From: Pseudomonas sp. IAC-BECa141
GTDB taxonomy: Bacteria > Pseudomonadota > Gammaproteobacteria > Pseudomonadales > Pseudomonadaceae
Reading direction: 5' to 3'
NCBI RefSeq assembly: GCF_020544405.1
Contig: NZ_CP065410.1
Location: 3,286,001 to 3,350,000 of the forward strand
DNA: 64,000 nt
The notes under the pieces are model-generated. The model was not told where the DNA came from, made no database searches, and saw nothing but the letters and a program-made list of their open reading frames with translations. The first letter of the stretch is position 1. Each line of letters opens with the position of its first letter. Position numbers and translations under genes: made by a program. Of this stretch, positions 1 to 64,000 are shown piece after piece.

Positions 1-147
1 CTCGGCCAGCGCTTGAGTGAAGTAGCGCGAGGCTGCCGCCAGTTCGCCCTGGGCGCCGCCGAATTGTTCGAGTAGCAAGTTCGCCAGTCCCGGATTGGGT
101 TCGGCAACACGCACGGTGTATTGAAGTCGCTTGTTATGTAAGAACAT
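1..147 (-). CDS. Manganese catalase, N-terminal fragment
   Basis: The reverse strand encodes 49 residues beginning MFLHNKRLQYTVRVAEPNPG and continuing through LLLEQFGGAQGELAAASRYF, which I recognise as the start of non-heme, di-manganese catalases (hydrogen peroxide disproportionation). The gene is cut by the window edge, so the ferritin-like metal-binding helices are only partly visible. The start is the ATG at 145-147. The call rests on recognising the family's N-terminus, not on seeing the whole active site. Confidence 0.75.
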   Translation of the reverse strand, partial: MFLHNKRLQYTVRVAEPNPGLANLLLEQFGGAQGELAAASRYFTQALAE

Positions 148-464
148 GACAATTCCCTCAGGCTGTGTGAGATGAGAGTCGTTATAAATTGCGTCACACA
201 GTTCTGAATCGATGCCGCGAACTAAAATTTCATTTTTTTCATCAAGGGCGACGACTGGTAAAACTGGAAAAGTTCTATTTATTGCCAACTTGCTGAATCA
301 ATTAACAAAATGGGCACTGCCTTTAACGTTCCAAAATTATTTCTAACGATAATATTCACATCGAGTTGTACAAAAGCAAATTCACTGTACAGGAATAAGT
401 CAATAACCATGGCCCTTTGCCTTGATTCCGAAGTTTAAAATTTCGAAAAAATCAGGATGAAGAC
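148..464. other. AT-rich intergenic region between divergent genes
   Basis: This stretch separates the leftward catalase from the rightward small gene at 465. It is clearly richer in A and T than its surroundings and must hold both promoters, but I cannot assign -35/-10 boxes or an operator with confidence. No RNA gene or repeat was seen. Confidence 0.5.
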
Positions 465-764
465 ATGCCGCTTTCTTTCGATCCGCACTTCAACGACCTT
501 CTCCAGCGCCTGATTCTCATGGCGCCGCCCGTGGGCCAAATCAATCTGGATATGCTCGATTCCATTGAGCCTGAGGCGATTGCCAACCCGGAAGAACTGG
601 TTACGACAATCATCGAAGTCAGCACCCGACTCGCTTCAAAAAAATCTGACGCGCCCGACCATTTTGTAGAACTATTGCTGAAGCTGGAAAGGATTAATGC
701 GCTGCCTCACGACAAGGCACAGCACTTCACTGATCGTGTGCTGGCGTATAGCAGAGACAATTGA
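465..764 (+). CDS. Small protein of unknown function (99 aa)
   Basis: A 99-residue frame starting MPLSFDPHFNDLLQRL, preceded by AGGA nine bases before the ATG. It has no signal peptide, membrane segment or cysteine. The acidic, leucine-rich sequence looks mainly helical (for example LLLKLERINALPHDKAQHF), and a small regulatory or adaptor protein would fit. I do not recognise the family. It stands alone between a divergent catalase and the convergent YetF-type gene. Confidence 0.6.
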   Translation: MPLSFDPHFNDLLQRLILMAPPVGQINLDMLDSIEPEAIANPEELVTTIIEVSTRLASKKSDAPDHFVELLLKLERINALPHDKAQHFTDRVLAYSRDN

Positions 765-881
765 TAAGCACGCAAGGGCAAGTCGAAACCGAGACTTTTA
801 AATTGCACTCGGATAGACCTGCCTTCCGACTTATGAGGGCTATAAACAAGTCACCCGCAATTAAGCCTGCCAAGTGATTAG

Positions 882-1328
882 TCAAGTCTCGTTGGGAATC
901 ACCGAAATCTTCCCATTGCGCTCAATGATCGCAAACTTGATCTGCTCAATTCGTTCGATACCCTGACTGGAACGCGCGGCTTCCATAACATCCGCCTCGA
1001 TCAGCCGCGCATGCCGCAAACGCCGGTGCAGCAGTTTGCCGTTCTCGACGATGATCGTCGGTTCGCCGTCGATCAGCCGCGACACCCAGTCCGACCGCTG
1101 TTTGAGCAGAGAGAAACCGACGTCGATGGCGATCAGCGTCACGATCACCAGCATCGCGTTGGTCAGGGAGAAATCATCGCCCAGCAAAGCCTGCTGCGTA
1201 GCCTCGCCGATGATCATCAGCAGGACGAAATCGAAGGTGGTCAGGTCCGCCAGCGAACGCCGGCCGGCGATCTTGAACAGCACCATCAAAGCCCCGTACA
1301 TCACCGCCGCACGCAGTACCGAGTCCAT
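882..1328 (-). CDS. YetF/DUF421-type membrane protein
   Basis: A 148-residue protein with hydrophobic segments in its first ~75 residues (AAVMYGALMVLFKIAGRRS, TFDFVLLMIIGEATQQALLG, AMLVIVTLIAIDVGFSLL) and a soluble C-terminal domain (~80-148). The GRRSLADLTTFDFVLLMIIGE pattern and the C-terminal 'GEPTIIVENGKLL' are typical of the DUF421/YetF family. Its biochemical role is unknown in general. It heads leftward, and the next upstream gene ends 7 bases before its start, so it probably shares an operon with the two genes to its right. Confidence 0.85.
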   Translation of the reverse strand: MDSVLRAAVMYGALMVLFKIAGRRSLADLTTFDFVLLMIIGEATQQALLGDDFSLTNAMLVIVTLIAIDVGFSLLKQRSDWVSRLIDGEPTIIVENGKLLHRRLRHARLIEADVMEAARSSQGIERIEQIKFAIIERNGKISVIPNET

Positions 1329-1335
1329 GGGTCAC

Positions 1336-1854
1336 CTACGGAAAAATGAATTGAGAAAGCGTGACGCCGCTGGAGCCTGGCGTGCTGATGTGGCTGCGAT
1401 ACAAGCCCAGGCCGTCGCCGCGCAGGCTCAGGTAAAGACTCACCTGGCCTTGCTTGTCGGCCTGCAGCCAGAAGCGCACGCCATCGGCCGCACTGCGACT
1501 GCGCAGCGGTTCCGGTTGCAGAGTGTCGATGCTGAAGCCCTGCAGCAGATCACCGGCCAGCTCAAGCTCCACCGTCGCTTCCGGCGCCGCTGTGAGGCTG
1601 ATGCGCATTGAGTTGGTCGAACCGTTACGGTGGAGCATTTCATACTGCACCCGGACGTGGCCATCCTCGGAGCGTACGTCGCGGCTGCTGATCAGGCCTC
1701 TGGAAAACAGTCCCGCCATGGCCAGCACCATCAGCAGCACCAAGGCATACCAGCCGCAGCGCTCGAAGCGCCAGACCTTCAGTTGATAGGCCATGTCTTC
1801 GCGAAACGGCACGTCCCGGCTGCGTAGATCAGGGTGGTCGGCATCGTCAGTCAT
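1336..1854 (-). CDS. Membrane-anchored protein of unknown function
   Basis: From the ATG at 1854 the product is 172 residues: a charged N-terminus (MTDDADHPDLRSRDVPFRED), one membrane segment at about residues 36-53 (WYALVLLMVLAMAGLFSRG) and a C-terminal domain predicted outside the cytoplasm. I chose this start because it overlaps the upstream cinA-like stop by a few bases, as in a coupled operon. Longer in-frame starts would run deep into that gene. I do not recognise a characterised homologue. Confidence 0.7.
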   Translation of the reverse strand: MTDDADHPDLRSRDVPFREDMAYQLKVWRFERCGWYALVLLMVLAMAGLFSRGLISSRDVRSEDGHVRVQYEMLHRNGSTNSMRISLTAAPEATVELELAGDLLQGFSIDTLQPEPLRSRSAADGVRFWLQADKQGQVSLYLSLRGDGLGLYRSHISTPGSSGVTLSQFIFP

Positions 1855-2359
1855 CAACCGGACTCCTCGTCTCCTGCAGTGCCGCACGGTGAAATTGTTG
1901 TATACCCTGCAGCGCGTACTCCGTGGCCTGGTTTTGCACCTCACAGCGACTGCCGGAAAAACGCATTTGCCGAGAGTAAACATACTGCCCTGCTGCCGAC
2001 TGAAAAGCCCAAGCAAAGCACACCGTTCCGGCAGGGATACCGTCGACGTCCTCCGGGCCGAGAATGCCGGTGGTCGCCACCGCCACATTCGCGGTGCTGT
2101 CATGCAACGCCCCCACCACCATCTCGCGGGCAACCTCGACGCTGGTCAGGTTGAAGCGTTCAATGGTCTGCGGGTTGACGCGCAACAGGCGCTGTTTGGC
2201 CTGAGGCGAGTACACCACGTACCCACATTCGATGAACTCACCACTGCCTGGGACCTCGGACAACAACGTCACAATCATTCCCGCCGTACATGACTCGGCG
2301 GAGGTCAGGAGCAGTGAATGTTCGCGTAGATAATCAACAGTCGCTTCAGCAATGGACAT
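1847..2359 (-). CDS. CinA/PncC-family nicotinamide-nucleotide amidase-like protein
   Basis: A 170-residue protein starting MSIAEATVDYLREHSLLLTS. It carries the family signature SAESCTAGMI near residue 20, then GECGYVVYS-like and ATTGILGPE-like segments, so it matches the stand-alone C-terminal domain of CinA (PncC, which deamidates NMN in pyridine nucleotide salvage). It is not next to recA, so it is probably a paralogue of the usual recA-linked copy. The start at 2359 is preferred to an in-frame ATG 16 codons upstream because family members begin here. Confidence 0.85.
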   Translation of the reverse strand: MSIAEATVDYLREHSLLLTSAESCTAGMIVTLLSEVPGSGEFIECGYVVYSPQAKQRLLRVNPQTIERFNLTSVEVAREMVVGALHDSTANVAVATTGILGPEDVDGIPAGTVCFAWAFQSAAGQYVYSRQMRFSGSRCEVQNQATEYALQGIQQFHRAALQETRSPVDD

Positions 2360-2438
2360 GGCAGGCGTCCCGAAACAGAACTGTCCGGTTGACCGCGGCG
2401 AGCGCATTTGAGTTTCGCTCGCTTATCCGCACGGCCGA

Positions 2439-2591
2439 TCACTTGTCCGACTCGGCTGCCTTGTCTTTCTGGATCTGCAGCGACGCCTTGCTTTTGTCGC
2501 CGTCCTTGTTCGGCGCATCATTGGAACCTTCGAAACAGCCCTGTAACAGCAGCACTGAACAAAGCCCCAGACAGGCACAGATGGTTTTCAT
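2439..2591 (-). CDS. Small lipoprotein (50 aa)
   Basis: The frame starting MKTICACLGLCSVLLLQGCFEG has a signal peptide and a lipobox LLQGC, predicting lipid attachment at Cys19 after cleavage by signal peptidase II. The mature part is only about 30 residues and is rich in Lys, Asp and Ser. GGGAGACGATC directly before the ATG at 2591 supports this start over an ATG 15 codons upstream. Function unknown. Confidence 0.7.
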   Translation of the reverse strand: MKTICACLGLCSVLLLQGCFEGSNDAPNKDGDKSKASLQIQKDKAAESDK

Positions 2592-2648
2592 GATCGTCTC
2601 CCGCTCAATGATCCCGTGGCGAGAGGATCTCGCCACAGGTCTGCTTGC

Positions 2649-3875
2649 TTACACGGCCGGCACCAGCGGCGCCGTGCCGTCCGTTTCGGCCAGCGGCACA
2701 TCGCTGCGGCCCGGGGTCAGGATGACCTTGCGGCATTCTTCCTGTTTTTTATCAAAAATCTTATAGCCTTCCGCCGCCTGCTCAAGTGACAGCCGATGGC
2801 TGATGATCGCGTCCGGCTGCAGGCGGCCGGTTTCGATATACCCCAGCAGTTCGGGCAGATAGCGCTGCACATGGGTTTGGCCCATCTTGAAAATCAGCCC
2901 CTTGTCGAAGGCATCGCCGAACAGGAAGCCGTGGATAAACCCGGTATACACCCCCGGCACACTGACCGTTCCGCCACGGCGCACCGCAGCGATGCACTGA
3001 CGCAACGCCTTGCCGCTGCTGCCTTCGAGCTTGAGCGTGGCCAGCATGGTTTCGGTGGTGCTGCCCTTGGCCTCGAACCCCACCGCATCGATCACGCCAT
3101 CCACCCCACGGTTGCCGGGCGTCTGGCTGATGATGGTATCCGCCGGGTCATCGTCCTCATCGAAGTTGATCGGAATCACGCCGTAGGTGCGCTGCGCATA
3201 GGCCAGTCGGTAGGCATGGTGATCGACCATGAAGATGCGCTCGACGCCAAGCATGCGCGCACACGCCGCGCTGAGCAGGCCGACCGGTCCGGCGCCGTAG
3301 ATCGCCAGACTCGAACCTTCGCCGACGCCGGAATTGATCACCGCTTGCCACGCCGTCGGCAGAATGTCGGACAGGAACAAGACCTTCTCGTCTGCCAGCG
3401 TTCCCGGCACCTTGAACGGCCCAGTGTTGGCCTTCGGCACTCGCACCAGCTCGGCCTGACCGCCCGGAACCCCGCCGTACATCCGGCTGAAACCGAACAG
3501 CGCCGCCGGCGGTGGAATACGCTTTTTATTCATCGCCGCGCCCGGCCCGGCATTGGTGGTTTCACACGCTGCGTACAGCGCATGCTGACAGAAGAAACAG
3601 TCGCCGCAGGCAATCACAAACGGGATCACCACCCGATCGCCGCGTTGCACCGCCGTCACGGCCGAACCGGTTTCCTCGACAATGCCCATGAACTCATGGC
3701 CGAAGATGTCGCCGTGCTCGACCGTCGGGACCTTGCCCCGATACAGGTGCAGGTCCGAGCCGCAGATGGCCGTGGCGGTTACTCGCAGGATGATGTCATC
3801 GGGTGCTTCAAGGATCGGATCCGGCACGGTTTCGACTCTGACGTCGTGGGCGCCTTGGTAGGTCATAGCTCGCAT
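2649..3875 (-). CDS. Zinc-dependent alcohol dehydrogenase (MDR family)
   Basis: A 408-residue medium-chain dehydrogenase. The N-terminal part has the catalytic zinc site ([21 protein letters not shown]) and a structural zinc cysteine set ([16 protein letters not shown]). A Rossmann segment ([20 protein letters not shown]) binds NAD(P). The length and the long insert between domains resemble the glutathione-independent formaldehyde dehydrogenase-like group, so a small-aldehyde or alcohol substrate is possible but not shown. The start at 3875 has AGAGGAT upstream. It reads in the same direction as cydAB but lies about 100 bases beyond cydB. Confidence 0.85.
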
Positions 3876-3973
3876 GGTGGAATCCTCTGACAATGGAAGA
3901 ATTGAAGAACAGCCTCTTCAAGTTCCGAAGGACTCAGTCAGCGCGAGTTCACTCTGTTTTGCATATTTCTGGA

Positions 3974-4975
3974 TCAGTGGGACGGCGGCACCCGGACTTT
4001 GCCACTGAACACCCGGAAGCCATAGGTGTTGTAAATCAGGGTGACCGGCACCAGCAGCGCGAACCCCATCAGTACGAATATCTGACTGTTGCGACTCGAG
4101 GTCGCCGCTTGCAAAGTCAGGTCGGGCGGAATGATCAACGGGAACAGCGCGACCAGCATCAAGCCGAACGCCAGAACAAAAACGCCAAGCGCGGCAAACA
4201 ATGGCAGACAGTCAAAGCGGCTGCGGAACCCTAGGAAAAAACCTGTCAGCAACGCGGCAGCGGCGTAGGCTGCCGGCAATCCGATAAAGGGCGAGATCAG
4301 GCGCTCGGCATATTGCGCATGCAGCGTCGATGTCCACAGCACCAGCACAATCAGCAGCCCGACCGTGCCCCACGCCAGCACCCGCGCCTGACGTGCCGAG
4401 CGCTGCTGCAGTTCATCGACGGCGCGCCAATACAGCCAGCAGGCACCCAGCCACGTATAACCGCACACCAACAGCAGACCGCAAAACAACGGGAACGGAC
4501 CGAGCCATTCCCAACCAGTGCCGCTGTATTGCCCGCCAGCGTGCGGAACGCCCTGCACCAGCGTACCGAGCACCACCCCCTGCGCCATGCCGGTCAGCAG
4601 CGAAGCGCAGAGCAGGCCGGCATCCACCAGACGTTTCATCCGTGCGCTCGCGGCGTGATCACGAAACTCCAGGGCCATCGCGCGTAAGATCAACGCCAGA
4701 AACATCAGAATGAATGGCAGATACAGCGCCGGCAGCAGAATCGCGTAGGCCTGCGGAAACAATGCCAGCAACCCGCCTCCCCCGAGCACCAGCCAGGTTT
4801 CGTTGGCGTCCCAGATAGGCAGGATGCTCACGGCCATGGCGCGTCGGTAATCGCTGCGGTGAGTCAATCCCTACAGCACGCCAACCCCGAGGTCAGTGCC
4901 GTCGAGCAGCACGTAATTGATCACTGAGAACGCCAGGGCGCCGGCGCACAGCAGCGTGATCGCGTCAGTGTCCAT
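3974..4975 (-). pseudogene. cydB: Cytochrome bd-type quinol oxidase subunit II with in-frame amber stop
   Basis: From ATG 4973-4975 the frame reads MDTDAITLLCAGALAFSVIN..., reaches the conserved 'DLGVGVL' of CydB, then meets TAG at 4871-4873. The same frame continues without a shift: GLTHRSDYRRAM, the conserved DANETWLVLGGGGLLALFP and a full set of transmembrane helices to the stop at 3974. Only codon 35 of 334 is a stop, and a change such as TTG to TAG would explain it. Translation could restart at TTG 4867, but that product would lack the first helix. It lies just downstream of cydA. It is either a recent null allele, a readthrough case or a base-call error. Confidence 0.85.
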
Positions 4976-4987
4976 GAAAACTGTTCC

Positions 4988-6364
4988 TCAGGAGCGTCCG
5001 ATTTCGTCGGGCAGGGTTGGCTGCGGACCGGGTTCGCCATGGTGCGGTGGCTCGCGCAACAGCCGCAGCAACACCCACAGCCCCACCGTGAAAATCACCA
5101 GATAGAAACTGAGGATCAGCCAGGTTGAGCCGAGCACCTGCGCCCGCGATACCGAGGACAGGCTGTCCTCGGTGCGCAGCAGCCCGTAAACGGTAAACGG
5201 CTGCCGGCCGACTTCGGTCACCACCCAGCCACTGAGCATCGCCAGAAACCCCGCCGGGGTCAGGAACGCGCTCGCCCATAACCAGGGCCGCGACACATAC
5301 AATCGCTGGCGCCAGCGCAGCACCAGACTGACCACCCCTTGCGCGAGCATCAGACATCCCAGCCCCACCATCAGTCTAAAGGCGAAGAACACCGGCGGCA
5401 CCGGCGGAATGTCCTGCGGCGCGAATTCGTCGAGCGCGGCGATGGTGCTGCTCAGGTCGTGGCACAAGTACAACGACCCGATACGCGGGATCGCCAGCTC
5501 CCAGTGATTGCGGTACTCGTCCATGTCCGGCCAGGCGAAAATCCGCAGCGGCTCGCCAGCGCCTTGCACCGGGCGCGTCCACGAGCCTTCGATGGCGGCG
5601 ACCTTTTGCGGCTGCAGCTGCAAGCTATGGCGGCCGTGCAGATCACCGACCACGATCTGCACCGGCGTCAACAGCGCGATCACCCACAACGCCATGGACA
5701 ATTGCACCCGGGCCCGCGGGTTATGCGCAGCCTTGAGCAACTGCCAGGCGCTGACGCCAGCGACGAATGTCGCGGTGCCGAGAAGCGCCGCCAGCGTCAT
5801 GTGCGCCAGGCGATAGGGAAACGAAGGGTTGAAAATGATCGCCCACCAGTCCGCTGCGTGAAAGCGCCCGTTTGCGTCGAGGGCGTAGCCGGCAGGCGTT
5901 TGCATCCACGAATTGGCCGACAGGATCCAGAACGCGCTGATCAGCGAGCCGACCGCCACCGCGCAGGTGGCGAAGAAGTGCAGACGCGGGCCAACCTTCT
6001 TCATGCCGAACAGCATGATGCCGAGAAAACCGGCCTCGAGAAAAAAAGCCGCAAGAATTTCGTAAAACATCAAAGGCCCGATAATGTCACCGGCCTGCGC
6101 CGAAAGCCGCGACCAGTTCAGCCCGAACTGGTACTCCAGAATCAGTCCGGAGGCCGTGCCGATCGCCACGGTCAAGGCAAAGACCTTGAGCCAGTAGCGG
6201 AAAATATCCAGATAGACCTCGCGCCCGCTCCTGAGCCACAAGCCTTCGAGCACCATCAGGAAATTCGCCAGGCCAATGGTGAACGCCGCCAGCACAATGT
6301 GGAAACTGATAGTGATCGCAAACTGCGTGCGCGCGGCCATGAGTGCGGTATCGGCGGTTTCCAT
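4988..6364 (-). CDS. cydA: Cytochrome bd-type (CIO-like) quinol oxidase subunit I
   Basis: A 458-residue multi-helix membrane protein. Conserved heme-ligand regions are visible (ISFHIVLAAFTIGLANFLM with the N-terminal His, and YRLAHMTLAALLGTA), as is the quinol-loop region GDLHGRHSLQLQPQKVAAIE. The short Q-loop and the 'GRQPFTVYGLLRTEDS' segment match cyanide-insensitive oxidases (CioA). The start at 6364 is supported by GAGGTG upstream; a longer frame adds 32 residues not expected in the family. It oxidises ubiquinol and reduces oxygen in the inner membrane, but only together with subunit II, whose gene here is interrupted. Confidence 0.9.
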   Translation of the reverse strand: METADTALMAARTQFAITISFHIVLAAFTIGLANFLMVLEGLWLRSGREVYLDIFRYWLKVFALTVAIGTASGLILEYQFGLNWSRLSAQAGDIIGPLMFYEILAAFFLEAGFLGIMLFGMKKVGPRLHFFATCAVAVGSLISAFWILSANSWMQTPAGYALDANGRFHAADWWAIIFNPSFPYRLAHMTLAALLGTATFVAGVSAWQLLKAAHNPRARVQLSMALWVIALLTPVQIVVGDLHGRHSLQLQPQKVAAIEGSWTRPVQGAGEPLRIFAWPDMDEYRNHWELAIPRIGSLYLCHDLSSTIAALDEFAPQDIPPVPPVFFAFRLMVGLGCLMLAQGVVSLVLRWRQRLYVSRPWLWASAFLTPAGFLAMLSGWVVTEVGRQPFTVYGLLRTEDSLSSVSRAQVLGSTWLILSFYLVIFTVGLWVLLRLLREPPHHGEPGPQPTLPDEIGRS

Positions 6365-6669
6365 AGCACTTGCACCTCGCTGGTCAGCCTTGCTGCGCAA
6401 TACCCGCTGAAGCACCTGCCAGAGCGTTCCGGTCGAAGATGTCGACCATTTATCAAGCACCGGTGCGTTTAATGCCGACCAGCTAAGAAGCAGAAAGGCT
6501 AAAAGATAAACTGTGGCGAGGGAGCTTGCTCCCTCGCCACAGGTACAGCATTCATACTTAACTGACTGGCGTTAGTCAGAGCGCTGTCTTTTCGAACCCT
6601 TCGTTAGGGTCTAGTCTTAGACTAGGCTTCGCCCGACGCCACACGTCTCCGCCTGATTCAAGGGCAATT
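6365..6669. other. Intergenic region with REP, upstream of cydA
   Basis: This region contains the REP hairpin at 6511-6542 and presumably the leftward cydAB promoter, which I cannot assign to specific boxes. Another small palindrome (GTCTTAGACTAG-like, near 6610-6625) precedes the kinase remnant. Nothing else recognisable was seen. Confidence 0.5.
6511..6542. repeat. REP hairpin
   Basis: A perfect palindrome with 15-bp arms around TT (outer arm CTGTGGCGAGGGAGC). This is the standard REP type of fluorescens pseudomonads. It lies between the start of cydA and the kinase remnant, so it is not a terminator for cydA. Confidence 0.9.
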
Positions 6670-7809
6670 ATGAGACTGCACGAGTTCATCCTGACGCATA
6701 TCCAACAGATTATCTATGCTTGGGAGCGCTTTGCGCGCTCCGGGGAAACCGCTCTGCCGCCGATGGATTCCAAGGGTTTGACCGATCATTCGGAGCACAT
6801 CCTGAGAACCGTCGCCGAGGATATGCCAAGACCCCAGAGCGAGCGGCAGCAGATCGCCAAATCACTAGGCCATGGTCCCGATACGGAAGGCGATTCACCG
6901 GCCCAGACCCATGCCATGACGCGGTTTGTCGCAGGGTTTTCCATGGATCAGATGGTGTCGGAATATCGCGCGCCGCGCTGAAGTGTGCTCAGGTTGTGGC
7001 TGGCCCAACAGCGCTGGATGACGAGCACGATGTGCAAGACATCATCCGCTTGAATGAAGCAATAGACCAAGCGCTCGTGGAGTCGATTGAGAGATACGGT
7101 GAGGCAGTGGAGAGCACGCGTAAAACTGTTCTGGGCGTACTCGGTCATGACCTGCGCTCACCGCTTGGGGCTGTGTTGATGGCCAGTGACATGCTGCGTA
7201 AAAACGCCAATATGACTGACAGGGATCGGAGGCTGGCAGAGCAAATCAATGCGAGTGTAAGCAGAGCCAATCACATGATCGGCGATTTGCTGGACTTGGC
7301 TCGCTCCAATCTTGGCACGGGCATACCAGTGAATCCAGAAGATACTGATCTATCGATTGTGCGCGCATCTGTTATAGAAGAATTACGCACCGCGTTTCCT
7401 CAGGCGAAGGTAGTTTCGAATTTGAGTGAATGAGTACCGGGGCGGTATGATCCGTCCCGCATAGAACAAGTTTTCACCAACCTGATCGGCAATGCGGTCA
7501 GACCTGGTGATTCGCTGCAACCCATCTATGTGACTTTGTCTCAAGATGATGATTGCTCAGTTTTCGGCGTGCAGAATCGCGGCGAACCTATACCTGCGGG
7601 TGTAATACCCATCTTTTTGATCCCCAGGTCCGTTACTCGAGCTATGCAGCAACCGAAAAAGGATCGACTGCTGGCTTGGGGCTGGGGCTGGGGCTGGGGC
7701 TGGGGCTGTTCATTGCGTCGGTGACGTGACAGCACACGGAGGGAAAATCGGGGCGGTTTCAACTGCTGAGCAGGGCACCATCTTTAAGGTTCAGCTCCCA
7801 ATCATTTAG
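6670..7809 (+). pseudogene. Sensor histidine kinase remnant (RsbRD-N type)
   Basis: Pieces of one kinase lie in order in different frames. The N-terminal RsbRD-like segment MRLHEFILTHIQQIIYAWER ends in TGA at 6979-6981. The same frame continues SVLRLWLAQQRWMT, then a shift near 7027-7040 leads to DIIRLNEAIDQAL and the H-box GVLGHDLRSPLGAV. TGA at 7431-7433 interrupts just before RIEQVFTNLIGNAV (N-box). Further shifts occur near 7605 (PHLFDP) and 7725 (after the G2 box), and the remnant ends with GTIFKVQLPII and a TAG at 7807. At least two stops and three shifts show that it is decayed. Base composition and codon use are less GC-biased than in neighbouring core genes. Confidence 0.85.
7678..7707 (+). 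repeat. Hexanucleotide microsatellite (GGGGCT)x5
   Basis: Five perfect tandem copies of GGGGCT lie inside the ATP-binding G2 box of the kinase remnant, lengthening its Gly-Leu run to six pairs. Each unit keeps the frame, so copy-number change by slippage would alter the loop without a shift. Confidence 0.9.
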
Positions 7810-8131
7810 TTATCCTTCTCACTCTCTCTAGCGGGAAGCTCGCCACCGTCTACACTCAAGTTTGACTCTCATGACCCCTTCACACCCGCCTCCCCTTGCC
7901 GGTTTTTCTTCGCATATGACACCCAATCTCTGCTAATAACTCTCATTCGTGTGGAAGCTATTAGTCGATAGCTGCCACTTCCGAACGGCGGCTTTCGGCC
8001 AAAAGCAGAAGCGACCAATCGCAGAACACAAATTAATGAAGGGCGGCAAAAAGCTATTATTGTTAAGTCTTGCAACTCAATGCCGATAAAGGCCAGGAAG
8101 CGTAATCCGCCCACGCTGTGGAGAAATCCAA
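7810..8131. other. Intergenic region with dispersed repeat copy
   Basis: This gap is AT-richer than average and contains one inverted copy of the dispersed repeat at about 7986-8012 (GGCTTTCGGCCAAAAGCAGA). The region near 8020-8075 is the likely promoter zone of the diguanylate cyclase, but no clear boxes can be assigned. Confidence 0.5.
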
Positions 8132-9889
8132 ATGTTGTCCAGCAGATCCACGTCGCCACAAGGCTCCCGAGACGCGCGGTTCGACGGCCTGCTCCATATG
8201 ATCAGGAGGCATTTCGGTGTCGTTACAGTCTTACTCACAACTGGCGACCAAGATCTCCAACGCTTTTGTGCAGGCGCCGGCCCCATTGTGCGGGACGCAC
8301 TGCCAGACTTCCACATGCCACTTCCAAGCGACTCCAACGCTGACTCGTTGCTGCTTGCACCCGATATCAGTCGCGACGAGCATCTACGTAATCACCCGCT
8401 GACAAAGACGTTTCCCTCGCTGCGTTTTCTCGCCGCCTACCCTCTAGAGGCGCCTGGTGGAGGGCAACTCGGCCTGCTGTACTTACTTCATGACGAACCT
8501 CGCGAGCTTAATGCTGAGCAACGAAACGGTTTGCGTGAGTTCGCTCAGTTGGCCGCAGCGGTGCTGCTGCTTAAGGAGTCGGATCGGTCACAATTGGAGC
8601 TCCCGAGTGAGAGCGAGCGACGTAAAGCTCTGGCCATCGCTACTAGCGGAACCGGTGTATGGGATCGCAACGTGCTCACCGGCGAAGTCCATTATTCCAG
8701 TAGTTGGAAGGCTTTGCTGGGCTACACCAACGACGAAATCGGCAACGACGTGTCGGAGGCTTATACCCGCATCCATCCTGCAGATTTCGCCTACGTACTG
8801 GCCGTCTACCAAGAGGCTATCGACGGTCGCACCGAGGTTTTTGAAGTTGAGCACCGACTACGTTGCCGTGACGGCAGTTATAAGTGGGTCTGCAGTCGCG
8901 GCAAGGTGGTGGAATGTGACGGTGCCGGCAAACCGGTTCGCATGGTCGGAACAACCACCGACGTCACTGCCATGTACACCCTGTCGGAACAGATACAGCT
9001 TAACGCAGCGCTGTTGACCGACCTCACCAACGAGGTTCCCGGAATGGTCTTCCAGTCTCGGCGGCACGTGCATGGAAAGTACAGCTTTTCTTATGTAAGC
9101 GCCGGGGCTCTCGATATCTACCGACTATCGCCGGAACAACTCATGCAAGATGCCGACATGCTGCACCTAATCATCCACCCAGATGATTTGGCTGCTTACC
9201 TAAGCTCACTGGAAGCATCCGCGAGAGATCTCAAGCCTTGGCACCTTGAATACCGGGTGCTGCTACCTGGTGAGGGCGCTGCCTGGCGTCAGGGAGGTGC
9301 GCGCCCTCGGCAACTGGCGGACGGTAGCGTACTCTGGCACGGAATTATCACCGATATCACCGAACGCAAACTAATCGAAGCCGAGCTGCAGGTGCTCGCT
9401 AGCACAGATTCACTAACGCAACTATCCAATCGCCGGCATTTCATGCGGCACCTTGAATGCGAGCTGGCGCGGGTGCAGCGCTCTGTAGGCTACCCTGCGG
9501 TAATATTGATGTTCGATCTTGACCACTTCAAGGCCATCAATGATCGCTGGGGCCATTCGGTAGGAGATCTCGCGTTGCAACATTTCTCAGGCATGATCCG
9601 TAAACAGCTGCGTAGAACTGATGCTGCCGGGCGCATGGGTGGCGAGGAGTTTGCGGTGGTATTGAGCAATGCCTGCGTCAACGAGGCCAAAATCTTTGCC
9701 CAGCGTATCCAAGATGAGCTTGCCATTACTCCAGTGGTTCTCGGGCACGAACGTCTGACTTTGGCGGTCAGCGTCGGCATCGCCTGCCTCGACTCAACCG
9801 ATGTCAGCGCCGAGGCGAGCCTGTCACGCAGCGACAAGGCGCTCTACTGCGCCAAGCGTGCCGGGCGCAATCGCATCGAATGTTATTGA
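8132..9889 (+). CDS. Diguanylate cyclase with GAF-like and PAS domains
   Basis: A 585-residue cytoplasmic signalling protein. Residues ~20-150 look GAF-like, followed by two PAS/PAC modules (~165-285 and ~300-410, each ending in a T/D-VT or TDITE motif). The C-terminal GGDEF domain has FDLDHFKAINDRWGHSVGD, an intact GGEEF active-site loop and an RRTD inhibitory I-site five residues before it. It should therefore make c-di-GMP from two GTP and be product-inhibited. There is no membrane segment. GGAG lies eight bases before the ATG. Codon use is less GC-biased than in core genes, in line with a variable region. Confidence 0.9.
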   Translation: MLSSRSTSPQGSRDARFDGLLHMIRRHFGVVTVLLTTGDQDLQRFCAGAGPIVRDALPDFHMPLPSDSNADSLLLAPDISRDEHLRNHPLTKTFPSLRFLAAYPLEAPGGGQLGLLYLLHDEPRELNAEQRNGLREFAQLAAAVLLLKESDRSQLELPSESERRKALAIATSGTGVWDRNVLTGEVHYSSSWKALLGYTNDEIGNDVSEAYTRIHPADFAYVLAVYQEAIDGRTEVFEVEHRLRCRDGSYKWVCSRGKVVECDGAGKPVRMVGTTTDVTAMYTLSEQIQLNAALLTDLTNEVPGMVFQSRRHVHGKYSFSYVSAGALDIYRLSPEQLMQDADMLHLIIHPDDLAAYLSSLEASARDLKPWHLEYRVLLPGEGAAWRQGGARPRQLADGSVLWHGIITDITERKLIEAELQVLASTDSLTQLSNRRHFMRHLECELARVQRSVGYPAVILMFDLDHFKAINDRWGHSVGDLALQHFSGMIRKQLRRTDAAGRMGGEEFAVVLSNACVNEAKIFAQRIQDELAITPVVLGHERLTLAVSVGIACLDSTDVSAEASLSRSDKALYCAKRAGRNRIECY

Positions 9890-9944
9890 AATGGCAGGGC
9901 AAATTCAGACCTCAATCCAGTAACGCCTTAGCGGCGCGTCACAA

Positions 9945-10045
9945 ATGTCCACTTCTGGCCGGAAACAGTCGCTTGCCAACGTCCGCTTCTGGCCGAATGC
10001 AGTCGTTCTTGAGCTGAAGCCAACGGCCAGAAGCAGACTTCGGTT
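9945..10045. repeat. Cluster of dispersed GGCC-type repeats
   Basis: Two direct copies (near 9947-9972 and 9980-10005, core CTTCTGGCCGGAAACAGTCG) and one inverted copy (near 10021-10043, ACGGCCAGAAGCAGACTTCG). The same core recurs near 7990, 11045-11110 and 14360. No coding frame covers this interval. Confidence 0.75.
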
Positions 10046-10092
10046 TGGTCCGCCGCGAGGCTACGACTCAGAACGCTAGCGCTTGGTTGCCA

Positions 10093-10848
10093 CTAGAGCT
10101 GCATGACTGCGAGTGCCCTGCGCAGGGGCTCGTCAGATATCTGAATAGGACCATGAAATGGCACGTCCATGTCCAAAACTAGGTAAACGGAAGCAGCGAT
10201 GAGGAATGACGAGATGATGAACATTCCTATCACCATCGAATTACGGGGAGCGCGGTATCCAAAACTGGCGAAAATGAGCGTCAACCAGGCAACAAGCATC
10301 CCTATAAGCGGGCCAGGAATCGCTCCCTCTGACTGCTCAACGATCCTCCAGCGCTGCTCGATGAGCGAATGGTATTGCTGACGAATATCCTGAAGCATCG
10401 TTTCATGGTAGCGGTCCAGAGGCTTTATAAGAGCCAAAGACTTGCCTATATCATCCAGGTATTTAGCCGCCTCACTGTTACGATGCTGCAGCGCCTCGTC
10501 TCCCCGATACGGGGTCTCGATAGCGCGCTCAAGATATGTGATAAGACGATTTCGCGTGTCTTGCGCCACATCGCCATATCCTCGCAGTGTGCGATCAAAA
10601 ATGATCATGCTGGTTGCATACCCATGGAAGTTTGCGTCGATGGACTCAAAAGTGTTTTTGGCAGAGTTGATCATCAAACCAAAGACCAGCGATGTCATAA
10701 CCACAAAGATGTTGGCTACAAGACGAATTACGGAGTTGGTTTCGTCATCCCGGTGATGGAATGCCAGCTTTGGGTACCATTGCATCATAAGAAGCGAGGC
10801 AGCAACGAGGCACCCAAAAATGGCGAGTGCGATCCAGATTGAATTCAT
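10093..10848 (-). CDS. DUF4239-type membrane protein
   Basis: A 251-residue protein with two N-terminal membrane segments (IALAIFGCLVAASLLMM and LVANIFVVMTSLVFGLMI), a helical cytoplasmic or periplasmic middle, and two C-terminal segments (LIGMLVAWLTLIFASFGY, MFIISSFLIAASVYLVL). This 2+2 layout fits DUF4239, which is distantly related to bestrophin-type channels. No function is established. AGGGTG precedes the ATG at 10848. It is a single gene flanked on both sides by dispersed repeat copies. Confidence 0.8.
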   Translation of the reverse strand: MNSIWIALAIFGCLVAASLLMMQWYPKLAFHHRDDETNSVIRLVANIFVVMTSLVFGLMINSAKNTFESIDANFHGYATSMIIFDRTLRGYGDVAQDTRNRLITYLERAIETPYRGDEALQHRNSEAAKYLDDIGKSLALIKPLDRYHETMLQDIRQQYHSLIEQRWRIVEQSEGAIPGPLIGMLVAWLTLIFASFGYRAPRNSMVIGMFIISSFLIAASVYLVLDMDVPFHGPIQISDEPLRRALAVMQL

Positions 10849-11375
10849 ACGTCAGCACCCTGAGAAATTGAAGTCCAGTCTTGAAGGATAGACCGATTGA
10901 TTCTCTGCGAATTCTGCTCGGCAGAGCCTGCGCCTGCACTTCGGGAATGAGTCCCATACTGATATGAACACCTGCGCTGTTCATAGGTAGATATTGTTCG
11001 AACTATGCTGATCGTTAGAGGTAACGGTTCACGACCGTCTCCTTTTGGCCGACAGCGGCCATTTGTGAGGGACGGCTTTCGGCAATAAGCGGCCAACCCT
11101 GGCCGTCAGGTTTCGGCCAGAAGGGATCATTCCGATGCGTCTACAAAATTGGCATTTAGAACGACGCGCCAGGCTGGAACCCGCCATTCAGTTCGGTCGC
11201 CCGGTAAATCGCACCTTTGGAAGTCCGGCAACGACAACGGCTTCGGCTCCTATCAGCGCGCCATCGGTATCTGTCGGCTTATCCAGCCCCATCCGCGCGC
11301 TGGTGCTGTACAGCGTTGCATAGGGGGTAAAACGTGATGGCGTTCTAAGAAAACAGGATGGGGTAAACAAGGCCG
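10849..11375. other. Intergenic region with dispersed repeats
   Basis: This gap between two leftward genes holds several copies of the dispersed repeat between about 11040 and 11120 (CTCCTTTTGGCCGACAGCGG and neighbours). Short open frames at 11135-11337 (+) and 11188-11400 (-) have no ribosome site or recognisable motif. I treat the part from 11120 to 11375 as non-coding or as a degraded gene. Confidence 0.5.
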
Positions 11376-11849
11376 TCAGTTGGAGAAAAGCGCTGACCAC
11401 CTGTCACCGAACAGGGTGATGGCCAGGCCTGCGAGCATCACCATCGCCCCGGCCAACTTGACGACAGACACCGGTCTTTCCAGTGCCCCCATCAAGCCGA
11501 AATGATCGATTACCAAAGACGAAATGATCTGCCCGGCGATTGCGAGGCCAAGCAGGGCTGACAGACCGATTTTCGGCGCAAGCACCACATAGCTGAGCAA
11601 CGCGCCGGCTCCCAGCAAGCCGCCTACCAGACTCCATAAAGGCTGGGCAGGAATAGCCGCCAGTGAGGCCACTATCCCGCCGCGCATTAATGAAAAAATG
11701 CCCAGACATACTGCTCCGGCAGTAAAAGAAAACAACGCCGCCGCTATGGAATCTCCACCCACACCTTTAGCGAGTTGGCCATTCAGCGTGGTCTGCAAAG
11801 TGATGCCAAGCCCCGCGCAGACGGCTAGCAGGTAGTAGGCTGCGTTCAT
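11376..11849 (-). CDS. DMT-superfamily transporter, YdcZ/DUF606 type
   Basis: A 157-residue, five-helix membrane protein: MNAAYYLLAVCAGLGITLQT, AALFSFTAGAVCLGIFSLM, SLVGGLLGAGALLSYVVLAP, IGLSALLGLAIAGQIISSLVIDHFG and AGAMVMLAGLAITLFG. The conserved 'DHFGLMG' and the small size mark the DUF606 half-size DMT group. The substrate is unknown. It starts 11 bases after the amidohydrolase stop, so the two are likely co-transcribed, and it may import that enzyme's substrate or export its product. Confidence 0.85.
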   Translation of the reverse strand: MNAAYYLLAVCAGLGITLQTTLNGQLAKGVGGDSIAAALFSFTAGAVCLGIFSLMRGGIVASLAAIPAQPLWSLVGGLLGAGALLSYVVLAPKIGLSALLGLAIAGQIISSLVIDHFGLMGALERPVSVVKLAGAMVMLAGLAITLFGDRWSALFSN

Positions 11850-11860
11850 CTCGTGCCTCC

Positions 11861-13261
11861 TTACTTGGCTGACTCAAGCGGCAGGAATTTCTCGACAAAT
11901 ATGTCCGGCTGGTAGCCAGCAGCAGCAAACAGATGCTCACGGGACTCGTCGATTGCCGCACGCAAACTTTCGCCGTCCACGCCCAGCACCTTGCCGCCAC
12001 GTTTGACGATGCGTCCGCCAATCATGACCGTGTCGACGTTGCTGCGTTCTGCTGCGTGTACCACGGTGCCGAAAGCGTTACCTGATGGGTAAAGGTTGAT
12101 GTCCTGCGCGTTGATAAGAATCAGATCAGCTTGCTTGCCGGGGACCAGGCTGCCGACTTTGTCCAGCAAGCCGGCACAGGCGGCGCCGTCGACCGTGGCG
12201 GCTTTGAGCAGGTCATGAGCTGGCAGGGTCACTACCGGATGATGTTCTGCGCCGCAGCAGCGCTGATGGTGCATGCCCATAACGCGCTGCAGATAGAACG
12301 CCACCCGCATCTCCATGAACATGTCGCCGCTGTAGGAGGTTTCGTTATCGACACTCAGTCCCGGGCTGATGCCGTGACGCTGGGCAGACTGCATGGCGAA
12401 CATTCCATCTTCAATGCCGTAGTGGGCATCTGAACGCGGGCATACGTTGACCCGAACGCCAGCCTCGCGAAGGATTTTCCAGCCGGCGTCCGGCAGCGCG
12501 GTGCAGTGGTTGAAGATGTTGTCGGAGCGCAGCAGCCCCTCCCGATGCAATCCTTCCAACTCAGCCGCCATGTCCCCGCCAAAAAACTCGGTGATGATAG
12601 GCAGCCCTAGGCGTCGGGCCTCAGCCCACAGCTCAGGCTCCAGCTGCGCCATTACCGCCAGAGAGAGCAGCGGGTTGTCGCCTTTCTTGATGTATTTTTC
12701 CTGCAGACGCTCCAGATTGCCCGGCCAGTGGGCTTTGTCCCACTCACCCGCAACCGGCGCCCCCGAGGCGTGTAAGGCGCGTATGCCTGCATCGAGCAGC
12801 GCTTCGACAGCGGCATCGGAGTGCTCACCGGTGCGGCTGTTATGCGAGTTGTCCACCAGCGTCGTGATACCGGCATCGATGCAGCCCAGTGCGCTCAGGA
12901 GGTTGCCGATATACATGTCTGCCGGGCGATAGTATTTGGCGAACGAGAAGTGGGTTGCGTTGCAGTAGTCCTCCAGGGTTGCGGCGTTCGGATTGATTCG
13001 TCGTAGTTGCCCTTCCCAAGAGTGGCGGTGCGTGTCGACCATGCCGGGCATGGCAATCATGCCGGACGCCTCGATTACAACGGCATCGCAGGCATCGAGG
13101 TCTTCACCAATGGCCGTGATGGTGCTGCCCTCGATAAGGATATCGCCGCACGCCAGATTGCCGATATCGCCATCCATGCTCAGCACGGTGGCGCCGCGAA
13201 TAAGTGTACGAGCGGCCGGAGCGGCCGGGGCTTGCATGATGCTGCGGTAGTATTCAGCCAT
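11861..13261 (-). CDS. Amidohydrolase-superfamily deaminase/chlorohydrolase-like enzyme
   Basis: A 466-residue metal-dependent hydrolase. The metal-binding motif is DTHRHSWEG near residue 75, followed by Glu/His regions (ITEFFGG, NHCTALPD), the catalytic Asp in LSVDNETSYSGD, and the C-terminal GSLVPGKQADLILIN. This is the cytosine/guanine deaminase and triazine hydrolase branch, and the substrate cannot be told from sequence. The ATG at 13261 with AGAGGCG upstream is preferred to an in-frame TTG. It is divergent from the LysR gene and upstream of a DMT transporter, suggesting a LysR-controlled catabolic unit. Confidence 0.85.
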   Translation of the reverse strand: MAEYYRSIMQAPAAPAARTLIRGATVLSMDGDIGNLACGDILIEGSTITAIGEDLDACDAVVIEASGMIAMPGMVDTHRHSWEGQLRRINPNAATLEDYCNATHFSFAKYYRPADMYIGNLLSALGCIDAGITTLVDNSHNSRTGEHSDAAVEALLDAGIRALHASGAPVAGEWDKAHWPGNLERLQEKYIKKGDNPLLSLAVMAQLEPELWAEARRLGLPIITEFFGGDMAAELEGLHREGLLRSDNIFNHCTALPDAGWKILREAGVRVNVCPRSDAHYGIEDGMFAMQSAQRHGISPGLSVDNETSYSGDMFMEMRVAFYLQRVMGMHHQRCCGAEHHPVVTLPAHDLLKAATVDGAACAGLLDKVGSLVPGKQADLILINAQDINLYPSGNAFGTVVHAAERSNVDTVMIGGRIVKRGGKVLGVDGESLRAAIDESREHLFAAAGYQPDIFVEKFLPLESAK

Positions 13262-13404
13262 TTCAGTACGCCTCTTCAAATTTCGTTGGAAGAAATGTAC
13301 GCAAGGCGATACTGCGGGAAAAAGATGATTAAACTGTTTTTATTATTCAAGAATGACGAATAATAATGCTTTCCCCGGTTACTGCTTTGAGGCTGCTAAC
13401 AGTC

Positions 13405-14298
13405 ATGGATCGTATTCAAGCAATGCAGGTATTCGTCCGTGTGGCTGAGGCAGGAAGCTTTATCCAGGCGGCGCAGACGCTCTCTCTGCCGGCCTCGACG
13501 GTTACCAGCACCGTCAAGAATCTTGAGAAGTACCTGCAGGTGCGCTTGCTAAATAGAACAACACGCCGGGTCAGCCTAACGCCTGAGGGCGCGCAGTACC
13601 TGGGGCAGTGCCGAGAGATACTTGAGCTGATTGAACACACCGAAACCAGCCTGACGGACTCCGTAAAACGGCCGCAGGGGCGTTTGCGGGTCGATATGCC
13701 AGGCGGCATTGCACACTTCATCGTCATGCCAAACCTGCACGACTTTTACACTTGCTACCCGGATATCTACCTGATGATCGGCGTCAACGATCGGCAGGTT
13801 GATCTGATTCAGGAGGGCGTCGATTGCGTTATTCGCACAGGTGAGCTTGATGACTCAACGCTTGTTGCGCGCCCACTGGGCCGGTTTCGCTGGGTCACCT
13901 GTGCGTCTGTTGCCTATCTCGAAGAAAACGGTTCTCCTCAAACACCACTGGATTTGTCACACCACCGGGCCATCCATTACTTTTCGGGCCGCGCAAGGCA
14001 CGCGGGCGAAATGCGCTTCGCACGCGGTACTGAAAAGATCTCAGTTCCGGTAAACGGTACAGCCGCCGTCAACGAGACTGGGCTCTACATCAAAATGTGC
14101 CTTGATGGTTTCGGATTGATTCAGCTTGCTGAGAACGTCGTCAGCGAACACCTGCAAGAGGGTCGGTTGGTCGAAGTGCTTGCTGACTGGCAGCCCGCCT
14201 CGGTTCCTGTGCACCTGCTATATCCGCATCAGCGCTTTCTGTCGCCGGCTGTGAGCGCATTCGCTGATTGGATAGCGGGGCTTATCCGAGACGAGTAA
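13405..14298 (+). CDS. LysR-family transcriptional regulator
   Basis: A 297-residue regulator from MDRIQAMQVFVRVAEAGSFI. The N-terminal winged helix-turn-helix covers residues 1-60 (QAAQTLSLPASTVTSTVKNLEKYL). The C-terminal effector-binding domain runs from about 88 (RPQGRLRVDMPGGIAHFIV). An in-frame ATG at 13366 would add 13 residues, but family members start at the chosen Met. It is divergently placed 143 bases from the amidohydrolase start, so it probably controls that gene and its own promoter in the shared AT-rich gap. Confidence 0.85.
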   Translation: MDRIQAMQVFVRVAEAGSFIQAAQTLSLPASTVTSTVKNLEKYLQVRLLNRTTRRVSLTPEGAQYLGQCREILELIEHTETSLTDSVKRPQGRLRVDMPGGIAHFIVMPNLHDFYTCYPDIYLMIGVNDRQVDLIQEGVDCVIRTGELDDSTLVARPLGRFRWVTCASVAYLEENGSPQTPLDLSHHRAIHYFSGRARHAGEMRFARGTEKISVPVNGTAAVNETGLYIKMCLDGFGLIQLAENVVSEHLQEGRLVEVLADWQPASVPVHLLYPHQRFLSPAVSAFADWIAGLIRDE

Positions 14299-14354
14299 TC
14301 GAGAAAAACCACGAGTCACCGATCTTCTTCGCAGGCCATTACCGAAAACTTGCT

Positions 14355-14392
14355 AGGCGTCCGCTTTTGGCCGAAAGCAGACGGCCAAATAG
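14355..14392. repeat. Dispersed GGCC-type repeat at the prophage left edge
   Basis: This contains the clearest version of the core, GTCCGCTTTTGGCCGAAAGC, followed by AGACGGCC. It lies between the LysR gene and the last preserved phage gene and may mark where the left part of the prophage was lost. Confidence 0.7.
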
Positions 14393-14437
14393 CCAGCTTC
14401 TTGGCGCCGTTGTCACGGGACAGGTCCACAGATACTT

Positions 14438-15040
14438 TTAGCATTCACTCAATGCAAATCCGAAGTCGTCACTGGACACTTGAGCGGCTTCGTTAAGCCG
14501 CTGGCGCAGCGCAGCCGTTAGCTGCCTTTCCACCTCCCATGGATCAGATAGAGCAGCGAGCTTTGGCGCCAATTGGGGAGATAAGCTCATCAGCGATTGG
14601 TTGAGCGAACGTGCCGTCTCATATGCAGCCTTTTGCACGAAGCTGATCTCGACCAGTTCACCCTGCGCCTTGCGAAACTCCATCTCAGCCATCCGCGCCA
14701 GGTAATGCTCGCGATGCGCTCGTGCTTTCTGAAAGTCAGGAGTCTGCCCTTGCACAGGATCAGCGGGCGGCGGCGCAGCCATGTTAGTCGGCTCGGATTG
14801 GGCTGCGACGTGACTGTACACATCACGCTGAAGCCGGTCCTGTTGGTGGCGAGCAGCGACGGCAGCCTTGCTAGGGTCGGCGGTATCGCGGATCAAAGCT
14901 TCAGTGGCCAGTACGTCGACCTGCTTGCCGTTGGGCGACAGGACCAGTCGACCGTTTTCTTTGAGCCAGGTGATATAGCTCGGTGAGCGCCCGATGTGCG
15001 CCGCGAAGGCGCTTTTTGACAGGTACGTGGCAGTGCTCAT
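14438..15040 (-). CDS. Phage terminase small subunit (Nu1-like)
   Basis: A 200-residue protein with an N-terminal DNA-recognition helix-turn-helix (YLSKSAFAAHIGRSPSYITWLKE, residues 5-28), a linker rich in Ala/Pro/Gln, and a helical C-terminal part (ARAHREHYLARMAEMEFRKAQGELVE) as in lambda Nu1-type small terminases that bind cos DNA. GGAGGGCTT precedes the ATG at 15040. The gene that should follow, the terminase large subunit, is absent: host-type sequence and a repeat begin right after its stop. Confidence 0.75.
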   Translation of the reverse strand: MSTATYLSKSAFAAHIGRSPSYITWLKENGRLVLSPNGKQVDVLATEALIRDTADPSKAAVAARHQQDRLQRDVYSHVAAQSEPTNMAAPPPADPVQGQTPDFQKARAHREHYLARMAEMEFRKAQGELVEISFVQKAAYETARSLNQSLMSLSPQLAPKLAALSDPWEVERQLTAALRQRLNEAAQVSSDDFGFALSEC

Positions 15041-15368
15041 AAGCCCTCCTTTTCAGCGGCTTTTCAATGAATCCTTTCAAGATTTTAGTGGATTGAAATT
15101 TCAGTAAGCGGGCGGGCCTCCCACTAACACGATCCCGCGGGTTTCCGACCCCGTGTCCTTTGGAAGTCCCCAGGGTCCCCGGCGGTTTTCTGCCTGGTCC
15201 GGCCGGTCAAGCCTGCATCCGAATGCCATGCCCTGCCCCATCCCTTTGGAAAGACGGACATCCCTGCAAAGCTTTCAGCTAGAGAGAATCCGCGAGTTCG
15301 CTAACCCGTGTAGGGGGCGGCCCTCAGGGAGGACCCGTGAAATCTGCACCCTATCCGACCTGCCCGGC
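15041..15368. other. Gap between holin and terminase genes, possible cos region
   Basis: No gene is visible on either strand. In lambdoid phages cos lies just upstream of the small terminase gene, which is this interval. The reverse strand has GGGTCC followed within 45 bases by CGGGTTAGCGAACTCGCGG, a loose resemblance to the order seen around lambda cos. This assignment is inference only. Confidence 0.3.
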
Positions 15369-15701
15369 TCATGCCTTCGGCTCGGCCTCGCTCAGGTCCA
15401 GCCGCTTGGCCACCCAGCGTTCGTACAAGCTGATGGCGACGTCCGCGCCGGCCATCGCGGTCAGGCAACGTAGGGCGCCCGCTGTCCAGATCGGCAAGCC
15501 CGCACCGACCAGCAACATCATCGCTGACACGCCGCAGACGATGCAGGCGCCGGACCGAAGTGCGAGGCGGCGCAGTAAGGCCCAGCCTCGTGCCCCATCC
15601 TTGTCAGCGCGCCACATCTCGCCGGACACGCCGCCAACCAATGACAGGGCAATCACCAACCAGATCGGCATCTCTGCCAGTGCCTGTTGCTCGTTCGTCA
15701 T
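15369..15701 (-). CDS. Phage holin family protein
   Basis: A 110-residue membrane protein starting MTNEQQALAEMPIWLVIALS. It has hydrophobic segments at ~12-30, ~48-72 (GACIVCGVSAMMLLVGAGLP) and ~78-95, with a charged C-terminal tail (KRLDLSEAEPKA). Size, topology and position directly before the packaging genes fit a class I-type holin that would permeabilise the inner membrane at lysis. AGGGG and CAGGG precede the ATG. No endolysin gene follows, so the lysis cassette is incomplete. Confidence 0.75.
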   Translation of the reverse strand: MTNEQQALAEMPIWLVIALSLVGGVSGEMWRADKDGARGWALLRRLALRSGACIVCGVSAMMLLVGAGLPIWTAGALRCLTAMAGADVAISLYERWVAKRLDLSEAEPKA

Positions 15702-15715
15702 TACCCTGCCCCTTA

Positions 15716-15742
15716 AACAAAAAGACCCGGCGCTATGGCCGG
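15716..15742 (-). terminator. Rho-independent terminator between Q-like gene and holin
   Basis: On the reverse strand GACCCGGC and GCCGGGTC form a stem around a six-base loop, followed by TTTTTGTTT. It would stop leftward transcripts just before the holin, the position where an antiterminator must act to let late genes be read. Confidence 0.8.
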
Positions 15743-16238
15743 GTCGGGTGGTGGGTGGCCTGCCGCGCTTTGCGGTCGCACCCATCGAAGATGGCCCCTT
15801 TTTACAGCTCGATTCTGGTGGCAGCAAGGCCGTTTTAATGCCATCCGGTGAATGTGTGGGTGACGCCCGGTGAACGGCTGGCGAATGTCGGTGAATATCT
15901 CAACACGGCTGGCTTTTGCTTCTGTTGTTTTAGCGGCGTCCCATACGTCCCACTTCTCTAAAACAAGGTGGGACGTCGGAAAGCCCCACAGATTGGGGGC
16001 GTTGCCCCACCGTCCTACTTTTCTTTCTCTTTTCTCGTGTATAGAGAGAAATTTAAAAAGCACGCGTGCGCGTGAACGCGCGTACCTGTGCCCGCTACGC
16101 ATACACGGGTGGGAGGTAAAAAAGGTGGGACGGTGGGACAGCCCAACAACGACAAGGCCTGCGCCCGTCCCATTGCTGCAAAAGCAGTAGGACGGACGCA
16201 GGCCGGTGGGACGGCGTAAGCCAGAGGGATGCCCACGA
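15743..16238. other. Non-coding phage region with GTGGGACG motifs
   Basis: Nearly 500 bases without a credible gene. The motif GTGGGACG or its complement recurs (15946-15953, 15968-15975, and near 16124-16140 and 16205-16213), the first two as an inverted pair. An AT-rich block lies at 16015-16060. This is the expected location of a late promoter and antitermination site for a Q-type protein encoded immediately upstream; that role is inference. Confidence 0.45.
16156..16204 (-). terminator. Large hairpin after the Q-like gene
   Basis: Perfect 8-bp outer arms (GGCCTGCG/CGCAGGCC), an inner CGTCC/GGACG pairing and GCTGC/GCAGT around an AAAA loop make a 49-base hairpin 34 bases beyond the Q-like stop. 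On the reverse strand it is followed by TTGTCGTTGTT, so it may terminate or pause leftward transcription. Confidence 0.5.
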
Positions 16239-16598
16239 TCAAGCCGCTTCCCCCAGGAGGAAGTGCTCGACCACGATGTGGGCGTCATGCAGGCGTTGGT
16301 AGTAGACGTTGCGTGTGCAGCCACTGCGCGTCAGACGTGCCGCCAAGGGCGCGTCAGGCTGGAAGTAATGCACCTGCACCACGGTCATCAACTCGGGGTC
16401 GAGGCGTTTCTTGACGATGCGCTCAATGTCCAAAGACGCCTCGAGCGGCACCCTGCTCCCGCGCCTACCGCGCACCAGTTGGCCACCGCTCTCCATCATC
16501 ATGGCTACCATGTTGCCGCCCGAGTAACCGGCAGCCACCTCGTCGCTGTGCAGCTCCTGCGCCCATTGCTTGAGGGCCATGTCGATCGCTTTAATCAT
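16239..16598 (-). CDS. Phage antitermination Q-like protein
   Basis: A 119-residue protein starting MIKAIDMALKQWAQELHSDE. The C-terminal half contains a helix-turn-helix-like stretch (APLAARLTRSGCTRNVYYQRLHDAHI) typical of the small Q-type antiterminators and related sigma-like phage proteins. It sits where Q is expected, between replication and lysis genes, and is followed by long non-coding DNA and terminators. The start overlaps the end of the VapE-like gene by 8 bases. The exact mode of action cannot be read from sequence. Confidence 0.55.
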   Translation of the reverse strand: MIKAIDMALKQWAQELHSDEVAAGYSGGNMVAMMMESGGQLVRGRRGSRVPLEASLDIERIVKKRLDPELMTVVQVHYFQPDAPLAARLTRSGCTRNVYYQRLHDAHIVVEHFLLGEAA

Positions 16599-18810
16599 CG
16601 AAGCACGGCTCCTCGAACTCAGGTTGCTCCAGCGCAGGCGCCCTGCCCCAATGCTCGGGCTTCTTGTACGCCCAGGGCCGCTGACCACTCTTGTTCAACG
16701 CGCCGAGACGGAAGCGTCGCCAGCCGAGCCGGTGCAGGATCGCGCCGACGCGCATCTGCTCCGGTTTGCCCCAATGACCGGGATCGAGCTTGAGCGCCTG
16801 ATTCATCACCTCGCTGCCGGTGGTGGTCTCGCCGATCTGCGACTCTTCGAGCCAAGTCAGGATCGGTGTTTCCCATTCGTCCACCACGAAGCGTTCGTCC
16901 TGCTCCTCGCTGAACATCGGCGCCTCCTCACGGGTCACCCACCAGAGGTCGCCGGCCTCGAAGCAGAACACCGCTTCGGCCCACAGTTGGTCGCGGATCT
17001 CGCGCAGCAACGGCACGTCAACCTTGGTACAGGCCACCGGCCAATACCGACGGTTGCCGGTGGCGTCCTTGAGGTATTCGTCCTGGTTGGTGGTACCTAC
17101 GAAGACACACTGGCGTGGCACGTCCAGGGTTCTGCGGCCGTAGCTCTCACGGTAGGTGTCGGTCGACGCCGAGAAGAACTGCTTGGCCTTGGTGCTCTCG
17201 GCCTTGTTGAAGCTGTCCAGCTCGCCGAGTTCGACGATCCACTTGCCGCGAATCGCCTGGAAGCCGTCCTTGTCACCGAGGGCAAACGGCGTATCCATGA
17301 ACCACTCACCGCCGAGCACGCTCATGGCGGTCGACTTACCGGCGCCCTGTACGCCTTCGAGGATCATCACCGAGTCCGCCTTGCAGCCGGGTTTCATCAC
17401 CCGTGCCACGGCCGAGATCAGCCAGCGCTTGCCGACCTTGGAGGTGTAGTCGGTTTCCTTGACCCCCATCACATCGGTCAGCCAACGCTCCAGGCGCGGC
17501 ACACGATCCCATTCGAGCTTTTTCAGGTACTCGCGCACCGGGTGAAAGGCGTGGTCGTGCGCAACGACACTGACCGCCTCGATCACGTGCGAGGACTTCA
17601 CGCGCAGGTTGTACTGCTGCGCGAGCCACTTCATCACTCGCACGTCATCAATGTCGGCCCACTCGCCGATGCCACCGCCATAGGGCGCTGCACGCAACTT
17701 GACGATCTTCGAGCTGAAGGCGCAGTAGCTGATCACCCCGGCCCAGCGTTCGTCGTGAGCGAGGATCAATTCGACGTTCTGCATGTGCGCGATCAAGGCG
17801 CCGCTTTCACTGCGGGCCAGCTGATCTTTCCAGCCACCGGCAGCCGGTGGGCGGACCACCGCAAGCACTTGTCGGCGAACTGCGTCGAGGCCTTCGGCGA
17901 CGTGCAGGTCGTTGAAATCGGTCCACTTCTCGTGGCGCTCGACCGCGAAGATCGGCGCAACGACCTGGGCACCAACGATCAGCGCGGCGTTGCTGGCCTT
18001 CTCTTCGCCGGGGTTCCAGGCATCGCCATTGGGCTTGGTGGTTTTCCAGTCGTCATCGCGGCAGATGATCAGCGGGCAGCCGGCAAAGCGTTCACGCATG
18101 ACCTTGCACACGGCCAGCAGGTTGCCCGCATCGAAGGCCACTGCCACCGCGAGCGACGTCGCCATGTGCAGGCTGGCGCCGGTGGCGTAACCCTCACAGA
18201 CCAGCACCGGTTCGCCCGGTACCGGATGCGGGCCGAGCAGGTGAAAGGTGCCCTCCTTCGCCATCCCGTAAGGCCAGTAGGACTTGTCGCGGCCGGTGTC
18301 TTCCTGCTTGTTCGGAAAGATCACTTGCAGGCCCATGATCTGATCACGGGCGTTCTTCATTGGGACCAATACGGCGCCGGTGCGTGGCGCGTAGCGGACG
18401 TTGATGCCGACGATCTGTTTGCGGTCCAGGTAATCGCTGCGCCCGGTGGTCGGCATGCGCTCGAACAAACCTTGCGCCCTTTTCGCGGCCCGCCGCGCAG
18501 CGTTATTCGCGATTTCCGCGGCTCGGCGCTTGGCTTCTTCCTGGCGAGCGCGCATCACTTCGCGTTCTTCCAGCGACATGCGGCCGGCCTTGACCTTGAT
18601 CTTCTGCGTCTCACCCGAACGCCAGTCACCGAAGGCGCCGAAGATCAGCGTGTCGCCCTTCTCCGTGCGCTGCTCGTGGACCACGTACCAGCCGTTCTTT
18701 TCCTTGCCCTTGTCCTGCGAAGTCTTGCAGCGGGTCAGCTTGCCGAACACCAGCGGTTGCGCCGGCTCCAGACCGTAATCGGCGAATTGCCCCAACACTT
18801 CATCGAGCAT
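16591..18810 (-). CDS. Phage primase-helicase: TOPRIM plus VapE/VirE ATPase
   Basis: A 739-residue replication protein from MLDEVLGQFADYG. The N-terminal part carries a TOPRIM-type primase domain (VLVCEGYATGAS near residue 200 and the acidic CRDDDW near 250). The C-terminal half is a VapE/VirE-type superfamily 3-like helicase with Walker A GVQGAGKST near 490, Walker B IVELGELDSF and a sensor GTTNQDEYL. It probably primes and unwinds phage DNA, replacing lambda O/P. The start overlaps the DksA-like gene by 11 bases. A long antisense frame exists across it but encodes nothing recognisable. Confidence 0.85.
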   Translation of the reverse strand: MLDEVLGQFADYGLEPAQPLVFGKLTRCKTSQDKGKEKNGWYVVHEQRTEKGDTLIFGAFGDWRSGETQKIKVKAGRMSLEEREVMRARQEEAKRRAAEIANNAARRAAKRAQGLFERMPTTGRSDYLDRKQIVGINVRYAPRTGAVLVPMKNARDQIMGLQVIFPNKQEDTGRDKSYWPYGMAKEGTFHLLGPHPVPGEPVLVCEGYATGASLHMATSLAVAVAFDAGNLLAVCKVMRERFAGCPLIICRDDDWKTTKPNGDAWNPGEEKASNAALIVGAQVVAPIFAVERHEKWTDFNDLHVAEGLDAVRRQVLAVVRPPAAGGWKDQLARSESGALIAHMQNVELILAHDERWAGVISYCAFSSKIVKLRAAPYGGGIGEWADIDDVRVMKWLAQQYNLRVKSSHVIEAVSVVAHDHAFHPVREYLKKLEWDRVPRLERWLTDVMGVKETDYTSKVGKRWLISAVARVMKPGCKADSVMILEGVQGAGKSTAMSVLGGEWFMDTPFALGDKDGFQAIRGKWIVELGELDSFNKAESTKAKQFFSASTDTYRESYGRRTLDVPRQCVFVGTTNQDEYLKDATGNRRYWPVACTKVDVPLLREIRDQLWAEAVFCFEAGDLWWVTREEAPMFSEEQDERFVVDEWETPILTWLEESQIGETTTGSEVMNQALKLDPGHWGKPEQMRVGAILHRLGWRRFRLGALNKSGQRPWAYKKPEHWGRAPALEQPEFEEPCFDD

Positions 18811-19024
18811 GCTGAATCCCCCGCTCAGAGAGGGACTGGCAGCTGATGCACTGCGAGCAACCCGGCTGGGCCAGGCGGCGGGCTTCCGGGATTGGATCGT
18901 CACAGGCTTCGCAGAACAGCAAGGAATGCGCAGCGCTTTCGGCCTTGGCAGCGCTGCGCGCGGCCATGGCCTGATCGATGCGTTCCTGCACCAGATCGTT
19001 GGCGAAATCGGCGATGTCAGCCAC
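18800..19024 (-). CDS. TraR/DksA-like zinc-finger phage protein
   Basis: A 74-residue protein starting at GTG 19024 (VADIADFANDLVQERIDQA), with GAGGTG six bases upstream. The C-terminal part has a four-cysteine finger (FCEACDDPIPEAR...GCSQCISC), as in phage TraR/DksA proteins that bind the RNA polymerase secondary channel. It overlaps its neighbours on both sides, as expected inside the leftward early operon. Confidence 0.75.
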   Translation of the reverse strand: MADIADFANDLVQERIDQAMAARSAAKAESAAHSLLFCEACDDPIPEARRLAQPGCSQCISCQSLSERGIQHAR

Positions 19025-19535
19025 GGTCGGCACCTCGCGTGGTCTGGTTGACGTAGGTGGCGCGGTTGAACAAACCCAGCAGACCTTGAATACCTCGGAA
19101 CACCTGCAGACGAATCGCCGCCAATTCCTGATCAGTCACTACACCGTCGCCAATGCTCTTGGCCCAGGTCTCGGCGAGATCCGCGACCTGACGAAAGTAC
19201 TCGGCGATACCGGTCGTGAGGGTTTCAGGCATGTCATAGGTGTAGGTGTCGGCCAACTCCTGCCAGATCGTGTCACCGACCAGCGCATGCACCGCATCGA
19301 GAATGCGGCGGTCCTTGGTCAGTTCGAGGATCTCGCCGAATTCCTGAATGTTGATGGAGTGGCTCGGATGGGTTGGCGACAACTTATGCTGCAGCGTGGT
19401 CGGGTTACGACCGGTCGTGGCTGCGATGGCAGCAGCGCCGCCCGGGTAATCGCGAGCGGCGTGGTACAGCGCTAAATCGAGCGGCAGGATTTCCCGCTGC
19501 GCCCGTTCCAGAGAACTGAGAGCGATTCGGCTCAT
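19017..19535 (-). CDS. Phage regulatory protein CII-like (CP76 type)
   Basis: A 172-residue protein from MSRIALSSLERAQREILPLD. Its N-terminal helix-turn-helix includes YPGGAAAIAATTGRNPTTLQHKLSP, a pattern of the Phage_CP76/CII family found immediately after cro in many pseudomonad prophages. The C-terminal part is helical. In this family it activates lysogeny or early functions, and its exact role here is not known. It lies downstream of cro in the leftward operon after a 318-base non-coding gap, and its 3' end overlaps the DksA-like gene. Confidence 0.75.
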   Translation of the reverse strand: MSRIALSSLERAQREILPLDLALYHAARDYPGGAAAIAATTGRNPTTLQHKLSPTHPSHSINIQEFGEILELTKDRRILDAVHALVGDTIWQELADTYTYDMPETLTTGIAEYFRQVADLAETWAKSIGDGVVTDQELAAIRLQVFRGIQGLLGLFNRATYVNQTTRGADRG

Positions 19536-19619
19536 GGCATTAATCCTAAAAGTTGCCAGTGCCGCGCGACAGAAGTTGGTGATACATTTGCCGCGTGGTC
19601 TGGAGAGGCCCAAAGCCGG

Positions 19620-19853
19620 CTAGGTTCGTAAGACCAACACCGGCACCGTGCCGGGGCGAACAATCCGTTGTTCCCCCTGGCGCAACAGCTGCCCGCTCTG
19701 TGGTAAGAACGGCAGCAACACCAAGGCTTCCGAGCCTTGGAAACGCGATGAAGGTTGGCAGCATGTGGTGTGCTCGCCTTCCAACATCGCGACCCGACCG
19801 CATTGTGGTGATGCTATCGGGAGAAACTGGGCGACCCTTGGGTCGCCTTTTTT
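19620..19853 (+). ncRNA. Candidate structured RNA between cro and cII, opposite strand
   Basis: Between the leftward cro and cII genes the plus strand shows several strong hairpins: near 19649-19685 (GGGGCGAACAA paired with TTGTTCCCCC), 19721-19740 (CCAAGGCT TCCG AGCCTTGG), and an intrinsic terminator at 19830-19853 (GGCGACCC TT GGGTCGCC then TTTTTT). The T-tract is only on the plus strand, so a plus-strand transcript ends here. I could not find a convincing promoter. A small Cys-containing frame (19648 onward) runs through the terminator and is probably not real. Confidence 0.4.
19830..19853 (+). terminator. Rho-independent terminator (plus strand)
   Basis: An eight-base-pair stem GGCGACCC/GGGTCGCC with a TT loop, followed by TTTTTTCT, placed just before the 3' end of the leftward cro-like gene. 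The orientation serves a rightward transcript, not the cro operon. Confidence 0.8.
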
Positions 19854-20078
19854 CTATGCAACTTGGAAGCTTTCCTTTTCCGGAGGAAACACATCATCAA
19901 GACTGCATGGCGTGCCTAGCTTATTGAGCGCTCTGACTATGGCTCTGCACTCCGCCAGTCCAGCAATTCGGCGCCCAGCCTCATAGTTGCTAATACGTGC
20001 TTGGGTCCATCCAAGAGCTACAACGAGCTCCTTTTGCTTAATGCCAGACTTTTCTCGATGCTCGGCGATTAGATTCAT
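19854..20078 (-). CDS. Cro-like helix-turn-helix protein
   Basis: A 74-residue protein from MNLIAEHREKSGIKQKELVV. The helix-turn-helix spans about residues 11-40 (KQKELVVALGWTQARISNYE). GGAGGACAGC before the ATG sets the start over an ATG four codons upstream. It is divergent from the S24 repressor, with a shared operator in between, which is the normal place of cro in lambdoid phages. It should repress the lysogenic promoter. Confidence 0.8.
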   Translation of the reverse strand: MNLIAEHREKSGIKQKELVVALGWTQARISNYEAGRRIAGLAECRAIVRALNKLGTPCSLDDVFPPEKESFQVA

Positions 20079-20127
20079 GCTGTCCTCCAATTGGCTGCGG
20101 CCATCTTAATCACGAATTGCAGATATT

Positions 20128-20144
20128 TCAACACGTAAAGTGAT
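20128..20144. promoter_or_regulatory. Repressor operator in the cro/repressor gap
   Basis: The reverse strand reads ATCACTTTACGTGTTGA, nearly the same as the site at 20928-20944 (ATCACATAATGTGTTGA). It lies between the divergent cro and repressor genes. A weaker half-match (ATCACGAATTG) is at 20109-20119. Confidence 0.6.
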
Positions 20145-20178
20145 TATAAATAATTTCAGTGCGTGGTAAAAAAAGCAC

Positions 20179-20928
20179 ATGAACACACTAGGCTCACGTA
20201 TCAAGCAGTATCGAAAAGCCAAAGGTATGAGCCAACAGGCTCTTGCTTACGCCTGCGGATGGGAATCACAGTCTCGAATAGGTAACTATGAGAAAGGGGC
20301 TCGACAGCCAAATCTCCACGACCTAAAAAAAATCGCGGAGGCACTGGGGGTATCTTTTCCAGACCTTGTAGCTGGGAAAGATCGATCCGACATTGAATCG
20401 TACCCAGATGTAATACAAGGCCGGATTCGATCCGAAGACGGACTTGTTGCGGCATACGGCAGATCCAGAGATAAAGACCAGCCGGTTAGCAGCCTCGTCG
20501 GCTGGGCAAAGGATGGCAAGGTACCTGTCCTATCAAATGCGCAAGTGAGCAGTGAAGGTTTCTTCGAAGCAGTTGAGCCTCCACCTGGCCAAGGCGAAGG
20601 ATTTCTTAACATACATAGTGATGATCCGGATGCTTACGGCTTAAGAGTTCTTGGCGATAGTTTGATGCCCCGAATCAAAAACGGTGAGTTCGTTCTTATA
20701 GAGCCGAACAAGCGTTTCTACAGTGGGGACGAGGTCATAGTACGAACCTCCTCCGGCAAAGCTATGATTAAAGAATTCATCTATCTCCGTGACGGAATGT
20801 ACCGACTCGATAGCGTCAATACCGATCACGAGACTCTCCACATTGCGGAAAATGAAGTGGAAGAAATCCATCTAGTAGGTGGAATCCTCAAATCCTCCCG
20901 CTTTTTATACAGTGCCGCGACCTATTAA
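20179..20928 (+). CDS. Phage repressor, XRE helix-turn-helix plus S24 peptidase
   Basis: A 249-residue CI/LexA-like repressor. The DNA-binding domain is at residues 5-65 (GSRIKQYRKAKGMSQQALAYACG, SRIGNYEKGARQP). The C-terminal S24 domain has the catalytic Ser in LRVLGDSLMPRIKNGEF (about residue 161) and Lys in GKAMIKEFIY (about 199). It should keep the prophage silent and undergo RecA-stimulated self-cleavage after DNA damage. Matching operators lie on both sides of the gene, so it probably controls cro and the rightward early operon. Lower GC than core genes suits a phage origin. Confidence 0.9.
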   Translation: MNTLGSRIKQYRKAKGMSQQALAYACGWESQSRIGNYEKGARQPNLHDLKKIAEALGVSFPDLVAGKDRSDIESYPDVIQGRIRSEDGLVAAYGRSRDKDQPVSSLVGWAKDGKVPVLSNAQVSSEGFFEAVEPPPGQGEGFLNIHSDDPDAYGLRVLGDSLMPRIKNGEFVLIEPNKRFYSGDEVIVRTSSGKAMIKEFIYLRDGMYRLDSVNTDHETLHIAENEVEEIHLVGGILKSSRFLYSAATY

Positions 20929-20969
20929 TCACATAATGTGTTGACACGATCAAGCACAATACGTGATAT
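20928..20969 (+). promoter_or_regulatory. Rightward early promoter with overlapping operators
   Basis: A sigma-70 promoter, TTGACA (20941-20946), 17 bases, TGATAT (20964-20969), starts the operon at 21006. One operator copy (20928-20944, ATCACATAATGTGTTGA) covers the -35 box. A second, inverted copy (20949-20967, ATCACGTATTGTGCTTGAT on the reverse strand) covers the spacer and -10 box. This is a textbook repressed phage promoter. Confidence 0.7.
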
Positions 20970-21005
20970 TTGCCTCACTCATTACCACAGAGCGAGGCAA
21001 TACCT

Positions 21006-21185
21006 ATGCGCACCACAGCATCCCTGCATATCCATCCTGCATGCGTCAGCAATCGCAAACTGATCGAACAGCTGCAGCTCGCCACGGGCTGCTTGGTCGT
21101 CATTCATAACAGCAAACCCAAGCTTGTCGCTGAGCCCTGTCAGCCCTCTCCTGTCGATCCGAACGGCGGAGGGCACGCGGCATGA
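21006..21185 (+). CDS. Small phage early protein (59 aa)
   Basis: A 59-residue protein starting MRTTASLHIHPACVSNRKLI, with GAGG before the ATG at 21006. It contains a hydrophobic VVIHN stretch and ends in a Pro/Gly-rich tail. The stop overlaps the next ATG. It is the first gene after the repressed early promoter. Function unknown. Confidence 0.65.
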   Translation: MRTTASLHIHPACVSNRKLIEQLQLATGCLVVIHNSKPKLVAEPCQPSPVDPNGGGHAA

Positions 21186-21772
21186 TCAAGTACAAGATCG
21201 ACAACCGCACCCTGCAGTTGCTCAATGCACAGGTCAACCTGACCGAGACCTTCAAACACGTCCTGCGCACAGCGCCGAAGCGCGAGTGCCTGGCATTCCG
21301 TCTCAAGGCCGAACGCGGCCCCGTGGAAAGCACTTTTGTCATCGAGCTGGGCAGTGAACGCCACACGCTGACCCTGCCGAACGACAAGAAGATGCACCTC
21401 AAGCTGGCCGACTTCATCGAGGAGATTGCCAACGGCCCGCTTGATCCGAGCAGCACCAGCGACCTGGTGCATCGCGCACATGCCGATCGCCAGTACGGAT
21501 GCTTCGACGTCCAGGACAAGCAGCGGGTATTCGAGCTGATTCGTACCGGCGGCGTGCTGAGCCTCGACATGGGCTTCGATCTGCCGCTGCACGTGGTTGT
21601 TCATCGCCCGCACACTCTCTCCTGCATCACCGCCATCCTCAGCATCGGCAAGAAGAGTCCGCGCACCCGGTGTTTTACCGCGTGTGGTACCGATGTCGAA
21701 ATCTACGGCAAGGTCAGCGAATCCATCAGCCAAATTGCTGCAGCGGCCACTCCTGCCGCACACGCGGTTTAA
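21182..21772 (+). CDS. Phage protein of unknown function (196 aa)
   Basis: A 196-residue soluble protein starting MIKYKIDNRTLQLLNAQVNL. It alternates beta-like and helical segments, has two cysteines in the middle of the chain (YGCFDV, LSCITA) and an Ala-rich C-terminus. It overlaps its upstream neighbour by four bases and precedes the KilA-C-like gene by ten, so it belongs to the early operon. I do not recognise a functional domain. Confidence 0.7.
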   Translation: MIKYKIDNRTLQLLNAQVNLTETFKHVLRTAPKRECLAFRLKAERGPVESTFVIELGSERHTLTLPNDKKMHLKLADFIEEIANGPLDPSSTSDLVHRAHADRQYGCFDVQDKQRVFELIRTGGVLSLDMGFDLPLHVVVHRPHTLSCITAILSIGKKSPRTRCFTACGTDVEIYGKVSESISQIAAAATPAAHAV

Positions 21773-21782
21773 GGAGGGCGCC

Positions 21783-22064
21783 ATGGAACGCACCCTCGCC
21801 CAAGCGGCCGCTCATCTCGGCCTGACCCGTCCTAAGCTCATCGCCCGCATGCGCGAAAAGGGCCTACTCAAGGGAAACCTGCCGGCGGACCTTGAGCGCG
21901 ACAACGATTATCTACGGATCAAGGACAGCCCCTGGTACGACGAGAAATACGGCATGCAGTACAGCCAGTCGACGCGGGTCAAGCAGGACGGCATCCGCTG
22001 GCTGGCCGAGCAGTTGAACATTCATCTTCCCGCCATCCCGGCAGACCGCCGTGACGTGGCCTAG
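21783..22064 (+). CDS. KilA-C/antirepressor C-terminal-domain-like protein
   Basis: A 93-residue protein from MERTLAQAAAHLGLTRPKLI. The arrangement AAAHLGLTRPKLIARMREKGLL...KYGMQYSQSTRVKQDGIRWLAEQ matches the C-terminal DNA-binding (ANT/KilAC) domain of phage antirepressors, here without the N-terminal Bro/Ant domain. AAGGAGG precedes the ATG at 21783. A longer in-frame extension would overlap the previous gene fully and is rejected. Confidence 0.75.
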   Translation: MERTLAQAAAHLGLTRPKLIARMREKGLLKGNLPADLERDNDYLRIKDSPWYDEKYGMQYSQSTRVKQDGIRWLAEQLNIHLPAIPADRRDVA

Positions 22065-22230
22065 GGAGTACGCCCGCCAGATCGTTGCCATGCGCACACG
22101 CGAGGAGCGCAACGCCGCGCTCCTCGAAGTGCCCGAACATCTGCGCGGGCTGACCAGACGCCACTGCCTGAACGCTTGGAACCACCCGGCACGACAACAA
22201 CGTAAGGAGGCTCGACAAGACCATGAGTAA
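22051..22230 (+). CDS. Small phage protein (59 aa) starting with GTG
   Basis: A 59-residue frame starting at GTG 22051 reads VTWPREYARQIVAMRTREER and continues NAALLEVPEHLRGLTRRHCLNAW to TAA at 22228. The pattern 'REYA-I-A---REER--AL--VPEHLR' is one I associate with small conserved proteins in pseudomonad phages. It overlaps the KilAC-like gene by 14 bases and the PrtN-like gene by 8, so translational coupling is likely. Function unknown. Confidence 0.6.
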   Translation: MTWPREYARQIVAMRTREERNAALLEVPEHLRGLTRRHCLNAWNHPARQQRKEARQDHE

Positions 22231-22603
22231 CGCTACGCAGAATCCGCTTCGCCTTCATCCGGCGCCTGAATCGACCACTGTTGAAATGCTCTATCGCACT
22301 TTCGGAAATGTGCTGATCCCGCTGGAAAAAATTCGGGAGGCCTATTTTCGCAACCTGAATTCACAGTTGTTCGTGACTGAGATCTACAACGGCCGGATTC
22401 AGCTTCCGATCACCACGATCGACGCCAGCCGCAAGGCACTCAAATACGTGCACATACGACACATGGCCTCATTGATCGACATCTGCGCCTACAAAGCCGA
22501 TGAGGACATGCAGCGACAGCACGACGGCCAACGCCCTGTTGCCCCCACACCACTGACGGCTGTCACCACCGGCCAGCGACAATCCCAGGAGCACACCACA
22601 TGA
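22223..22603 (+). CDS. Pyocin activator PrtN-like protein
   Basis: A 126-residue protein. The central part (TVEMLYRTFGNVLIPLEKIR, AYFRNLNSQLFVTEIYNGRI, LPITTIDASRKALKYVHIRH) has the layout of PrtN, the transcriptional activator of pyocin genes in P. aeruginosa, including the 'YF-----L' and 'G-I-LP' positions. The C-terminal tail is Gln/Thr/Pro-rich and probably unstructured. AAGGAGG precedes the ATG. In pyocin loci PrtN is repressed by an S24-type repressor, which this prophage also has. Confidence 0.75.
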   Translation: MSNATQNPLRLHPAPESTTVEMLYRTFGNVLIPLEKIREAYFRNLNSQLFVTEIYNGRIQLPITTIDASRKALKYVHIRHMASLIDICAYKADEDMQRQHDGQRPVAPTPLTAVTTGQRQSQEHTT

Positions 22604-23067
22604 TGACCCCAATACAAATCGGTGCACTCGTCACCCTGATAGTTCTGGCCGCCCTGCTGCTCTGGGGCGGTTACATCATGGGCCGCAGCGATGGCCTGGA
22701 AACAGGCCTGCGCGAGGGTGAAGACATCCAGCGCGCCGCAAGCGCCAAAACCATCCGCGAGCTTCAGGCCTCCCTGCAGTTCATCCGGGCCGATCACGCG
22801 CGCCTGGCACACACCTGCAAACGAATTGAAGCAGGTCTACTCTTCGGCCCGGCCGAGCACCAGACGCTGATCGATATCGGAGAGCTGCTGCGGGTCGCCG
22901 CCGAGACCTTCAGCGCCTTTCGTACGGGCAAGAAGCTTGAGCGTGATGCCCGGTCCCAGCGCGAACAGGTGCTTGCGATGGCTGCGCAGCTGCAACCAAG
23001 AGTTGATGGCAGCAAGGTCGGACAACCACTCTCCAGCACTGCGCAAGTCACTGTGGAGGCTGCGTGA
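22600..23067 (+). CDS. Membrane-anchored coiled-coil phage protein
   Basis: A 155-residue protein with one N-terminal membrane segment (IGALVTLIVLAALLLWGGYIMG, residues ~7-28), followed by long helical segments rich in Arg, Glu and Gln likely to form a coiled coil (TIRELQASLQFIRADHARLA). Two adjacent ATGs at 22600 and 22603 could serve as start. The stop TGA at 23065-23067 abuts ATG 23068 and overlaps GTG 23064. Function unknown; an early operon member. Confidence 0.65.
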   Translation: MMTPIQIGALVTLIVLAALLLWGGYIMGRSDGLETGLREGEDIQRAASAKTIRELQASLQFIRADHARLAHTCKRIEAGLLFGPAEHQTLIDIGELLRVAAETFSAFRTGKKLERDARSQREQVLAMAAQLQPRVDGSKVGQPLSSTAQVTVEAA

Positions 23068-23816
23068 ATGAGTTGGCTCTTTTCGCAGGCGCTGGTGGCG
23101 GAATACTCGGCGGCCACCTCCTCGGCTGGCGAACCGTCTGCGCCGTTGAGCGTGATGCCTTCGCCGCACAGATTCTGGCGCAACGACAAACCGATGGACT
23201 GCTCCCGCCTTTCCCGATTTGGTCTGACGTGTGCAGTTTTGACGGACGCCCATGGCGAGGCCTTGTTGACGTGGTTTCGGGAGGATTTCCTTGTCAGGAC
23301 ATCTCGGTTGCAGGCGCCGGCCTGGGTATCGCCGGCGCCCGCTCCGGACTGTGGCGGCAGATGGCACGAATTACCGATGAGGTACGACCGCGCTACGTCG
23401 AACTGGAGAACTCACCATTGCTTGTGGGAAGAGGACTTGCCTTGGTGCTCGGTGACCTTGCCGAAATGGGGTATGACGCGCGATGGGGTGTTATCGGAGC
23501 GGCTGACCTCGGCGCCCCTCATCAGCGTGACCGGATCTGGCTCATCGCAGAAGACACGCGTCAGACGGTGGCCAACACCCGTGGCGAGCATGGCAAAGGG
23601 ATCCTCCCCGGCCGCATTGACTCGCCGTTCCGGGGCCGACCGCTCGAACGATCGCCTGGATCACGCCGTGATGGCACTGGATGGTGGTCATCTGAGCCCG
23701 GAATGGGCCGAGTGGCTGATGGGGTGGCCCATCGGGTGGACCGACTTAAGGCCATTGGCAACGGACAGGTTCCAGTCGTGGCAGCAAGCGCATTCGAAGC
23801 GCTCTGTATTTCCTAG
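23064..23816 (+). CDS. Phage C5-cytosine DNA methyltransferase
   Basis: A 250-residue methyltransferase starting at GTG 23064, overlapping the upstream stop. The motifs appear in order: motif I LFAGAGGGILGG, motif II VERDAFAAQ, catalytic motif IV GGFPCQDIS (Cys about residue 77), motif VI ELENSP, motif VIII GAPHQRDRIWLIA, and motif X LKAIGNGQVPVVAAS at the end. The target-recognition region is very short (about residues 165-215). It probably protects phage DNA from host restriction. The whole gene is overlapped in the +1 frame by another long reading frame. Confidence 0.85.
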   Translation: MNELALFAGAGGGILGGHLLGWRTVCAVERDAFAAQILAQRQTDGLLPPFPIWSDVCSFDGRPWRGLVDVVSGGFPCQDISVAGAGLGIAGARSGLWRQMARITDEVRPRYVELENSPLLVGRGLALVLGDLAEMGYDARWGVIGAADLGAPHQRDRIWLIAEDTRQTVANTRGEHGKGILPGRIDSPFRGRPLERSPGSRRDGTGWWSSEPGMGRVADGVAHRVDRLKAIGNGQVPVVAASAFEALCIS

Positions 23817-23832
23817 CAAGGAGGCAGCATGA
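23068..23832 (+). CDS. Second long reading frame fully overlapping the methyltransferase
   Basis: Starting at ATG 23068, directly after the upstream stop, a 254-residue frame (MSWLFSQALVAEYSAATSSA) covers the entire methyltransferase. Segments such as HRFWRNDKPMDCSRLSRFGLT, SNWRTHHCLWEED, RRWPTPVASMAKGS and LSPEWAEWLMGWPIGWTDLR match a protein family I recall from phages next to cytosine methyltransferases. By eye, third codon positions are more often G or C in this frame than in the methyltransferase frame. Either both frames are used or one is a relic; I cannot decide by reading. Confidence 0.5.
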   Translation: MSWLFSQALVAEYSAATSSAGEPSAPLSVMPSPHRFWRNDKPMDCSRLSRFGLTCAVLTDAHGEALLTWFREDFLVRTSRLQAPAWVSPAPAPDCGGRWHELPMRYDRATSNWRTHHCLWEEDLPWCSVTLPKWGMTRDGVLSERLTSAPLISVTGSGSSQKTRVRRWPTPVASMAKGSSPAALTRRSGADRSNDRLDHAVMALDGGHLSPEWAEWLMGWPIGWTDLRPLATDRFQSWQQAHSKRSVFPSKEAA

Positions 23833-24035
23833 ACATTCAATTTCTTAGCCATGAGCAGGTTTGCGAGCTAACCGGAGCTAAAACTAAAGCCGGTCAGATA
23901 ACGGTACTGAAGCGCAATGGCATTCGTCATACCATCAAGCGCAATGGCTGGCCTTGCGTGATTGCGTCCGCGCTGACAGGAGCAACTACCAACGCGACAG
24001 AAACTCCAACGTGGCAGCCGCGCCTGGTGGGATAA
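23829..24035 (+). CDS. DUF4224 protein, excisionase-like
   Basis: A 68-residue protein, MNIQFLSHEQVCELTGAKTK, with a short DNA-binding pattern (LSHEQVCELTGAKTKAGQITVLKRNGI) of DUF4224, small proteins nearly always next to phage integrases and probably acting as recombination directionality factors. AAGGAGG precedes the ATG. Its stop codon directly abuts the integrase ATG. Confidence 0.8.
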   Translation: MNIQFLSHEQVCELTGAKTKAGQITVLKRNGIRHTIKRNGWPCVIASALTGATTNATETPTWQPRLVG

Positions 24036-25067
24036 ATGGGACGAAGACCAACAAAGCCGGGGAGCATTCCTCGGCTGCGCGAGAGAAAACGCGGCAACAC
24101 CACCTATTACCTCTATGACACTGGCGGGAAACCACGCAAGGAAATCCCGCTAGGTACAGATTACGGCCTAGCCATACTAGAGTACGCAAAACTCGAAAAA
24201 AGCCGCGTCTCTCAAGCTCTGACACAAACCGTACTTACCTTTGCTTACGTAGCCGAGCTTTATATGAATGAGGTGGTTCCCACAAAAGCCCACGCCACCC
24301 AAAAGGACAACGCGCGCGAACTGAAAAACCTTCTTCTGTTCTTCAACGACCCGCCCGCTCCTCTAGAAGCTATCGAACCAAAACATGTCAGCCAGTACCT
24401 TCGTCATCGTGGCAAGACAGCACCTATTCGCGCGAATCGGGAGAAGGCACTACTCAGCTCCATCTGGAACTTTGCTCGCGAGAATGGCTATACATCCTTG
24501 GCAAATCCTTGCTCAGGCGTGAAAGGCAATAAAGAAACCGGTCGCGACATATATGTTGAAGACGACATACTTGCCCGAGCCTACCGGCATGCCGATCAGC
24601 CATTGAGGGACGCTTTGGACCTGTTCTACCTAACGGGCCAGAGGATCGCAGACACATTGAAGATGGATGAGCGAGACATAAAAGACGGAAAGCTCTCCGT
24701 TCAGCAAGGCAAGACCGGGGCTAAACGAAGGATCGAGATCATTGGTGAGCTCAAAGTCGTAATCGATCGAATCATGACACGAAAGGCTGGACACAAAATC
24801 AGATCAACACGTCTGGTAGTAATCGACTCTGGGCAGCCAATGACGACCAGCATGCTCAGAAAGCGGTTTGATGACGCCAGGGAAGCAGCCGGAATTCCAA
24901 AAGCAGAATTCCAGATGCGCGACCTAAGAGCAAAAGCGGCGACGGATAAGGAGGAGTCAACAGGGAGCATCCGAGAAGCTAGGGACCAGCTAGGACATAC
25001 AACCGTTGGGATGACAGAACAGTACATCCGAATGCGCAAGGGGATGAAGGTTACCCCTACGAAGTGA
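24036..25067 (+). CDS. int: Tyrosine-family phage integrase
   Basis: A 343-residue site-specific recombinase. The N-terminal arm- and core-binding region is followed by the catalytic domain from about 185: first Arg in FYLTGQRIADTL (~202), Lys in QQGKTGAK, second Arg in MRDLRAKAATD (with Asp where His is usual), His in LGHTTVGMTEQY (~319) and the Tyr nucleophile at ~329. It ends 94 bases from the 3' end of tRNA-Leu, the likely attachment gene. Codon use is AT-richer than in core genes. Confidence 0.9.
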   Translation: MGRRPTKPGSIPRLRERKRGNTTYYLYDTGGKPRKEIPLGTDYGLAILEYAKLEKSRVSQALTQTVLTFAYVAELYMNEVVPTKAHATQKDNARELKNLLLFFNDPPAPLEAIEPKHVSQYLRHRGKTAPIRANREKALLSSIWNFARENGYTSLANPCSGVKGNKETGRDIYVEDDILARAYRHADQPLRDALDLFYLTGQRIADTLKMDERDIKDGKLSVQQGKTGAKRRIEIIGELKVVIDRIMTRKAGHKIRSTRLVVIDSGQPMTTSMLRKRFDDAREAAGIPKAEFQMRDLRAKAATDKEESTGSIREARDQLGHTTVGMTEQYIRMRKGMKVTPTK

Positions 25068-25078
25068 CTGACGGTCAC

Positions 25079-25114
25079 GAATTGCGGAAAAGATTTTTTG
25101 ATTGCGGAAAAAAG
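25079..25114. repeat. Direct repeat near the attachment end
   Basis: ATTGCGGAAAA occurs at 25081-25091 and again at 25101-25111, between integrase and tRNA-Leu. The spacing of 20 bases suggests arm-type integrase or excisionase binding sites. I found no second copy near the left end of the prophage. Confidence 0.4.
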
Positions 25115-25118
25115 AATT

Positions 25119-25152
25119 AAGGGCTTGCATGAGGTATGTCATGCAAGCCCTT
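25119..25152 (-). terminator. Terminator of tRNA-Leu
   Basis: A perfect 14-bp stem (AAGGGCTTGCATGA and complement) with a six-base loop, followed on the reverse strand by AATTCTTTTTT. It lies nine bases beyond the CCA end of tRNA-Leu. Confidence 0.9.
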
Positions 25153-25160
25153 GATATTCG

Positions 25161-25247
25161 TGGTGCCCGAAGCCGGAATCGAACCGGCACGCCCTTACGA
25201 GCGGGGGATTTTAAGTCCCATGCGTCTACCAGTTTCGCCATTCGGGC
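25161..25247 (-). tRNA. tRNA-Leu (anticodon TAA)
   Basis: The reverse strand gives an 87-base tRNA starting GCCCGAATGGCGAAACTGGT, with anticodon loop ACTTAAAAT (TAA), a long class II variable arm, TGCCGGTTCGATTCCGGC and an encoded CCA. Its 3' end faces the phage integrase, so it is the probable attB gene, restored by integration. Confidence 0.95.
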
Positions 25248-25403
25248 GGTAGCGCGGTGTTGCTTTATTCTGATGACGATTCACAGTCCTGACAGGAACT
25301 GTGCATCGGTGACAGAGGGGGAAATATATACATCACTTCCCGGTGAAGCAAGTTTGCAGTTGTCGTTTCAAAGACTAAATCTTTCAGTGCAACGCAAATA
25401 AAA

Positions 25404-25434
25404 AAGCTCCGTAAATCATGGATCTACGGAGCTT
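25404..25434 (-). terminator. Terminator after tRNA-Cys
   Basis: AAGCTCCGTA pairs with TACGGAGCTT around an 11-base loop. On the reverse strand it runs into TTTTTATTT, so it ends the tRNA-Gly/tRNA-Cys transcript. tRNA-Leu must then have its own promoter in 25250-25400. Confidence 0.85.
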
Positions 25435-25442
25435 GTTTATAG

Positions 25443-25516
25443 TGGAGGCCGAGGTCGGAATCGAACCGGCGTAGGCGGATTTGCAATCCGCTGCATAACC
25501 ATTTTGCTACTCGGCC
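25443..25516 (-). tRNA. tRNA-Cys (anticodon GCA)
   Basis: A 74-base tRNA on the reverse strand, beginning GGCCGAGTAGCAAAATGGTT, anticodon loop ATTGCAAAT (GCA), T-loop GGTTCGATTCC, ending CCTCCA. It lies 47 bases downstream of tRNA-Gly. Confidence 0.95.
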
Positions 25517-25563
25517 TCAAAACATTTGCTGTCAGTAGCGCAACAACAAACGCTGTATAAACT

Positions 25564-25639
<76 letters not shown>

Positions 25640-25699
25640 TTGGTGTGGCGCATTCTATAGATTCCAGATGCCCCGTCAACCCTTTGATTCAAAAAAGTT

Positions 25700-26260
25700 T
25701 TATTTCTTTTCAACATCGGTCTTCAGATGTGGCCAGGCAGCTCGAAGGTATTGAACCATCGACCACAAGGTCAGACCTGCCGAGACCATCAGCAACGCAT
25801 AACCGATGAAAACCCAGAAACTGAAATCCTTGGGGTTTGCCAGGAGGATCACCAGTGCGAGCATCTGCGCAGCAGTTTTCCACTTGCCCAGATTCGATAC
25901 GGCTACATGGGCCCGGGCACCGAGTTCGGCCATCCACTCACGCAGCGCCGAGACAACGATCTCGCGACCGATGATGACAGCGGCCGGTAAAGTGAGCCAT
26001 AGGTTGCCATGTTCTTGCACCAGCAACACCAAGGCAACAGCAACCATCAGTTTGTCAGCGACAGGATCCAGAAACGCACCAAACGGCGTGCTTTGCTCCA
26101 GGCGTCGCGCGAGATAGCCGTCGAGCCAATCCGTTGCCGCCGCGAAAGCGAATACCGAACTTGAGGCCAGATAGCTCCATTGGTAAGGCAGGTAGAACAA
26201 CAGAATGAAGATCGGGATGAGCAGGACGCGGAGAACGGTAATCAGATTAGGGATATTCAT
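25700..26260 (-). CDS. pgsA: CDP-diacylglycerol-glycerol-3-phosphate 3-phosphatidyltransferase
   Basis: A 186-residue inner-membrane enzyme that makes phosphatidylglycerol phosphate, the committed step to phosphatidylglycerol and cardiolipin. The CDP-alcohol phosphotransferase motif D-x2-DG-x2-AR-x8-G-x3-D-x3-D is visible as [20 protein letters not shown] followed by AFLDPVADK. About five membrane helices. The start at [11 protein letters not shown] (26260) is preferred to an ATG two codons earlier. It follows the gacA-uvrC frame by 32 bases and is probably co-transcribed, then followed by the tRNAs. Confidence 0.95.
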
Positions 26261-26292
26261 CGGCACAACTGGCTACGAGGTGAATGGGCATT

Positions 26293-28395
26293 CTACTCAC
26301 TATGCAGGTTTGCATAAATCGACTCTGCTAGCTTTTTGCTGATCCCCGGTGCTTTGGCGATCTCTTCGATGCTTGCACGAGACAGCTCCTGCAATCCACC
26401 AAAATGTTTCAACAAGTCCCGACGCCGGGTCGGCCCGACGCCCGCAACGCCTTCCAGCGTGGAGGTGCGGCGGGTCTTGCCGCGCCGTGCACGGTGGCCA
26501 GTGATTGCAAAGCGGTGGGCTTCGTCACGGATCTGCTGAATCAGATGCAGTGCCGGCGAATCACCCCGCAAGGTGAACTCGTTTGCAGCATCATTCAGAT
26601 ACAAAGTCTCGAATCCCGCCTTGCGTGTTGCACCCTTTGCGACCCCCAGCAAGATCAAATCCGGAACAGCCAGTTCGTTGAGCACATCACGCGCCATCGA
26701 CAGCTGTCCCTTGCCGCCGTCCACCAGCAGGATGTCCGGCAACTTGCCCTCGCCTTCCTTCAGCTTGCTGAAGCGTCGGGTCAGAGCCTGATGCATGGCG
26801 GCGTAATCGTCGCCTGCGGTCACGCCTTCGATGTTGTAGCGGCGGTAATCGGACTTGATCGCCCCTTCCGGGCCAAATACCACGCAGGAGGCCACCGTCG
26901 CTTCACCGCTGGAGTGGCTGATGTCGTAGCACTCAAGCCGTTGCGGCGGCTCATCGAGATTCAACACTTCTGCCAGCGCTTCGAAACGTGCGGCAACGTG
27001 TTGACGGTTTGCCAGCCTGGCGCCGAGTGCCTGTTCGGCATTGGTCACGGCCAGTTGCTGCCAGCGCGCCCGCGTGCCGCGAACCCGATGACTGATGCTC
27101 AACTCACGCCCGCGCAACGCCTGAATGGCCTCGATCAGCGCAGGAAAATCTTCGTGCACGACGTTGACGATCAACTCGCTCGGCAAGTCGCGTTCCGGGC
27201 TGCTGATGAAGTATTGCCCGAGGAACGCGGCCATGACCTCTGCCACATCCTCTTCGATCCCGACCTGGGGGAAGAAATTCTTGCTGCCAAGTACCCGCCC
27301 TCCCCGCACGCTGATCAGGTGGACGCAGGCACCGCCCGGGTTGACGAACGCGGCGATCACATCGATATCGCCCGTGCCGCCCTCCATGCTCTGCTGATCT
27401 TGCACCCGACGCAGCAAGGCGATCTGGTCGCGCAGTTCGGCGGCGCGTTCGAACTCGAGGTTGATTGCAGCCTCTTCCATCGCCGTCGACAGCTCATTGG
27501 TCAACGCATGGCTGCGTCCTTCGAGAAACATCACCGAGTGACGCACATCCTCGGCGTAAACCTCAGGCTCGACCAAGCCGACACAGGGCGCCTTGCAACG
27601 CTTGATCTGGTATTGCAGGCATGGCCGGGTCCGGTTCTTGTAATAACTGTCCTCGCACTGACGCACGAAGAACGTCTTCTGCAACAGGCTGAGGCTCTCG
27701 CGAATCGCCCCGGCGCTCGGATAAGGGCCGAAATATTTGCCCTTGGCCTTCTTGGCCCCGCGATGAATGCTCATGCCGTGTCGAACCGCCAACAGCGTCA
27801 GTTCGACATCGCTGCTGATCGAGAGCTTCTCGAAAATGCGGTAGCGGTAAGTGTTCACGGTTTTCGGCGACAAACACAATTTGTCGGAAATGATCTGAAC
27901 CTTCTGACAACCGACAATCATCAGCGCAATCTGGATTTCCCGTTCCGACAACGCGTCGAACGGTGAATCATTGGTCGGCTGAAAGGATTTGATCGCCAAT
28001 TGCTGGGCAATCTGAGGGCTGATATAGCGCTGCCCGGCAAACACCAGGCGAATGGCCTGAACCATTTCCGGCAATCCGGCGCCCTTGGTCAGATACCCCG
28101 CCGCACCGGCCTGCAACAACCGCGTAGGAAACGGATCTTCCTCACAAACGGTGACCGCGACCACTTTGATGTCGGGATGACTTCGCAACAGTTTGCGTGT
28201 GGCTTCGAGACCGCCGATGCCCGGCATCTTGACGTCCATCAGCACCACGTCAGGCTTCAACTCACGGGCCTTGATGAGGGATTCTTCCCCGGACTCGGCC
28301 TGGCCTACCACCTGCAAGCCATCGATATCGGCCAGCATTCGTGTAATGCCTGTACGAACGAGATCATGGTCGTCGACCACTAGCACCCTAATCAA
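26293..28395 (-). CDS. gacA-uvrC: GacA response regulator fused in frame to UvrC lacking its GIY-YIG domain
   Basis: One uninterrupted 700-residue frame. Residues 1-208 are GacA: REC domain with phospho-acceptor Asp54 in [10 protein letters not shown], Lys in GYLTKGAGL, and the LuxR-type helix-turn-helix ([30 protein letters not shown]), using the TTG start and GAGGTG known for gacA. At RHGM (ATG 27772-27774) the frame passes straight into UvrC at [20 protein letters not shown]. UvrC's UVR helix pair, RNase H-like nuclease ([25 protein letters not shown]) and terminal HhH motifs ([16 protein letters not shown]) are present. The last ~5 GacA residues, the intergenic DNA and ~115 UvrC residues (the 3'-incision GIY-YIG nuclease) are missing. 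Normally these are two genes. Confidence 0.9.
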
Positions 28396-28522
28396 GCAGA
28401 CACCTCGCGATATGGTCTTATTGGGATGCCGGACACCTTAGCAAAAAGTGCCGGGCAGACCTAGCGGCAAGCGACATATAAAAAGTTTCAAGTCTTCATC
28501 GAGGGCTTGCCAGCCGTGGGTT

Positions 28523-28966
28523 TCAGAGCACAGGTGTACTGAAATCGAGCTGCATCCGCAGGAAACACTCGTCCTCGCCCTGCACAAACATTCCTTTTCT
28601 TAGATACAGATTTTGCGCCGGGTTGTTTTTGAACACCGTCAGGCGCAACGCCGGGCGCCGCTCCAGTCGAGCCATCGCAACAACCTGATCGATCGCCCAG
28701 GAACCCGCGCCCTGGCCTTGAGCGCTTTCGACGATCTGCAATTCGCGGATATACATAGCCCGAGCATCACGACTCAGGCTGAAATATCCCACCCGTTCAC
28801 CGTCACGCAGGATCAACCAGTTATCGCGCCCGGCCCAGGCGACATCGAACGCCTCGTCCTGCCACAGCAAGTCATAGTGAATGTAGTAGCGGAGCATGTT
28901 TCGGCAAGTCAGTTTTCGCGCAAACGACAGGTCGGCGGGTGTAGCCTGGCGTAACTCGACACTCAT
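28523..28966 (-). CDS. GNAT-family N-acetyltransferase
   Basis: A 147-residue protein from MSVELRQATPADLSFARKLT. The acetyl-CoA-binding motif A is at YIRELQIVESAQGQGAGSWAIDQVV (about residues 70-95), and the family C-terminus is NNPAQNLYLRKGMFVQGEDECFLRM. The substrate is unknown. A start nine codons upstream (MNLKK) is possible, but its ribosome site is too close, whereas GAGGTC before 28966 is acceptable. It lies upstream of gacA in the same direction with a 127-base gap. Confidence 0.8.
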   Translation of the reverse strand: MSVELRQATPADLSFARKLTCRNMLRYYIHYDLLWQDEAFDVAWAGRDNWLILRDGERVGYFSLSRDARAMYIRELQIVESAQGQGAGSWAIDQVVAMARLERRPALRLTVFKNNPAQNLYLRKGMFVQGEDECFLRMQLDFSTPVL

Positions 28967-29146
28967 TCCGACCTCGATCTTCTTCAAGTTCATGACCCTT
29001 TCTTAAGCACACGTTCAGAAGCAGAGTGTGTCACACCCTGGCGGGCGCTCAACCCATAGAGTCTCTCGGGTGCCTGCGATAGCAATTTCTGATTGCTGAC
29101 GCGCAGCAGCCTCTAGTAAGCTCGGCGCATTCTTTGGAGACAGTTC

Positions 29147-29275
29147 ATGCTCAACACCCTCTCACAGCTTCGTACCGCCAGCGCCTCGCGCTCGGTTGCG
29201 GCTGCCCGGGTGAACGGCGCCTGCGCTCCTGCAAGCTTTTATTTTGGGTATTGGTTTAGCCACTGGCGCGCCTGA
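29147..29275 (+). CDS. Aromatic-rich leader peptide of the DAHP synthase attenuator
   Basis: A 42-residue frame, MLNTLSQLRTASASRSV..., with GGAGA seven bases before the ATG. Its end, FYFGYWFSHW, holds seven Phe/Tyr/Trp codons in ten. It is followed by a hairpin (29284-29307, GGCGCCC/GGGTCGCC) and an intrinsic terminator (29323-29360). This is the classic design of transcription attenuation by charged-tRNA level: stalling at aromatic codons should favour an antiterminator, and fast translation should favour the terminator. The regulated gene is the DAHP synthase at 29612. Confidence 0.75.
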   Translation: MLNTLSQLRTASASRSVAAARVNGACAPASFYFGYWFSHWRA

Positions 29276-29322
29276 TACCCACACGGCGCCCATTTGAACG
29301 GGTCGCCTACCAGAGATTTCTC

Positions 29323-29360
29323 AACCCCCGGTCGGCCTCCCGACCGGGGGTTTTGTTTTT
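29323..29360 (+). terminator. Attenuator terminator before the DAHP synthase
   Basis: A 13-bp perfect stem (AACCCCCGGTCGG and its complement) with loop CCTC, followed by TTGTTTTTT. It stands 48 bases after the stop of the aromatic leader peptide and 250 bases before the DAHP synthase start. Confidence 0.9.
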
Positions 29361-29411
29361 TCAGGCCCGAACTTTCTCAGCAACACATCAGACACTTTGA
29401 GGATTCAACCA

Positions 29412-29564
29412 ATGAACTACGCCACTTATTACCGTTACGACAGTTTTACCGCCTGGCGATTTACCAGCCTCCGCTCGGGACAGCCTGCCGCCTCCGATCG
29501 GTCACCCACAGGTGGCAAGCCAACACACGTAGCCAATCCGGCCAATTGTCGAACACCCCAGTAG
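29412..29564 (+). CDS. Second Tyr/Phe-rich short reading frame upstream of the DAHP synthase
   Basis: A 50-residue frame with GAGGATTCAACC before its ATG, starting MNYATYYRYDSFTAWRF: four Tyr, two Phe and one Trp among the first 17 residues. It lies between the attenuator and the DAHP synthase and ends 47 bases before that start. It may be a second leader giving translational control, or a small coupling frame. No terminator follows it. Confidence 0.5.
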   Translation: MNYATYYRYDSFTAWRFTSLRSGQPAASDRSPTGGKPTHVANPANCRTPQ

Positions 29565-29611
29565 GGCCGAGTGAGCGGGAAATACCCGCCGTCCGCCCAG
29601 GAAGACTGAAT

Positions 29612-30682
29612 ATGAACTCGTCCGTTTCTGCTCTGCCACTGTCCACCCTGAACCCTGCCAACGAAGCACTGACCCTGCGTCTGCCGAGTTCGCTGCAACT
29701 CAAACAGCAATTGCCCCTGAGCAATGCGCTGAACCAGCAAGTCGTCGCCCACCGCCAGGCGGTCCGCGCGATTCTCGATGGCCATGATCCACGCCTGCTG
29801 GTAATCGTCGGCCCCTGCTCGATCCACGACCCCGAGTCCGCGCTTGAGTACGCCAGCAAACTTTCGCGCCTGGCCGAAGAAGTCCGTGATGACATGCTGC
29901 TCGTGATGCGTGCCTACGTCGAAAAACCTCGCACCACCGTTGGCTGGAAAGGCCTGGCCTACGACCCTCATCTCAATGGCAGCGACGACATGGCTACAGG
30001 CCTCACGCTGTCGCGCGAACTGATGCTGGAAATGATCCGCCTGGGACTGCCGATTGCCACCGAGTTGCTGCAGCCCATGGCGGCCGGGTACTTCGATGAC
30101 CTGCTGAGCTGGGTTGCCATTGGCGCTCGCACGACTGAATCGCAGATCCACCGGGAAATGGCCAGCGGGCTGAGCATGCCTGTCGGTTTCAAAAACGGGA
30201 CTGACGGTGGCGTGGCCGTCGCCGTTGACGCGATGCGTTCGGCAGCCCACGCCCATCGCCATTTTGGTGTAGACAGCCAGGGTCACCCGGCGATCATCCA
30301 GACCTCGGGCAATCCGGACACCCACCTGGTGCTGCGTGGTGGTCACAAAGGGCCGAATTACGACCGCAAAAGCGTTGCCATCATCAACACCGAGTTGAAC
30401 CGCCTGAAAATTCCGAGCCGGATCATGGTCGATTGCAGCCATGCCAACAGCGGCAAGGACCCGCTCCGCCAGCCGGGCGTGTTCAACGATGTGCTGGAAC
30501 AGCGGCTGCAAGGTAACCGCTCATTGATCGGCATGATGCTCGAGTCGCATCTGTTCGAGGGATGTCAGGCACTCAGTGAATCGCTTCGCTATGGCGTTTC
30601 GGTGACCGACGGCTGTCTTGGATTCGATGCAACAGAACGTCTGTTGCTCGGGGCCGCACAACGCATTCGACAACAAGCCTGA
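29612..30682 (+). CDS. 3-deoxy-7-phosphoheptulonate (DAHP) synthase, type I
   Basis: A 356-residue enzyme condensing phosphoenolpyruvate and erythrose 4-phosphate, the first step of the shikimate pathway. Conserved elements: LLVIVGPCSIHDPESALEYA, MRAYVEKPRTTVGWKG, the TES segment GARTTESQIHR, GFKNGTDG and the metal-binding MVDCSHANSGK. This is the feedback-regulated AroF/AroG/AroH type; the effector cannot be read reliably. AGGAAG precedes the ATG at 29612. Expression is probably controlled by the upstream aromatic attenuator. Confidence 0.95.
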   Translation: MNSSVSALPLSTLNPANEALTLRLPSSLQLKQQLPLSNALNQQVVAHRQAVRAILDGHDPRLLVIVGPCSIHDPESALEYASKLSRLAEEVRDDMLLVMRAYVEKPRTTVGWKGLAYDPHLNGSDDMATGLTLSRELMLEMIRLGLPIATELLQPMAAGYFDDLLSWVAIGARTTESQIHREMASGLSMPVGFKNGTDGGVAVAVDAMRSAAHAHRHFGVDSQGHPAIIQTSGNPDTHLVLRGGHKGPNYDRKSVAIINTELNRLKIPSRIMVDCSHANSGKDPLRQPGVFNDVLEQRLQGNRSLIGMMLESHLFEGCQALSESLRYGVSVTDGCLGFDATERLLLGAAQRIRQQA

Positions 30683-31106
30683 CAATCAAGCCGCCCTCCG
30701 GTGTGTGATTCCCCCGGAGGGCGAGCCCATGTTCAACATCGACGTGTCCTCCCTGGATGCGCGGGATTCGTCCTGTTCTTTCGCTGCGCCCTTCTCTGGA
30801 AATCAAGACCTGCTCGCGAGAGCCTGCATTTAACGCGCTTGATTGATCACCCGATGTCAGCCCGACACCCGGCGAGACAGGGTGAACTGCACTGAAGCAA
30901 GTAGGCAAAAATTGGAAAAGCGCGCTCGACAAGCCGGGAACCCTCCAAATATTCAGAACCGGATCTCATTCAAAAGTGAAAATTCATACGAACTCTGATC
31001 CAGTTTCCACCGCACTAGAAAGAGTATTCAGGCATCGCCTGCGCAACGACTGTTTTAGAGTGACACGCAGACAACATCGATGAATCTCTGCGATCAAGGA
31101 CGAAAA
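30683..31106. other. Intergenic region after the DAHP synthase
   Basis: It holds a perfect 10-bp hairpin at 30692-30723 (CGCCCTCCGG/CCGGAGGGCG) without a T-tract, perhaps an mRNA-protecting end. Short frames in 30618-30932 have no convincing signals. The AT-richer end (30900-31080) probably contains the lipase promoter. Confidence 0.5.
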
Positions 31107-31976
31107 ATGCAACGAAACGCCACAACTCTCTATCCCGTACTGTTGGTGCATGGTCTGTTCGGATTCGAGCGCATTGGCTCTTTCGAACTGTTCCATGACG
31201 TCAAACAGGCACTCAAGGCCGCTGGCGTTCAGGTATTTGTGCCGCACTTATCGGCCGTTCATGACAACGAAGTGCGAGGCGAGCAATTGCTCTCGCAGAT
31301 CGACGCTGTGCTCCGAGGTACTGGCGCGACAAAAGTCAACCTGATCGGTCACAGCCAGGGCGCGTTGTCTGCTCGATACGCTGCAGCGCTTGCGCCACAC
31401 AAGGTCGCTTCCGTGACCTCGGTCAGCGGGCCCAACCACGGTTCGGAGCTGGCCGACTTGCTGCGCCAGGCACTGATCCCCGGACGTCTGCCGGAGACCG
31501 TGGCGCAGAATGTTGCGACGTTGTTTTCCGACTTTCTTTCTTTGCTCAGCGGACACAAAAAACTGCCTCACCATGCACTGGCAGCACTCAATGCACTGAC
31601 GACAGAAGGAGTCGGCCAATTCAATGACAAATACCCGCAGGGCCTTCCCGAAACCTGGGGTGGCCAGGGCGCCGAGCGAGTCGATGGCGTTCACTATTAT
31701 TCGTGGAGTGGCGTTGTGCCGAAGCTGACCTTGCAGACCCTCGACCCGGTGCAGGGCATCTGCCTGGCCCTGTCGGAATATTTCATTACAGAGCCCGCGC
31801 AGAACGACGGATTCGTCGGGCGTTTCAGCTCCCACCTCGGCACCGTGATCGGTTCCGATTATCCGCTCGACCATCTGCGCAGCCTGCGTCGGGGCATCGG
31901 CCAGGGCAACACGGAGAGTGACCCGATCCAACTCTATGTCGAACACGCCTTGCGCCTGCAAGCGGCTAATCTATAG
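31107..31976 (+). CDS. Triacylglycerol lipase-like alpha/beta hydrolase
   Basis: A 289-residue hydrolase with LYPVLLVHGLFGFERIG (oxyanion HG), the nucleophile elbow LIGHSQGALSARYAA, the acid-residue region AQNDGFVGRFSSHLG and His in DYPLDHLR. The order and spacing match Pseudomonas/Burkholderia family I lipases. No signal peptide follows the Met at 31107, which is preferred to an ATG nine codons upstream because AAGGA lies just before it. So it is either cytoplasmic or secreted without a cleaved signal. No lipase chaperone gene is adjacent. Confidence 0.85.
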   Translation: MQRNATTLYPVLLVHGLFGFERIGSFELFHDVKQALKAAGVQVFVPHLSAVHDNEVRGEQLLSQIDAVLRGTGATKVNLIGHSQGALSARYAAALAPHKVASVTSVSGPNHGSELADLLRQALIPGRLPETVAQNVATLFSDFLSLLSGHKKLPHHALAALNALTTEGVGQFNDKYPQGLPETWGGQGAERVDGVHYYSWSGVVPKLTLQTLDPVQGICLALSEYFITEPAQNDGFVGRFSSHLGTVIGSDYPLDHLRSLRRGIGQGNTESDPIQLYVEHALRLQAANL

Positions 31977-32073
31977 CGGCCGGTATCAGACGAGCGAATG
32001 GAACTTTGCCGAGAAATCGGCCACTGAATCCGGTAGGCTCCCCCCTTTACTGATTTGATTGGAGTGTTTCCCC

Positions 32074-32355
32074 ATGGCTAAAGCCACTGCCCGCCACATC
32101 CTGGTTTCCAGCGAAGCCAAGTGCAACGAACTCAAGGCCCAGATCGAAGGTGGCGCCGACTTCGCCGAAGTGGCCAAGGCCAACTCCACCTGCCCATCCA
32201 GCCGTCAGGGCGGCGACCTGGGTTCGTTCGGTCCTGGCCAGATGGTCAAGGAATTCGACACCGTGGTATTCAGCGCGCCGATCAACGTCGTGCAAGGCCC
32301 GGTGAAGACCCAGTTCGGCTACCACCTGCTGGAAGTGACCAGCCGTCAGGACTGA
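32074..32355 (+). CDS. Peptidyl-prolyl cis-trans isomerase, parvulin (PpiC-like)
   Basis: A 93-residue single-domain parvulin: ARHILVSSEAKCNELKAQIE, ADFAEVAKANSTCPS, GGDLGSFGPGQMVKEFD and KTQFGYHLLEV. It lacks a signal peptide, so it is a cytoplasmic PpiC type catalysing proline isomerisation during folding. GGAGTG lies upstream of the ATG at 32074. A strong terminator follows. A second, divergent copy lies at 47783. Confidence 0.9.
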   Translation: MAKATARHILVSSEAKCNELKAQIEGGADFAEVAKANSTCPSSRQGGDLGSFGPGQMVKEFDTVVFSAPINVVQGPVKTQFGYHLLEVTSRQD

Positions 32356-32378
32356 TTTCAGCCCGACCTGCTGCGCAA

Positions 32379-32408
32379 CGGCCCGCCTGATGGCGGGCCG
32401 TTTTGTTT
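32379..32408 (+). terminator. Terminator after ppiC-like gene
   Basis: CGGCCCGCC and GGCGGGCCG form a 9-bp stem around TGAT, followed by TTTTGTTT, 24 bases after the parvulin stop. Confidence 0.9.
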
Positions 32409-32489
32409 CGATTACACCACACCGCTGGCGAACGACGCGCCGCTCGCGTACAAATTGCGCTTATCGATTACCCGGCTTTAAGGCTGACA

Positions 32490-34358
32490 ATGCGACTGGC
32501 TTTCCCGACATTGATGTTCACTGCCGTGACCCTGCTGCTGGGGATCACCGGTGTGGACGCCGCACCGCAGCATGCGATGACCGTTTATGGCGAACCGGCA
32601 AAGTACCCGCCCGGCTTCAGTCACTTCGATTACACCAACGCCCGGGCACCCAAGGGCGGAACGATGCGCCGCTCGGCCATCGAGATCGGCCACTTCGACC
32701 ATGTCCTGCCGTATATCGACAAAGGCATCGGCGTCAGCCAGATCGACGGCCTGCTGTACTCCCCGTTGGCCCAGCGCTCGCTCGACGAGCCTTACACCGT
32801 ATACGGTCTGGTGGCGCAGAAAATGGAACGCTCGGATGACGGCCTGTCCCTGCGCTTCTTCATCAATCCCAAGGCCCGCTTCGCAGATGGCAAGCCGATC
32901 ACCGCCGAAGACGTTCGCTACACCTATGACTTGCTGATGACCCAGGGCAGCCTGCGTTATCGCACCCAGTTCGCCGACGTCAAAGGCGTCGAAGTCGAAG
33001 CGCCACTCACCGTGCGCTTCGATTTCAGGAGCAACGAGAACCGCACCCTGCCGCTGGACATCGCGACCCTGCCGGTATTTCCCGAACATTGGTGGAAAAC
33101 CCGTGATTTTGCCGGCGGTGGCGGCTATGAACCGCCGCTGGGCAGCGGCCCGTATCGAGTCGGCAAGGTCGACTCCGGGCGCAGCATCACCTTTGAACGC
33201 AATCCCGACTGGTGGGGCAAGGACCTGCCGGTCAGCCGTGGCCTCTACAACTTCGATCACTTCAGCATCGAGTACTTCGGCGACACCGACGTCGCCCGCC
33301 AGGTCTTGCGTGGTGGCGCCTACGACTACAACCGTGAGTTCTCCGCCACTGGCTATTCCATCGGCTATGACAGCCCGGCCCTGAGCGACGGTCGCCTGCA
33401 AAAGGCGCATCTGGCCACCGAGGCGCCGCAGTCGGCCCAGGGATTCGTGTTCAATCTGCAAAAGCCGATGTTTCAGGATCGCCGCGTTCGCCAGGCACTG
33501 GCCATGCTCTGGGATTTCGAGTGGAGCAACCGGCAGATGATGCGCAACATGTACATCCGCCAGCAGAGTTACTTCTCCAACACCGAACTGGCCGCCCGCA
33601 AGCTGCCGGATGCTGCCGAGCTGAAGATTCTCGAACCCTTGCGCGGACAGATTCCCGACGAAGTATTCACCCAGGTCTTCGAAGCACCGAAGACCGATGG
33701 CAGCGGCCTTATCCGCGACAAACAGCTGCAAGCGCTGGAGCTGCTGGAGCAGGCCGGCTGGAAACCTGATGGCGACCAGTTGGTCAACGACCGTGGCGAA
33801 CCCTTGAGCTTCACCTTCCTGGTCAGCCAGAACGGCATGGATCGCCTGCTGCTGCCATACAAGCGCACGCTGAAGCAGATCGGCATCAACCTCGACATCC
33901 GTCGCATCGATTCCTCGCAATACGTCAACCGCCTGATGAGCCGCGACTACGACATGATCGTCACCGGTTACCCGGTCACCACCTCCCCCGGCGGCGAACT
34001 GTTGAACTACTTCGGTTCGGCGTCGGCCAACGACCCGGGCGCCAACAATTACATGGTGCTGAAGAACCCGGCGGTCGACACCTTGATCAACGGCCTGATT
34101 CGCGCCTCGACCCAGGCCGACATGTTGCGTTATGCCCATGCGCTGGACCGGGTGCTGCAATGGAACTACTACTGGATTCCCAACTATTACCCGCCGGGCA
34201 CGTCGACCGTGTGGTGGAACCGTTTCGGCATTCCCACCGTGCAGGCGAGCAATGACGAAGCGATCGAGAGCTGGTGGGAAATCAGCAGTACACCGCTGAC
34301 CAACCAGCAGATGACGGCCGAGAAAATCAGCCGTGGCAGACCCGGAGGGCCGCACTGA
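32490..34358 (+). CDS. yejA: Periplasmic peptide-binding protein of a Yej-type ABC importer
   Basis: A 622-residue exported protein with a signal peptide ([20 protein letters not shown]...VDAAP, cleavage near residue 25). It is a family 5 solute-binding protein: [16 protein letters not shown] near the mature N-terminus, then [31 protein letters not shown]. The length and 'FS-FDYVNPDAPKGG' style match YejA, which in other bacteria delivers peptides and peptide antibiotics such as microcin C. The start at 32490 was chosen because it gives the signal peptide. The stop overlaps the next start (TGATG). Confidence 0.9.
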
Positions 34359-35419
34359 TGTGGGCTTACATACTGCGGCGCCTGCTGCTGATCATTCCGA
34401 CGCTGGTGATCATTCTGCTGGTCAACTTCGTAATCATCCAGGCTGCGCCGGGTGGCCCGGTGGAACAGGCCATCGCCCACTTGCAAGGCATCGGCGGCGC
34501 CAGCGTCGGCGGCGGTGCGAGCGAAACCATGAGCGGCACGTCTCGCGCCAGTCGCGGGCTTGATCCGCAACTGATCAAGGACATCGAAAAGCAGTACGGC
34601 TTCGACAAACCGGCCCACGAACGCCTGTGGCTGATGCTCAAGAACTATGCGCAGCTGGATTTCGGCAAGAGTTTCTTCCGTGGCGCAACGGTCACCGACC
34701 TGATCCTGCAGAAAATGCCGGTGACCATCTCCCTCGGACTATGGGCCACCCTGATCACCTATCTGGTGTCGATCCCGTTGGGCATCCGCAAAGCCGTGCA
34801 CCACGGCAGTCATTTCGATATCTGGAGCAGCACGGCGATCATCATCGGCTACGCCATGCCGGCATTCCTGTTCGCGATGTTCCTGATCGTGGTGTTTGCC
34901 GGCGGCACTTCGCTGAACTGGTTCCCGGTGCGCGGTCTGGTGTCCGACAACTTCGAATCACTGTCGACGCTGGGCAAGATCGCCGACTACTTCTGGCACC
35001 TTGTGTTGCCAGTCACGGCGCTGGTGATCGGCGGCTTTGCCACCCTGACCATCCTCACCAAGAACTCGTTCCTCAATGAGATCACCCGCCAATACGTGGT
35101 CACCGCGCGCGCCAAAGGCCTGAGCGAAAACCGGGTGCTCTATGGACACGTGTTCCGCAACGCGATGCTGCTGGTGGTGTCGGGCATTCCCCAGGCGTTC
35201 ATCAGCGTGTTCTTTGCCGGTTCGTTGCTGATCGAAGTGATCTTCTCCCTCGACGGCCTCGGGCGCATGAGTTACGAAGCCGCCGTGTCCCGTGACTACC
35301 CGGTGGTGTTCGGTTCGCTGTTCATCTTCACCCTGTTCGGCCTCCTGATAAAACTGATCGGCGACCTGTGCTACACGCTGGTCGACCCGCGCATCGACTT
35401 CGCCGCGAGGAATGCCTGA
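34358..35419 (+). CDS. yejB: Peptide ABC transporter permease (YejB-like)
   Basis: A 353-residue inner-membrane permease. It starts [20 protein letters not shown], with one N-terminal helix, a long periplasmic loop including [18 protein letters not shown], then five helices. The ATPase-contact EAA loop is [20 protein letters not shown]. The ATG at 34358 overlaps the previous stop by one base, and the gene ends in TGATG with yejE, so the operon is translationally coupled. Confidence 0.9.
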
Positions 35420-36441
35420 TGTTCAAGCTCTCGCCTCTGGGCCGTCGCCGCTTCGAACGCTTCAAGAAAAACCGCCGGGGCTGGTGGTCGCTGTGGTTGT
35501 TCATTGGTCTGTTCGTGATCAGCCTCGGTGGTGAATTGATCGCCAACGACAAGCCGCTGATCGTCAGTTATCAGGGCCAATGGTACTTCCCGGTGTTCAA
35601 GCGCCATACCGAACAGGAGTTCGGCGGACAACTGCCGTTCCAGGCCGACTACCGCAGCGATTACGTGCAGAAGCTGATCCGCAAGGACGGTGGCTGGCTG
35701 CTGTTTCCGCCGATTCCGTTCAGTGACGACACCCCGAACTACGACCTCAACAAACCGGCACCGAGCCCGCCGACTTCGGTCAACTGGCTGGGCACCGACG
35801 ATCAGGCGCGCGACGTACTGGCTCGGGTGATCTTCGGCGCGCGGGTGTCGATCCTGTTCGCCCTGATGCTGACTTTCGTCAGCGCCCTGATCGGCATCGC
35901 GGCCGGTGCCCTGCAGGGTTATTACGGGGGCTGGGTCGATCTGCTTGGCCAGCGTTTGCTGGAAGTCTGGTCGGGATTGCCGGTGCTTTACCTGCTGATC
36001 ATTCTCTCGGGATTCGTCGAGCCCAACTTCTGGTGGCTGCTGGGGATCATGGCGCTGTTTTCCTGGCTGGCGCTGGTGGACGTGGTACGCGCCGAGTTTC
36101 TGCGCGGGCGCAACCTCGAGTACGTCAAGGCTGCGCGGGCTCTGGGTTTGAGTGATCGCAAAGTGATTGTCCGGCACATCCTGCCCAACGCGATGAACGC
36201 GACCCTGAGCTACCTGCCTTTCATTCTGACCGGGGCGATTTCCACCCTGACCGCGCTGGATTTCCTCGGCTTCGGCATGCCCGCCGGCAGCGCGTCACTG
36301 GGCGAGTTGATCGGTCAGGGCAAGCAGAACCTGCAAGCGCCGTGGCTCGGATTGACCGCGTTTTTCACCCTGGCGCTGATTCTTTCTCTGTTGGTATTCA
36401 TCGGCGAAGCGCTGCGCGATGCCTTTGACCCGCGCTCATGA
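35419..36441 (+). CDS. yejE: Peptide ABC transporter permease (YejE-like)
   Basis: A 340-residue permease with an N-terminal cytoplasmic stretch ([20 protein letters not shown]), a first helix (WWSLWLFIGLFVISLGGELI), a periplasmic region with NWLGTDDQARDVLARVIFGA, and the transport domain with EAA motif LRGRNLEYVKAARALGLSDR. It pairs with YejB to form the channel. The start at 35419 follows the overlapping stop of yejB. The next gene begins 13 bases after its stop. Confidence 0.9.
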   Translation: MFKLSPLGRRRFERFKKNRRGWWSLWLFIGLFVISLGGELIANDKPLIVSYQGQWYFPVFKRHTEQEFGGQLPFQADYRSDYVQKLIRKDGGWLLFPPIPFSDDTPNYDLNKPAPSPPTSVNWLGTDDQARDVLARVIFGARVSILFALMLTFVSALIGIAAGALQGYYGGWVDLLGQRLLEVWSGLPVLYLLIILSGFVEPNFWWLLGIMALFSWLALVDVVRAEFLRGRNLEYVKAARALGLSDRKVIVRHILPNAMNATLSYLPFILTGAISTLTALDFLGFGMPAGSASLGELIGQGKQNLQAPWLGLTAFFTLALILSLLVFIGEALRDAFDPRS

Positions 36442-36454
36442 ACGGACCTTTGAT

Positions 36455-38029
36455 ATGACTGACAACCTGATCGAAATCCGTGACCTCAGCGTCGCCTTCC
36501 ATGGCCAGACCGTGGTGCGCAACCTGTGCCTGGACATTCGCCCCGGCGAGTGCCTGGCACTGGTCGGCGAGTCGGGCTCGGGCAAGTCGGTGACCGCCCA
36601 TTCGATTCTGCAACTGCTCCCGGAATGCGATGCCCGGACTACCGGCAGCATTCGCTATCGTGGCCAGGAACTGGTCGGCGCCGACCCCAAGACCCTGCGC
36701 GATCTGCGCGGCAACCGCATCGCCATGATTTTCCAGGAGCCGATGACCTCGCTCAATCCGTTGCACACGATTGAAAAACAGATCGGCGAAACCCTGTTGC
36801 TGCACCGTGGCCTCGGCGGCAAGGAAGCTCAGGCGCGGATCCTCGAACTGCTCGAACTGGTGGGCATCCAGAAGCCGAAAGAGCGACTGAAGGCTTATCC
36901 GCATCAGTTGTCCGGCGGCCAGCGCCAGCGAGTCATGATTGCGATGGCCCTGGCCTGCGAACCCGAATTGCTGATCGCCGACGAGCCGACCACCGCCCTC
37001 GATGTGACCGTACAGCGCAAGATCCTGTTGCTGCTCAAATCCCTGCAACGGCGCCTGGGGATGTCGCTGCTGCTGATCAGCCATGACCTCAATCTGGTGC
37101 GCAGCATTGCCCAGCGGGTATGCGTGATGAAGGCCGGCGAAATCGTCGAGCAGGCGCCGTGCGAAACCCTGTTCACCGAACCGCAACACCCTTACAGCTG
37201 CGTGTTGCTCAACGCCGAACCGGAGGGCGAGGCGCTGCCCCGGGACGAACGTGAAAACGTGCTGGAAGTCGATGATCTGCGAGTCGACTTTACGGTGGGC
37301 GGCGGACTGTTCCGGCGCAAGCAATACCTGCGCGCGGTGGACGGCATCAGCCTGAACATCCAGCGCGGCAAGACTTTGGGCATCGTCGGCGAATCCGGCT
37401 CGGGCAAATCGACTCTCGGCCAGGCGATCCTGCGCCTGCTCGACTCCAAGGGCAGTATTCGCTTCCAGGGCACGGCACTTGACGGTCTCGACCAGAAGCA
37501 GATGCGGCCATGGCGCCGGCAGATGCAGGTGGTGTTTCAGGATCCGTTCGGCAGCCTCAGCCCGCGCATGTCGGTAGCGCAGATCATCAGCGAAGGGCTG
37601 GAAGTGCATTGCCAGTCCACCGCCGACGAGTGCGACGACCAGGTGATCCGCGTGCTCAAGGAGGTCGGGCTCGATCCCGAAAGCCGTCATCGCTACCCCC
37701 ATGAGTTTTCCGGCGGCCAGCGTCAGCGCATTGCCATTGCCCGGGCGCTGGTATTGAAGCCTGCATTGATCCTGCTCGACGAGCCGACTTCGGCGCTGGA
37801 TCGCACCGTGCAGAAACAGGTGGTCGCCCTGCTCCGCCAGCTTCAGGAAAAACACGGCCTGACGTACCTGTTCATCAGCCACGATCTTGCAGTGGTACGC
37901 GCCCTCGCCCACGACATGATCGTGATCAAGGACGGCAAGGTAGTCGAAAGTGGCGCCAGCCATGACGTATTCGACTCACCGCAGCACCCGTACACCAAAG
38001 AGCTGTTGGCCGCAGCGCATCCGGGATAG
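36455..38029 (+). CDS. yejF: Duplicated ABC ATPase of the Yej-type importer
   Basis: A 524-residue protein with two ATP-binding cassettes. The first has Walker [11 protein letters not shown] (~43), signature [15 protein letters not shown] and Walker [13 protein letters not shown]. The second has [10 protein letters not shown] (~320), [15 protein letters not shown] and [12 protein letters not shown]. It energises peptide uptake through the YejB/YejE pore. The start is [15 protein letters not shown]. It is the last gene of the operon; the next gene begins 40 bases later with a different role, so readthrough is possible. Confidence 0.95.
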
Positions 38030-38069
38030 GCATAATCGCGCCACCTGACTTCCGCCAATGGACGCCGCC

Positions 38070-39485
38070 ATGAACACCACCGAAAGCCTCAAGGATTACC
38101 AACGGGTTCGCACGCTGGCCATCCGTTCGTTGTTCGAGATCATCGAGCAGTCCAGTGAAGGCACGGTGATTGTCGACCGCGACGCGAACATCGTCTGGAT
38201 GAACGAGCGCTACGCCCGACGTTTTGGTCTCGACTCTGCGGCCGGCGCCATCGGCAAACCCTGCGAAAGCGTAATCCCCGGCAGCCTGCTGCGCGAAGTG
38301 GTGCGCACCGGGCGGCCAATCCTGCTGGACATGCAGGACACCCCGAAAGAACCGCTGGTGGTGATGCGCCTGCCGATCCACGACGACGCCGGCGCGGTGA
38401 TCGGCGCCATCGGTTTTGCCCTGTTTGACGAATTGCGCACCCTCTCGCCGATGCTCAAGCGCTACCTGAGCATGCAGGAAGAACTGGCCTCGACCCGCTC
38501 GCTGCTGCGTGCCCGGCAGACCAAATACAACTTTGCCCATTTCATCGGCACCAGCGCTGCCAGCCTCGAGGTCAAGCGCCGTGCCCGTCGCAGCGCCAGT
38601 GCCGAGTCGCCGGTTCTGTTGCTGGGCGAGACCGGCAGCGGCAAGGAGTTGCTGGCTCAAGCGATCCACGGCGCCTCGCCTCGTGCGCACAAAGCCTTCG
38701 TCAGCATCAACAGCGCAGCGATTCCCGAGGCGCTGCTCGAGGCCGAGTTCTTCGGAACGGCTCCCGGCGCCTTCACCGGTGCCGACCGCAAGGGCCGCAC
38801 CGGCAAGTTGCAGATTGCTCAGGGCGGGACGCTGTTTCTCGACGAGATCGGCGACATGCCTCTGCCGCTGCAAAGCAAATTGCTGCGGGTGCTGCAGGAA
38901 AAGGAGTTCGAACCTGTCGGCTCCAACGACGTGATCCAAAGCGATGTGCGAGTGATTGCGGCAACGTCGACAGACCTGGAAGCGGCGATCAAGCGCGGCG
39001 AGTTCCGAGCGGACTTGTACTACCGGCTCAACGTGCTGCCGATTCAGGTGCCCCCACTGCGCGAACGGCTGGACGATCTGCCGGCGCTCAGTGAAGCGAT
39101 TCTTGAAGAGCTGCGCAGTCAACACGAGCTGAATCGCGAAGCGCTGGAGCTGCTGGGTCAGCATGCCTGGCCGGGGAATATCCGCGAGCTGCGCAATGTG
39201 CTGGAACGAGCGGCGTTGCTCAGTGATGACTTGATGCTGACGGCGGATGACATTCGTGCGGCGATTGGCACGTTTACACCGGTTGAACGGACGCTGGCGC
39301 CTCTGTCAGAGCCGCTAACCAGCGAGACCTTCAGTCAGGCCCGTGAGCGGTTTGACCGGCAGTTGATTCAGTCCACCCTCGCGCAATGCGGGGGCAAGGT
39401 GATCGAGGCGGCTGAGAGGCTCGGGCTTGGACGCTCGACGCTTTACAAGAAGATGATTGCGCTGGGCATTGCAGAGTCTCAATAG
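38070..39485 (+). CDS. Sigma-54-dependent activator with PAS domain
   Basis: A 471-residue enhancer-binding protein: PAS sensor (residues ~20-115, GTVIVDRDANIVWMNERYAR), AAA+ domain with Walker A GETGSGKELLAQ, the sigma-54 contact loop GAFTGA (intact), Walker B GGTLFLDEIGD and R-finger region, and a C-terminal Fis helix-turn-helix (EAAERLGLGRSTLYKKM). A start four codons earlier (38058) is possible. The next operon carries a -24/-12 promoter, so this protein probably activates it in response to 3-hydroxybutyrate or a related signal, as for the comparable gene set PA2003-PA2005 in P. aeruginosa. Confidence 0.9.
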   Translation: MNTTESLKDYQRVRTLAIRSLFEIIEQSSEGTVIVDRDANIVWMNERYARRFGLDSAAGAIGKPCESVIPGSLLREVVRTGRPILLDMQDTPKEPLVVMRLPIHDDAGAVIGAIGFALFDELRTLSPMLKRYLSMQEELASTRSLLRARQTKYNFAHFIGTSAASLEVKRRARRSASAESPVLLLGETGSGKELLAQAIHGASPRAHKAFVSINSAAIPEALLEAEFFGTAPGAFTGADRKGRTGKLQIAQGGTLFLDEIGDMPLPLQSKLLRVLQEKEFEPVGSNDVIQSDVRVIAATSTDLEAAIKRGEFRADLYYRLNVLPIQVPPLRERLDDLPALSEAILEELRSQHELNREALELLGQHAWPGNIRELRNVLERAALLSDDLMLTADDIRAAIGTFTPVERTLAPLSEPLTSETFSQARERFDRQLIQSTLAQCGGKVIEAAERLGLGRSTLYKKMIALGIAESQ

Positions 39486-39521
39486 AGAGACATAAATCTC
39501 CGTAACGGGACAAGATCAAAA

Positions 39522-39592
39522 GCTTCGCGAGCAAGCTCGCTCCCACAGGAGATATGGGTATCCATGTGGGAGCGGGCTTGCCCGCGAAAGCG
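39522..39592. repeat. Pair of inverted REP elements
   Basis: Two REP hairpins in opposite orientation, GCTTCGCGAGCAAGCTCGCT (39522 onward) and AGCGGGCTTGCCCGCGAAAG (39571 onward), 18 bases apart, forming a BIME-like unit between the regulator and its target operon. Confidence 0.9.
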
Positions 39593-39688
39593 TCCTCACA
39601 GCCATAGAAGTCTCAAAACAGAGACAAAACCTCGAAAACCACCACCAAACATCAACTTAATTCCTTTTATTTCAACAACTTAACCATC

Positions 39689-39704
39689 TGGCACAGATCT
39701 CGCT
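39689..39704 (+). promoter_or_regulatory. Sigma-54 promoter of the 3-hydroxybutyrate operon
   Basis: TGGCACAGATCTCGCT matches the sigma-54 consensus, with GG (39690-39691) and GC (39702-39703) exactly ten bases apart. It lies 56 bases before the permease ATG and 204 bases after the stop of a sigma-54 activator. Confidence 0.8.
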
Positions 39705-39759
39705 ATAGCCCTTCCCACACCCGTTTCACCCACAAAAATAACAATCGAAGGAGCACACC

Positions 39760-41151
39760 ATGAGTGTGATCATCGCCTTGGCAGCCCTGGCGCTGCTGAT
39801 GCTTGCGGCCTACCGTGGCTACAGCGTTATCCTCTTTGCCCCGATCGCCGCCCTCGGCGCCGTACTGCTCACCGACCCTTCCGCAGTCGCCCCAGCTTTC
39901 ACCGGGGTGTTCATGGAGAAAATGGTCGGCTTCATCAAACTCTACTTTCCCGTGTTCCTGCTCGGCGCCGTGTTCGGCAAGCTGATCGAGCTGTCGGGTT
40001 TCTCCCGCTCGATTGTCGCAGCAGCGATTCGCTTGCTCGGCACCCGCCAGGCGATGCTGGTGATCGTGCTGGTCTGTGCCCTGCTCACCTACGGCGGCGT
40101 TTCGCTGTTCGTGGTGGTGTTCGCGGTTTACCCGTTCGCGGCGGAAATGTTTCGCCAGAGCAATATCCCCAAACGCCTGATCCCGGCGACCATCGCCCTC
40201 GGCGCGTTCTCGTTCACCATGGACGCCCTGCCCGGCACGCCGCAGATCCAGAACATCATCCCCAGCACCTTCTTCAACACCACCGCGTGGGCGGCGCCGT
40301 GGCTGGGCGTGATCGGCACGATTTTCGTGTTCTGCGCCGGCATGCTGTTCTTGCAGCGCCAACGCAACAAAGCTCACCGTGCGGGTGAAGGCTACGGCAC
40401 CGAACTGCGCAACGAACCGGAAACCGCCGAAGACCTCAAACTGCCGAACCCCTGGATTGCTCTTTCGCCGCTGCTGGCGGTGGGCATCATGAATCTGCTG
40501 TTCACCCAGTGGATTCCACAGTGGTACGGCAAAACCCACAGCCTCGCGCTGCCGGGCATGGCCGCGCCGGTCACCACCGAAATCGCCAAACTGACGGCGA
40601 TCTGGGCGGTGCAAGCGGCTTTGCTGGTGGGCATCCTGATGGTGCTGGCATTCGGTTTTAAAGCCATCAAAAGCAAGCTCGCCGAGGGCAGCAAAAGCGC
40701 GGTCAGCGGTGCGCTGCTGGCGGCGATGAATACCGCGTCGGAATACGGTTTCGGCGCTGTCATCGCTTCGTTGCCGGGGTTTCTGGTGCTGGCCGACTGG
40801 CTCAAGAGCATTCCCAATCCACTGGTCAACGAAGCGATCACCGTGACCTTGCTGGCGGGTATCACCGGCTCCGCTTCGGGCGGCATGAGCATCGCGCTGG
40901 CCGCGATGTCCGAACAATTCATCAGCGCCGCCCACGCCGCCAATATTCCGCTGGAGGTGCTGCACCGGGTGGCCGCAATGGCCAGCGGCGGCATGGACAC
41001 CCTGCCGCACAACGGCGCGGTGATCACCCTGCTCGCCGTCACCGGCCTGACTCACCGTGAGGCCTACAAGGACATTTTCTGTATTACGCTGATCAAGACC
41101 CTGGCGGTTTTCGTGGTGATCGGCACTTTCTACGCCACTGGCATTGTGTGA
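39760..41151 (+). CDS. GntP-family permease, probably for 3-hydroxybutyrate
   Basis: A 463-residue membrane protein with about 12 helices (MSVIIALAALALLMLAAYRG, FPVFLLGAVFGKLIELSGFS, and the conserved DALPGTPQIQNIIP and GITGSASGGMSIALAAM). It belongs to the GntP gluconate/organic acid family, and its place in front of 3-hydroxybutyrate dehydrogenase points to uptake of 3-hydroxybutyrate. The sigma-54 promoter is just upstream and the dehydrogenase follows after 7 bases. Confidence 0.9.
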   Translation: MSVIIALAALALLMLAAYRGYSVILFAPIAALGAVLLTDPSAVAPAFTGVFMEKMVGFIKLYFPVFLLGAVFGKLIELSGFSRSIVAAAIRLLGTRQAMLVIVLVCALLTYGGVSLFVVVFAVYPFAAEMFRQSNIPKRLIPATIALGAFSFTMDALPGTPQIQNIIPSTFFNTTAWAAPWLGVIGTIFVFCAGMLFLQRQRNKAHRAGEGYGTELRNEPETAEDLKLPNPWIALSPLLAVGIMNLLFTQWIPQWYGKTHSLALPGMAAPVTTEIAKLTAIWAVQAALLVGILMVLAFGFKAIKSKLAEGSKSAVSGALLAAMNTASEYGFGAVIASLPGFLVLADWLKSIPNPLVNEAITVTLLAGITGSASGGMSIALAAMSEQFISAAHAANIPLEVLHRVAAMASGGMDTLPHNGAVITLLAVTGLTHREAYKDIFCITLIKTLAVFVVIGTFYATGIV

Positions 41152-41158
41152 GGTATTG

Positions 41159-41932
41159 ATGACGACTCTTTCTGGCAAGACCGCACTGGTTACCGGCTCC
41201 ACCAGCGGCATCGGGCTGGGCATCGCCCTGACGCTGGCCAAGGCTGGCGCCAACCTGATCCTCAACGGCTTTGGCGATGCTTCAAAGGTGATTGCCGAAG
41301 TCGAACAGTTCGGCGGCAAAGTCGGCCATCACCCGGCGGACGTCAGCGACCCGGCGCAGATCGCCGACATGATCGCCTACGCCGAACGCGAATTCGGCGG
41401 CGTGGATATTCTGGTCAATAACGCCGGCATCCAGCACGTTGCGGCGGTTGAAGAGTTTCCTGTGGAGCGCTGGGATTCGATCATCGCGATCAACCTGTCG
41501 TCAGTGTTTCACAGCACCCGCCTGAGTTTGCCGGGCATGCGCGCCAAGGGTTGGGGCCGGATCGTCAACATCGCCTCGGTGCACGGTCTGGTCGGTTCCA
41601 CCGGCAAAGCCGCGTACGTGGCAGCCAAACATGGCGTGATCGGCCTGACCAAGGTGGTCGGCCTGGAAACCGCCGCCAGCAACGTCACCTGTAACGCCAT
41701 CTGCCCGGGCTGGGTGCTGACGCCACTGGTGCAGAAGCAGATCGATGATCGCGCAGCCAAGGGTGTCGACCCACAGCAGGCGCAACACGACTTGCTGGCC
41801 GAGAAGCAGCCGTCGCTGGAGTTCGTCACCCCTGCACATCTGGGTGAACTGGTGCTGTTCCTGTGCAGCGAAGCCGGTAGCCAGGTGCGTGGCGCGGCGT
41901 GGAATATCGATGGCGGGTGGCTCGCGCAGTAA
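41159..41932 (+). CDS. bdhA: 3-hydroxybutyrate dehydrogenase
   Basis: A 257-residue short-chain dehydrogenase, MTTLSGKTALVTGSTSGIGL. Features: NAD-binding TGSTSGIG, NNAGIQHVAAVEEFP (characteristic 'GIQHV' of BDH), catalytic Ser in NIASVHG, YVAAK active site and a C-terminal WNIDGGWLAQ. It oxidises D-3-hydroxybutyrate to acetoacetate with NAD. The ATG at 41159 is preferred to a GTG-initiated extension that would overlap the permease. The operon order transporter-dehydrogenase-acetoacetate ligase makes a complete route to acetoacetyl-CoA. Confidence 0.95.
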   Translation: MTTLSGKTALVTGSTSGIGLGIALTLAKAGANLILNGFGDASKVIAEVEQFGGKVGHHPADVSDPAQIADMIAYAEREFGGVDILVNNAGIQHVAAVEEFPVERWDSIIAINLSSVFHSTRLSLPGMRAKGWGRIVNIASVHGLVGSTGKAAYVAAKHGVIGLTKVVGLETAASNVTCNAICPGWVLTPLVQKQIDDRAAKGVDPQQAQHDLLAEKQPSLEFVTPAHLGELVLFLCSEAGSQVRGAAWNIDGGWLAQ

Positions 41933-41946
41933 GCTTGCAACTGATC

Positions 41947-41973
41947 GCTCCCACGTTGCGGTGGGAGCTTTCT
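41947..41973 (+). repeat. REP-type hairpin between bdhA and the CoA ligase
   Basis: GCTCCCAC and GTGGGAGC pair around GTTGCG, followed by TTTCT. It could attenuate transcription between the two genes or protect the upstream mRNA. Confidence 0.7.
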
Positions 41974-41995
41974 GACAAACAATAAGAGGCAAACC

Positions 41996-43951
41996 ATGTC
42001 CGACATTCTCTGGCAGCCCGATGGCAAACGTATTGCCCGGTCCCGCATGGACGGCTTTCGGCGCTTCATCATCCAGCGTCACCACGTGCACCTCGACGAC
42101 TACCCGGCCCTGCACCAATGGTCCATCGACCAGCGCGAAGCGTTCTGGCAGGCGATCGTCGATTTTTTCGATATCCGTTTTCATACCCAGCCCGACGCCG
42201 TTCTGCGTGACGGCCTGAAAATGCCGGGTGCCCAGTGGTTTCCCGGCGCCACCCTGAACTTCGCCGAACACCTGCTGAGCCGACGCGACGATGCAATCGC
42301 CGTGATCGCCATCGGGGAAAACGGTCAGCGAGAATTGCTGACCTGGGCCGAACTGGCCCAACACGTCGCCGGGTTCCAGGCCAGCCTGCAAGCGGCCGGC
42401 GTCGTGGTCGGCGACCGGGTCGCGGCCTGCATGCCCAACACCTGGCAAACCCTGGTGGCAATGCTCGCGACCACCAGTCTCGGCGCAATCTGGTCCTGTT
42501 CCTCACCGGACTTCGGCACCCACGGGGTGATTGATCGCTTCGGCCAGATCGAACCGAAAGTGTTGATTACCTGTGCCGGTTACCGCTACGCCGGCAAAGC
42601 GATCGACCAGACCGTCAAGGTCAACGAAATCCTCGAGCAGTTGCCGTCCTTGCAACAGCTGATCATCGTGCCTTACGCACGACCTCAGGCGCAGGCCACG
42701 GATTACCGGACACCCGCCAACGTCACGCTGTGGGACGACTTCTACGAACCGGGCGATGAACCGCACTTCGTCCCGGTGCCGTTCGACCATCCGCTGTACG
42801 TGCTCTATTCGAGCGGCACCACCGGCGTACCTAAATGCATCGTTCACAGCACCGGCGGCGTGTTGCTGCAACACGCCAAGGAACACGGGCTGCATGTCGA
42901 TCTGGGCCCCGGCGACCGCTTGTTCTACTACACCACTTGCGGCTGGATGATGTGGAACTGGCTGGTGTCGGCGCTGGCGGTCGGCAGCGCGGTGGTGCTG
43001 TATGACGGCTCACCGTTTTATCCGGACAACGAGCGAATGCTGGAGCTGCTGGACGACGAGCAGGTCAGCGTGTTCGGCACCAGCCCGAAATTTCTCGCGA
43101 CCCTGGAAAACAGCGGCATCAAGCCCCGTGAAAGCTACGACTTGAGCCACCTGAAAACCCTGCTCTGCACCGGTTCCGCGCTGTCGCCGCAGAGTTACGA
43201 CTTCGTCTATCGCGATTTCAAACCCGACGTCTGCCTGTCCTCGATGTCCGGCGGCACGGACATCGTGTCCTGCTTCGTCAACGGCAACCCGATGTCGGCA
43301 GTGCGCCGGGGCGAGATCATGGGCAAGAGTCTGGCCATGGCCGTCGAAGTGTGGAACGACGCCGGGCAGCCGGTGATTGGCGAAAAAGGTGAGTTGGTGT
43401 GCACTCGACCATTCCCGGCGATGCCCGTCGGACTCTGGAACGATCCCGACGGCGAAAAGTTGCGCAAATCCTATTTCAGCCAGTTCCCCGGCGTCTGGGC
43501 CCAGGGTGACTACGCCGAACAACTGCCCCACGGCGGCATGCTGATTCACGGCCGCTCCGACGCCGTGCTCAATCCCGGCGGCGTGCGCATCGGTACCGCT
43601 GAAATCTACCGTCAGGTGGAGAAGGTTCCGGAGGTATTGGACAGTGTCGCCATTGGCCAGCAGTGGCAGGATGACGTGCGAGTAGTGCTGTTCGTGCGCC
43701 TCAAGGAAGGCGTAACGCTGGATGAGGCGCTGCAACAGCAGATCCGCCAGGTGATCCGCGCCAACACCACACCGCGCCATGTACCGGCGAAGATCGTCGC
43801 GGTCAGCGACATTCCGCGCACCATCAGCGGCAAGGTGGTGGAGCTGGCCGTGCGTAATGTGGTGCACGGTGAGCCGGTGAAAAACACCGACGCGCTGGCC
43901 AACCCGCAAGCACTTGAGCAGTTTCGCAATCGGGTCGAACTTCGCGACTGA
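41996..43951 (+). CDS. Acetoacetate-CoA ligase
   Basis: A 651-residue AMP-forming ligase: MSDILWQPDGKRIARSRMDG..., the acetoacetyl-CoA synthetase N-terminal motif, the adenylation P-loop VLYSSGTTGVPKCIVHS, GWMMWNWLVSALAVGS, GGTDIVSCF, and the C-terminal lysine region IPRTISGKVVELAVRNVV. It converts acetoacetate from BdhA to acetoacetyl-CoA for thiolysis. The segment order and 650-residue length separate it from acetyl-CoA synthetase. Last gene of the operon, facing the convergent PilU-like gene six bases away. Confidence 0.95.
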   Translation: MSDILWQPDGKRIARSRMDGFRRFIIQRHHVHLDDYPALHQWSIDQREAFWQAIVDFFDIRFHTQPDAVLRDGLKMPGAQWFPGATLNFAEHLLSRRDDAIAVIAIGENGQRELLTWAELAQHVAGFQASLQAAGVVVGDRVAACMPNTWQTLVAMLATTSLGAIWSCSSPDFGTHGVIDRFGQIEPKVLITCAGYRYAGKAIDQTVKVNEILEQLPSLQQLIIVPYARPQAQATDYRTPANVTLWDDFYEPGDEPHFVPVPFDHPLYVLYSSGTTGVPKCIVHSTGGVLLQHAKEHGLHVDLGPGDRLFYYTTCGWMMWNWLVSALAVGSAVVLYDGSPFYPDNERMLELLDDEQVSVFGTSPKFLATLENSGIKPRESYDLSHLKTLLCTGSALSPQSYDFVYRDFKPDVCLSSMSGGTDIVSCFVNGNPMSAVRRGEIMGKSLAMAVEVWNDAGQPVIGEKGELVCTRPFPAMPVGLWNDPDGEKLRKSYFSQFPGVWAQGDYAEQLPHGGMLIHGRSDAVLNPGGVRIGTAEIYRQVEKVPEVLDSVAIGQQWQDDVRVVLFVRLKEGVTLDEALQQQIRQVIRANTTPRHVPAKIVAVSDIPRTISGKVVELAVRNVVHGEPVKNTDALANPQALEQFRNRVELRD

Positions 43952-43957
43952 CGCCTG

Positions 43958-45067
43958 TCAGTCCATCAGCCCCCACTCGCCAGTCGATGGCGGTGGGGAC
44001 GACATGGTGTCGGCGTGGAGCTTCAGACGCAGGCGCAGGTTGTTGACCGAATCTGCGTTTTTCAGGGCCTCGTCTTCATCGATCACCCCTTCTGCCACCA
44101 GCGCAAACAGTGCACCGTCAAAGGTCTGCATGCCCAGTTCGGCCGATTTCTCCATGATGGTTTTCAGCTCGCCAAAGTCATTGCGCCGGATCAGGTCAGC
44201 AATCGTCGGCGTGCCGAGCATCACCTCGGCAGCGGCCCGGCGCTGACCGTCCCGGGTTCGGACCAGACGCTGGGAGACGAACGCCTTGAGGTGATTGCCC
44301 AAGGCATGCAGCAATTGTGGCCGGCGTTCTTCGGGGAAGAAATTGATGATCCGGTCCAGCGCCTGATTGGCGTTGTTGGCATGCAATGTCGACAACACAA
44401 GGTGCCCGGTTTCGGCGAAAGCCAGCGCATGTTCCATGGTCTCGCGGTCACGGATTTCGCCGATCAGCACCACGTCGGGGGCCTGGCGCAGGGTGTTTTT
44501 CAGCGCAGCGTGAAAGCTGCGCGTGTCGACTCCGACTTCGCGCTGGTTGATGATCGACTTCTTATGGCGATGGATGTATTCCACCGGGTCTTCAATGGTG
44601 ATGATGTGACCGCTGCTGTGGCGATTGCGATGATCGATCAGCGCCGCCAGCGACGTGGATTTACCCGAGTCGGTGGCGCCGACGAACAGGATCAGCCCTT
44701 GCTTGAGCATCACCGATTCGAGCAATACCGACGGCAGTTTCAAGTCTTCGAATCGCGGAATATCGAGTTTGACGTTACGGATCACGATTGACACGTCGTT
44801 GCGTTGCTTGAAGATATTCACCCGAAAGCGACCGATGCCGGTGCGGGAAATCGCCAGGTTCATTTCCAGATCCCGGTCGAACTCCCGACGTTGTTCAGCG
44901 TCCATCAGGGAAGCTGCGACAGTGGCCACCTCACCGGGTTTGAAGGGCTGCTCGCTCAACGGCGTCAACACCCCGTCGAACCGCGCACTGGGCGGTGCGC
45001 CCGTGGACAGGAACAGATCCGAACCGTGGCGGCTCGCCAGTTGTTTGAGCAATGCATCGATTTCCAT
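43958..45067 (-). CDS. PilT/PilU-like twitching ATPase
   Basis: A 369-residue hexameric secretion-type ATPase. Walker A is GATDSGKSTS (about residue 128), with Asp where most PilT/PilU have Gly. The Asp box is IITIEDPVEYIH, Walker B is PDVVLIGEIRDRETM and the His box is GHLVLSTLHANNANQALDR. The sequence is closer to PilU (FFPEERR, LKNTLRQAPDVV) than to PilT. It is isolated: no other pilus gene lies nearby. It may power or modulate pilus retraction as an accessory motor. Confidence 0.85.
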   Translation of the reverse strand: MEIDALLKQLASRHGSDLFLSTGAPPSARFDGVLTPLSEQPFKPGEVATVAASLMDAEQRREFDRDLEMNLAISRTGIGRFRVNIFKQRNDVSIVIRNVKLDIPRFEDLKLPSVLLESVMLKQGLILFVGATDSGKSTSLAALIDHRNRHSSGHIITIEDPVEYIHRHKKSIINQREVGVDTRSFHAALKNTLRQAPDVVLIGEIRDRETMEHALAFAETGHLVLSTLHANNANQALDRIINFFPEERRPQLLHALGNHLKAFVSQRLVRTRDGQRRAAAEVMLGTPTIADLIRRNDFGELKTIMEKSAELGMQTFDGALFALVAEGVIDEDEALKNADSVNNLRLRLKLHADTMSSPPPSTGEWGLMD

Positions 45068-45194
45068 GGCCTAAAGCACCTGCGAAGCTTTCAATGAACA
45101 CAAGACCGTGCGTCGTGACGCGACGGGTCTTACAGCGTCTACCGCACTAGGATAGTAGACGCCGCCTCACCGACCGATGTTCAGGATTGATGTG

Positions 45195-47732
45195 ATGAAC
45201 GCTGTACCAAACACCAACGACGCCCAGGCATTGATTGCCCGCACCGACTGGAGTCGCAGCCCGCTGGGCAGCGCCGACACCTGGCCACAAAGCCTGCGCA
45301 CCGCGGTGGACATCGTGATTCACTCGCCGATGCCGATGCTGCTGTTGTGGGGCCCGCAACTGACCCAGATCTACAACAACGGCTTTGCGCTGCTCGCCGG
45401 GAGCAAACATCCGCACGCTTTCGGACAGCCGGCGCACCAGATATGGCCGGAACTTCGGGACTTTACCGACCCGATTTACAGCGCCGTCCTACAAGGCCAG
45501 GTGCGAACCTACAGCGAACGACGCTTTACCCTGCAACGGGACGGCAAGGATTCCGACTTCTGGCTGGATCTGACCTACAGCCCGATCCGCGACGAAAGCG
45601 CGCAAGTGGCCGGGATCCTGGTCACCGCCATTGAAACCAACGAACGCCGACGCATCGCCCTGGAACTGCAGCAGCGCTCCGAAGACAGCCTCAAGGCCCA
45701 GCGCGAAAGCGAAGAGCGCCTGCAACTGGCGCTGGCGGCCACCGATGCGGTCGGCACCTGGGATTGGGATATCGGCGAAGACCGCTTCATCGCCGACGCG
45801 CATTTCGCCCAGTTGCATGGGGTCGACCCAGCGCTGGCCGGACAATTGCCGATCAGTGAATACCTGCACGGCGTGCACCCCGAAGACCGCGCGCTGATCG
45901 CCCGCAGCATCAAGCATTGCATCACCCACGGCACCGAATACGCCGAGGAGTATCGACTGCTGCAAGCCAATGGCGAGCTGCGCTGGGTGTTCGCCCGCGG
46001 GCGCTGCTACAAGGATCATCATGGCCGGCCGATGCGTTTTCTGGGCGCCGCGCTGGATTTGACCGAACGCAAACACACCGAACAGGCACTGCGTCAAAGC
46101 CAGACCGAGCTGCAACTGATCATTAACGCCATGCCGATTCTGATCAGCTACGTCGACCACGAACAACGCTTTCGCCTGAACAACGCCGCGTACCTGGACT
46201 GGTACGGGCTCACGCCGCAAGAGCTGTACGGCCGCACGATCCGCGAAGTGATCGGCGAAGAGGCCTATTTCCTGCGGGCGCCGTACATTGCCGAAGCGCT
46301 CGCCGGCCAACCCTGCTCGTTCAGTCTGTACACGCCACACCGCGACGGCAGTCAGCGGCATGCCTTGATGAATTACCTGCCACGCCACGGCGCGGACGGC
46401 GCGGTGAACGGTTTCTACATCTTCGTGATCGACGAGACCGAACGTAAAAAAACCGAAGAAGCCCTGCGTAACCTCAACGAAACCCTTGAGGAACGCGTGA
46501 GTGCGCGCACCGAACAACTGGCCCAGGCCAACCAGCGTTTGCAGAATGAAATGTTCGAACGCGAGCGTGCCGAAGACGCCCTGCGCCACGCGCAGAAAAT
46601 GGAAGCGGTGGGCCAGCTCACCGGCGGCATCGCCCATGACTTCAACAACATGCTGACCGGAATCATCGGCAGCCTCGACCTGATGCAACGCTATATCGCC
46701 AGCGGCCGCACCGATGAAATCAGCCGCTTCACCGATGCGGCAGTGTCCTCGGCCAACCGCGCGGCGGCGCTGACCCACCGTCTGCTGGCGTTCTCCCGGC
46801 GTCAGTCGCTGGATCGCAAGACTATCGACGTCAACGAGCTGGTCCATTCACTTGAAGACCTGATCCGCCGCACCAAGGGCGATCCGATCGAGCTCAAGTT
46901 GCGCCTGGCCGACCATGTCTGGTCCGTCAGCACTGACGTCAGTCAACTGGAAAACGCCCTGCTCAACCTGGTGATCAACGCCCGTGATGCCATGCCCGAC
47001 GGCGGCGAGCTGCTGATCGAAACGGCCAACGTTTACCTCGACGGCAACGACATCACCACACTCGAACCGGTCAAGGCCGGCGACTACCTGATGCTCGCGG
47101 TGAGCGACAACGGCACCGGCATGACGCCGTCGGTGCGCTCGAAAGCCTTCGATCCGTTCTTCACCACCAAGCCGATCGGCCAGGGCACCGGGCTCGGGTT
47201 GTCGATGATTTATGGCTTCGCCCAGCAATCCGGCGGGCACGTCAGCCTCGACAGCCTGCCGGGCCAGGGCACCTGCGTGCGCCTGTACCTGCCGCGTTTG
47301 CATGCACTGGAACCGGAGCGGCCGGAGATCGAAACAGTCACCGAGACCCCTGCTGTCGCCACCGGCGAAACCGTGGTGGTGGTCGAGGACGATCCGGCGG
47401 TGCGCATGCTGGTCTTGGACCTGCTCAAGGAGCTGGGTTTTCACGCCCATGAGGCCGAAGACGCCAAGGGTGCCTTGCCGCTACTCGAATCGGACCTGCG
47501 GGTGGACCTGCTGGTGACCGACGTCGGCCTGCCGGGCATGAACGGCCGGCAAATGGCGGAGATCGCTCGCCAGCATCGTCCGGGGCTCAAAGTGTTGTTC
47601 ATGACCGGTTACGCGCAGAAAGCCGCCGAGCGTCAGGGCTTTCTCGAGGACGGCATGGACATGGTCGCCAAGCCGTTTTCCATCGAACAGCTGGCCGGCA
47701 AGATCCGCGCGATGTTCAGCCAAACCCCGTGA
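45195..47732 (+). CDS. Hybrid sensor histidine kinase with three PAS-like domains
   Basis: An 845-residue cytoplasmic kinase (no membrane segment) from [20 protein letters not shown]. Three PAS/PAC sensor modules (about 30-150, 170-290, 300-420) are followed by a coiled coil, HisKA with [13 protein letters not shown] (His ~479), HATPase with N-box [14 protein letters not shown] and G2 [10 protein letters not shown], and a C-terminal receiver with Asp in [13 protein letters not shown] (~776). It autophosphorylates and relays to its own receiver; no separate regulator is adjacent. The DWS-x-SPLG start is typical of this pseudomonad group. A second possible start lies six codons upstream. Confidence 0.9.
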
Positions 47733-47782
47733 CTTGAGGCATAATCCGCGCCCCGCCGTCACCCCGCTACAGGTATTGCACG

Positions 47783-48058
47783 ATGAAAGCCCAAGCCCGC
47801 CACATTCTGGTGAAGACCGCCGAAGAGGCTGAAAAACTCAAACAACGCATCGCCAACGGTGAAGCATTCGATGTGCTGGCGAAGAAATTTTCGACCTGTC
47901 CGTCCGGCAAGCGTGGCGGCGATCTGGGTGAAGTGCGGCCGGGTCAGATGGTCGGTGCGATCGATGCGGTGATCTTCAAGAAACCGCTGCGCACCGTGCA
48001 CGGGCCGATCAAGAGCAAGTTCGGGTATCACCTGGTGCAGGTGTTTTTCCGCGACTGA
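47783..48058 (+). CDS. Parvulin-type peptidyl-prolyl isomerase, second copy
   Basis: A 91-residue cytoplasmic parvulin, MKAQARHILVKTAEEAEKLK, with AFDVLAKKFSTCPSGKRGGD and KSKFGYHLVQVFF. It shares the layout of the copy at 32074 but is only moderately similar, so the two are old paralogues. A REP pair follows it. Confidence 0.9.
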   Translation: MKAQARHILVKTAEEAEKLKQRIANGEAFDVLAKKFSTCPSGKRGGDLGEVRPGQMVGAIDAVIFKKPLRTVHGPIKSKFGYHLVQVFFRD

Positions 48059-48069
48059 GTGATTGACTT

Positions 48070-48142
48070 CGGGAGCAAGCTCGCTCCCACAAAGTATCTG
48101 TGAACGACACCAAACACTGTGGGAGCGAGCTTGCTCGCGATC
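48070..48142. repeat. Pair of inverted REP elements
   Basis: GGGAGCAAGCTCGCTCCCAC (48071-48090) and the oppositely oriented GGGAGCGAGCTTGCTCGCGA (48121-48140) flank about 30 bases. They lie between convergent genes. A small hairpin (CGATTGC/GCAATCG) follows at 48143-48159. Confidence 0.9.
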
Positions 48143-48171
48143 CGATTGCGCAGCAATCGGCCATTCACCGA

Positions 48172-49104
48172 TTACTTCGGAATCAGAGCTCCGGGTACTT
48201 GAATAACCCGGCTCGCTAGCAGATGGCCGGCCTGCGCCGCTTCCGTCGGGCTCCCTCCAAGCAAGCGACTGGCCAGATACGCCGCACTGAACGAATCCCC
48301 TGCCGCCGTGGTGTCCACCACCTTCTCGACCTTCTGCGCCGGGACTTCAAACGCTTCCCCGTCACAACGGATCAGACAGGCTTCGGCGCCGCGCTTGAGC
48401 ACCACTTCCGGCGTGCCGATCTGCGCGTACGCTTCAAACACCGCCTCACAGTCCTCGAAATGGAACAGCGCCTGCTCGTCGTCCACCGTCAGCAACGCCA
48501 GATCGACATGAGGCAACACGCTGCGATAGGCCGCCCGCGCCTCCTCCACCGAGGCCCACAGGCGTGGACGGTAGTTGTTGTCGAAGACGATTCGCGCGTC
48601 ACGCTGGCGGGCTTCGATCAAGGTCTCGATCAGTTTCTCCCGCCCCCGCGCACCGAGTACCGCCAGCGTGATGCCGCTGAAATACAGCACGTCGTAATCC
48701 GGCAGCGCCGCCAGAATCGGCGTGGCCGCCGGTGTGGTAAAGCAGTCGCGAACGGCGGCCTCGTTTCGCCAATACAGAAAGCGCCGCTCCCCGGCAGCAT
48801 CGGTCTGGATGCAATACAAACCGGGCAGGCGACCGGGTAGACGCTGGACGAGATCCAGACCAATGCCTTCATCGGCCCAACTGCGGCACATCGCGTCACT
48901 GAAGCTGTCATCACCCAGCGCCGTGACGTAGTCGACCTGCGCCTTGTCGCCCATGGCGCGGGACAGATAGACCGCGGTATTCAGCGTGTCACCGCCAAAG
49001 CTCTGTTGCAGGCTTCCGTCGGCACGTTGCTGTAGTTCGATCATGCATTCGCCGATCAGGGCGATGCGCGGGGTGTTCGGCCCCAATGGACTGAGCGTAT
49101 TCAT
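48172..49104 (-). CDS. kdgK: PfkB-family sugar kinase, 2-keto-3-deoxygluconate kinase-like
   Basis: A 310-residue kinase from MNTLSPLGPNTPRIALIGEC. PfkB features: GECMIELQQRADGSLQQSFGGDTLNTAVYLSR, YWRNEAAVRDCF (KDG-kinase-like substrate loop), DNNYRPRLW and the catalytic motif DTTAAGDSFSAAYLA. The substrate is most likely 2-keto-3-deoxygluconate, giving KDPG for the Entner-Doudoroff pathway. Its ATG overlaps the stop of the deaminase gene (TGATG), so the two are coupled and probably act in sequence. Confidence 0.85.
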   Translation of the reverse strand: MNTLSPLGPNTPRIALIGECMIELQQRADGSLQQSFGGDTLNTAVYLSRAMGDKAQVDYVTALGDDSFSDAMCRSWADEGIGLDLVQRLPGRLPGLYCIQTDAAGERRFLYWRNEAAVRDCFTTPAATPILAALPDYDVLYFSGITLAVLGARGREKLIETLIEARQRDARIVFDNNYRPRLWASVEEARAAYRSVLPHVDLALLTVDDEQALFHFEDCEAVFEAYAQIGTPEVVLKRGAEACLIRCDGEAFEVPAQKVEKVVDTTAAGDSFSAAYLASRLLGGSPTEAAQAGHLLASRVIQVPGALIPK

Positions 49105-50324
49105 CAGAAGCAGGTTTCCATGGTTTCGATCACCGCCAGCTGCTCGTCCACCAGCAGCCCCACGCGCCATTTGTCGAAGGTCAGGCACGGGTGCGAAGTG
49201 CCGAAGGAAATGATGTCGCCGACGCGCAACTCGACGCCCGGCGCCACGGTCATGAACGCGTGCTGATCCATTACCGCCGTCACCTTGCAGGCGCCGACAT
49301 CGTCGCCCTCCGCCGGCAGCACACCGGCCTTGTAACGCAACAGCGGCACCGGCATGCCGGCATCGAATGCCACGTCACGCTTGCCCAGAGCAATCACCGC
49401 AAAACCCGGCTCCGGCAGCGACTGCACATGGGCCCAGACCTCCAGCGCCGGGCGCAGGCCTTCGTGCAGGTCGCTGCGACGGTCGAGCACGCAGCACTGG
49501 GCTTCCTTGTAGATACCGTGGTCGTGAGCCACGTAACTGCCGGGACGCAACACGCTGAGGAAACGCCCGCCAGCGTTCTGCGCTTCGAACGATTCGGCGA
49601 TCAGGTCGTACCAGGCCGACCCCGACGCAGTGATGATCGGCTTGGCGATGGCAAACGCCCCGCTGTCCTGCAACTGCACCGCCAGACGCACGAGCGAGGC
49701 GGCGAATTCACGGATGCCACTGACGGCGTGATCACCATGGATCACGCCCTCGTAACCTTCAATGCCGGTCAGGGCCAGCGCCGGCTGCGCGCCGATGGCC
49801 TTGGCCAGTTCGATGACTTCCTGCTCGCTTCGGCAACCGCAGCGGCCACCGACCACGCCGTACTCGATCATCACGTTCAGGCGTACGCCGCGTGACGCGA
49901 AATAGGCGCCCAGATCGGCAACGTTGTCCGGATGATCGACCATGCAATAGAAATCGAAGCCCGAATCGGCCGCCAGCAGGTCGGCAATCAACGCCATGTT
50001 CGGCGTGCCGACCAGTTGGTTGGCCATCAGCACCCGGCGCACGCCGTGGGCGTAAGCGGCGCGGGTCTGGGTGGCGCTGGCCAGGGTGATACCCCAGGCG
50101 CCGGCGTCGAGCTGACGACGAAACAGCGCCGGGGTCATGCTGGTCTTGCCGTGGGGCGCGAGTTCGGCGCCGCTGTCGCTGACGAATTTCTGCATCCAGC
50201 GGATGTTGTGCTCCAACGCTTCGCGGTGCAGCACCAGCGCCGGCAAGCTGATGTCACGCACCAGTTGCGCGCCGAGGGCGGCATCGCCCTTTTCCACGGC
50301 AGCAGTGTTGTTGGCAGTCGTCAT
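49104..50324 (-). CDS. PLP-dependent amino acid deaminase (D-serine dehydratase/D-glucosaminate dehydratase-like)
   Basis: A 406-residue fold-type III PLP enzyme: DISLPALVLHREALEHNIRW, the PLP-lysine motif ELAPHGKTSMTP (Lys about residue 63), EYGVVGGRCGCRSEQEV, and the C-terminal metal-binding His/Cys pair in SFGTSHPCLTFDKW typical of the DSD1/D-threonine aldolase group. Coupling to a KDG kinase makes D-glucosaminate (giving 2-keto-3-deoxygluconate and ammonia) the most likely substrate; D-serine or D-threonine are alternatives. Start at MTTANNTAAV; an ATG five codons upstream is less likely. Confidence 0.8.
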   Translation of the reverse strand: MTTANNTAAVEKGDAALGAQLVRDISLPALVLHREALEHNIRWMQKFVSDSGAELAPHGKTSMTPALFRRQLDAGAWGITLASATQTRAAYAHGVRRVLMANQLVGTPNMALIADLLAADSGFDFYCMVDHPDNVADLGAYFASRGVRLNVMIEYGVVGGRCGCRSEQEVIELAKAIGAQPALALTGIEGYEGVIHGDHAVSGIREFAASLVRLAVQLQDSGAFAIAKPIITASGSAWYDLIAESFEAQNAGGRFLSVLRPGSYVAHDHGIYKEAQCCVLDRRSDLHEGLRPALEVWAHVQSLPEPGFAVIALGKRDVAFDAGMPVPLLRYKAGVLPAEGDDVGACKVTAVMDQHAFMTVAPGVELRVGDIISFGTSHPCLTFDKWRVGLLVDEQLAVIETMETCF

Positions 50325-50363
50325 GGTCGAACTCCTCACAGTCGCGCCCGCAGGCAGGCGCGG

Positions 50364-51128
50364 TTATTCGTTGATTCGCCGGGCGAGGCTGTTGGCGCTC
50401 TCGATCAAGACCCGGCGATAGTCGTTGTAATGGGTCTTGGCATCGGCACGCGGGGCGACGATGCACAGGGTGCAGATGGCAACGCCTTGAGGGTCTTTGA
50501 CCGGGGCGGCGAAGCAATGGGTAAAGGTGTCGGCGACACTGTCGAAGGAGAAGAAACCGTCGATGCCGGCCTGACGGATTTCCGCCAGAAACGTCTCCAT
50601 CGGCAGGCGTTCGCCATCGGGCAAAATGAAGTCGTCAGGGTCGATCAGGTCGCTGATCTGCTGGTCGCTCAAGTGCGCCAGCAGCAGACGCCCGGACGCG
50701 GTCCACGGGATCGGCGCGTTCTCGCCGATATCGGAAGAAATGCGGAAATGCCGCTCGCCCTCCTTCATCAGCGCCACCGTGTATTTGCGCCCGTTGAGCA
50801 GGCACATCTGCGCGGTTTCCCGGGTCTGGCTGACGATCTCCTGCAAGGCGTGATCGGCCTCGCGACTGAGGTCGAAATGCCGCAAGTGCGCCTGGCCGAG
50901 GAAATACAGCTGACGACCGAGATAGACGTGACCGTCCTTGCCCACCGGCTCCAGAATCCGCCGTTCGAGCAACGAGGCCACCAGTTCGTAGACCGTGGAT
51001 TTCGGGCTGCCGATGCCGTTGGCGATGTCGTTCGGGCGCAGTGGCTGGCCGATCTCCTTGAGGAAATCGAGGATATCGAACGCCCGGTCCAGACCGCGTG
51101 CCCGGCGCTTGATGGTGTCTTCGGTCAT
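50364..51128 (-). CDS. IclR-family transcriptional regulator
   Basis: A 254-residue regulator from MTEDTIKRRARGLDRAFDIL. The N-terminal winged helix is at residues 13-70 (RPNDIANGIGSPKSTVYELV). The C-terminal ligand domain includes ISSDIGENAPIPWTASGRLL and GIDGFFSFDSVADTFTHCFAAPV. A start five codons earlier (51143) is possible. It lies between ridA and the deaminase in the same direction and probably controls this cluster; its effector would be the transported amino acid or its keto product. Confidence 0.9.
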   Translation of the reverse strand: MTEDTIKRRARGLDRAFDILDFLKEIGQPLRPNDIANGIGSPKSTVYELVASLLERRILEPVGKDGHVYLGRQLYFLGQAHLRHFDLSREADHALQEIVSQTRETAQMCLLNGRKYTVALMKEGERHFRISSDIGENAPIPWTASGRLLLAHLSDQQISDLIDPDDFILPDGERLPMETFLAEIRQAGIDGFFSFDSVADTFTHCFAAPVKDPQGVAICTLCIVAPRADAKTHYNDYRRVLIESANSLARRINE

Positions 51129-51173
51129 TTCAGTGGTTCCCATTCAAAGTGCCGGGAGTTTATCGCGAAAGAT

Positions 51174-51198
51174 CGCTCCCACGCTCTGCGCGGGAGCG
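51174..51198. repeat. REP-like hairpin between ridA and the IclR gene
   Basis: CGCTCCC and GGGAGCG pair around a GC-rich loop. It may separate the transporter/ridA transcript from the regulator. Confidence 0.6.
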
Positions 51199-51206
51199 GT
51201 CGACGC

Positions 51207-51596
51207 TCAGGCCTTTTTCTTGTAAGCGATGCAGTCGATCTCGACCTTGCAGTCGACCATCATGCTCGCCTGCACACAGGCCCGGGCCGGCGCGTGTTCA
51301 GGCTTGAAGTACTCGCCGAAGACCTTGTTGAAACTGGTGAAATCCCGCGGATCGTCCAGCCACACACCGGCGCGTACCACATCTTCCAGGCCATAACCGG
51401 CCTCTTCGAGAATCGCGATCAGGTTCTTCATGGTCTGGTGCGTCTGCTCGACGATGCCACCGACAATGATCTCGCCATCCACCGCCGGCACCTGCCCGGA
51501 AACGTGCAGCCAGCCATCGGCTTCAACGGCGCGGGCGAATGGACGAGGCTGGCCGCCAGCGGCGGTGCTGCCGGTGCCGTAACGAGTAATGCTCAT
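51207..51596 (-). CDS. RidA-family enamine/imine deaminase
   Basis: A 129-residue YjgF/RidA protein, MSITRYGTGSTAAGGQPRPF, with WLHVSGQVP, QTMKNLIAILEEAGYGLEDV and the active-site arginine region PARACVQASMMVDCKVEIDC. It hydrolyses reactive 2-aminoacrylate-type intermediates released by PLP dehydratases, which makes sense beside the PLP deaminase. It starts 31 bases after the ABC ATPase stop in the same direction. Confidence 0.9.
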   Translation of the reverse strand: MSITRYGTGSTAAGGQPRPFARAVEADGWLHVSGQVPAVDGEIIVGGIVEQTHQTMKNLIAILEEAGYGLEDVVRAGVWLDDPRDFTSFNKVFGEYFKPEHAPARACVQASMMVDCKVEIDCIAYKKKA

Positions 51597-51627
51597 GGAT
51601 GTTTCTCCTGATTGAAAACGTGAAAAG

Positions 51628-52425
51628 TCAGAACCGCGTGCTTTTGAGAAATTCCGCCAGCCGCGGCGATTGAGGGCGCTCGAACAGTTCCTTGGGAGGC
51701 CCCTGCTCTTCGATGCGCCCCTGATTCATGAAAACGATCTTGTCCGAGACCTCGAATGCAAAACGCATTTCGTGGGTCACCAGCAACATGGTCATGCCGT
51801 CCTCGGCCAGACCCTTGATCACGTTCAGCACTTCGCCGACCAGTTCCGGGTCGAGGGCCGAGGTGACTTCGTCGAACAGCATCAGGCTCGGGTTCATCGC
51901 AATCGCCCGGGCAATCGCCACGCGCTGCTGCTGACCGCCGGACAACTGGCCGGGAAAGTGATTGCGCCGCTCCAGCAGGCCGACCCGCTCCAGCCATTTT
52001 TCGGCCAGGGCCACGGCTTCGTCCTTGTGCATCTTTTTGACTTTCAGCAGGCCGAGCGTGACGTTCTGCAACGCGGTGAGGTGCGGGAACAGGTTGAATT
52101 GCTGGAATGCCATGCCGGTCATCGCGCGATGGCGAGCGATGACTTTTTCCGGGTGACGCACGCGTTTGCCGTTGAGTTCGTCATAACCGATGGATTCGCC
52201 GTCGAGCAGGATCTGCCCGCCCTGGAATTCCTCGAGCATGTTCACGCAGCGCAGCAGCGTGGTCTTGCCCGAGCCACTGGAGCCGATCAGGGTCACGACG
52301 TTGCCGCGCTGCATGCTCAGGTCGACACCCTTGAGCACTTCGACTGCGCCGTATTGTTTGTGCAGACCACGGATGTCCAGCAGCGGCTGGCCGTTCTGGA
52401 CGTTGGAAACTTGAGCTTGAGTCAT
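51628..52425 (-). CDS. Polar amino acid ABC transporter ATPase
   Basis: A 265-residue ATPase: Walker [12 protein letters not shown] (about residue 45), Q-loop [12 protein letters not shown], signature [14 protein letters not shown], Walker [13 protein letters not shown] and switch His VTHEM. This is the GlnQ/HisP class for polar amino acids. It overlaps the upstream permease stop by four bases. With the two permeases and the binding protein it forms a complete importer. Confidence 0.95.
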
Positions 52426-53084
52426 GGCAGGGCCACCCGCTTTTCAATGTGCCGGCCGAGTAATTCGATGCCGTAGTTGATGACGAAGAACAGAAAACCG
52501 GCGAACAGGTAAAACTCCAGGGTCATGAACGTCCGGGCGATGATCTGCTGGGTGCTGAGCAGCAGTTCGGCCACGCCGATCACCGACAGCAAGGTCGAGG
52601 CCTTGACGATCTCCGTGGACGAGTTGACCCAGGTCGGCAGGATCTGCCGCAGCGCCTGCGGCAACAGCACATAACCGAGGGACTGATAGAACGTCAGGCC
52701 GATGGCCTTGCCGGCTTCCATCTGCCCGCGCGGCAACGCTTGCAACGCACCGCGCACGATCTCGGCGACGTGCGAGCCGCAAAACAGCGTCAATCCAAGT
52801 GCGCCGGCTTGAAACGCGCTGATCTGCCAGCCGAGCGCCGGCGCCATGTAGAAGCACGCCAGCACCAGCACGAACACCGGCGTGCCGCGAATCAGGTCGA
52901 CATACAAGCGAAACGGCGCGCGCATCCAGAACTTGCCGTAAGTCAGCACCAGCCCGGCCAATACGCCGATGACCGTGCCGAACAGAATCGCCAGCGCCGA
53001 TACCTGCACGCTGGTCAGAAAGCCTTGCCACAAGGCTTCGCGGGCAACCCACAACTCATGCAACCAACTGGGGGATTCGTACAT
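52422..53084 (-). CDS. Polar amino acid ABC transporter permease
   Basis: A 220-residue HisM/GlnP-type permease with five helices and the conserved loop [21 protein letters not shown] (EAA-like). It starts [20 protein letters not shown] and follows the paired permease by nine bases. The two permeases form a heterodimeric channel. Confidence 0.9.
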
Positions 53085-53093
53085 CGCAGCCTC

Positions 53094-53756
53094 CTATCGG
53101 CGGATTGCCAGACGCTGCTCGAGGTAACGCAGCAGCATGGCAATGAGGTAACAGGCCGCGACATACAACGCCGTGGTCACCAGCCAGGTTTCAATCACCC
53201 GGTAGCTTTCGACGTTGATCTTGCGCGCGTAATAGGTCAGCTCCGGCACCGCGATCGCGGCGGCCAGCGAGGTGTCCTTGAACAGCGAAATGAAGTTGTT
53301 CGACAGCGCCGGCAGCACATTGCGCAACATCACCGGCACGGTGACGTAGGCCTTCACCTGCCACTCGCCCAGACCAATCGCCAGCCCCGCTTCACGCTGG
53401 CCCTTGGGAATGCTCAACAAGCCGCCGCGGAACACTTCGGTCAAGTACGCCCCGGCATACAGCGACAGGGTGATGATGAACGAAGGGATCTTGTCCAGCC
53501 GGATCCCCAGACTCGGCAACGCAAAGTAGATCAACAGAATCAACACCAGAATCGGCGTGTTACGGATCACCGTCACATACACCGATGCGAGCACCCGCAA
53601 GGCGCGATGCCTGGACAGCAAGGCAAACGCCATCAGCAGGCCGATCACGCAGCCGATGGCGATCGACACCAGCGCCAGTTCAAGGCCCAGACCGAGCCCC
53701 GCCAGCAAGGTGTCGAAATCGCGCCACACGGCGGCAAAGTTCAACTGATAGTTCAT
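53094..53756 (-). CDS. Polar amino acid ABC transporter permease
   Basis: A 220-residue HisQ-like permease, MNYQLNFAAVWRDFDTLLAG, with the helix pattern of the family and the loop SIPKGQREAGLAIGLGEWQV. It is the first of two adjacent permease genes and begins 51 bases after the stop of the binding-protein gene. Confidence 0.9.
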   Translation of the reverse strand: MNYQLNFAAVWRDFDTLLAGLGLGLELALVSIAIGCVIGLLMAFALLSRHRALRVLASVYVTVIRNTPILVLILLIYFALPSLGIRLDKIPSFIITLSLYAGAYLTEVFRGGLLSIPKGQREAGLAIGLGEWQVKAYVTVPVMLRNVLPALSNNFISLFKDTSLAAAIAVPELTYYARKINVESYRVIETWLVTTALYVAACYLIAMLLRYLEQRLAIRR

Positions 53757-53807
53757 GGTCGGCAGTACCTTGAGCGGGGCGCGTCAGGGCGCCCCACTCT
53801 CACGGGA

Positions 53808-54656
53808 TCATTTGAATTCGACAGGGAAACCGATGGCGGGCGATGGCAGATCCACGCCGAACCATTGCTTGAACGACGCGGCGTAGGTCGGGAACTCAAC
53901 GCCGGTCATGGCTTCATGCAGGGTGGTGTTGACGAAGTTCAGCCAATCCTGATCGCCACGCTTGACGGCGCAGGCATAAGTCTGCGGGCTCCAGGCGTAA
54001 GTCGGGCTGCGGTAGCGGCCAGGGTTCTGCACCATCAGATATTTGACCGAAGACTGGTCGGTGGCCGCCGCATCGGCGCGACCGGAATTCACCGCCTGAT
54101 ACATCAGATCAACGCTGTCGTACTGATCGACCTTGGCCTTGGGCAGTGCCTGGTGCACCAGCTCTTCGGCGTACACGTTTTGCAGCACCGCCACGGTCAC
54201 GCTGTCACCCGCGGCCTGCAGGTCTTCGATTTCCTTGTACTTGCTGTTGTTCGGCAGCAGCAGGCCGACGCCTTCGCGGTAGTACGGCAAGGTGAACGCC
54301 ACTTGCTGCGCACGGCTGGCGGTAACGGTAATGAACTGGCAGCTCATGTCGACCTTGTCGGTCAGCAGGTTGGGAATCCGCGCGTCGGACGACTGCACCA
54401 CGAACTCGACCTTGCTCGGGTCATTGAACAGACCTTTGGCCACCATCCGGGCGATGTCGATATCAAAGCCCTGCAATTTGCCGTCCGCGCCCTGGAAGTG
54501 CCACGGCGCATTGGTGCTGCCGGTACCCACAATCAGTTTTCCACGGGCCAGGACGCTGTCGAGCTTGCTGTCGGCCGCCTGGGCCATACCCATGACAGCG
54601 GACGAAGCCGCGAGAACAAAAACACACGCTTTGAACAAGGAAGGTCGGCGATGCAT
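53808..54656 (-). CDS. Periplasmic polar amino acid-binding protein
   Basis: A 282-residue family 3 binding protein with a signal peptide (MHRRPSLFKACVFVLAASSA...MAQAADS, cleavage near residue 28). The ligand-binding segments are GFDIDIARMVAKGLF, VDMSCQFITVTASRAQQVAF and the hinge YDSVDLMYQAVNSGRADAA. GGAG lies upstream of the ATG at 54656. It is the first gene of the leftward importer/ridA set. The ligand is probably an amino acid or amino sugar acid such as D-glucosaminate. Confidence 0.9.
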   Translation of the reverse strand: MHRRPSLFKACVFVLAASSAVMGMAQAADSKLDSVLARGKLIVGTGSTNAPWHFQGADGKLQGFDIDIARMVAKGLFNDPSKVEFVVQSSDARIPNLLTDKVDMSCQFITVTASRAQQVAFTLPYYREGVGLLLPNNSKYKEIEDLQAAGDSVTVAVLQNVYAEELVHQALPKAKVDQYDSVDLMYQAVNSGRADAAATDQSSVKYLMVQNPGRYRSPTYAWSPQTYACAVKRGDQDWLNFVNTTLHEAMTGVEFPTYAASFKQWFGVDLPSPAIGFPVEFK

Positions 54657-54994
54657 GGCAAGCACTCCAGGAAGTTGTTTATTCCGCTATACCGGAATTC
54701 GGTTTGTTACTACGGAATAGACAGCAGAAAGTGTGCCACAGGATTCGCGGGGAATCTGCAATGGATTGAAATTTGTTTTGAATCAACGAGATGGCGATAG
54801 CCCGGGAAACGGTGTAACCAGACGCGACTCCACATTTCGCTACTTTGCGTCACACATGGCGGGTATCCGGGCCACATCCTGGTGCGCGATACACGATTGG
54901 GAGCGGGCTGCACCTGTCAACTCTGACAGTTGCAGCAACGGCCACAGCGCCCCTAACGTCGTGCTGTCCAACACATTGAATAAAGGAGGCTCCA
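54657..54994. other. Intergenic region between divergent genes
   Basis: It should hold the leftward importer promoter and the rightward thioredoxin-like promoter. The AT-rich segment 54680-54790 is a likely promoter zone; I cannot name boxes or an IclR operator. AAAGGAGGC lies just before the ATG at 54995. Confidence 0.5.
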
Positions 54995-55426
54995 ATGACG
55001 ACGCCGACTCGATATTCAGCGTTGCCGCCGACGTACCGGAAGGTCTTGAAAGCCAGGCGCCTTGTCGTCCTGTATTTCTTCAACGAGCACTGCGGCGCCT
55101 GCGCTTTCGCAGGTCCAGTGTTCCTCGATATCGCCAAACCTTTCCGACCCTGGATGGATATCTTCATGCTCGATACCGCACAGTCGTGCCGGCATCCGGA
55201 TGTCACGGGGACCCCGACAGTGTTGTTCTATAAGGAAGGCGTTCTGGTCAAAAAACTGAAAGGCATCGGTACGGAAGAATCCCTGCTGCAAGACTTCACC
55301 CAACACCTGGGCAAATCCAGAACCTGCGCCACTGCGCGCAAACCAGCCCATGACCTGAAGTGGCTGCGCCACACCCTCAGCACCCTCTGCACCATCCCCC
55401 GCGCAAGACGATGGAACTTTTCCTGA
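54995..55426 (+). CDS. Thioredoxin-like protein with CGAC motif
   Basis: A 143-residue cytoplasmic protein. The thioredoxin fold spans residues ~20-105: VVLYFFNEHCGACAFAGPVF with redox motif CGAC in place of CGPC, and the cis-Pro loop TGTPTVLFYKEGVLV. The C-terminal 35 residues (TARKPAHDLKWLRHTLSTLC...) do not look like thioredoxin and may be an extension or drifted sequence. AAAGGAGG precedes the ATG. It is followed by a strong terminator, so it is a single transcript. Confidence 0.75.
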   Translation: MTTPTRYSALPPTYRKVLKARRLVVLYFFNEHCGACAFAGPVFLDIAKPFRPWMDIFMLDTAQSCRHPDVTGTPTVLFYKEGVLVKKLKGIGTEESLLQDFTQHLGKSRTCATARKPAHDLKWLRHTLSTLCTIPRARRWNFS

Positions 55427-55495
55427 AAGTGCCACCCAAAAGCCATCAGGCAATGGCACTCTCGTTCCAATTGATCTGTAACAACGAGTCCCGAG

Positions 55496-55536
55496 GCCGG
55501 ATTGGACAAGCTCCAATCCGGCTGCTTTTCTTTATT
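55496..55536 (+). terminator. Terminator before wecB
   Basis: GCCGGATTGGA and TCCAATCCGGC form an 11-bp stem around CAAGC, followed by TGCTTTTCTTTATTT. It separates the thioredoxin-like gene from the glycan operon. Confidence 0.9.
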
Positions 55537-55601
55537 TCTCAGAAAGTGAAGAGTGCTGCTGGCCCTTTGGTCGCAGCCTTGCTTCGTCCAAGGAGGGGTC
55601 A

Positions 55602-56756
55602 ATGTCCTTTAAAGTCATGATGGTTTTCGGTACTCGCCCGGAGGCCATCAAAATGGCCCCGCTGGCCCGGGTTCTGCGTCAGTGGCCCGACATCACACTC
55701 AACATCTGCTCCACCGGCCAGCATCGCGAGATGCTCACTCAGGTACTGGATGCGTTCGAACTGACGGTCGACGAAGACCTGCAAGTCATGACCCAGGGCC
55801 AGACCCTGAACGGTCTGTCGCAACATCTGCTCGCCCAACTCGATCAGGCTTACGAGCGGGTCAAACCGGACATCGTGCTGGTGCACGGCGACACCACCAC
55901 CAGCTTCATCGCCGCCCTCGCCGCCTTCAATCGTCAATTGCCAATCGGTCACGTCGAGGCAGGCCTGCGTACCGGCAACCTGCGCGCGCCCTGGCCCGAG
56001 GAAGCGAATCGACGCCTGACCGGCGTGATTACCGACCTGCACTTCCCGCCGACCTCCAAGTCCGCCGCCAATCTGCTGCGCGAAGGCGTACCCGAAGACA
56101 ACATTGAAATCACCGGCAACACCGTGATCGATGCCTTGCTATGGATGCGCAAGCACCAGCAGGAAATCGATTGGCATCCGCCTGCCGATTCGCCACTGGC
56201 GGCGCTGGACGATCAGCACCGGATGATTCTGGTCACCAGCCATCGACGGGAAAATCTCGGCGACGGTTTCCGCAATATCTGCCAGGCGTTGGCTGAGCTG
56301 GCCGAGCAATACCCGGACGTGCAATTTGTCTATCCGGTACACCTCAACCCGCTGGTGCAGGAAGTGGTGTACGGCATGCTGGACGACAAACCGAACATCT
56401 ACCTGGTACCACCGCAGGACTATCCGAACTTCGTCTGGCTCATGGGCCGCGCACATTTCATCCTGACCGACTCCGGCGGCGTGCAGGAAGAAGCTCCGGC
56501 CATCGGTAAACCGCTGCTGGTGCTGCGCGACGTCACCGAACGACCTTCCGTGCTCGAGAGCGGCACCATGCTGCTGGTGGGTACCGACGCGGCACGCATC
56601 GTCAAGCAAGCCCGACAATTGCTGGACGATCCGGACACCTATGCGCGCATGAGCCGCGTGCACTTCCCCTATGGCGACGGTCACGCCAGCGAACTGATCG
56701 CCACCCGCCTCCACGCTTGGCTGAGCGCACGCTCGGCGGCGGGTAACGGGGTATGA
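55602..56756 (+). CDS. wecB: UDP-N-acetylglucosamine 2-epimerase
   Basis: A 384-residue non-hydrolysing epimerase: VMMVFGTRPEAIKMAPLARV, STGQHREMLTQVLDAF, DIVLVHGDTTTSFIAALAAF, GHVEAGLRTGNLRAPWPEEA, TSHRRENLGDGF and TDSGGVQEEAPAIGKPLLVL are all present. It interconverts UDP-GlcNAc and UDP-ManNAc in the cytoplasm. AGGAGG precedes the ATG. The stop overlaps the nfrB start, so the UDP-ManNAc is very likely made for that glycosyltransferase rather than for a common antigen. Confidence 0.95.
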   Translation: MSFKVMMVFGTRPEAIKMAPLARVLRQWPDITLNICSTGQHREMLTQVLDAFELTVDEDLQVMTQGQTLNGLSQHLLAQLDQAYERVKPDIVLVHGDTTTSFIAALAAFNRQLPIGHVEAGLRTGNLRAPWPEEANRRLTGVITDLHFPPTSKSAANLLREGVPEDNIEITGNTVIDALLWMRKHQQEIDWHPPADSPLAALDDQHRMILVTSHRRENLGDGFRNICQALAELAEQYPDVQFVYPVHLNPLVQEVVYGMLDDKPNIYLVPPQDYPNFVWLMGRAHFILTDSGGVQEEAPAIGKPLLVLRDVTERPSVLESGTMLLVGTDAARIVKQARQLLDDPDTYARMSRVHFPYGDGHASELIATRLHAWLSARSAAGNGV

Positions 56757-58927
56757 GTCTGGGTTGGGTCGATTTCTTCGCGTATGTGCTGTTCGGTCTC
56801 AAATATGTGGCGATTGCCCTCGCCCTGCTGATGTTCATCCTCGGCCTCGATGACCTGTTCATCGACCTTGTGTACTGGGGCCGCAAGTTCATCCGGCGCT
56901 GGCGGATCTACGAGAAATTCAAGCGCGCCGACGAGGAACGCCTGTATTCGATTCCCGAGAAACCGCTGGCAATCATGGTGCCAGCGTGGAACGAAGTCGG
57001 CGTGGTCGGCGAAATGGCGCGTCTGGCCGCCTCGACCATCGACTACGAGAACTATCAGATTTTCGTCGGCACCTACCCCAACGATGCCGAAACCCAGGCA
57101 GACGTCGATGCGGTCTGCCAGCACTACCCCAACGTGCATAAAGTGGTCTGCGCCCGCCCCGGTCCGACCAGCAAGGCCGACTGCCTGAACAACATCATCG
57201 ACGCGATCCTGCGTTTCGAGAGCGAGGCGAAAATCCAGTTCGCCGGGTTCATCCTGCACGACGCCGAAGACGTGATTTCGCCGATGGAATTGCGCCTCTT
57301 CAACTACCTGTTGCCCAACAAGGACCTGATCCAGATTCCGGTCTATCCCTACGCGCCGGAATGGAAAGGCTTCACCGCCGGGCATTACGTCGATGAGTTC
57401 GCGGAAAACCACGGCAAGGACGTCATCGTCCGCGAAGCCCTCACCGGTCAGGTGCCCAGCGCCGGTGTCGGCACCTGCTTCAGCCGTAAAGCCATCAGCG
57501 CCCTGCTGGAAGACGGCGACGGCATTGCCTTCGATGTGCAGAGTCTGACCGAGGACTACGACATCGGCTTCCGCCTCAAGCAGAAAGGCATGAAATGCAT
57601 CTTCGCCCGCTATTCGGTCAGCGATCCGAAACTGGCGCTGGAGCAACCCTGGGTGTTCGGCATGAACCGCGAGTTCTCTCAGGTGATCTGCGTCCGGGAA
57701 CACTTTCCCCGCGACTTGCAACACGCAATCCGGCAGAAGTCCCGGTGGATTGTCGGCATTGTATTCCAGGGCACCAAGAACCTCGGCTGGAGCCGCAAGG
57801 GTCTGCTCAATTACTTTCTGTGGCGCGATCGTCGCGGGCTGATCGCGTACCTGCTGAGCTTTCTGGTGAACCTGCTGTTCCTGGTGCTGCTGGCGATGTG
57901 GGCGGTGACGGTCATTTCCCCGGACTCGTGGCGCTACCCCTCGATCCTTGCCGACAGCTCGCTGCTCTCGGTGCTGCTGTGGCTCAACGGCCTGATGCTG
58001 CTCAATCGCCTGTTCCAGCGTGGCTGGTTTGTCACTCGTTACTACGGATTGGTTGAAGGTCTGCTGTCGGCGCCGCGCATGATGTGGAGCAACTTCGTCA
58101 ACTTTTTCGCCAACCTGCGTGCCCTGCGTCAGGTCATGGAAATGGGCGATTCACGGCGCGTGGCCTGGGACAAGACCACCCACGAATTCCCGGCGCTCAC
58201 CCAGCCGCAGCGCACTCCGCTGGGCCATCGGCTGGTGGAAAAAGGCCTGCTTACCGAGGAACAACTGGATGCAGCGATCACCAGCCCCGTGCGCCGTCGA
58301 CTGGGCCGCGAACTGTTGCTGCGTGAGTACATCGACAGCACTCAACTGGTCGAGACACTGGCCGAGCAGCTGGACCTGGAATGGGCACCACTCAATCCGT
58401 TCAAGCTCGACAAACGCTTGATCGATACGGTGCCGCGCCGGGTCGCCTCCCACTACGGAGTTCTGCCGGTGGCAGAAGATGGCGACACGCTGATTCTGGC
58501 CTCCGAAGGCCCGGTCAGTCAGGTCTCGCTCGGCGCTATCAGCCGACAATTGAAACGCCCGGTGCGCAGCCGTCTCGCACCTCAGGGCCGCGTCACATTG
58601 GGGATTCGTTACTGGTACGCCAGCCCCCGCCAGAATGAGGAAGTGCGTCATATGCTCGAAGTGCTTGAGCGCCATCAGGACGATGAAACCCTGCTGGAAA
58701 GAGTCAGCCGCCATCAGGTGCTGTTGGGCAATCTGTTGCAGGTGCGCGGCATGGTGCCGCCCACTTTGTTCAATCAGGCGCTGATCGACTTCGACGCCGA
58801 GAAGACGTCCCTCGGCGAGCATTTGATTTCCCGGGGCATGATCACCCAGGAAGTGCTGGAACAGGCCCTGGCCGATCAGGCCAGTGAACAGCAAGCCGCC
58901 TACCGCATTGTCCGGGAGGTCGCATGA
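56753..58927 (+). CDS. nfrB: NfrB-like membrane glycosyltransferase with C-terminal c-di-GMP-binding-type domain
   Basis: A 724-residue inner-membrane protein. There is one N-terminal helix, then a family 2 glycosyltransferase (about 60-335) with LHDAEDVIS, LTEDYDIGFRL and the processive-synthase motif QKSRW (about 325), then membrane helices (about 360-430). From ~480 on come GspE N-terminal/MshEN-like repeats (LGHRLVEKGLLTEEQLDAAI, LGRELLLREYIDSTQLVETL, LGEHLISRGMITQEVLEQAL), a class known to bind c-di-GMP. It matches E. coli NfrB, needed for phage N4 adsorption. It overlaps wecB and nfrA by four bases each. Confidence 0.9.
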   Translation: MSLGWVDFFAYVLFGLKYVAIALALLMFILGLDDLFIDLVYWGRKFIRRWRIYEKFKRADEERLYSIPEKPLAIMVPAWNEVGVVGEMARLAASTIDYENYQIFVGTYPNDAETQADVDAVCQHYPNVHKVVCARPGPTSKADCLNNIIDAILRFESEAKIQFAGFILHDAEDVISPMELRLFNYLLPNKDLIQIPVYPYAPEWKGFTAGHYVDEFAENHGKDVIVREALTGQVPSAGVGTCFSRKAISALLEDGDGIAFDVQSLTEDYDIGFRLKQKGMKCIFARYSVSDPKLALEQPWVFGMNREFSQVICVREHFPRDLQHAIRQKSRWIVGIVFQGTKNLGWSRKGLLNYFLWRDRRGLIAYLLSFLVNLLFLVLLAMWAVTVISPDSWRYPSILADSSLLSVLLWLNGLMLLNRLFQRGWFVTRYYGLVEGLLSAPRMMWSNFVNFFANLRALRQVMEMGDSRRVAWDKTTHEFPALTQPQRTPLGHRLVEKGLLTEEQLDAAITSPVRRRLGRELLLREYIDSTQLVETLAEQLDLEWAPLNPFKLDKRLIDTVPRRVASHYGVLPVAEDGDTLILASEGPVSQVSLGAISRQLKRPVRSRLAPQGRVTLGIRYWYASPRQNEEVRHMLEVLERHQDDETLLERVSRHQVLLGNLLQVRGMVPPTLFNQALIDFDAEKTSLGEHLISRGMITQEVLEQALADQASEQQAAYRIVREVA

Positions 58928-61900
58928 TGTCTGTGCATCGTCAAACCTTGCTGATGGGCAGCCTGTTGCTGGGCCTGAGCATCGCCTGTCCGCTGCAGGC
59001 AGCGCCGCTGAGCGACTTCGAACAGTTCCGCAGTTATCCCTACATGGACCGCAGCTATCGCGAGGCGAAAAAGGGCAACTGGAAAGAAGTCGAACGACTG
59101 ATGCGCCACTTGCTGGAAAAGGTCCCCAAGAACGACGAGGCCCGGGCACTGCTGGTGGAGTCCCTGGCCAGGCAACGCCGGTACAAGGAGGCGCTGCAAG
59201 CATTGCCGGACGACAGCAACGCCCTGCTCGACCTGCGCCTGACCTGGATCGAACAGGATCCGCCCACCAGCACGCAAGTAGAAAGCTGGATGGCCACCAG
59301 CAACCTGAATGACCGTGTACGTCTCTGGCAGGCCTACAGCCTGAGCCTGGCCAAGTTCGGCGGCGCAGCCAAGGCCCACGACTGGCTGGCACAACTGGCG
59401 CCCAAGGGTGACGACAACATCTTGCGCCTGGCCCGCGCCAACTGGTCGGAGCAATTGCGTGACTGGAGCGGCACCATCGACCAACTGGCGCCGCTGGCCG
59501 CACGCAAACAACTGGACGCCGAAGGCTGGCAACGGCTGGCTAACACTTACGTGCAACGCCTCGATGAGAAGCCGCTGCAACAACTGCTGCAACAGGCGCC
59601 GAGTCCCGAGGCCGCGCGTAACGTTCGACTGGCGATGGTCGACCGCGCCATCGCCATGGGCCACGAGCAACAGGCCCAACGCTGGATGCAGTCCCTGCCC
59701 GCCAGCGACCTCGCCGATCCGGCGCAGCGCCAGCGCCTGTGGGAGCTGGCGCGCAAGACCGAAGACGTGCCTACCGTGCAGCGCCTGAGCAACGATCTGC
59801 AGCGGCCCTGCCTGGAAACCGCCGAATGGCTGTCGCGTCAGGATCCGGAAACGGCACTCAAGCAACTGCGCAGTTGTACACCGACAGACGATCCACAGAC
59901 CTGGCTGATACTCGCCCAGCGCCTGCAAGCCACTGACCTGTTGCAAAGCACCCGTCTGCCGGAGCCTTGGGACAGCCGTCGGCAAACGCAGGTGCTCGAC
60001 ATCTGGCAGGAGCAAGGTCGCAGCACTGAGGTCAACGCCTGGCTGGCCGGTCAGAAGCAGACGCCTGATATCGTCAAGCGCCGAGCGGAGCTGACGCAGC
60101 GCATGGGACGGATGATCGAAGCGCAAACTCTGTGGGAATTGCATTACCGGCAAACCGGCAATCTTTCCTCGCTGAATCAGGCCACCTATCTGGCGGTGAA
60201 AGCGGGTGATCGCGCGCATGCCCAGCAATTGCTGGAATCCGCGTTCGATCGTCATGGCGGGCGTCTGCCGGCAACGGCGTTGGAGCGTCTGGCCGGTTTG
60301 TATGCCGCAGCACCCTCCACGACACCGGAGCAACAGCGGCGTATGGCGCTCCTGCTCAACCGAGTGGACGGCGCGACGCGCGGCCAAATGCTCGCGCAAC
60401 TCGCGGAAACCGGCCAATGCGACGCTGTGCAGCAAGCCATCGGCAGCCACCCACAGGCAGCTGGCGATTACCGCGCGCTCGGTCGCTGCGCCATGCCTGA
60501 TCGCCCGGGTGAAGCCGTCGTCTATTACCAGCAGGCTGAAAAGCTCGGTGATCGCGGCAGTCGCCTGCCGCTGGCCTATGCCCTCGAAGCGGCCGGTGAT
60601 TCTACTGGCGCACTGGCCATCTGGCGCAGCTTTCCGACCGCCGAACTCAGCGACAACGCGCGTCTGACGGCCAGTCGCAGCGCGCTGAACGTCGGCGACA
60701 GCCAGACCGCAGAAACCTACTGGCAACAAAGCACCACTCGCGGTGCCAATGAATGGGCACTCGGCGCAGCCATCGCCGACGCGCGGGGCGATCACGCCCA
60801 GGCACTGCAACGTCAGCGTCAGGCCCTGCAGCAGTCCCCGGATGCCGGGCATTTCTACGCCGCGTCGGTCACCGCGCAAAAAGCCGGAGACTTGCCGCAA
60901 AGCACTGCATGGCTGGCCGAAGCGGTACGCCGCGAGCCGAACAACCCGCGTTATCGCGCCGACTACGGCATGCGTCTGGCCGGTGCCGAAACCCGCGAAG
61001 AACGCGCCACGGCGATTCCGTATCTGCAACAGGCCACCCGTGACTTCCCCGAGGATTACCGCCTCGGGGAAACCCTGGCCTGGCGCTACGACGAAGTGGA
61101 AGACAGCGCCTCCGCGCGCAAGGAGCTGCGCCGGGTGATCGATCTGGAGCAGAACCCGGTGGCGGCCGATGATGAAGAAGGCAGCATGGAGGCCCGGCGT
61201 TACCGCCAGCGCCGCGCCCATGAAACCCTGTCGCGGCGTGACAGCCGGACGATTGCCAGCACCTGGTCGCCGGCCGGAATCTCGACCAACGACTTCGTGC
61301 GCCCGGACGACAGCAAAGGCTCACGACGTCGCTCGGATTCGCAGAATGTGCAACTGGCGATGTGGGACCACGCCCTGGGCGAAGAACCAAGCCGCGCCGG
61401 CAGCACGCTGTCGGTGTACGGTCGCGTGCTGCTGGGCGGACAAGGTCGCTCCAGTTACGCCGAGTCCCTCGCCGCCGGTGTCGGCCTGCGCTACAAACCG
61501 TGGGGCACACAGAACATCAACTTCTACGGCGAGATCTACAAGCAGAGCCAGTTCAACGATGACGACAGTCACAACCTGAGCCTCGGCCAGATGCTGGTGC
61601 CGGAAAAACTGTTCGATCAGGTCAACGATCATCGCAAGGACGGTCACACCACCACCGACTACCTGCTGCGCGCCACCGCCTCCTTCCTCGATCAGGGCAA
61701 GTACCGCAACGACTGGCGGGTCGACGAAAACGACTGGGACGAGCGCTTTCTCTACCTGGATGCAGCCTGGTGGACCAAGGCTGGCGATCACCAATGGCTG
61801 TCGCGCTTCCAGCAAGGTCACGCCTGGAAACTGCCGTTCAGCGGAGCCCAGACGATCATGCCTTATGGCTTTCTCGAGTTTGCCAGCCAGGACCCGAGCA

Positions 61901-62082
61901 ACGACTGGCGCCAGGACCTGCGAACCGGTGTCGGCCTGCGCTGGCAATGGTGGTACGACGAGGATCGCTACAACGCCTACCGCTCGAAACTGACGGTTCG
62001 CACCGAATATCAACAGTCGCTGGGCGGCAATCTGTATGAAGGTGGCAACGGTGTGCTGCTGGGCGTGGAGTGGAATTTCTGA
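58924..62082 (+). CDS. nfrA: NfrA-like outer membrane protein (phage N4 receptor family)
   Basis: A 1052-residue protein with a signal peptide (MMSVHRQTLLMGSLLLGLSI...PLQAAP, cleavage near 28). A long TPR-like helical region (about 40-740, e.g. VPKNDEARALLVESLARQRR) is followed by a C-terminal beta-barrel-like region (about 800-1052) ending in WNF, as outer membrane proteins do. It fits NfrA, which presents the glycan made by NfrB. It is coupled by overlap with nfrB and with the DUF4434 gene. It is likely the exit port or receptor scaffold. Confidence 0.85.
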   Translation: MMSVHRQTLLMGSLLLGLSIACPLQAAPLSDFEQFRSYPYMDRSYREAKKGNWKEVERLMRHLLEKVPKNDEARALLVESLARQRRYKEALQALPDDSNALLDLRLTWIEQDPPTSTQVESWMATSNLNDRVRLWQAYSLSLAKFGGAAKAHDWLAQLAPKGDDNILRLARANWSEQLRDWSGTIDQLAPLAARKQLDAEGWQRLANTYVQRLDEKPLQQLLQQAPSPEAARNVRLAMVDRAIAMGHEQQAQRWMQSLPASDLADPAQRQRLWELARKTEDVPTVQRLSNDLQRPCLETAEWLSRQDPETALKQLRSCTPTDDPQTWLILAQRLQATDLLQSTRLPEPWDSRRQTQVLDIWQEQGRSTEVNAWLAGQKQTPDIVKRRAELTQRMGRMIEAQTLWELHYRQTGNLSSLNQATYLAVKAGDRAHAQQLLESAFDRHGGRLPATALERLAGLYAAAPSTTPEQQRRMALLLNRVDGATRGQMLAQLAETGQCDAVQQAIGSHPQAAGDYRALGRCAMPDRPGEAVVYYQQAEKLGDRGSRLPLAYALEAAGDSTGALAIWRSFPTAELSDNARLTASRSALNVGDSQTAETYWQQSTTRGANEWALGAAIADARGDHAQALQRQRQALQQSPDAGHFYAASVTAQKAGDLPQSTAWLAEAVRREPNNPRYRADYGMRLAGAETREERATAIPYLQQATRDFPEDYRLGETLAWRYDEVEDSASARKELRRVIDLEQNPVAADDEEGSMEARRYRQRRAHETLSRRDSRTIASTWSPAGISTNDFVRPDDSKGSRRRSDSQNVQLAMWDHALGEEPSRAGSTLSVYGRVLLGGQGRSSYAESLAAGVGLRYKPWGTQNINFYGEIYKQSQFNDDDSHNLSLGQMLVPEKLFDQVNDHRKDGHTTTDYLLRATASFLDQGKYRNDWRVDENDWDERFLYLDAAWWTKAGDHQWLSRFQQGHAWKLPFSGAQTIMPYGFLEFASQDPSNDWRQDLRTGVGLRWQWWYDEDRYNAYRSKLTVRTEYQQSLGGNLYEGGNGVLLGVEWNF

Positions 62083-62960
62083 TGGTTCGATGGATGTTGT
62101 GTTTGTGCCTGCTGATGAGTGCCACCGTCGCCACGGCCGATGAGCGAGTGTTCTATCAGCCGCTGAATGTCGATGCCGGCCTGACCCAGGCGCAGTGGCA
62201 GAAAGTCTGGCAAGACACCGCGAAACAAGGCACGCGAACCGTGATCGTGCAGTGGACGGCCTATGGCGACTCGGACTTCGGCGGCGCCAATGGCTGGCTC
62301 GCCAACAGCCTGAAACTCGCTCAGCGGCAAGGTCTGCAACTGGTGCTCGGCCTGGCGATGGACCCGGCCTTCTACACGCGCATTGATGAACTGGACAGCG
62401 CCGGTCTCGGCGCCTACTGGCAGGCACAACTGGGTCAGTCACTGGCCCGGCAGCAGAAGCTGCGCCAGGACTGGAAGCTGCCGGTCAGCGGCTGGTATCT
62501 GCCGCTGGAGCTGGACGACCTGCACTTCCTGGCGGCAGATCGGCGGGCCACGCTTCAGCGCCAATTGAAGGACTTCGCCGCGAAACTGGACGCGCCGCTG
62601 CATGTCAGCGCTTTCAGTGCCGGCAAGCTGGCCCCGGCGGTCAACGGTCAATGGCTGGGCGAATTGACGGCAGCCGGGGCGCACGTCTGGTGGCAGGACG
62701 GCGCGGGTACCGGCCGTTTGTCACCGCTGGTGCGTAAAGGTTACGTCAGCGCACTGCCCTGCTCCGTGGGTATCGTGCGCGAAGCCTTCCGGCAGGTCAG
62801 CCGCGAGGGCGAGCCCTTCCGTGCCGAACCGGCCACCCCGGATGCGACCTCTACCGGTTGCCATCAGAACGCGGTGTTTTCCCTACGCTATCGACCGTGG
62901 GGTTCGGTCATCCTCGATAACCAACGCAAGCATCCGGGCAGCAATGTACAAAACCATTGA
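62082..62960 (+). CDS. Exported DUF4434-type glycoside hydrolase-like protein
   Basis: A 292-residue exported protein with a short signal peptide (MVRWMLCLCLLMSATVATAD). The mature part has a TIM-barrel-like pattern: FYQPLNVDAGLTQAQWQKVW, GTRTVIVQWTAYGDSD, GLQLVLGLAMDPAFYTRI, SGWYLPLELDDLHFL, characteristic of DUF4434 (distant glycoside hydrolase relatives). It probably trims or processes the glycan in the periplasm. Its ATG overlaps the nfrA stop, and its 3' end overlaps the cyclase gene by 17 bases. Confidence 0.8.
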   Translation: MVRWMLCLCLLMSATVATADERVFYQPLNVDAGLTQAQWQKVWQDTAKQGTRTVIVQWTAYGDSDFGGANGWLANSLKLAQRQGLQLVLGLAMDPAFYTRIDELDSAGLGAYWQAQLGQSLARQQKLRQDWKLPVSGWYLPLELDDLHFLAADRRATLQRQLKDFAAKLDAPLHVSAFSAGKLAPAVNGQWLGELTAAGAHVWWQDGAGTGRLSPLVRKGYVSALPCSVGIVREAFRQVSREGEPFRAEPATPDATSTGCHQNAVFSLRYRPWGSVILDNQRKHPGSNVQNH

Positions 62961-64000
62961 AGACGAAGTCCTGAAGAAGACCGCGCCCGCCGAAGTGTGG
63001 GAGGAGTTCATCCAGCATGAATTCGAGCGGCTGCATTCGTTCTGCCTGTTGATCTACCTGGCGAGCATCGGCATCTGGCTGGCCTTCGACCTGATCGTCA
63101 GCTTCATCGGCAATCAGGGATTCACCTGGCGTTCGATGGTGTTCATCGCAGCCTTTGCGATTCTTGCTGTGGTGTTGATGTTCACCCGCAAGGCCCGACA
63201 CTTCGACTGGCTGAACCTGACATTCGTGGTGATCATCACACTCGGCATCCGAATGGTGATCAACGGCTTGCCGCCGACGTTTCACGGCATCTGGCTGGTA
63301 CTCGCTGCCGCCACCACGCTTTACAGTGCCTCCGTGCTCCCGCTCAGCCGATGGTCGTTCTTCGCTGCACAGGTCGTCACCTGGCTGATGCTCAATCCTT
63401 TCATGAACACCGGCATCGACCTGCTCGAGCTCAAAGGTGTGATGACCATCGCCTACAGCGTTTTTCTCTGTGCGTTGACGATCTATACATTTCTGAAGCT
63501 GCGCGAGGCCAAGCTCTACAACTACATCATGTCCAAGCTGTTGCTGGATCAGGCCTACAACGACACGCTCACCGAAATTCCCAACCGCCGCTCATTCATG
63601 ACCAGCGTCGGAAAAACCCTGCAAGCCGTACCGCGCGAGCATGACCATTACCTGGCGATGATCGACATCGACAACTTCAAGAAAGTGAATGATGTGTACG
63701 GCCACGACATCGGCGATGAAGTGCTCAAGCGGATCGCGGCAGACATCAAAGCGGTAATGGCACCGTTCGAGTACGCGCGACTGGGTGGCGAGGAATTTGC
63801 GATTTATCTGGCGGGCGTTCGCCGCGAGGACGTCGAGGCATTGGCCGGTGAGTTATGCCGGGTGGTGCGTGAGCAAACCACCCGGCACCCGGTGACCATC
63901 AGCATCGGGGTGGCCCGGGTTGCAGACGGGGACACCCTCAACCAGGCGCTGATCAAGGCTGACGAAGCGTTGTACGAGTCAAAGCATACCGGCAAGGACC
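62944..64000 (+). CDS. Membrane diguanylate cyclase, C-terminus beyond the window
   Basis: The frame from ATG 62944 (MYKTIEDEVLKKTAPAEVWE) stays open to the window end (352 codons). Residues ~30-195 hold about six membrane helices (SFCLLIYLASIGIWLAFDLI, MVFIAAFAILAVVLMF, and others). The GGDEF domain follows with NDTLTEIPNRRSFM, IDIDNFKKVNDVYGHDIGDE and an intact RLGGEEF. No RxxD inhibitory site lies five residues before GGEEF, so feedback inhibition is not expected. It overlaps the DUF4434 gene and so is co-translated with the glycan genes whose transferase has a c-di-GMP-binding-type domain. Confidence 0.9.
   Translation, partial: MYKTIEDEVLKKTAPAEVWEEFIQHEFERLHSFCLLIYLASIGIWLAFDLIVSFIGNQGFTWRSMVFIAAFAILAVVLMFTRKARHFDWLNLTFVVIITLGIRMVINGLPPTFHGIWLVLAAATTLYSASVLPLSRWSFFAAQVVTWLMLNPFMNTGIDLLELKGVMTIAYSVFLCALTIYTFLKLREAKLYNYIMSKLLLDQAYNDTLTEIPNRRSFMTSVGKTLQAVPREHDHYLAMIDIDNFKKVNDVYGHDIGDEVLKRIAADIKAVMAPFEYARLGGEEFAIYLAGVRREDVEALAGELCRVVREQTTRHPVTISIGVARVADGDTLNQALIKADEALYESKHTGKD

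What the first reader, a model, noticed from the sequence alone, without database searches (positions are those of the whole stretch)
26293..28395. In-frame fusion of the global regulator GacA to a UvrC that has lost its GIY-YIG nuclease
Seen directly: one open frame runs from the TTG start of gacA through its helix-turn-helix to RHGM (codon at 27772-27774), then straight into UvrC at [12 protein letters not shown]. Established: pseudomonads normally have separate gacA (213 aa) and uvrC (~607 aa), and UvrC's N-terminal GIY-YIG domain makes the 3' incision. Inference: one deletion removed the last ~5 GacA residues, the intergenic DNA and ~115 UvrC residues. It could yield a GacA tethered to a DNA-binding repair protein, disturbed Gac/Rsm signalling and loss of nucleotide excision repair. 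Spontaneous gac mutants are common in culture, so this may be a selected allele; an assembly error is the main alternative.
Basis: partly seen in the sequence, partly recalled or inferred. Interest (0 to 1): 0.9.

Follow-up and report, generated by a model that had tools for sequence, protein, structure and literature searches.

The report
Deletion-born GacA–UvrC fusion lacking GIY-YIG nuclease
In one Pseudomonas genome an apparently recent 365-base deletion joined a master regulator gene in frame to a DNA-repair gene that lost its first cutting domain, so a single mutation probably cripples DNA repair and may also upset the regulator.

Summary
One frame (26293-28395, minus strand, 700 aa) encodes GacA residues 1-208 joined to UvrC residues 116-607. 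Relatives have separate genes: gacA (213 aa), a 2-nt gap, then uvrC (607 aa). Against four relatives the window lacks exactly 365 bp: 5 GacA codons, the stop, the gap and 115 UvrC codons. Perfect junction homology is 2 bp (TG).

The UvrC N-terminus is found in 384 of 385 good-quality Pseudomonas genomes searched; the one miss is this genome. Of 121 other loci with both genes, none lacks this DNA. A search of 5.8 billion proteins returned three other long GacA-UvrC proteins; all keep GIY-YIG.

The rest of the frame is pristine (GacA 0-1, UvrC 1-2 amino-acid changes against 21-28 and 88-95 silent ones, two nearest relatives), so the deletion is recent, under strong constraint, or not real. GacS, UvrA, UvrB, RsmY and RsmZ are full-length; no second UvrC was found. 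In about 34 kb compared it is the only clear gene-breaking difference.

Most likely this is a spontaneous lesion abolishing nucleotide excision repair and weakening GacA. Without reads an assembly error cannot be excluded, and GacA activity is untested.

The parts
26293..28395 (-). gacA-uvrC fusion frame, 700 aa, TTG start
28048..28386 (-). GacA receiver domain (residues 4-116), with D8, D9, D54 and K104 in place
   Evidence: Pfam Response_reg; residues read; D54 as phospho-acceptor: PMC8262913 passage names Asp49 or Asp54
27787..27954 (-). GacA LuxR-type helix-turn-helix (residues 148-203)
   Evidence: Pfam GerE
27769..27774 (-). fusion junction: GacA codon 208 (ATG) followed by UvrC codon 116 (AGC); 365 bp missing against relatives
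26296..27771 (-). UvrC residues 116-607 (C-terminal 492 residues)
   Evidence: TIGR00194 matched over profile positions 108-574; comparison with L040
27583..27657 (-). four-cysteine stretch of UvrC (C247, C259, C267, C271 of the fusion), the likely Fe-S loop
   Evidence: invariant in the 19 rows; present; an Fe-S loop downstream of GIY-YIG is mentioned in PMC9426483 (passage). That these four cysteines are that loop is recalled, not tested
27406..27501 (-). UVR motif (UvrB-binding)
   Evidence: Pfam UVR
26503..27369 (-). RNase H-like 5'-incision region (two Pfam segments, residues 343-459 and 476-631)
26308..26460 (-). helix-hairpin-helix DNA-binding domain
25700..26266 (-). pgsA-like gene (CDP-alcohol phosphatidyltransferase), downstream neighbour as in the gacA-uvrC-pgsA operon of P. 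syringae
   Evidence: operon described in PMC6786584 (section read)

Best explanation
A recent spontaneous deletion of 365 bp, most likely by illegitimate recombination or slippage because only 2 bp of homology are present, removed the last five GacA codons, the stop, the 2-nt spacer, the uvrC start and the whole UvrC GIY-YIG domain, and by a one-in-three chance left the frame open. The cell would now make one 700-residue protein from the gacA promoter. Shown: sequence, domain content, no second UvrC found, full-length partners. Inferred: (1) without GIY-YIG the 3' incision cannot be made, so UvrABC excision is lost, although the remnant may still bind UvrB and DNA and perhaps nick; (2) a 492-residue DNA-binding protein attached directly to the end of the GacA helix-turn-helix lowers or abolishes GacA function by hindering dimerisation, DNA binding or stability. 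It is best read as a double loss-of-function or reduced-function allele of one isolate, not as an evolved new protein.
For: Exact 365-bp difference to four relatives. The UvrC N-terminal 115 residues are found in 392 of 398 Pseudomonas genomes; the six misses are this genome (99.99% complete) and five genomes only 73-78% complete; among genomes at least 90% complete and at most 5% contaminated 384 of 385. In one search, 58 of 58 other genomes show two separate pieces. In one search, 123 loci had both genes: 2 are this genome (0 bp between the codons), the other 121 (some are the same genome twice) have 361-424 bp. The rest of the frame shows no decay: against the two nearest loci (94% DNA identity) GacA has 0 and 1 amino-acid changes with 21 and 28 silent ones, UvrC 1 and 2 with 95 and 88; no residue is unique against 105 rows. 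The only other GIY-YIG match in the genome is in a 112-aa open frame. UvrA, UvrB, GacS (917 aa from a GTG), RsmY, RsmZ and a photolyase domain are present and full-length against their models. UvrC's N-terminal domain makes the 3' cut (PMC7835731, passages); mutated catalytic residues in H. pylori UvrC gave a strong UV defect (PMC9426483, passages). gacA mutations are readily selected: six in three of five evolving P. protegens lines (PMC8262913, passages).
Against: No read data, expression or phenotype. The GacA receiver and helix-turn-helix are complete, so GacA may still work. The purity of the frame also fits a fusion that is under selection, or an assembly error. No same-species genome without the deletion was compared; the nearest fetched loci are at about 94%, and only the best few of the 398 genomes were fetched.
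Confidence: 0.7

Rival explanations
1. Assembly or consensus error: the culture carries normal gacA and uvrC and the 365 bp were dropped in assembly.
For: The rest of both genes is pristine, and the same junction was seen in no other genome or protein. The window's own 700-aa protein did not appear among the 120 listed hits or the 3.
Against: One 6.22-Mb contig, 99.99% complete. No repeat at the junction that would make an assembler collapse it (2 bp). Over 33.0 and 34.1 kb aligned to two relatives, 28 small indels were seen: 16 lie in no frame of 80 aa or more, 8 in frames of 80-119 aa that may not be genes, 3 cancel in frame inside one gene, 1 lies in the upstream part of a 462-aa frame, ahead of its likely start.
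Confidence: 0.13
2. Working GacA half: the fusion still receives phosphate from GacS and activates rsmY/rsmZ at near-normal level, while the UvrC half is useless. The allele is then an excision-repair mutant with near-normal Gac signalling. (This agrees with the best explanation on the repair half, so the odds overlap.)
For: Complete receiver and helix-turn-helix, over the NCBIfam GacA cut-off (309.5 against 280); only the five C-terminal residues are lost; GacA part has 0-1 changes against the two nearest loci.
Against: 492 residues attached at the end of the DNA-binding domain with no linker; a P. protegens gacA allele changed at residue 183 showed a decline of biocontrol traits (PMC8262913, passages; that residue 183 lies in the helix-turn-helix follows).
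Confidence: 0.3
3. Evolved, selected regulator-nuclease fusion that couples Gac signalling to DNA repair or brings UvrB to GacA sites.
For: Frame kept open; UVR, RNase H-like and helix-hairpin-helix parts complete; strong conservation.
Against: Found in one genome only; the three other GacA-UvrC proteins found are single sequences and keep GIY-YIG; the conservation is explained as well by a recent origin.
Confidence: 0.05
4. Laboratory-made deletion.
For: Clean codon-to-codon join.
Against: The endpoints make no obvious design sense and I saw no scar or marker in the stretch read.
Confidence: 0.02

Closest known systems
Separate gacA and uvrC of Pseudomonas (gacA-uvrC-pgsA operon)
   Same: Same locus, order and reading direction; GacA 1-208 and UvrC 116-607 nearly identical in sequence.
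   Different: 365 bp including the gacA stop, the uvrC start and GIY-YIG are missing; one protein instead of two.
Sporadic GacA-UvrC proteins P0001 (830 aa), P0002 (730 aa, named UvrC of Pseudomonas aeruginosa), P0121 (654 aa)
   Same: GacA-type sequence followed by UvrC in one frame.
   Different: All three keep GIY-YIG. P0001 has garbled sequence at the GacA end that looks like a frameshift; P0002 starts inside GacA; P0121 ends inside the RNase H-like region.
Spontaneous gacA/gacS mutants of pseudomonads
   Same: A lesion in gacA that may change secondary metabolism and root-colonisation traits.
   Different: The gacA changes in the passages read (PMC8262913) are point changes; a gacS deletion in P. 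aeruginosa CHA is known from a title (PMC4004566, listing only). Here the same lesion also removes the UvrC 3' nuclease. No gacA-uvrC fusion was met in the listings.
Tn5::gacA mutant AC811 of P. syringae DC3000 (PMC6786584; abstract and one section)
   Same: One gacA lesion affecting both GacA and UvrC.
   Different: A transposon insertion that lowers the uvrC transcript, made in the laboratory; no fusion.

Membership tests
GacA/UvrY/SirA response regulator | Receiver domain with phospho-acceptor aspartate | tested here: met
   Response_reg 4-116, E 4.2e-26; D54 present
GacA/UvrY/SirA response regulator | LuxR-type helix-turn-helix | tested here: met
   GerE 148-203; NF007018 309.5 bits, cut-off 280
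GacA/UvrY/SirA response regulator | Free-standing protein of about 213 aa ending shortly after the helix-turn-helix | tested here: not met
   Runs on into UvrC
GacA/UvrY/SirA response regulator | Activates rsmY/rsmZ on GacS phosphorylation | not testable with these tools
   Partners present; activity unknown
UvrC excinuclease subunit | N-terminal GIY-YIG (3' incision) | tested here: not met
   Absent from the frame; the 115 N-terminal residues give no match in this genome
UvrC excinuclease subunit | UVR motif, RNase H-like domain, helix-hairpin-helix | tested here: met
   TIGR00194 448.6 bits, cut-off 285.45, but NF001824 367.4 under its cut-off 451
UvrC excinuclease subunit | Dual incision with UvrAB | not testable with these tools
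   Needs biochemistry or UV survival
Cho-type second UvrC nuclease (possible backup) | UvrC-like GIY-YIG protein elsewhere in the genome | tested here: not met
   The only GIY-YIG match is in a 112-aa open frame at G000:C1:1128772; the UvrC N-terminus as query gave no match in this genome

The most novel reading that the evidence does not exclude
The fusion is made and active in both halves: a GacS-controlled DNA-binding regulator that carries a UvrB-binding, possibly nicking UvrC remnant to GacA-regulated promoters, changing both Gac output and where UvrB acts, and kept by selection.
Probability: 0.06. Interest if true: 0.75.

Novelty: new variant of a known kind. Interest (0 to 1): 0.4.

Why it matters
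gacA lesions are common in pseudomonads, but this one mutation hits the regulator and the repair nuclease beside it. If confirmed, the strain is a natural test of what GacA tolerates at its C-terminus and of what a UvrC without its 3' nuclease does in a cell with no backup enzyme found. It also warns that traits of this isolate (secondary metabolism, UV sensitivity, mutation rate) may not represent its species.

Tried and rejected
Short direct repeat as the cause of the deletion: rejected; only TG is shared (2 bp; 15% of random breakpoints in L140 share 2 or more). The 5-bp overlap of the BLAST pieces is a match of 4 in 5.

Old pseudogene: rejected; no decay in either half. In that count 105 of the 121 other loci were used; 16 were dropped because of an alignment gap or because the locus ended early.

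Second UvrC or Cho as backup: not found.

The whole-protein search scored only 7999 candidates and listed 120. One search measured the spacing of the two genes; it did not test the other loci for fusions by loss of a stop.

Alignment A1 put the UvrC rows on the wrong part and was not used; A2 aligned UvrC N-termini over GacA and was used only for the cysteines of the UvrC part.

Solved structures: separate relatives of each half, no fusion; nothing further was drawn from it.

Link with the mobile-element genes to the left: no evidence; they end 2.7 kb from the junction, and no direct repeats of 20 bp or more were found in 6000-25300.

Full report
What is there. The minus-strand frame 26293-28395 starts with TTG and runs 700 codons. 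It begins as GacA (receiver, then LuxR-type helix-turn-helix) and goes over, at residue 208/209, into UvrC, with UVR motif, RNase H-like region and helix-hairpin-helix but no GIY-YIG domain. NCBIfam scores it over the cut-off both for the GacA family (NF007018, 309.5 bits, residues 1-208) and for UvrC TIGR00194 (448.6 bits, from profile position 108), but under the cut-off of another UvrC model, NF001824 (367.4 against 451).

The deletion. In the named relative Pseudomonas paraglycinae BML-PP023 (L040) gacA codes for 213 aa, its stop is followed by two bases, and uvrC starts with ATG and codes for 607 aa. At the breakpoint, L140, L139, L137 and L141 each hold 365 bp that the window lacks; L137 is the same DNA as L040. 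This is 5 GacA codons, the stop, 2 bp and 115 UvrC codons (18 + 2 + 345). Because gacA and uvrC lie in different frames, a loss of 365 bp (two more than a multiple of three) is what puts them in one frame. Homology at the ends is TG only; of 20000 random breakpoints 365 bp apart in L140, 15% share two or more bases.

How unusual. In 58 of 58 other Pseudomonas genomes the window sequence matches as two pieces that break at the junction. With the first 115 residues of UvrC as query, 392 of 398 Pseudomonas genomes gave a match; the six without are this genome and five of 73-78% completeness, so that among genomes at least 90% complete and at most 5% contaminated the count is 384 of 385. One genome (G129) had a clearly weaker match (3e-29). 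In one search, 123 loci had both genes; two are this genome, and the other 121 (some from the same genomes) have 361-424 bp between the two codons. In a search of 5.8 billion proteins, 66 candidates were scored with GacA residues 100-208 and three long proteins matched. All three are GacA-UvrC and keep GIY-YIG; they look like single read-through or frameshift products. The window's own protein was not among the hits listed.

How old. The nearest loci fetched, L140 and L139, are at 94.4 and 94.3% DNA identity in the shared coding part, so probably other species; nearer genomes may exist among those not fetched. Against L140 the GacA part has 21 silent and 0 amino-acid changes, the UvrC part 95 and 1; against L139 28 and 1, 88 and 2. 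No residue of the fusion is unique against 105 rows; one (N605) is rare, 3 of 105. The ratio is as low as between relatives with separate genes, so the deletion is recent, or the sequence is under strong constraint, or the deletion is not real.

Is it real. The genome is one contig of 6,221,060 bases, 99.99% complete. Over 33.0 and 34.1 kb aligned to G359 and G259, 16 and 12 small indels were seen. Of these 28, 16 lie in no frame of 80 aa or more, 8 in frames of 80-119 aa that may not be genes, 3 (31726-31743) cancel inside a 298-aa frame, and 1 (29362) lies in the upstream part of a 462-aa frame, ahead of what I take for its start. Besides the junction there are three breaks between aligned blocks: 30755-30776 against G359, which touches only a 119-aa frame, and 48058-48176 and 51157-51206 against G259, which touch the last codons of a 338-aa frame and a 559-aa frame that runs antisense to other frames. 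So the junction is the only clear gene-breaking difference. There is no repeat to mislead an assembler. I could not see reads.

What it does. UvrC cuts 3' of the lesion with its N-terminal GIY-YIG domain and 5' with the C-terminal RNase H-like domain (PMC7835731, passages). [quoted passage not shown] the passage does not make clear whether each domain was tested alone). No second UvrC or Cho was found; the only other GIY-YIG match is in a 112-aa frame. UvrA and UvrB match their models over full length without stops, so lesions would be recognised but not excised. A photolyase domain is present, so UV damage might be repaired in light. These are inferences from sequence.

GacA. The kinase GacS (917 aa from a GTG), RsmY and RsmZ are present. 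The GacA half lacks only its last five residues but now ends in a large DNA-binding protein without a linker. I think reduced function is more likely than full function, without proof. In P. savastanoi a uvrC promoter lies inside gacA, 193 bp before the uvrC start (PMC10875052, passages); if the same holds here it is kept, and ATG codon 208 could in principle start a UvrC 116-607 product, though by eye I see no clear ribosome site. gacA mutations are often selected: six in three of five P. protegens root-colonising lines (PMC8262913, passages). A gacA insertion in P. syringae acted in part through uvrC (PMC6786584, abstract and one section). I met no report of a gacA-uvrC fusion in the listings of four searches.

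Verdict. A genuine-looking and apparently recent deletion allele, seen in this genome alone, that probably disables nucleotide excision repair and may weaken GacA. It is a striking mutation, not a new system.

Noticed in passing
window ~16591-25067: Mobile-element genes left of the tRNA cluster: tyrosine integrase (24036-25067), C-5 cytosine methylase (23064-23816), VapE/Toprim protein (16591-18903); the tRNA-Leu at 25161-25247 is next to the integrase. The stretch left of about 25080 gave no aligned block over 800 bp in the fetched parts of G359 and G259. No direct repeat of 20 bp or more was found in 6000-25300.
   Followed up: partly
G034:C1:3650317, G138:C1:1457006, G204:C1:1998720: Among the rows listed (the list was cut), the UvrC N-terminus lies in short open frames (266, 309, 507 aa) in three other Pseudomonas genomes, so uvrC may be broken there too.
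   Followed up: no
P0001, P0002, P0121: Three single-sequence GacA-UvrC proteins that keep GIY-YIG; the short gap between the genes seems to allow fusions by small changes.
   Followed up: partly
G000:C1:3408198-3410738: A second UvrA-like frame of 986 aa beside the main UvrA.
   Followed up: no
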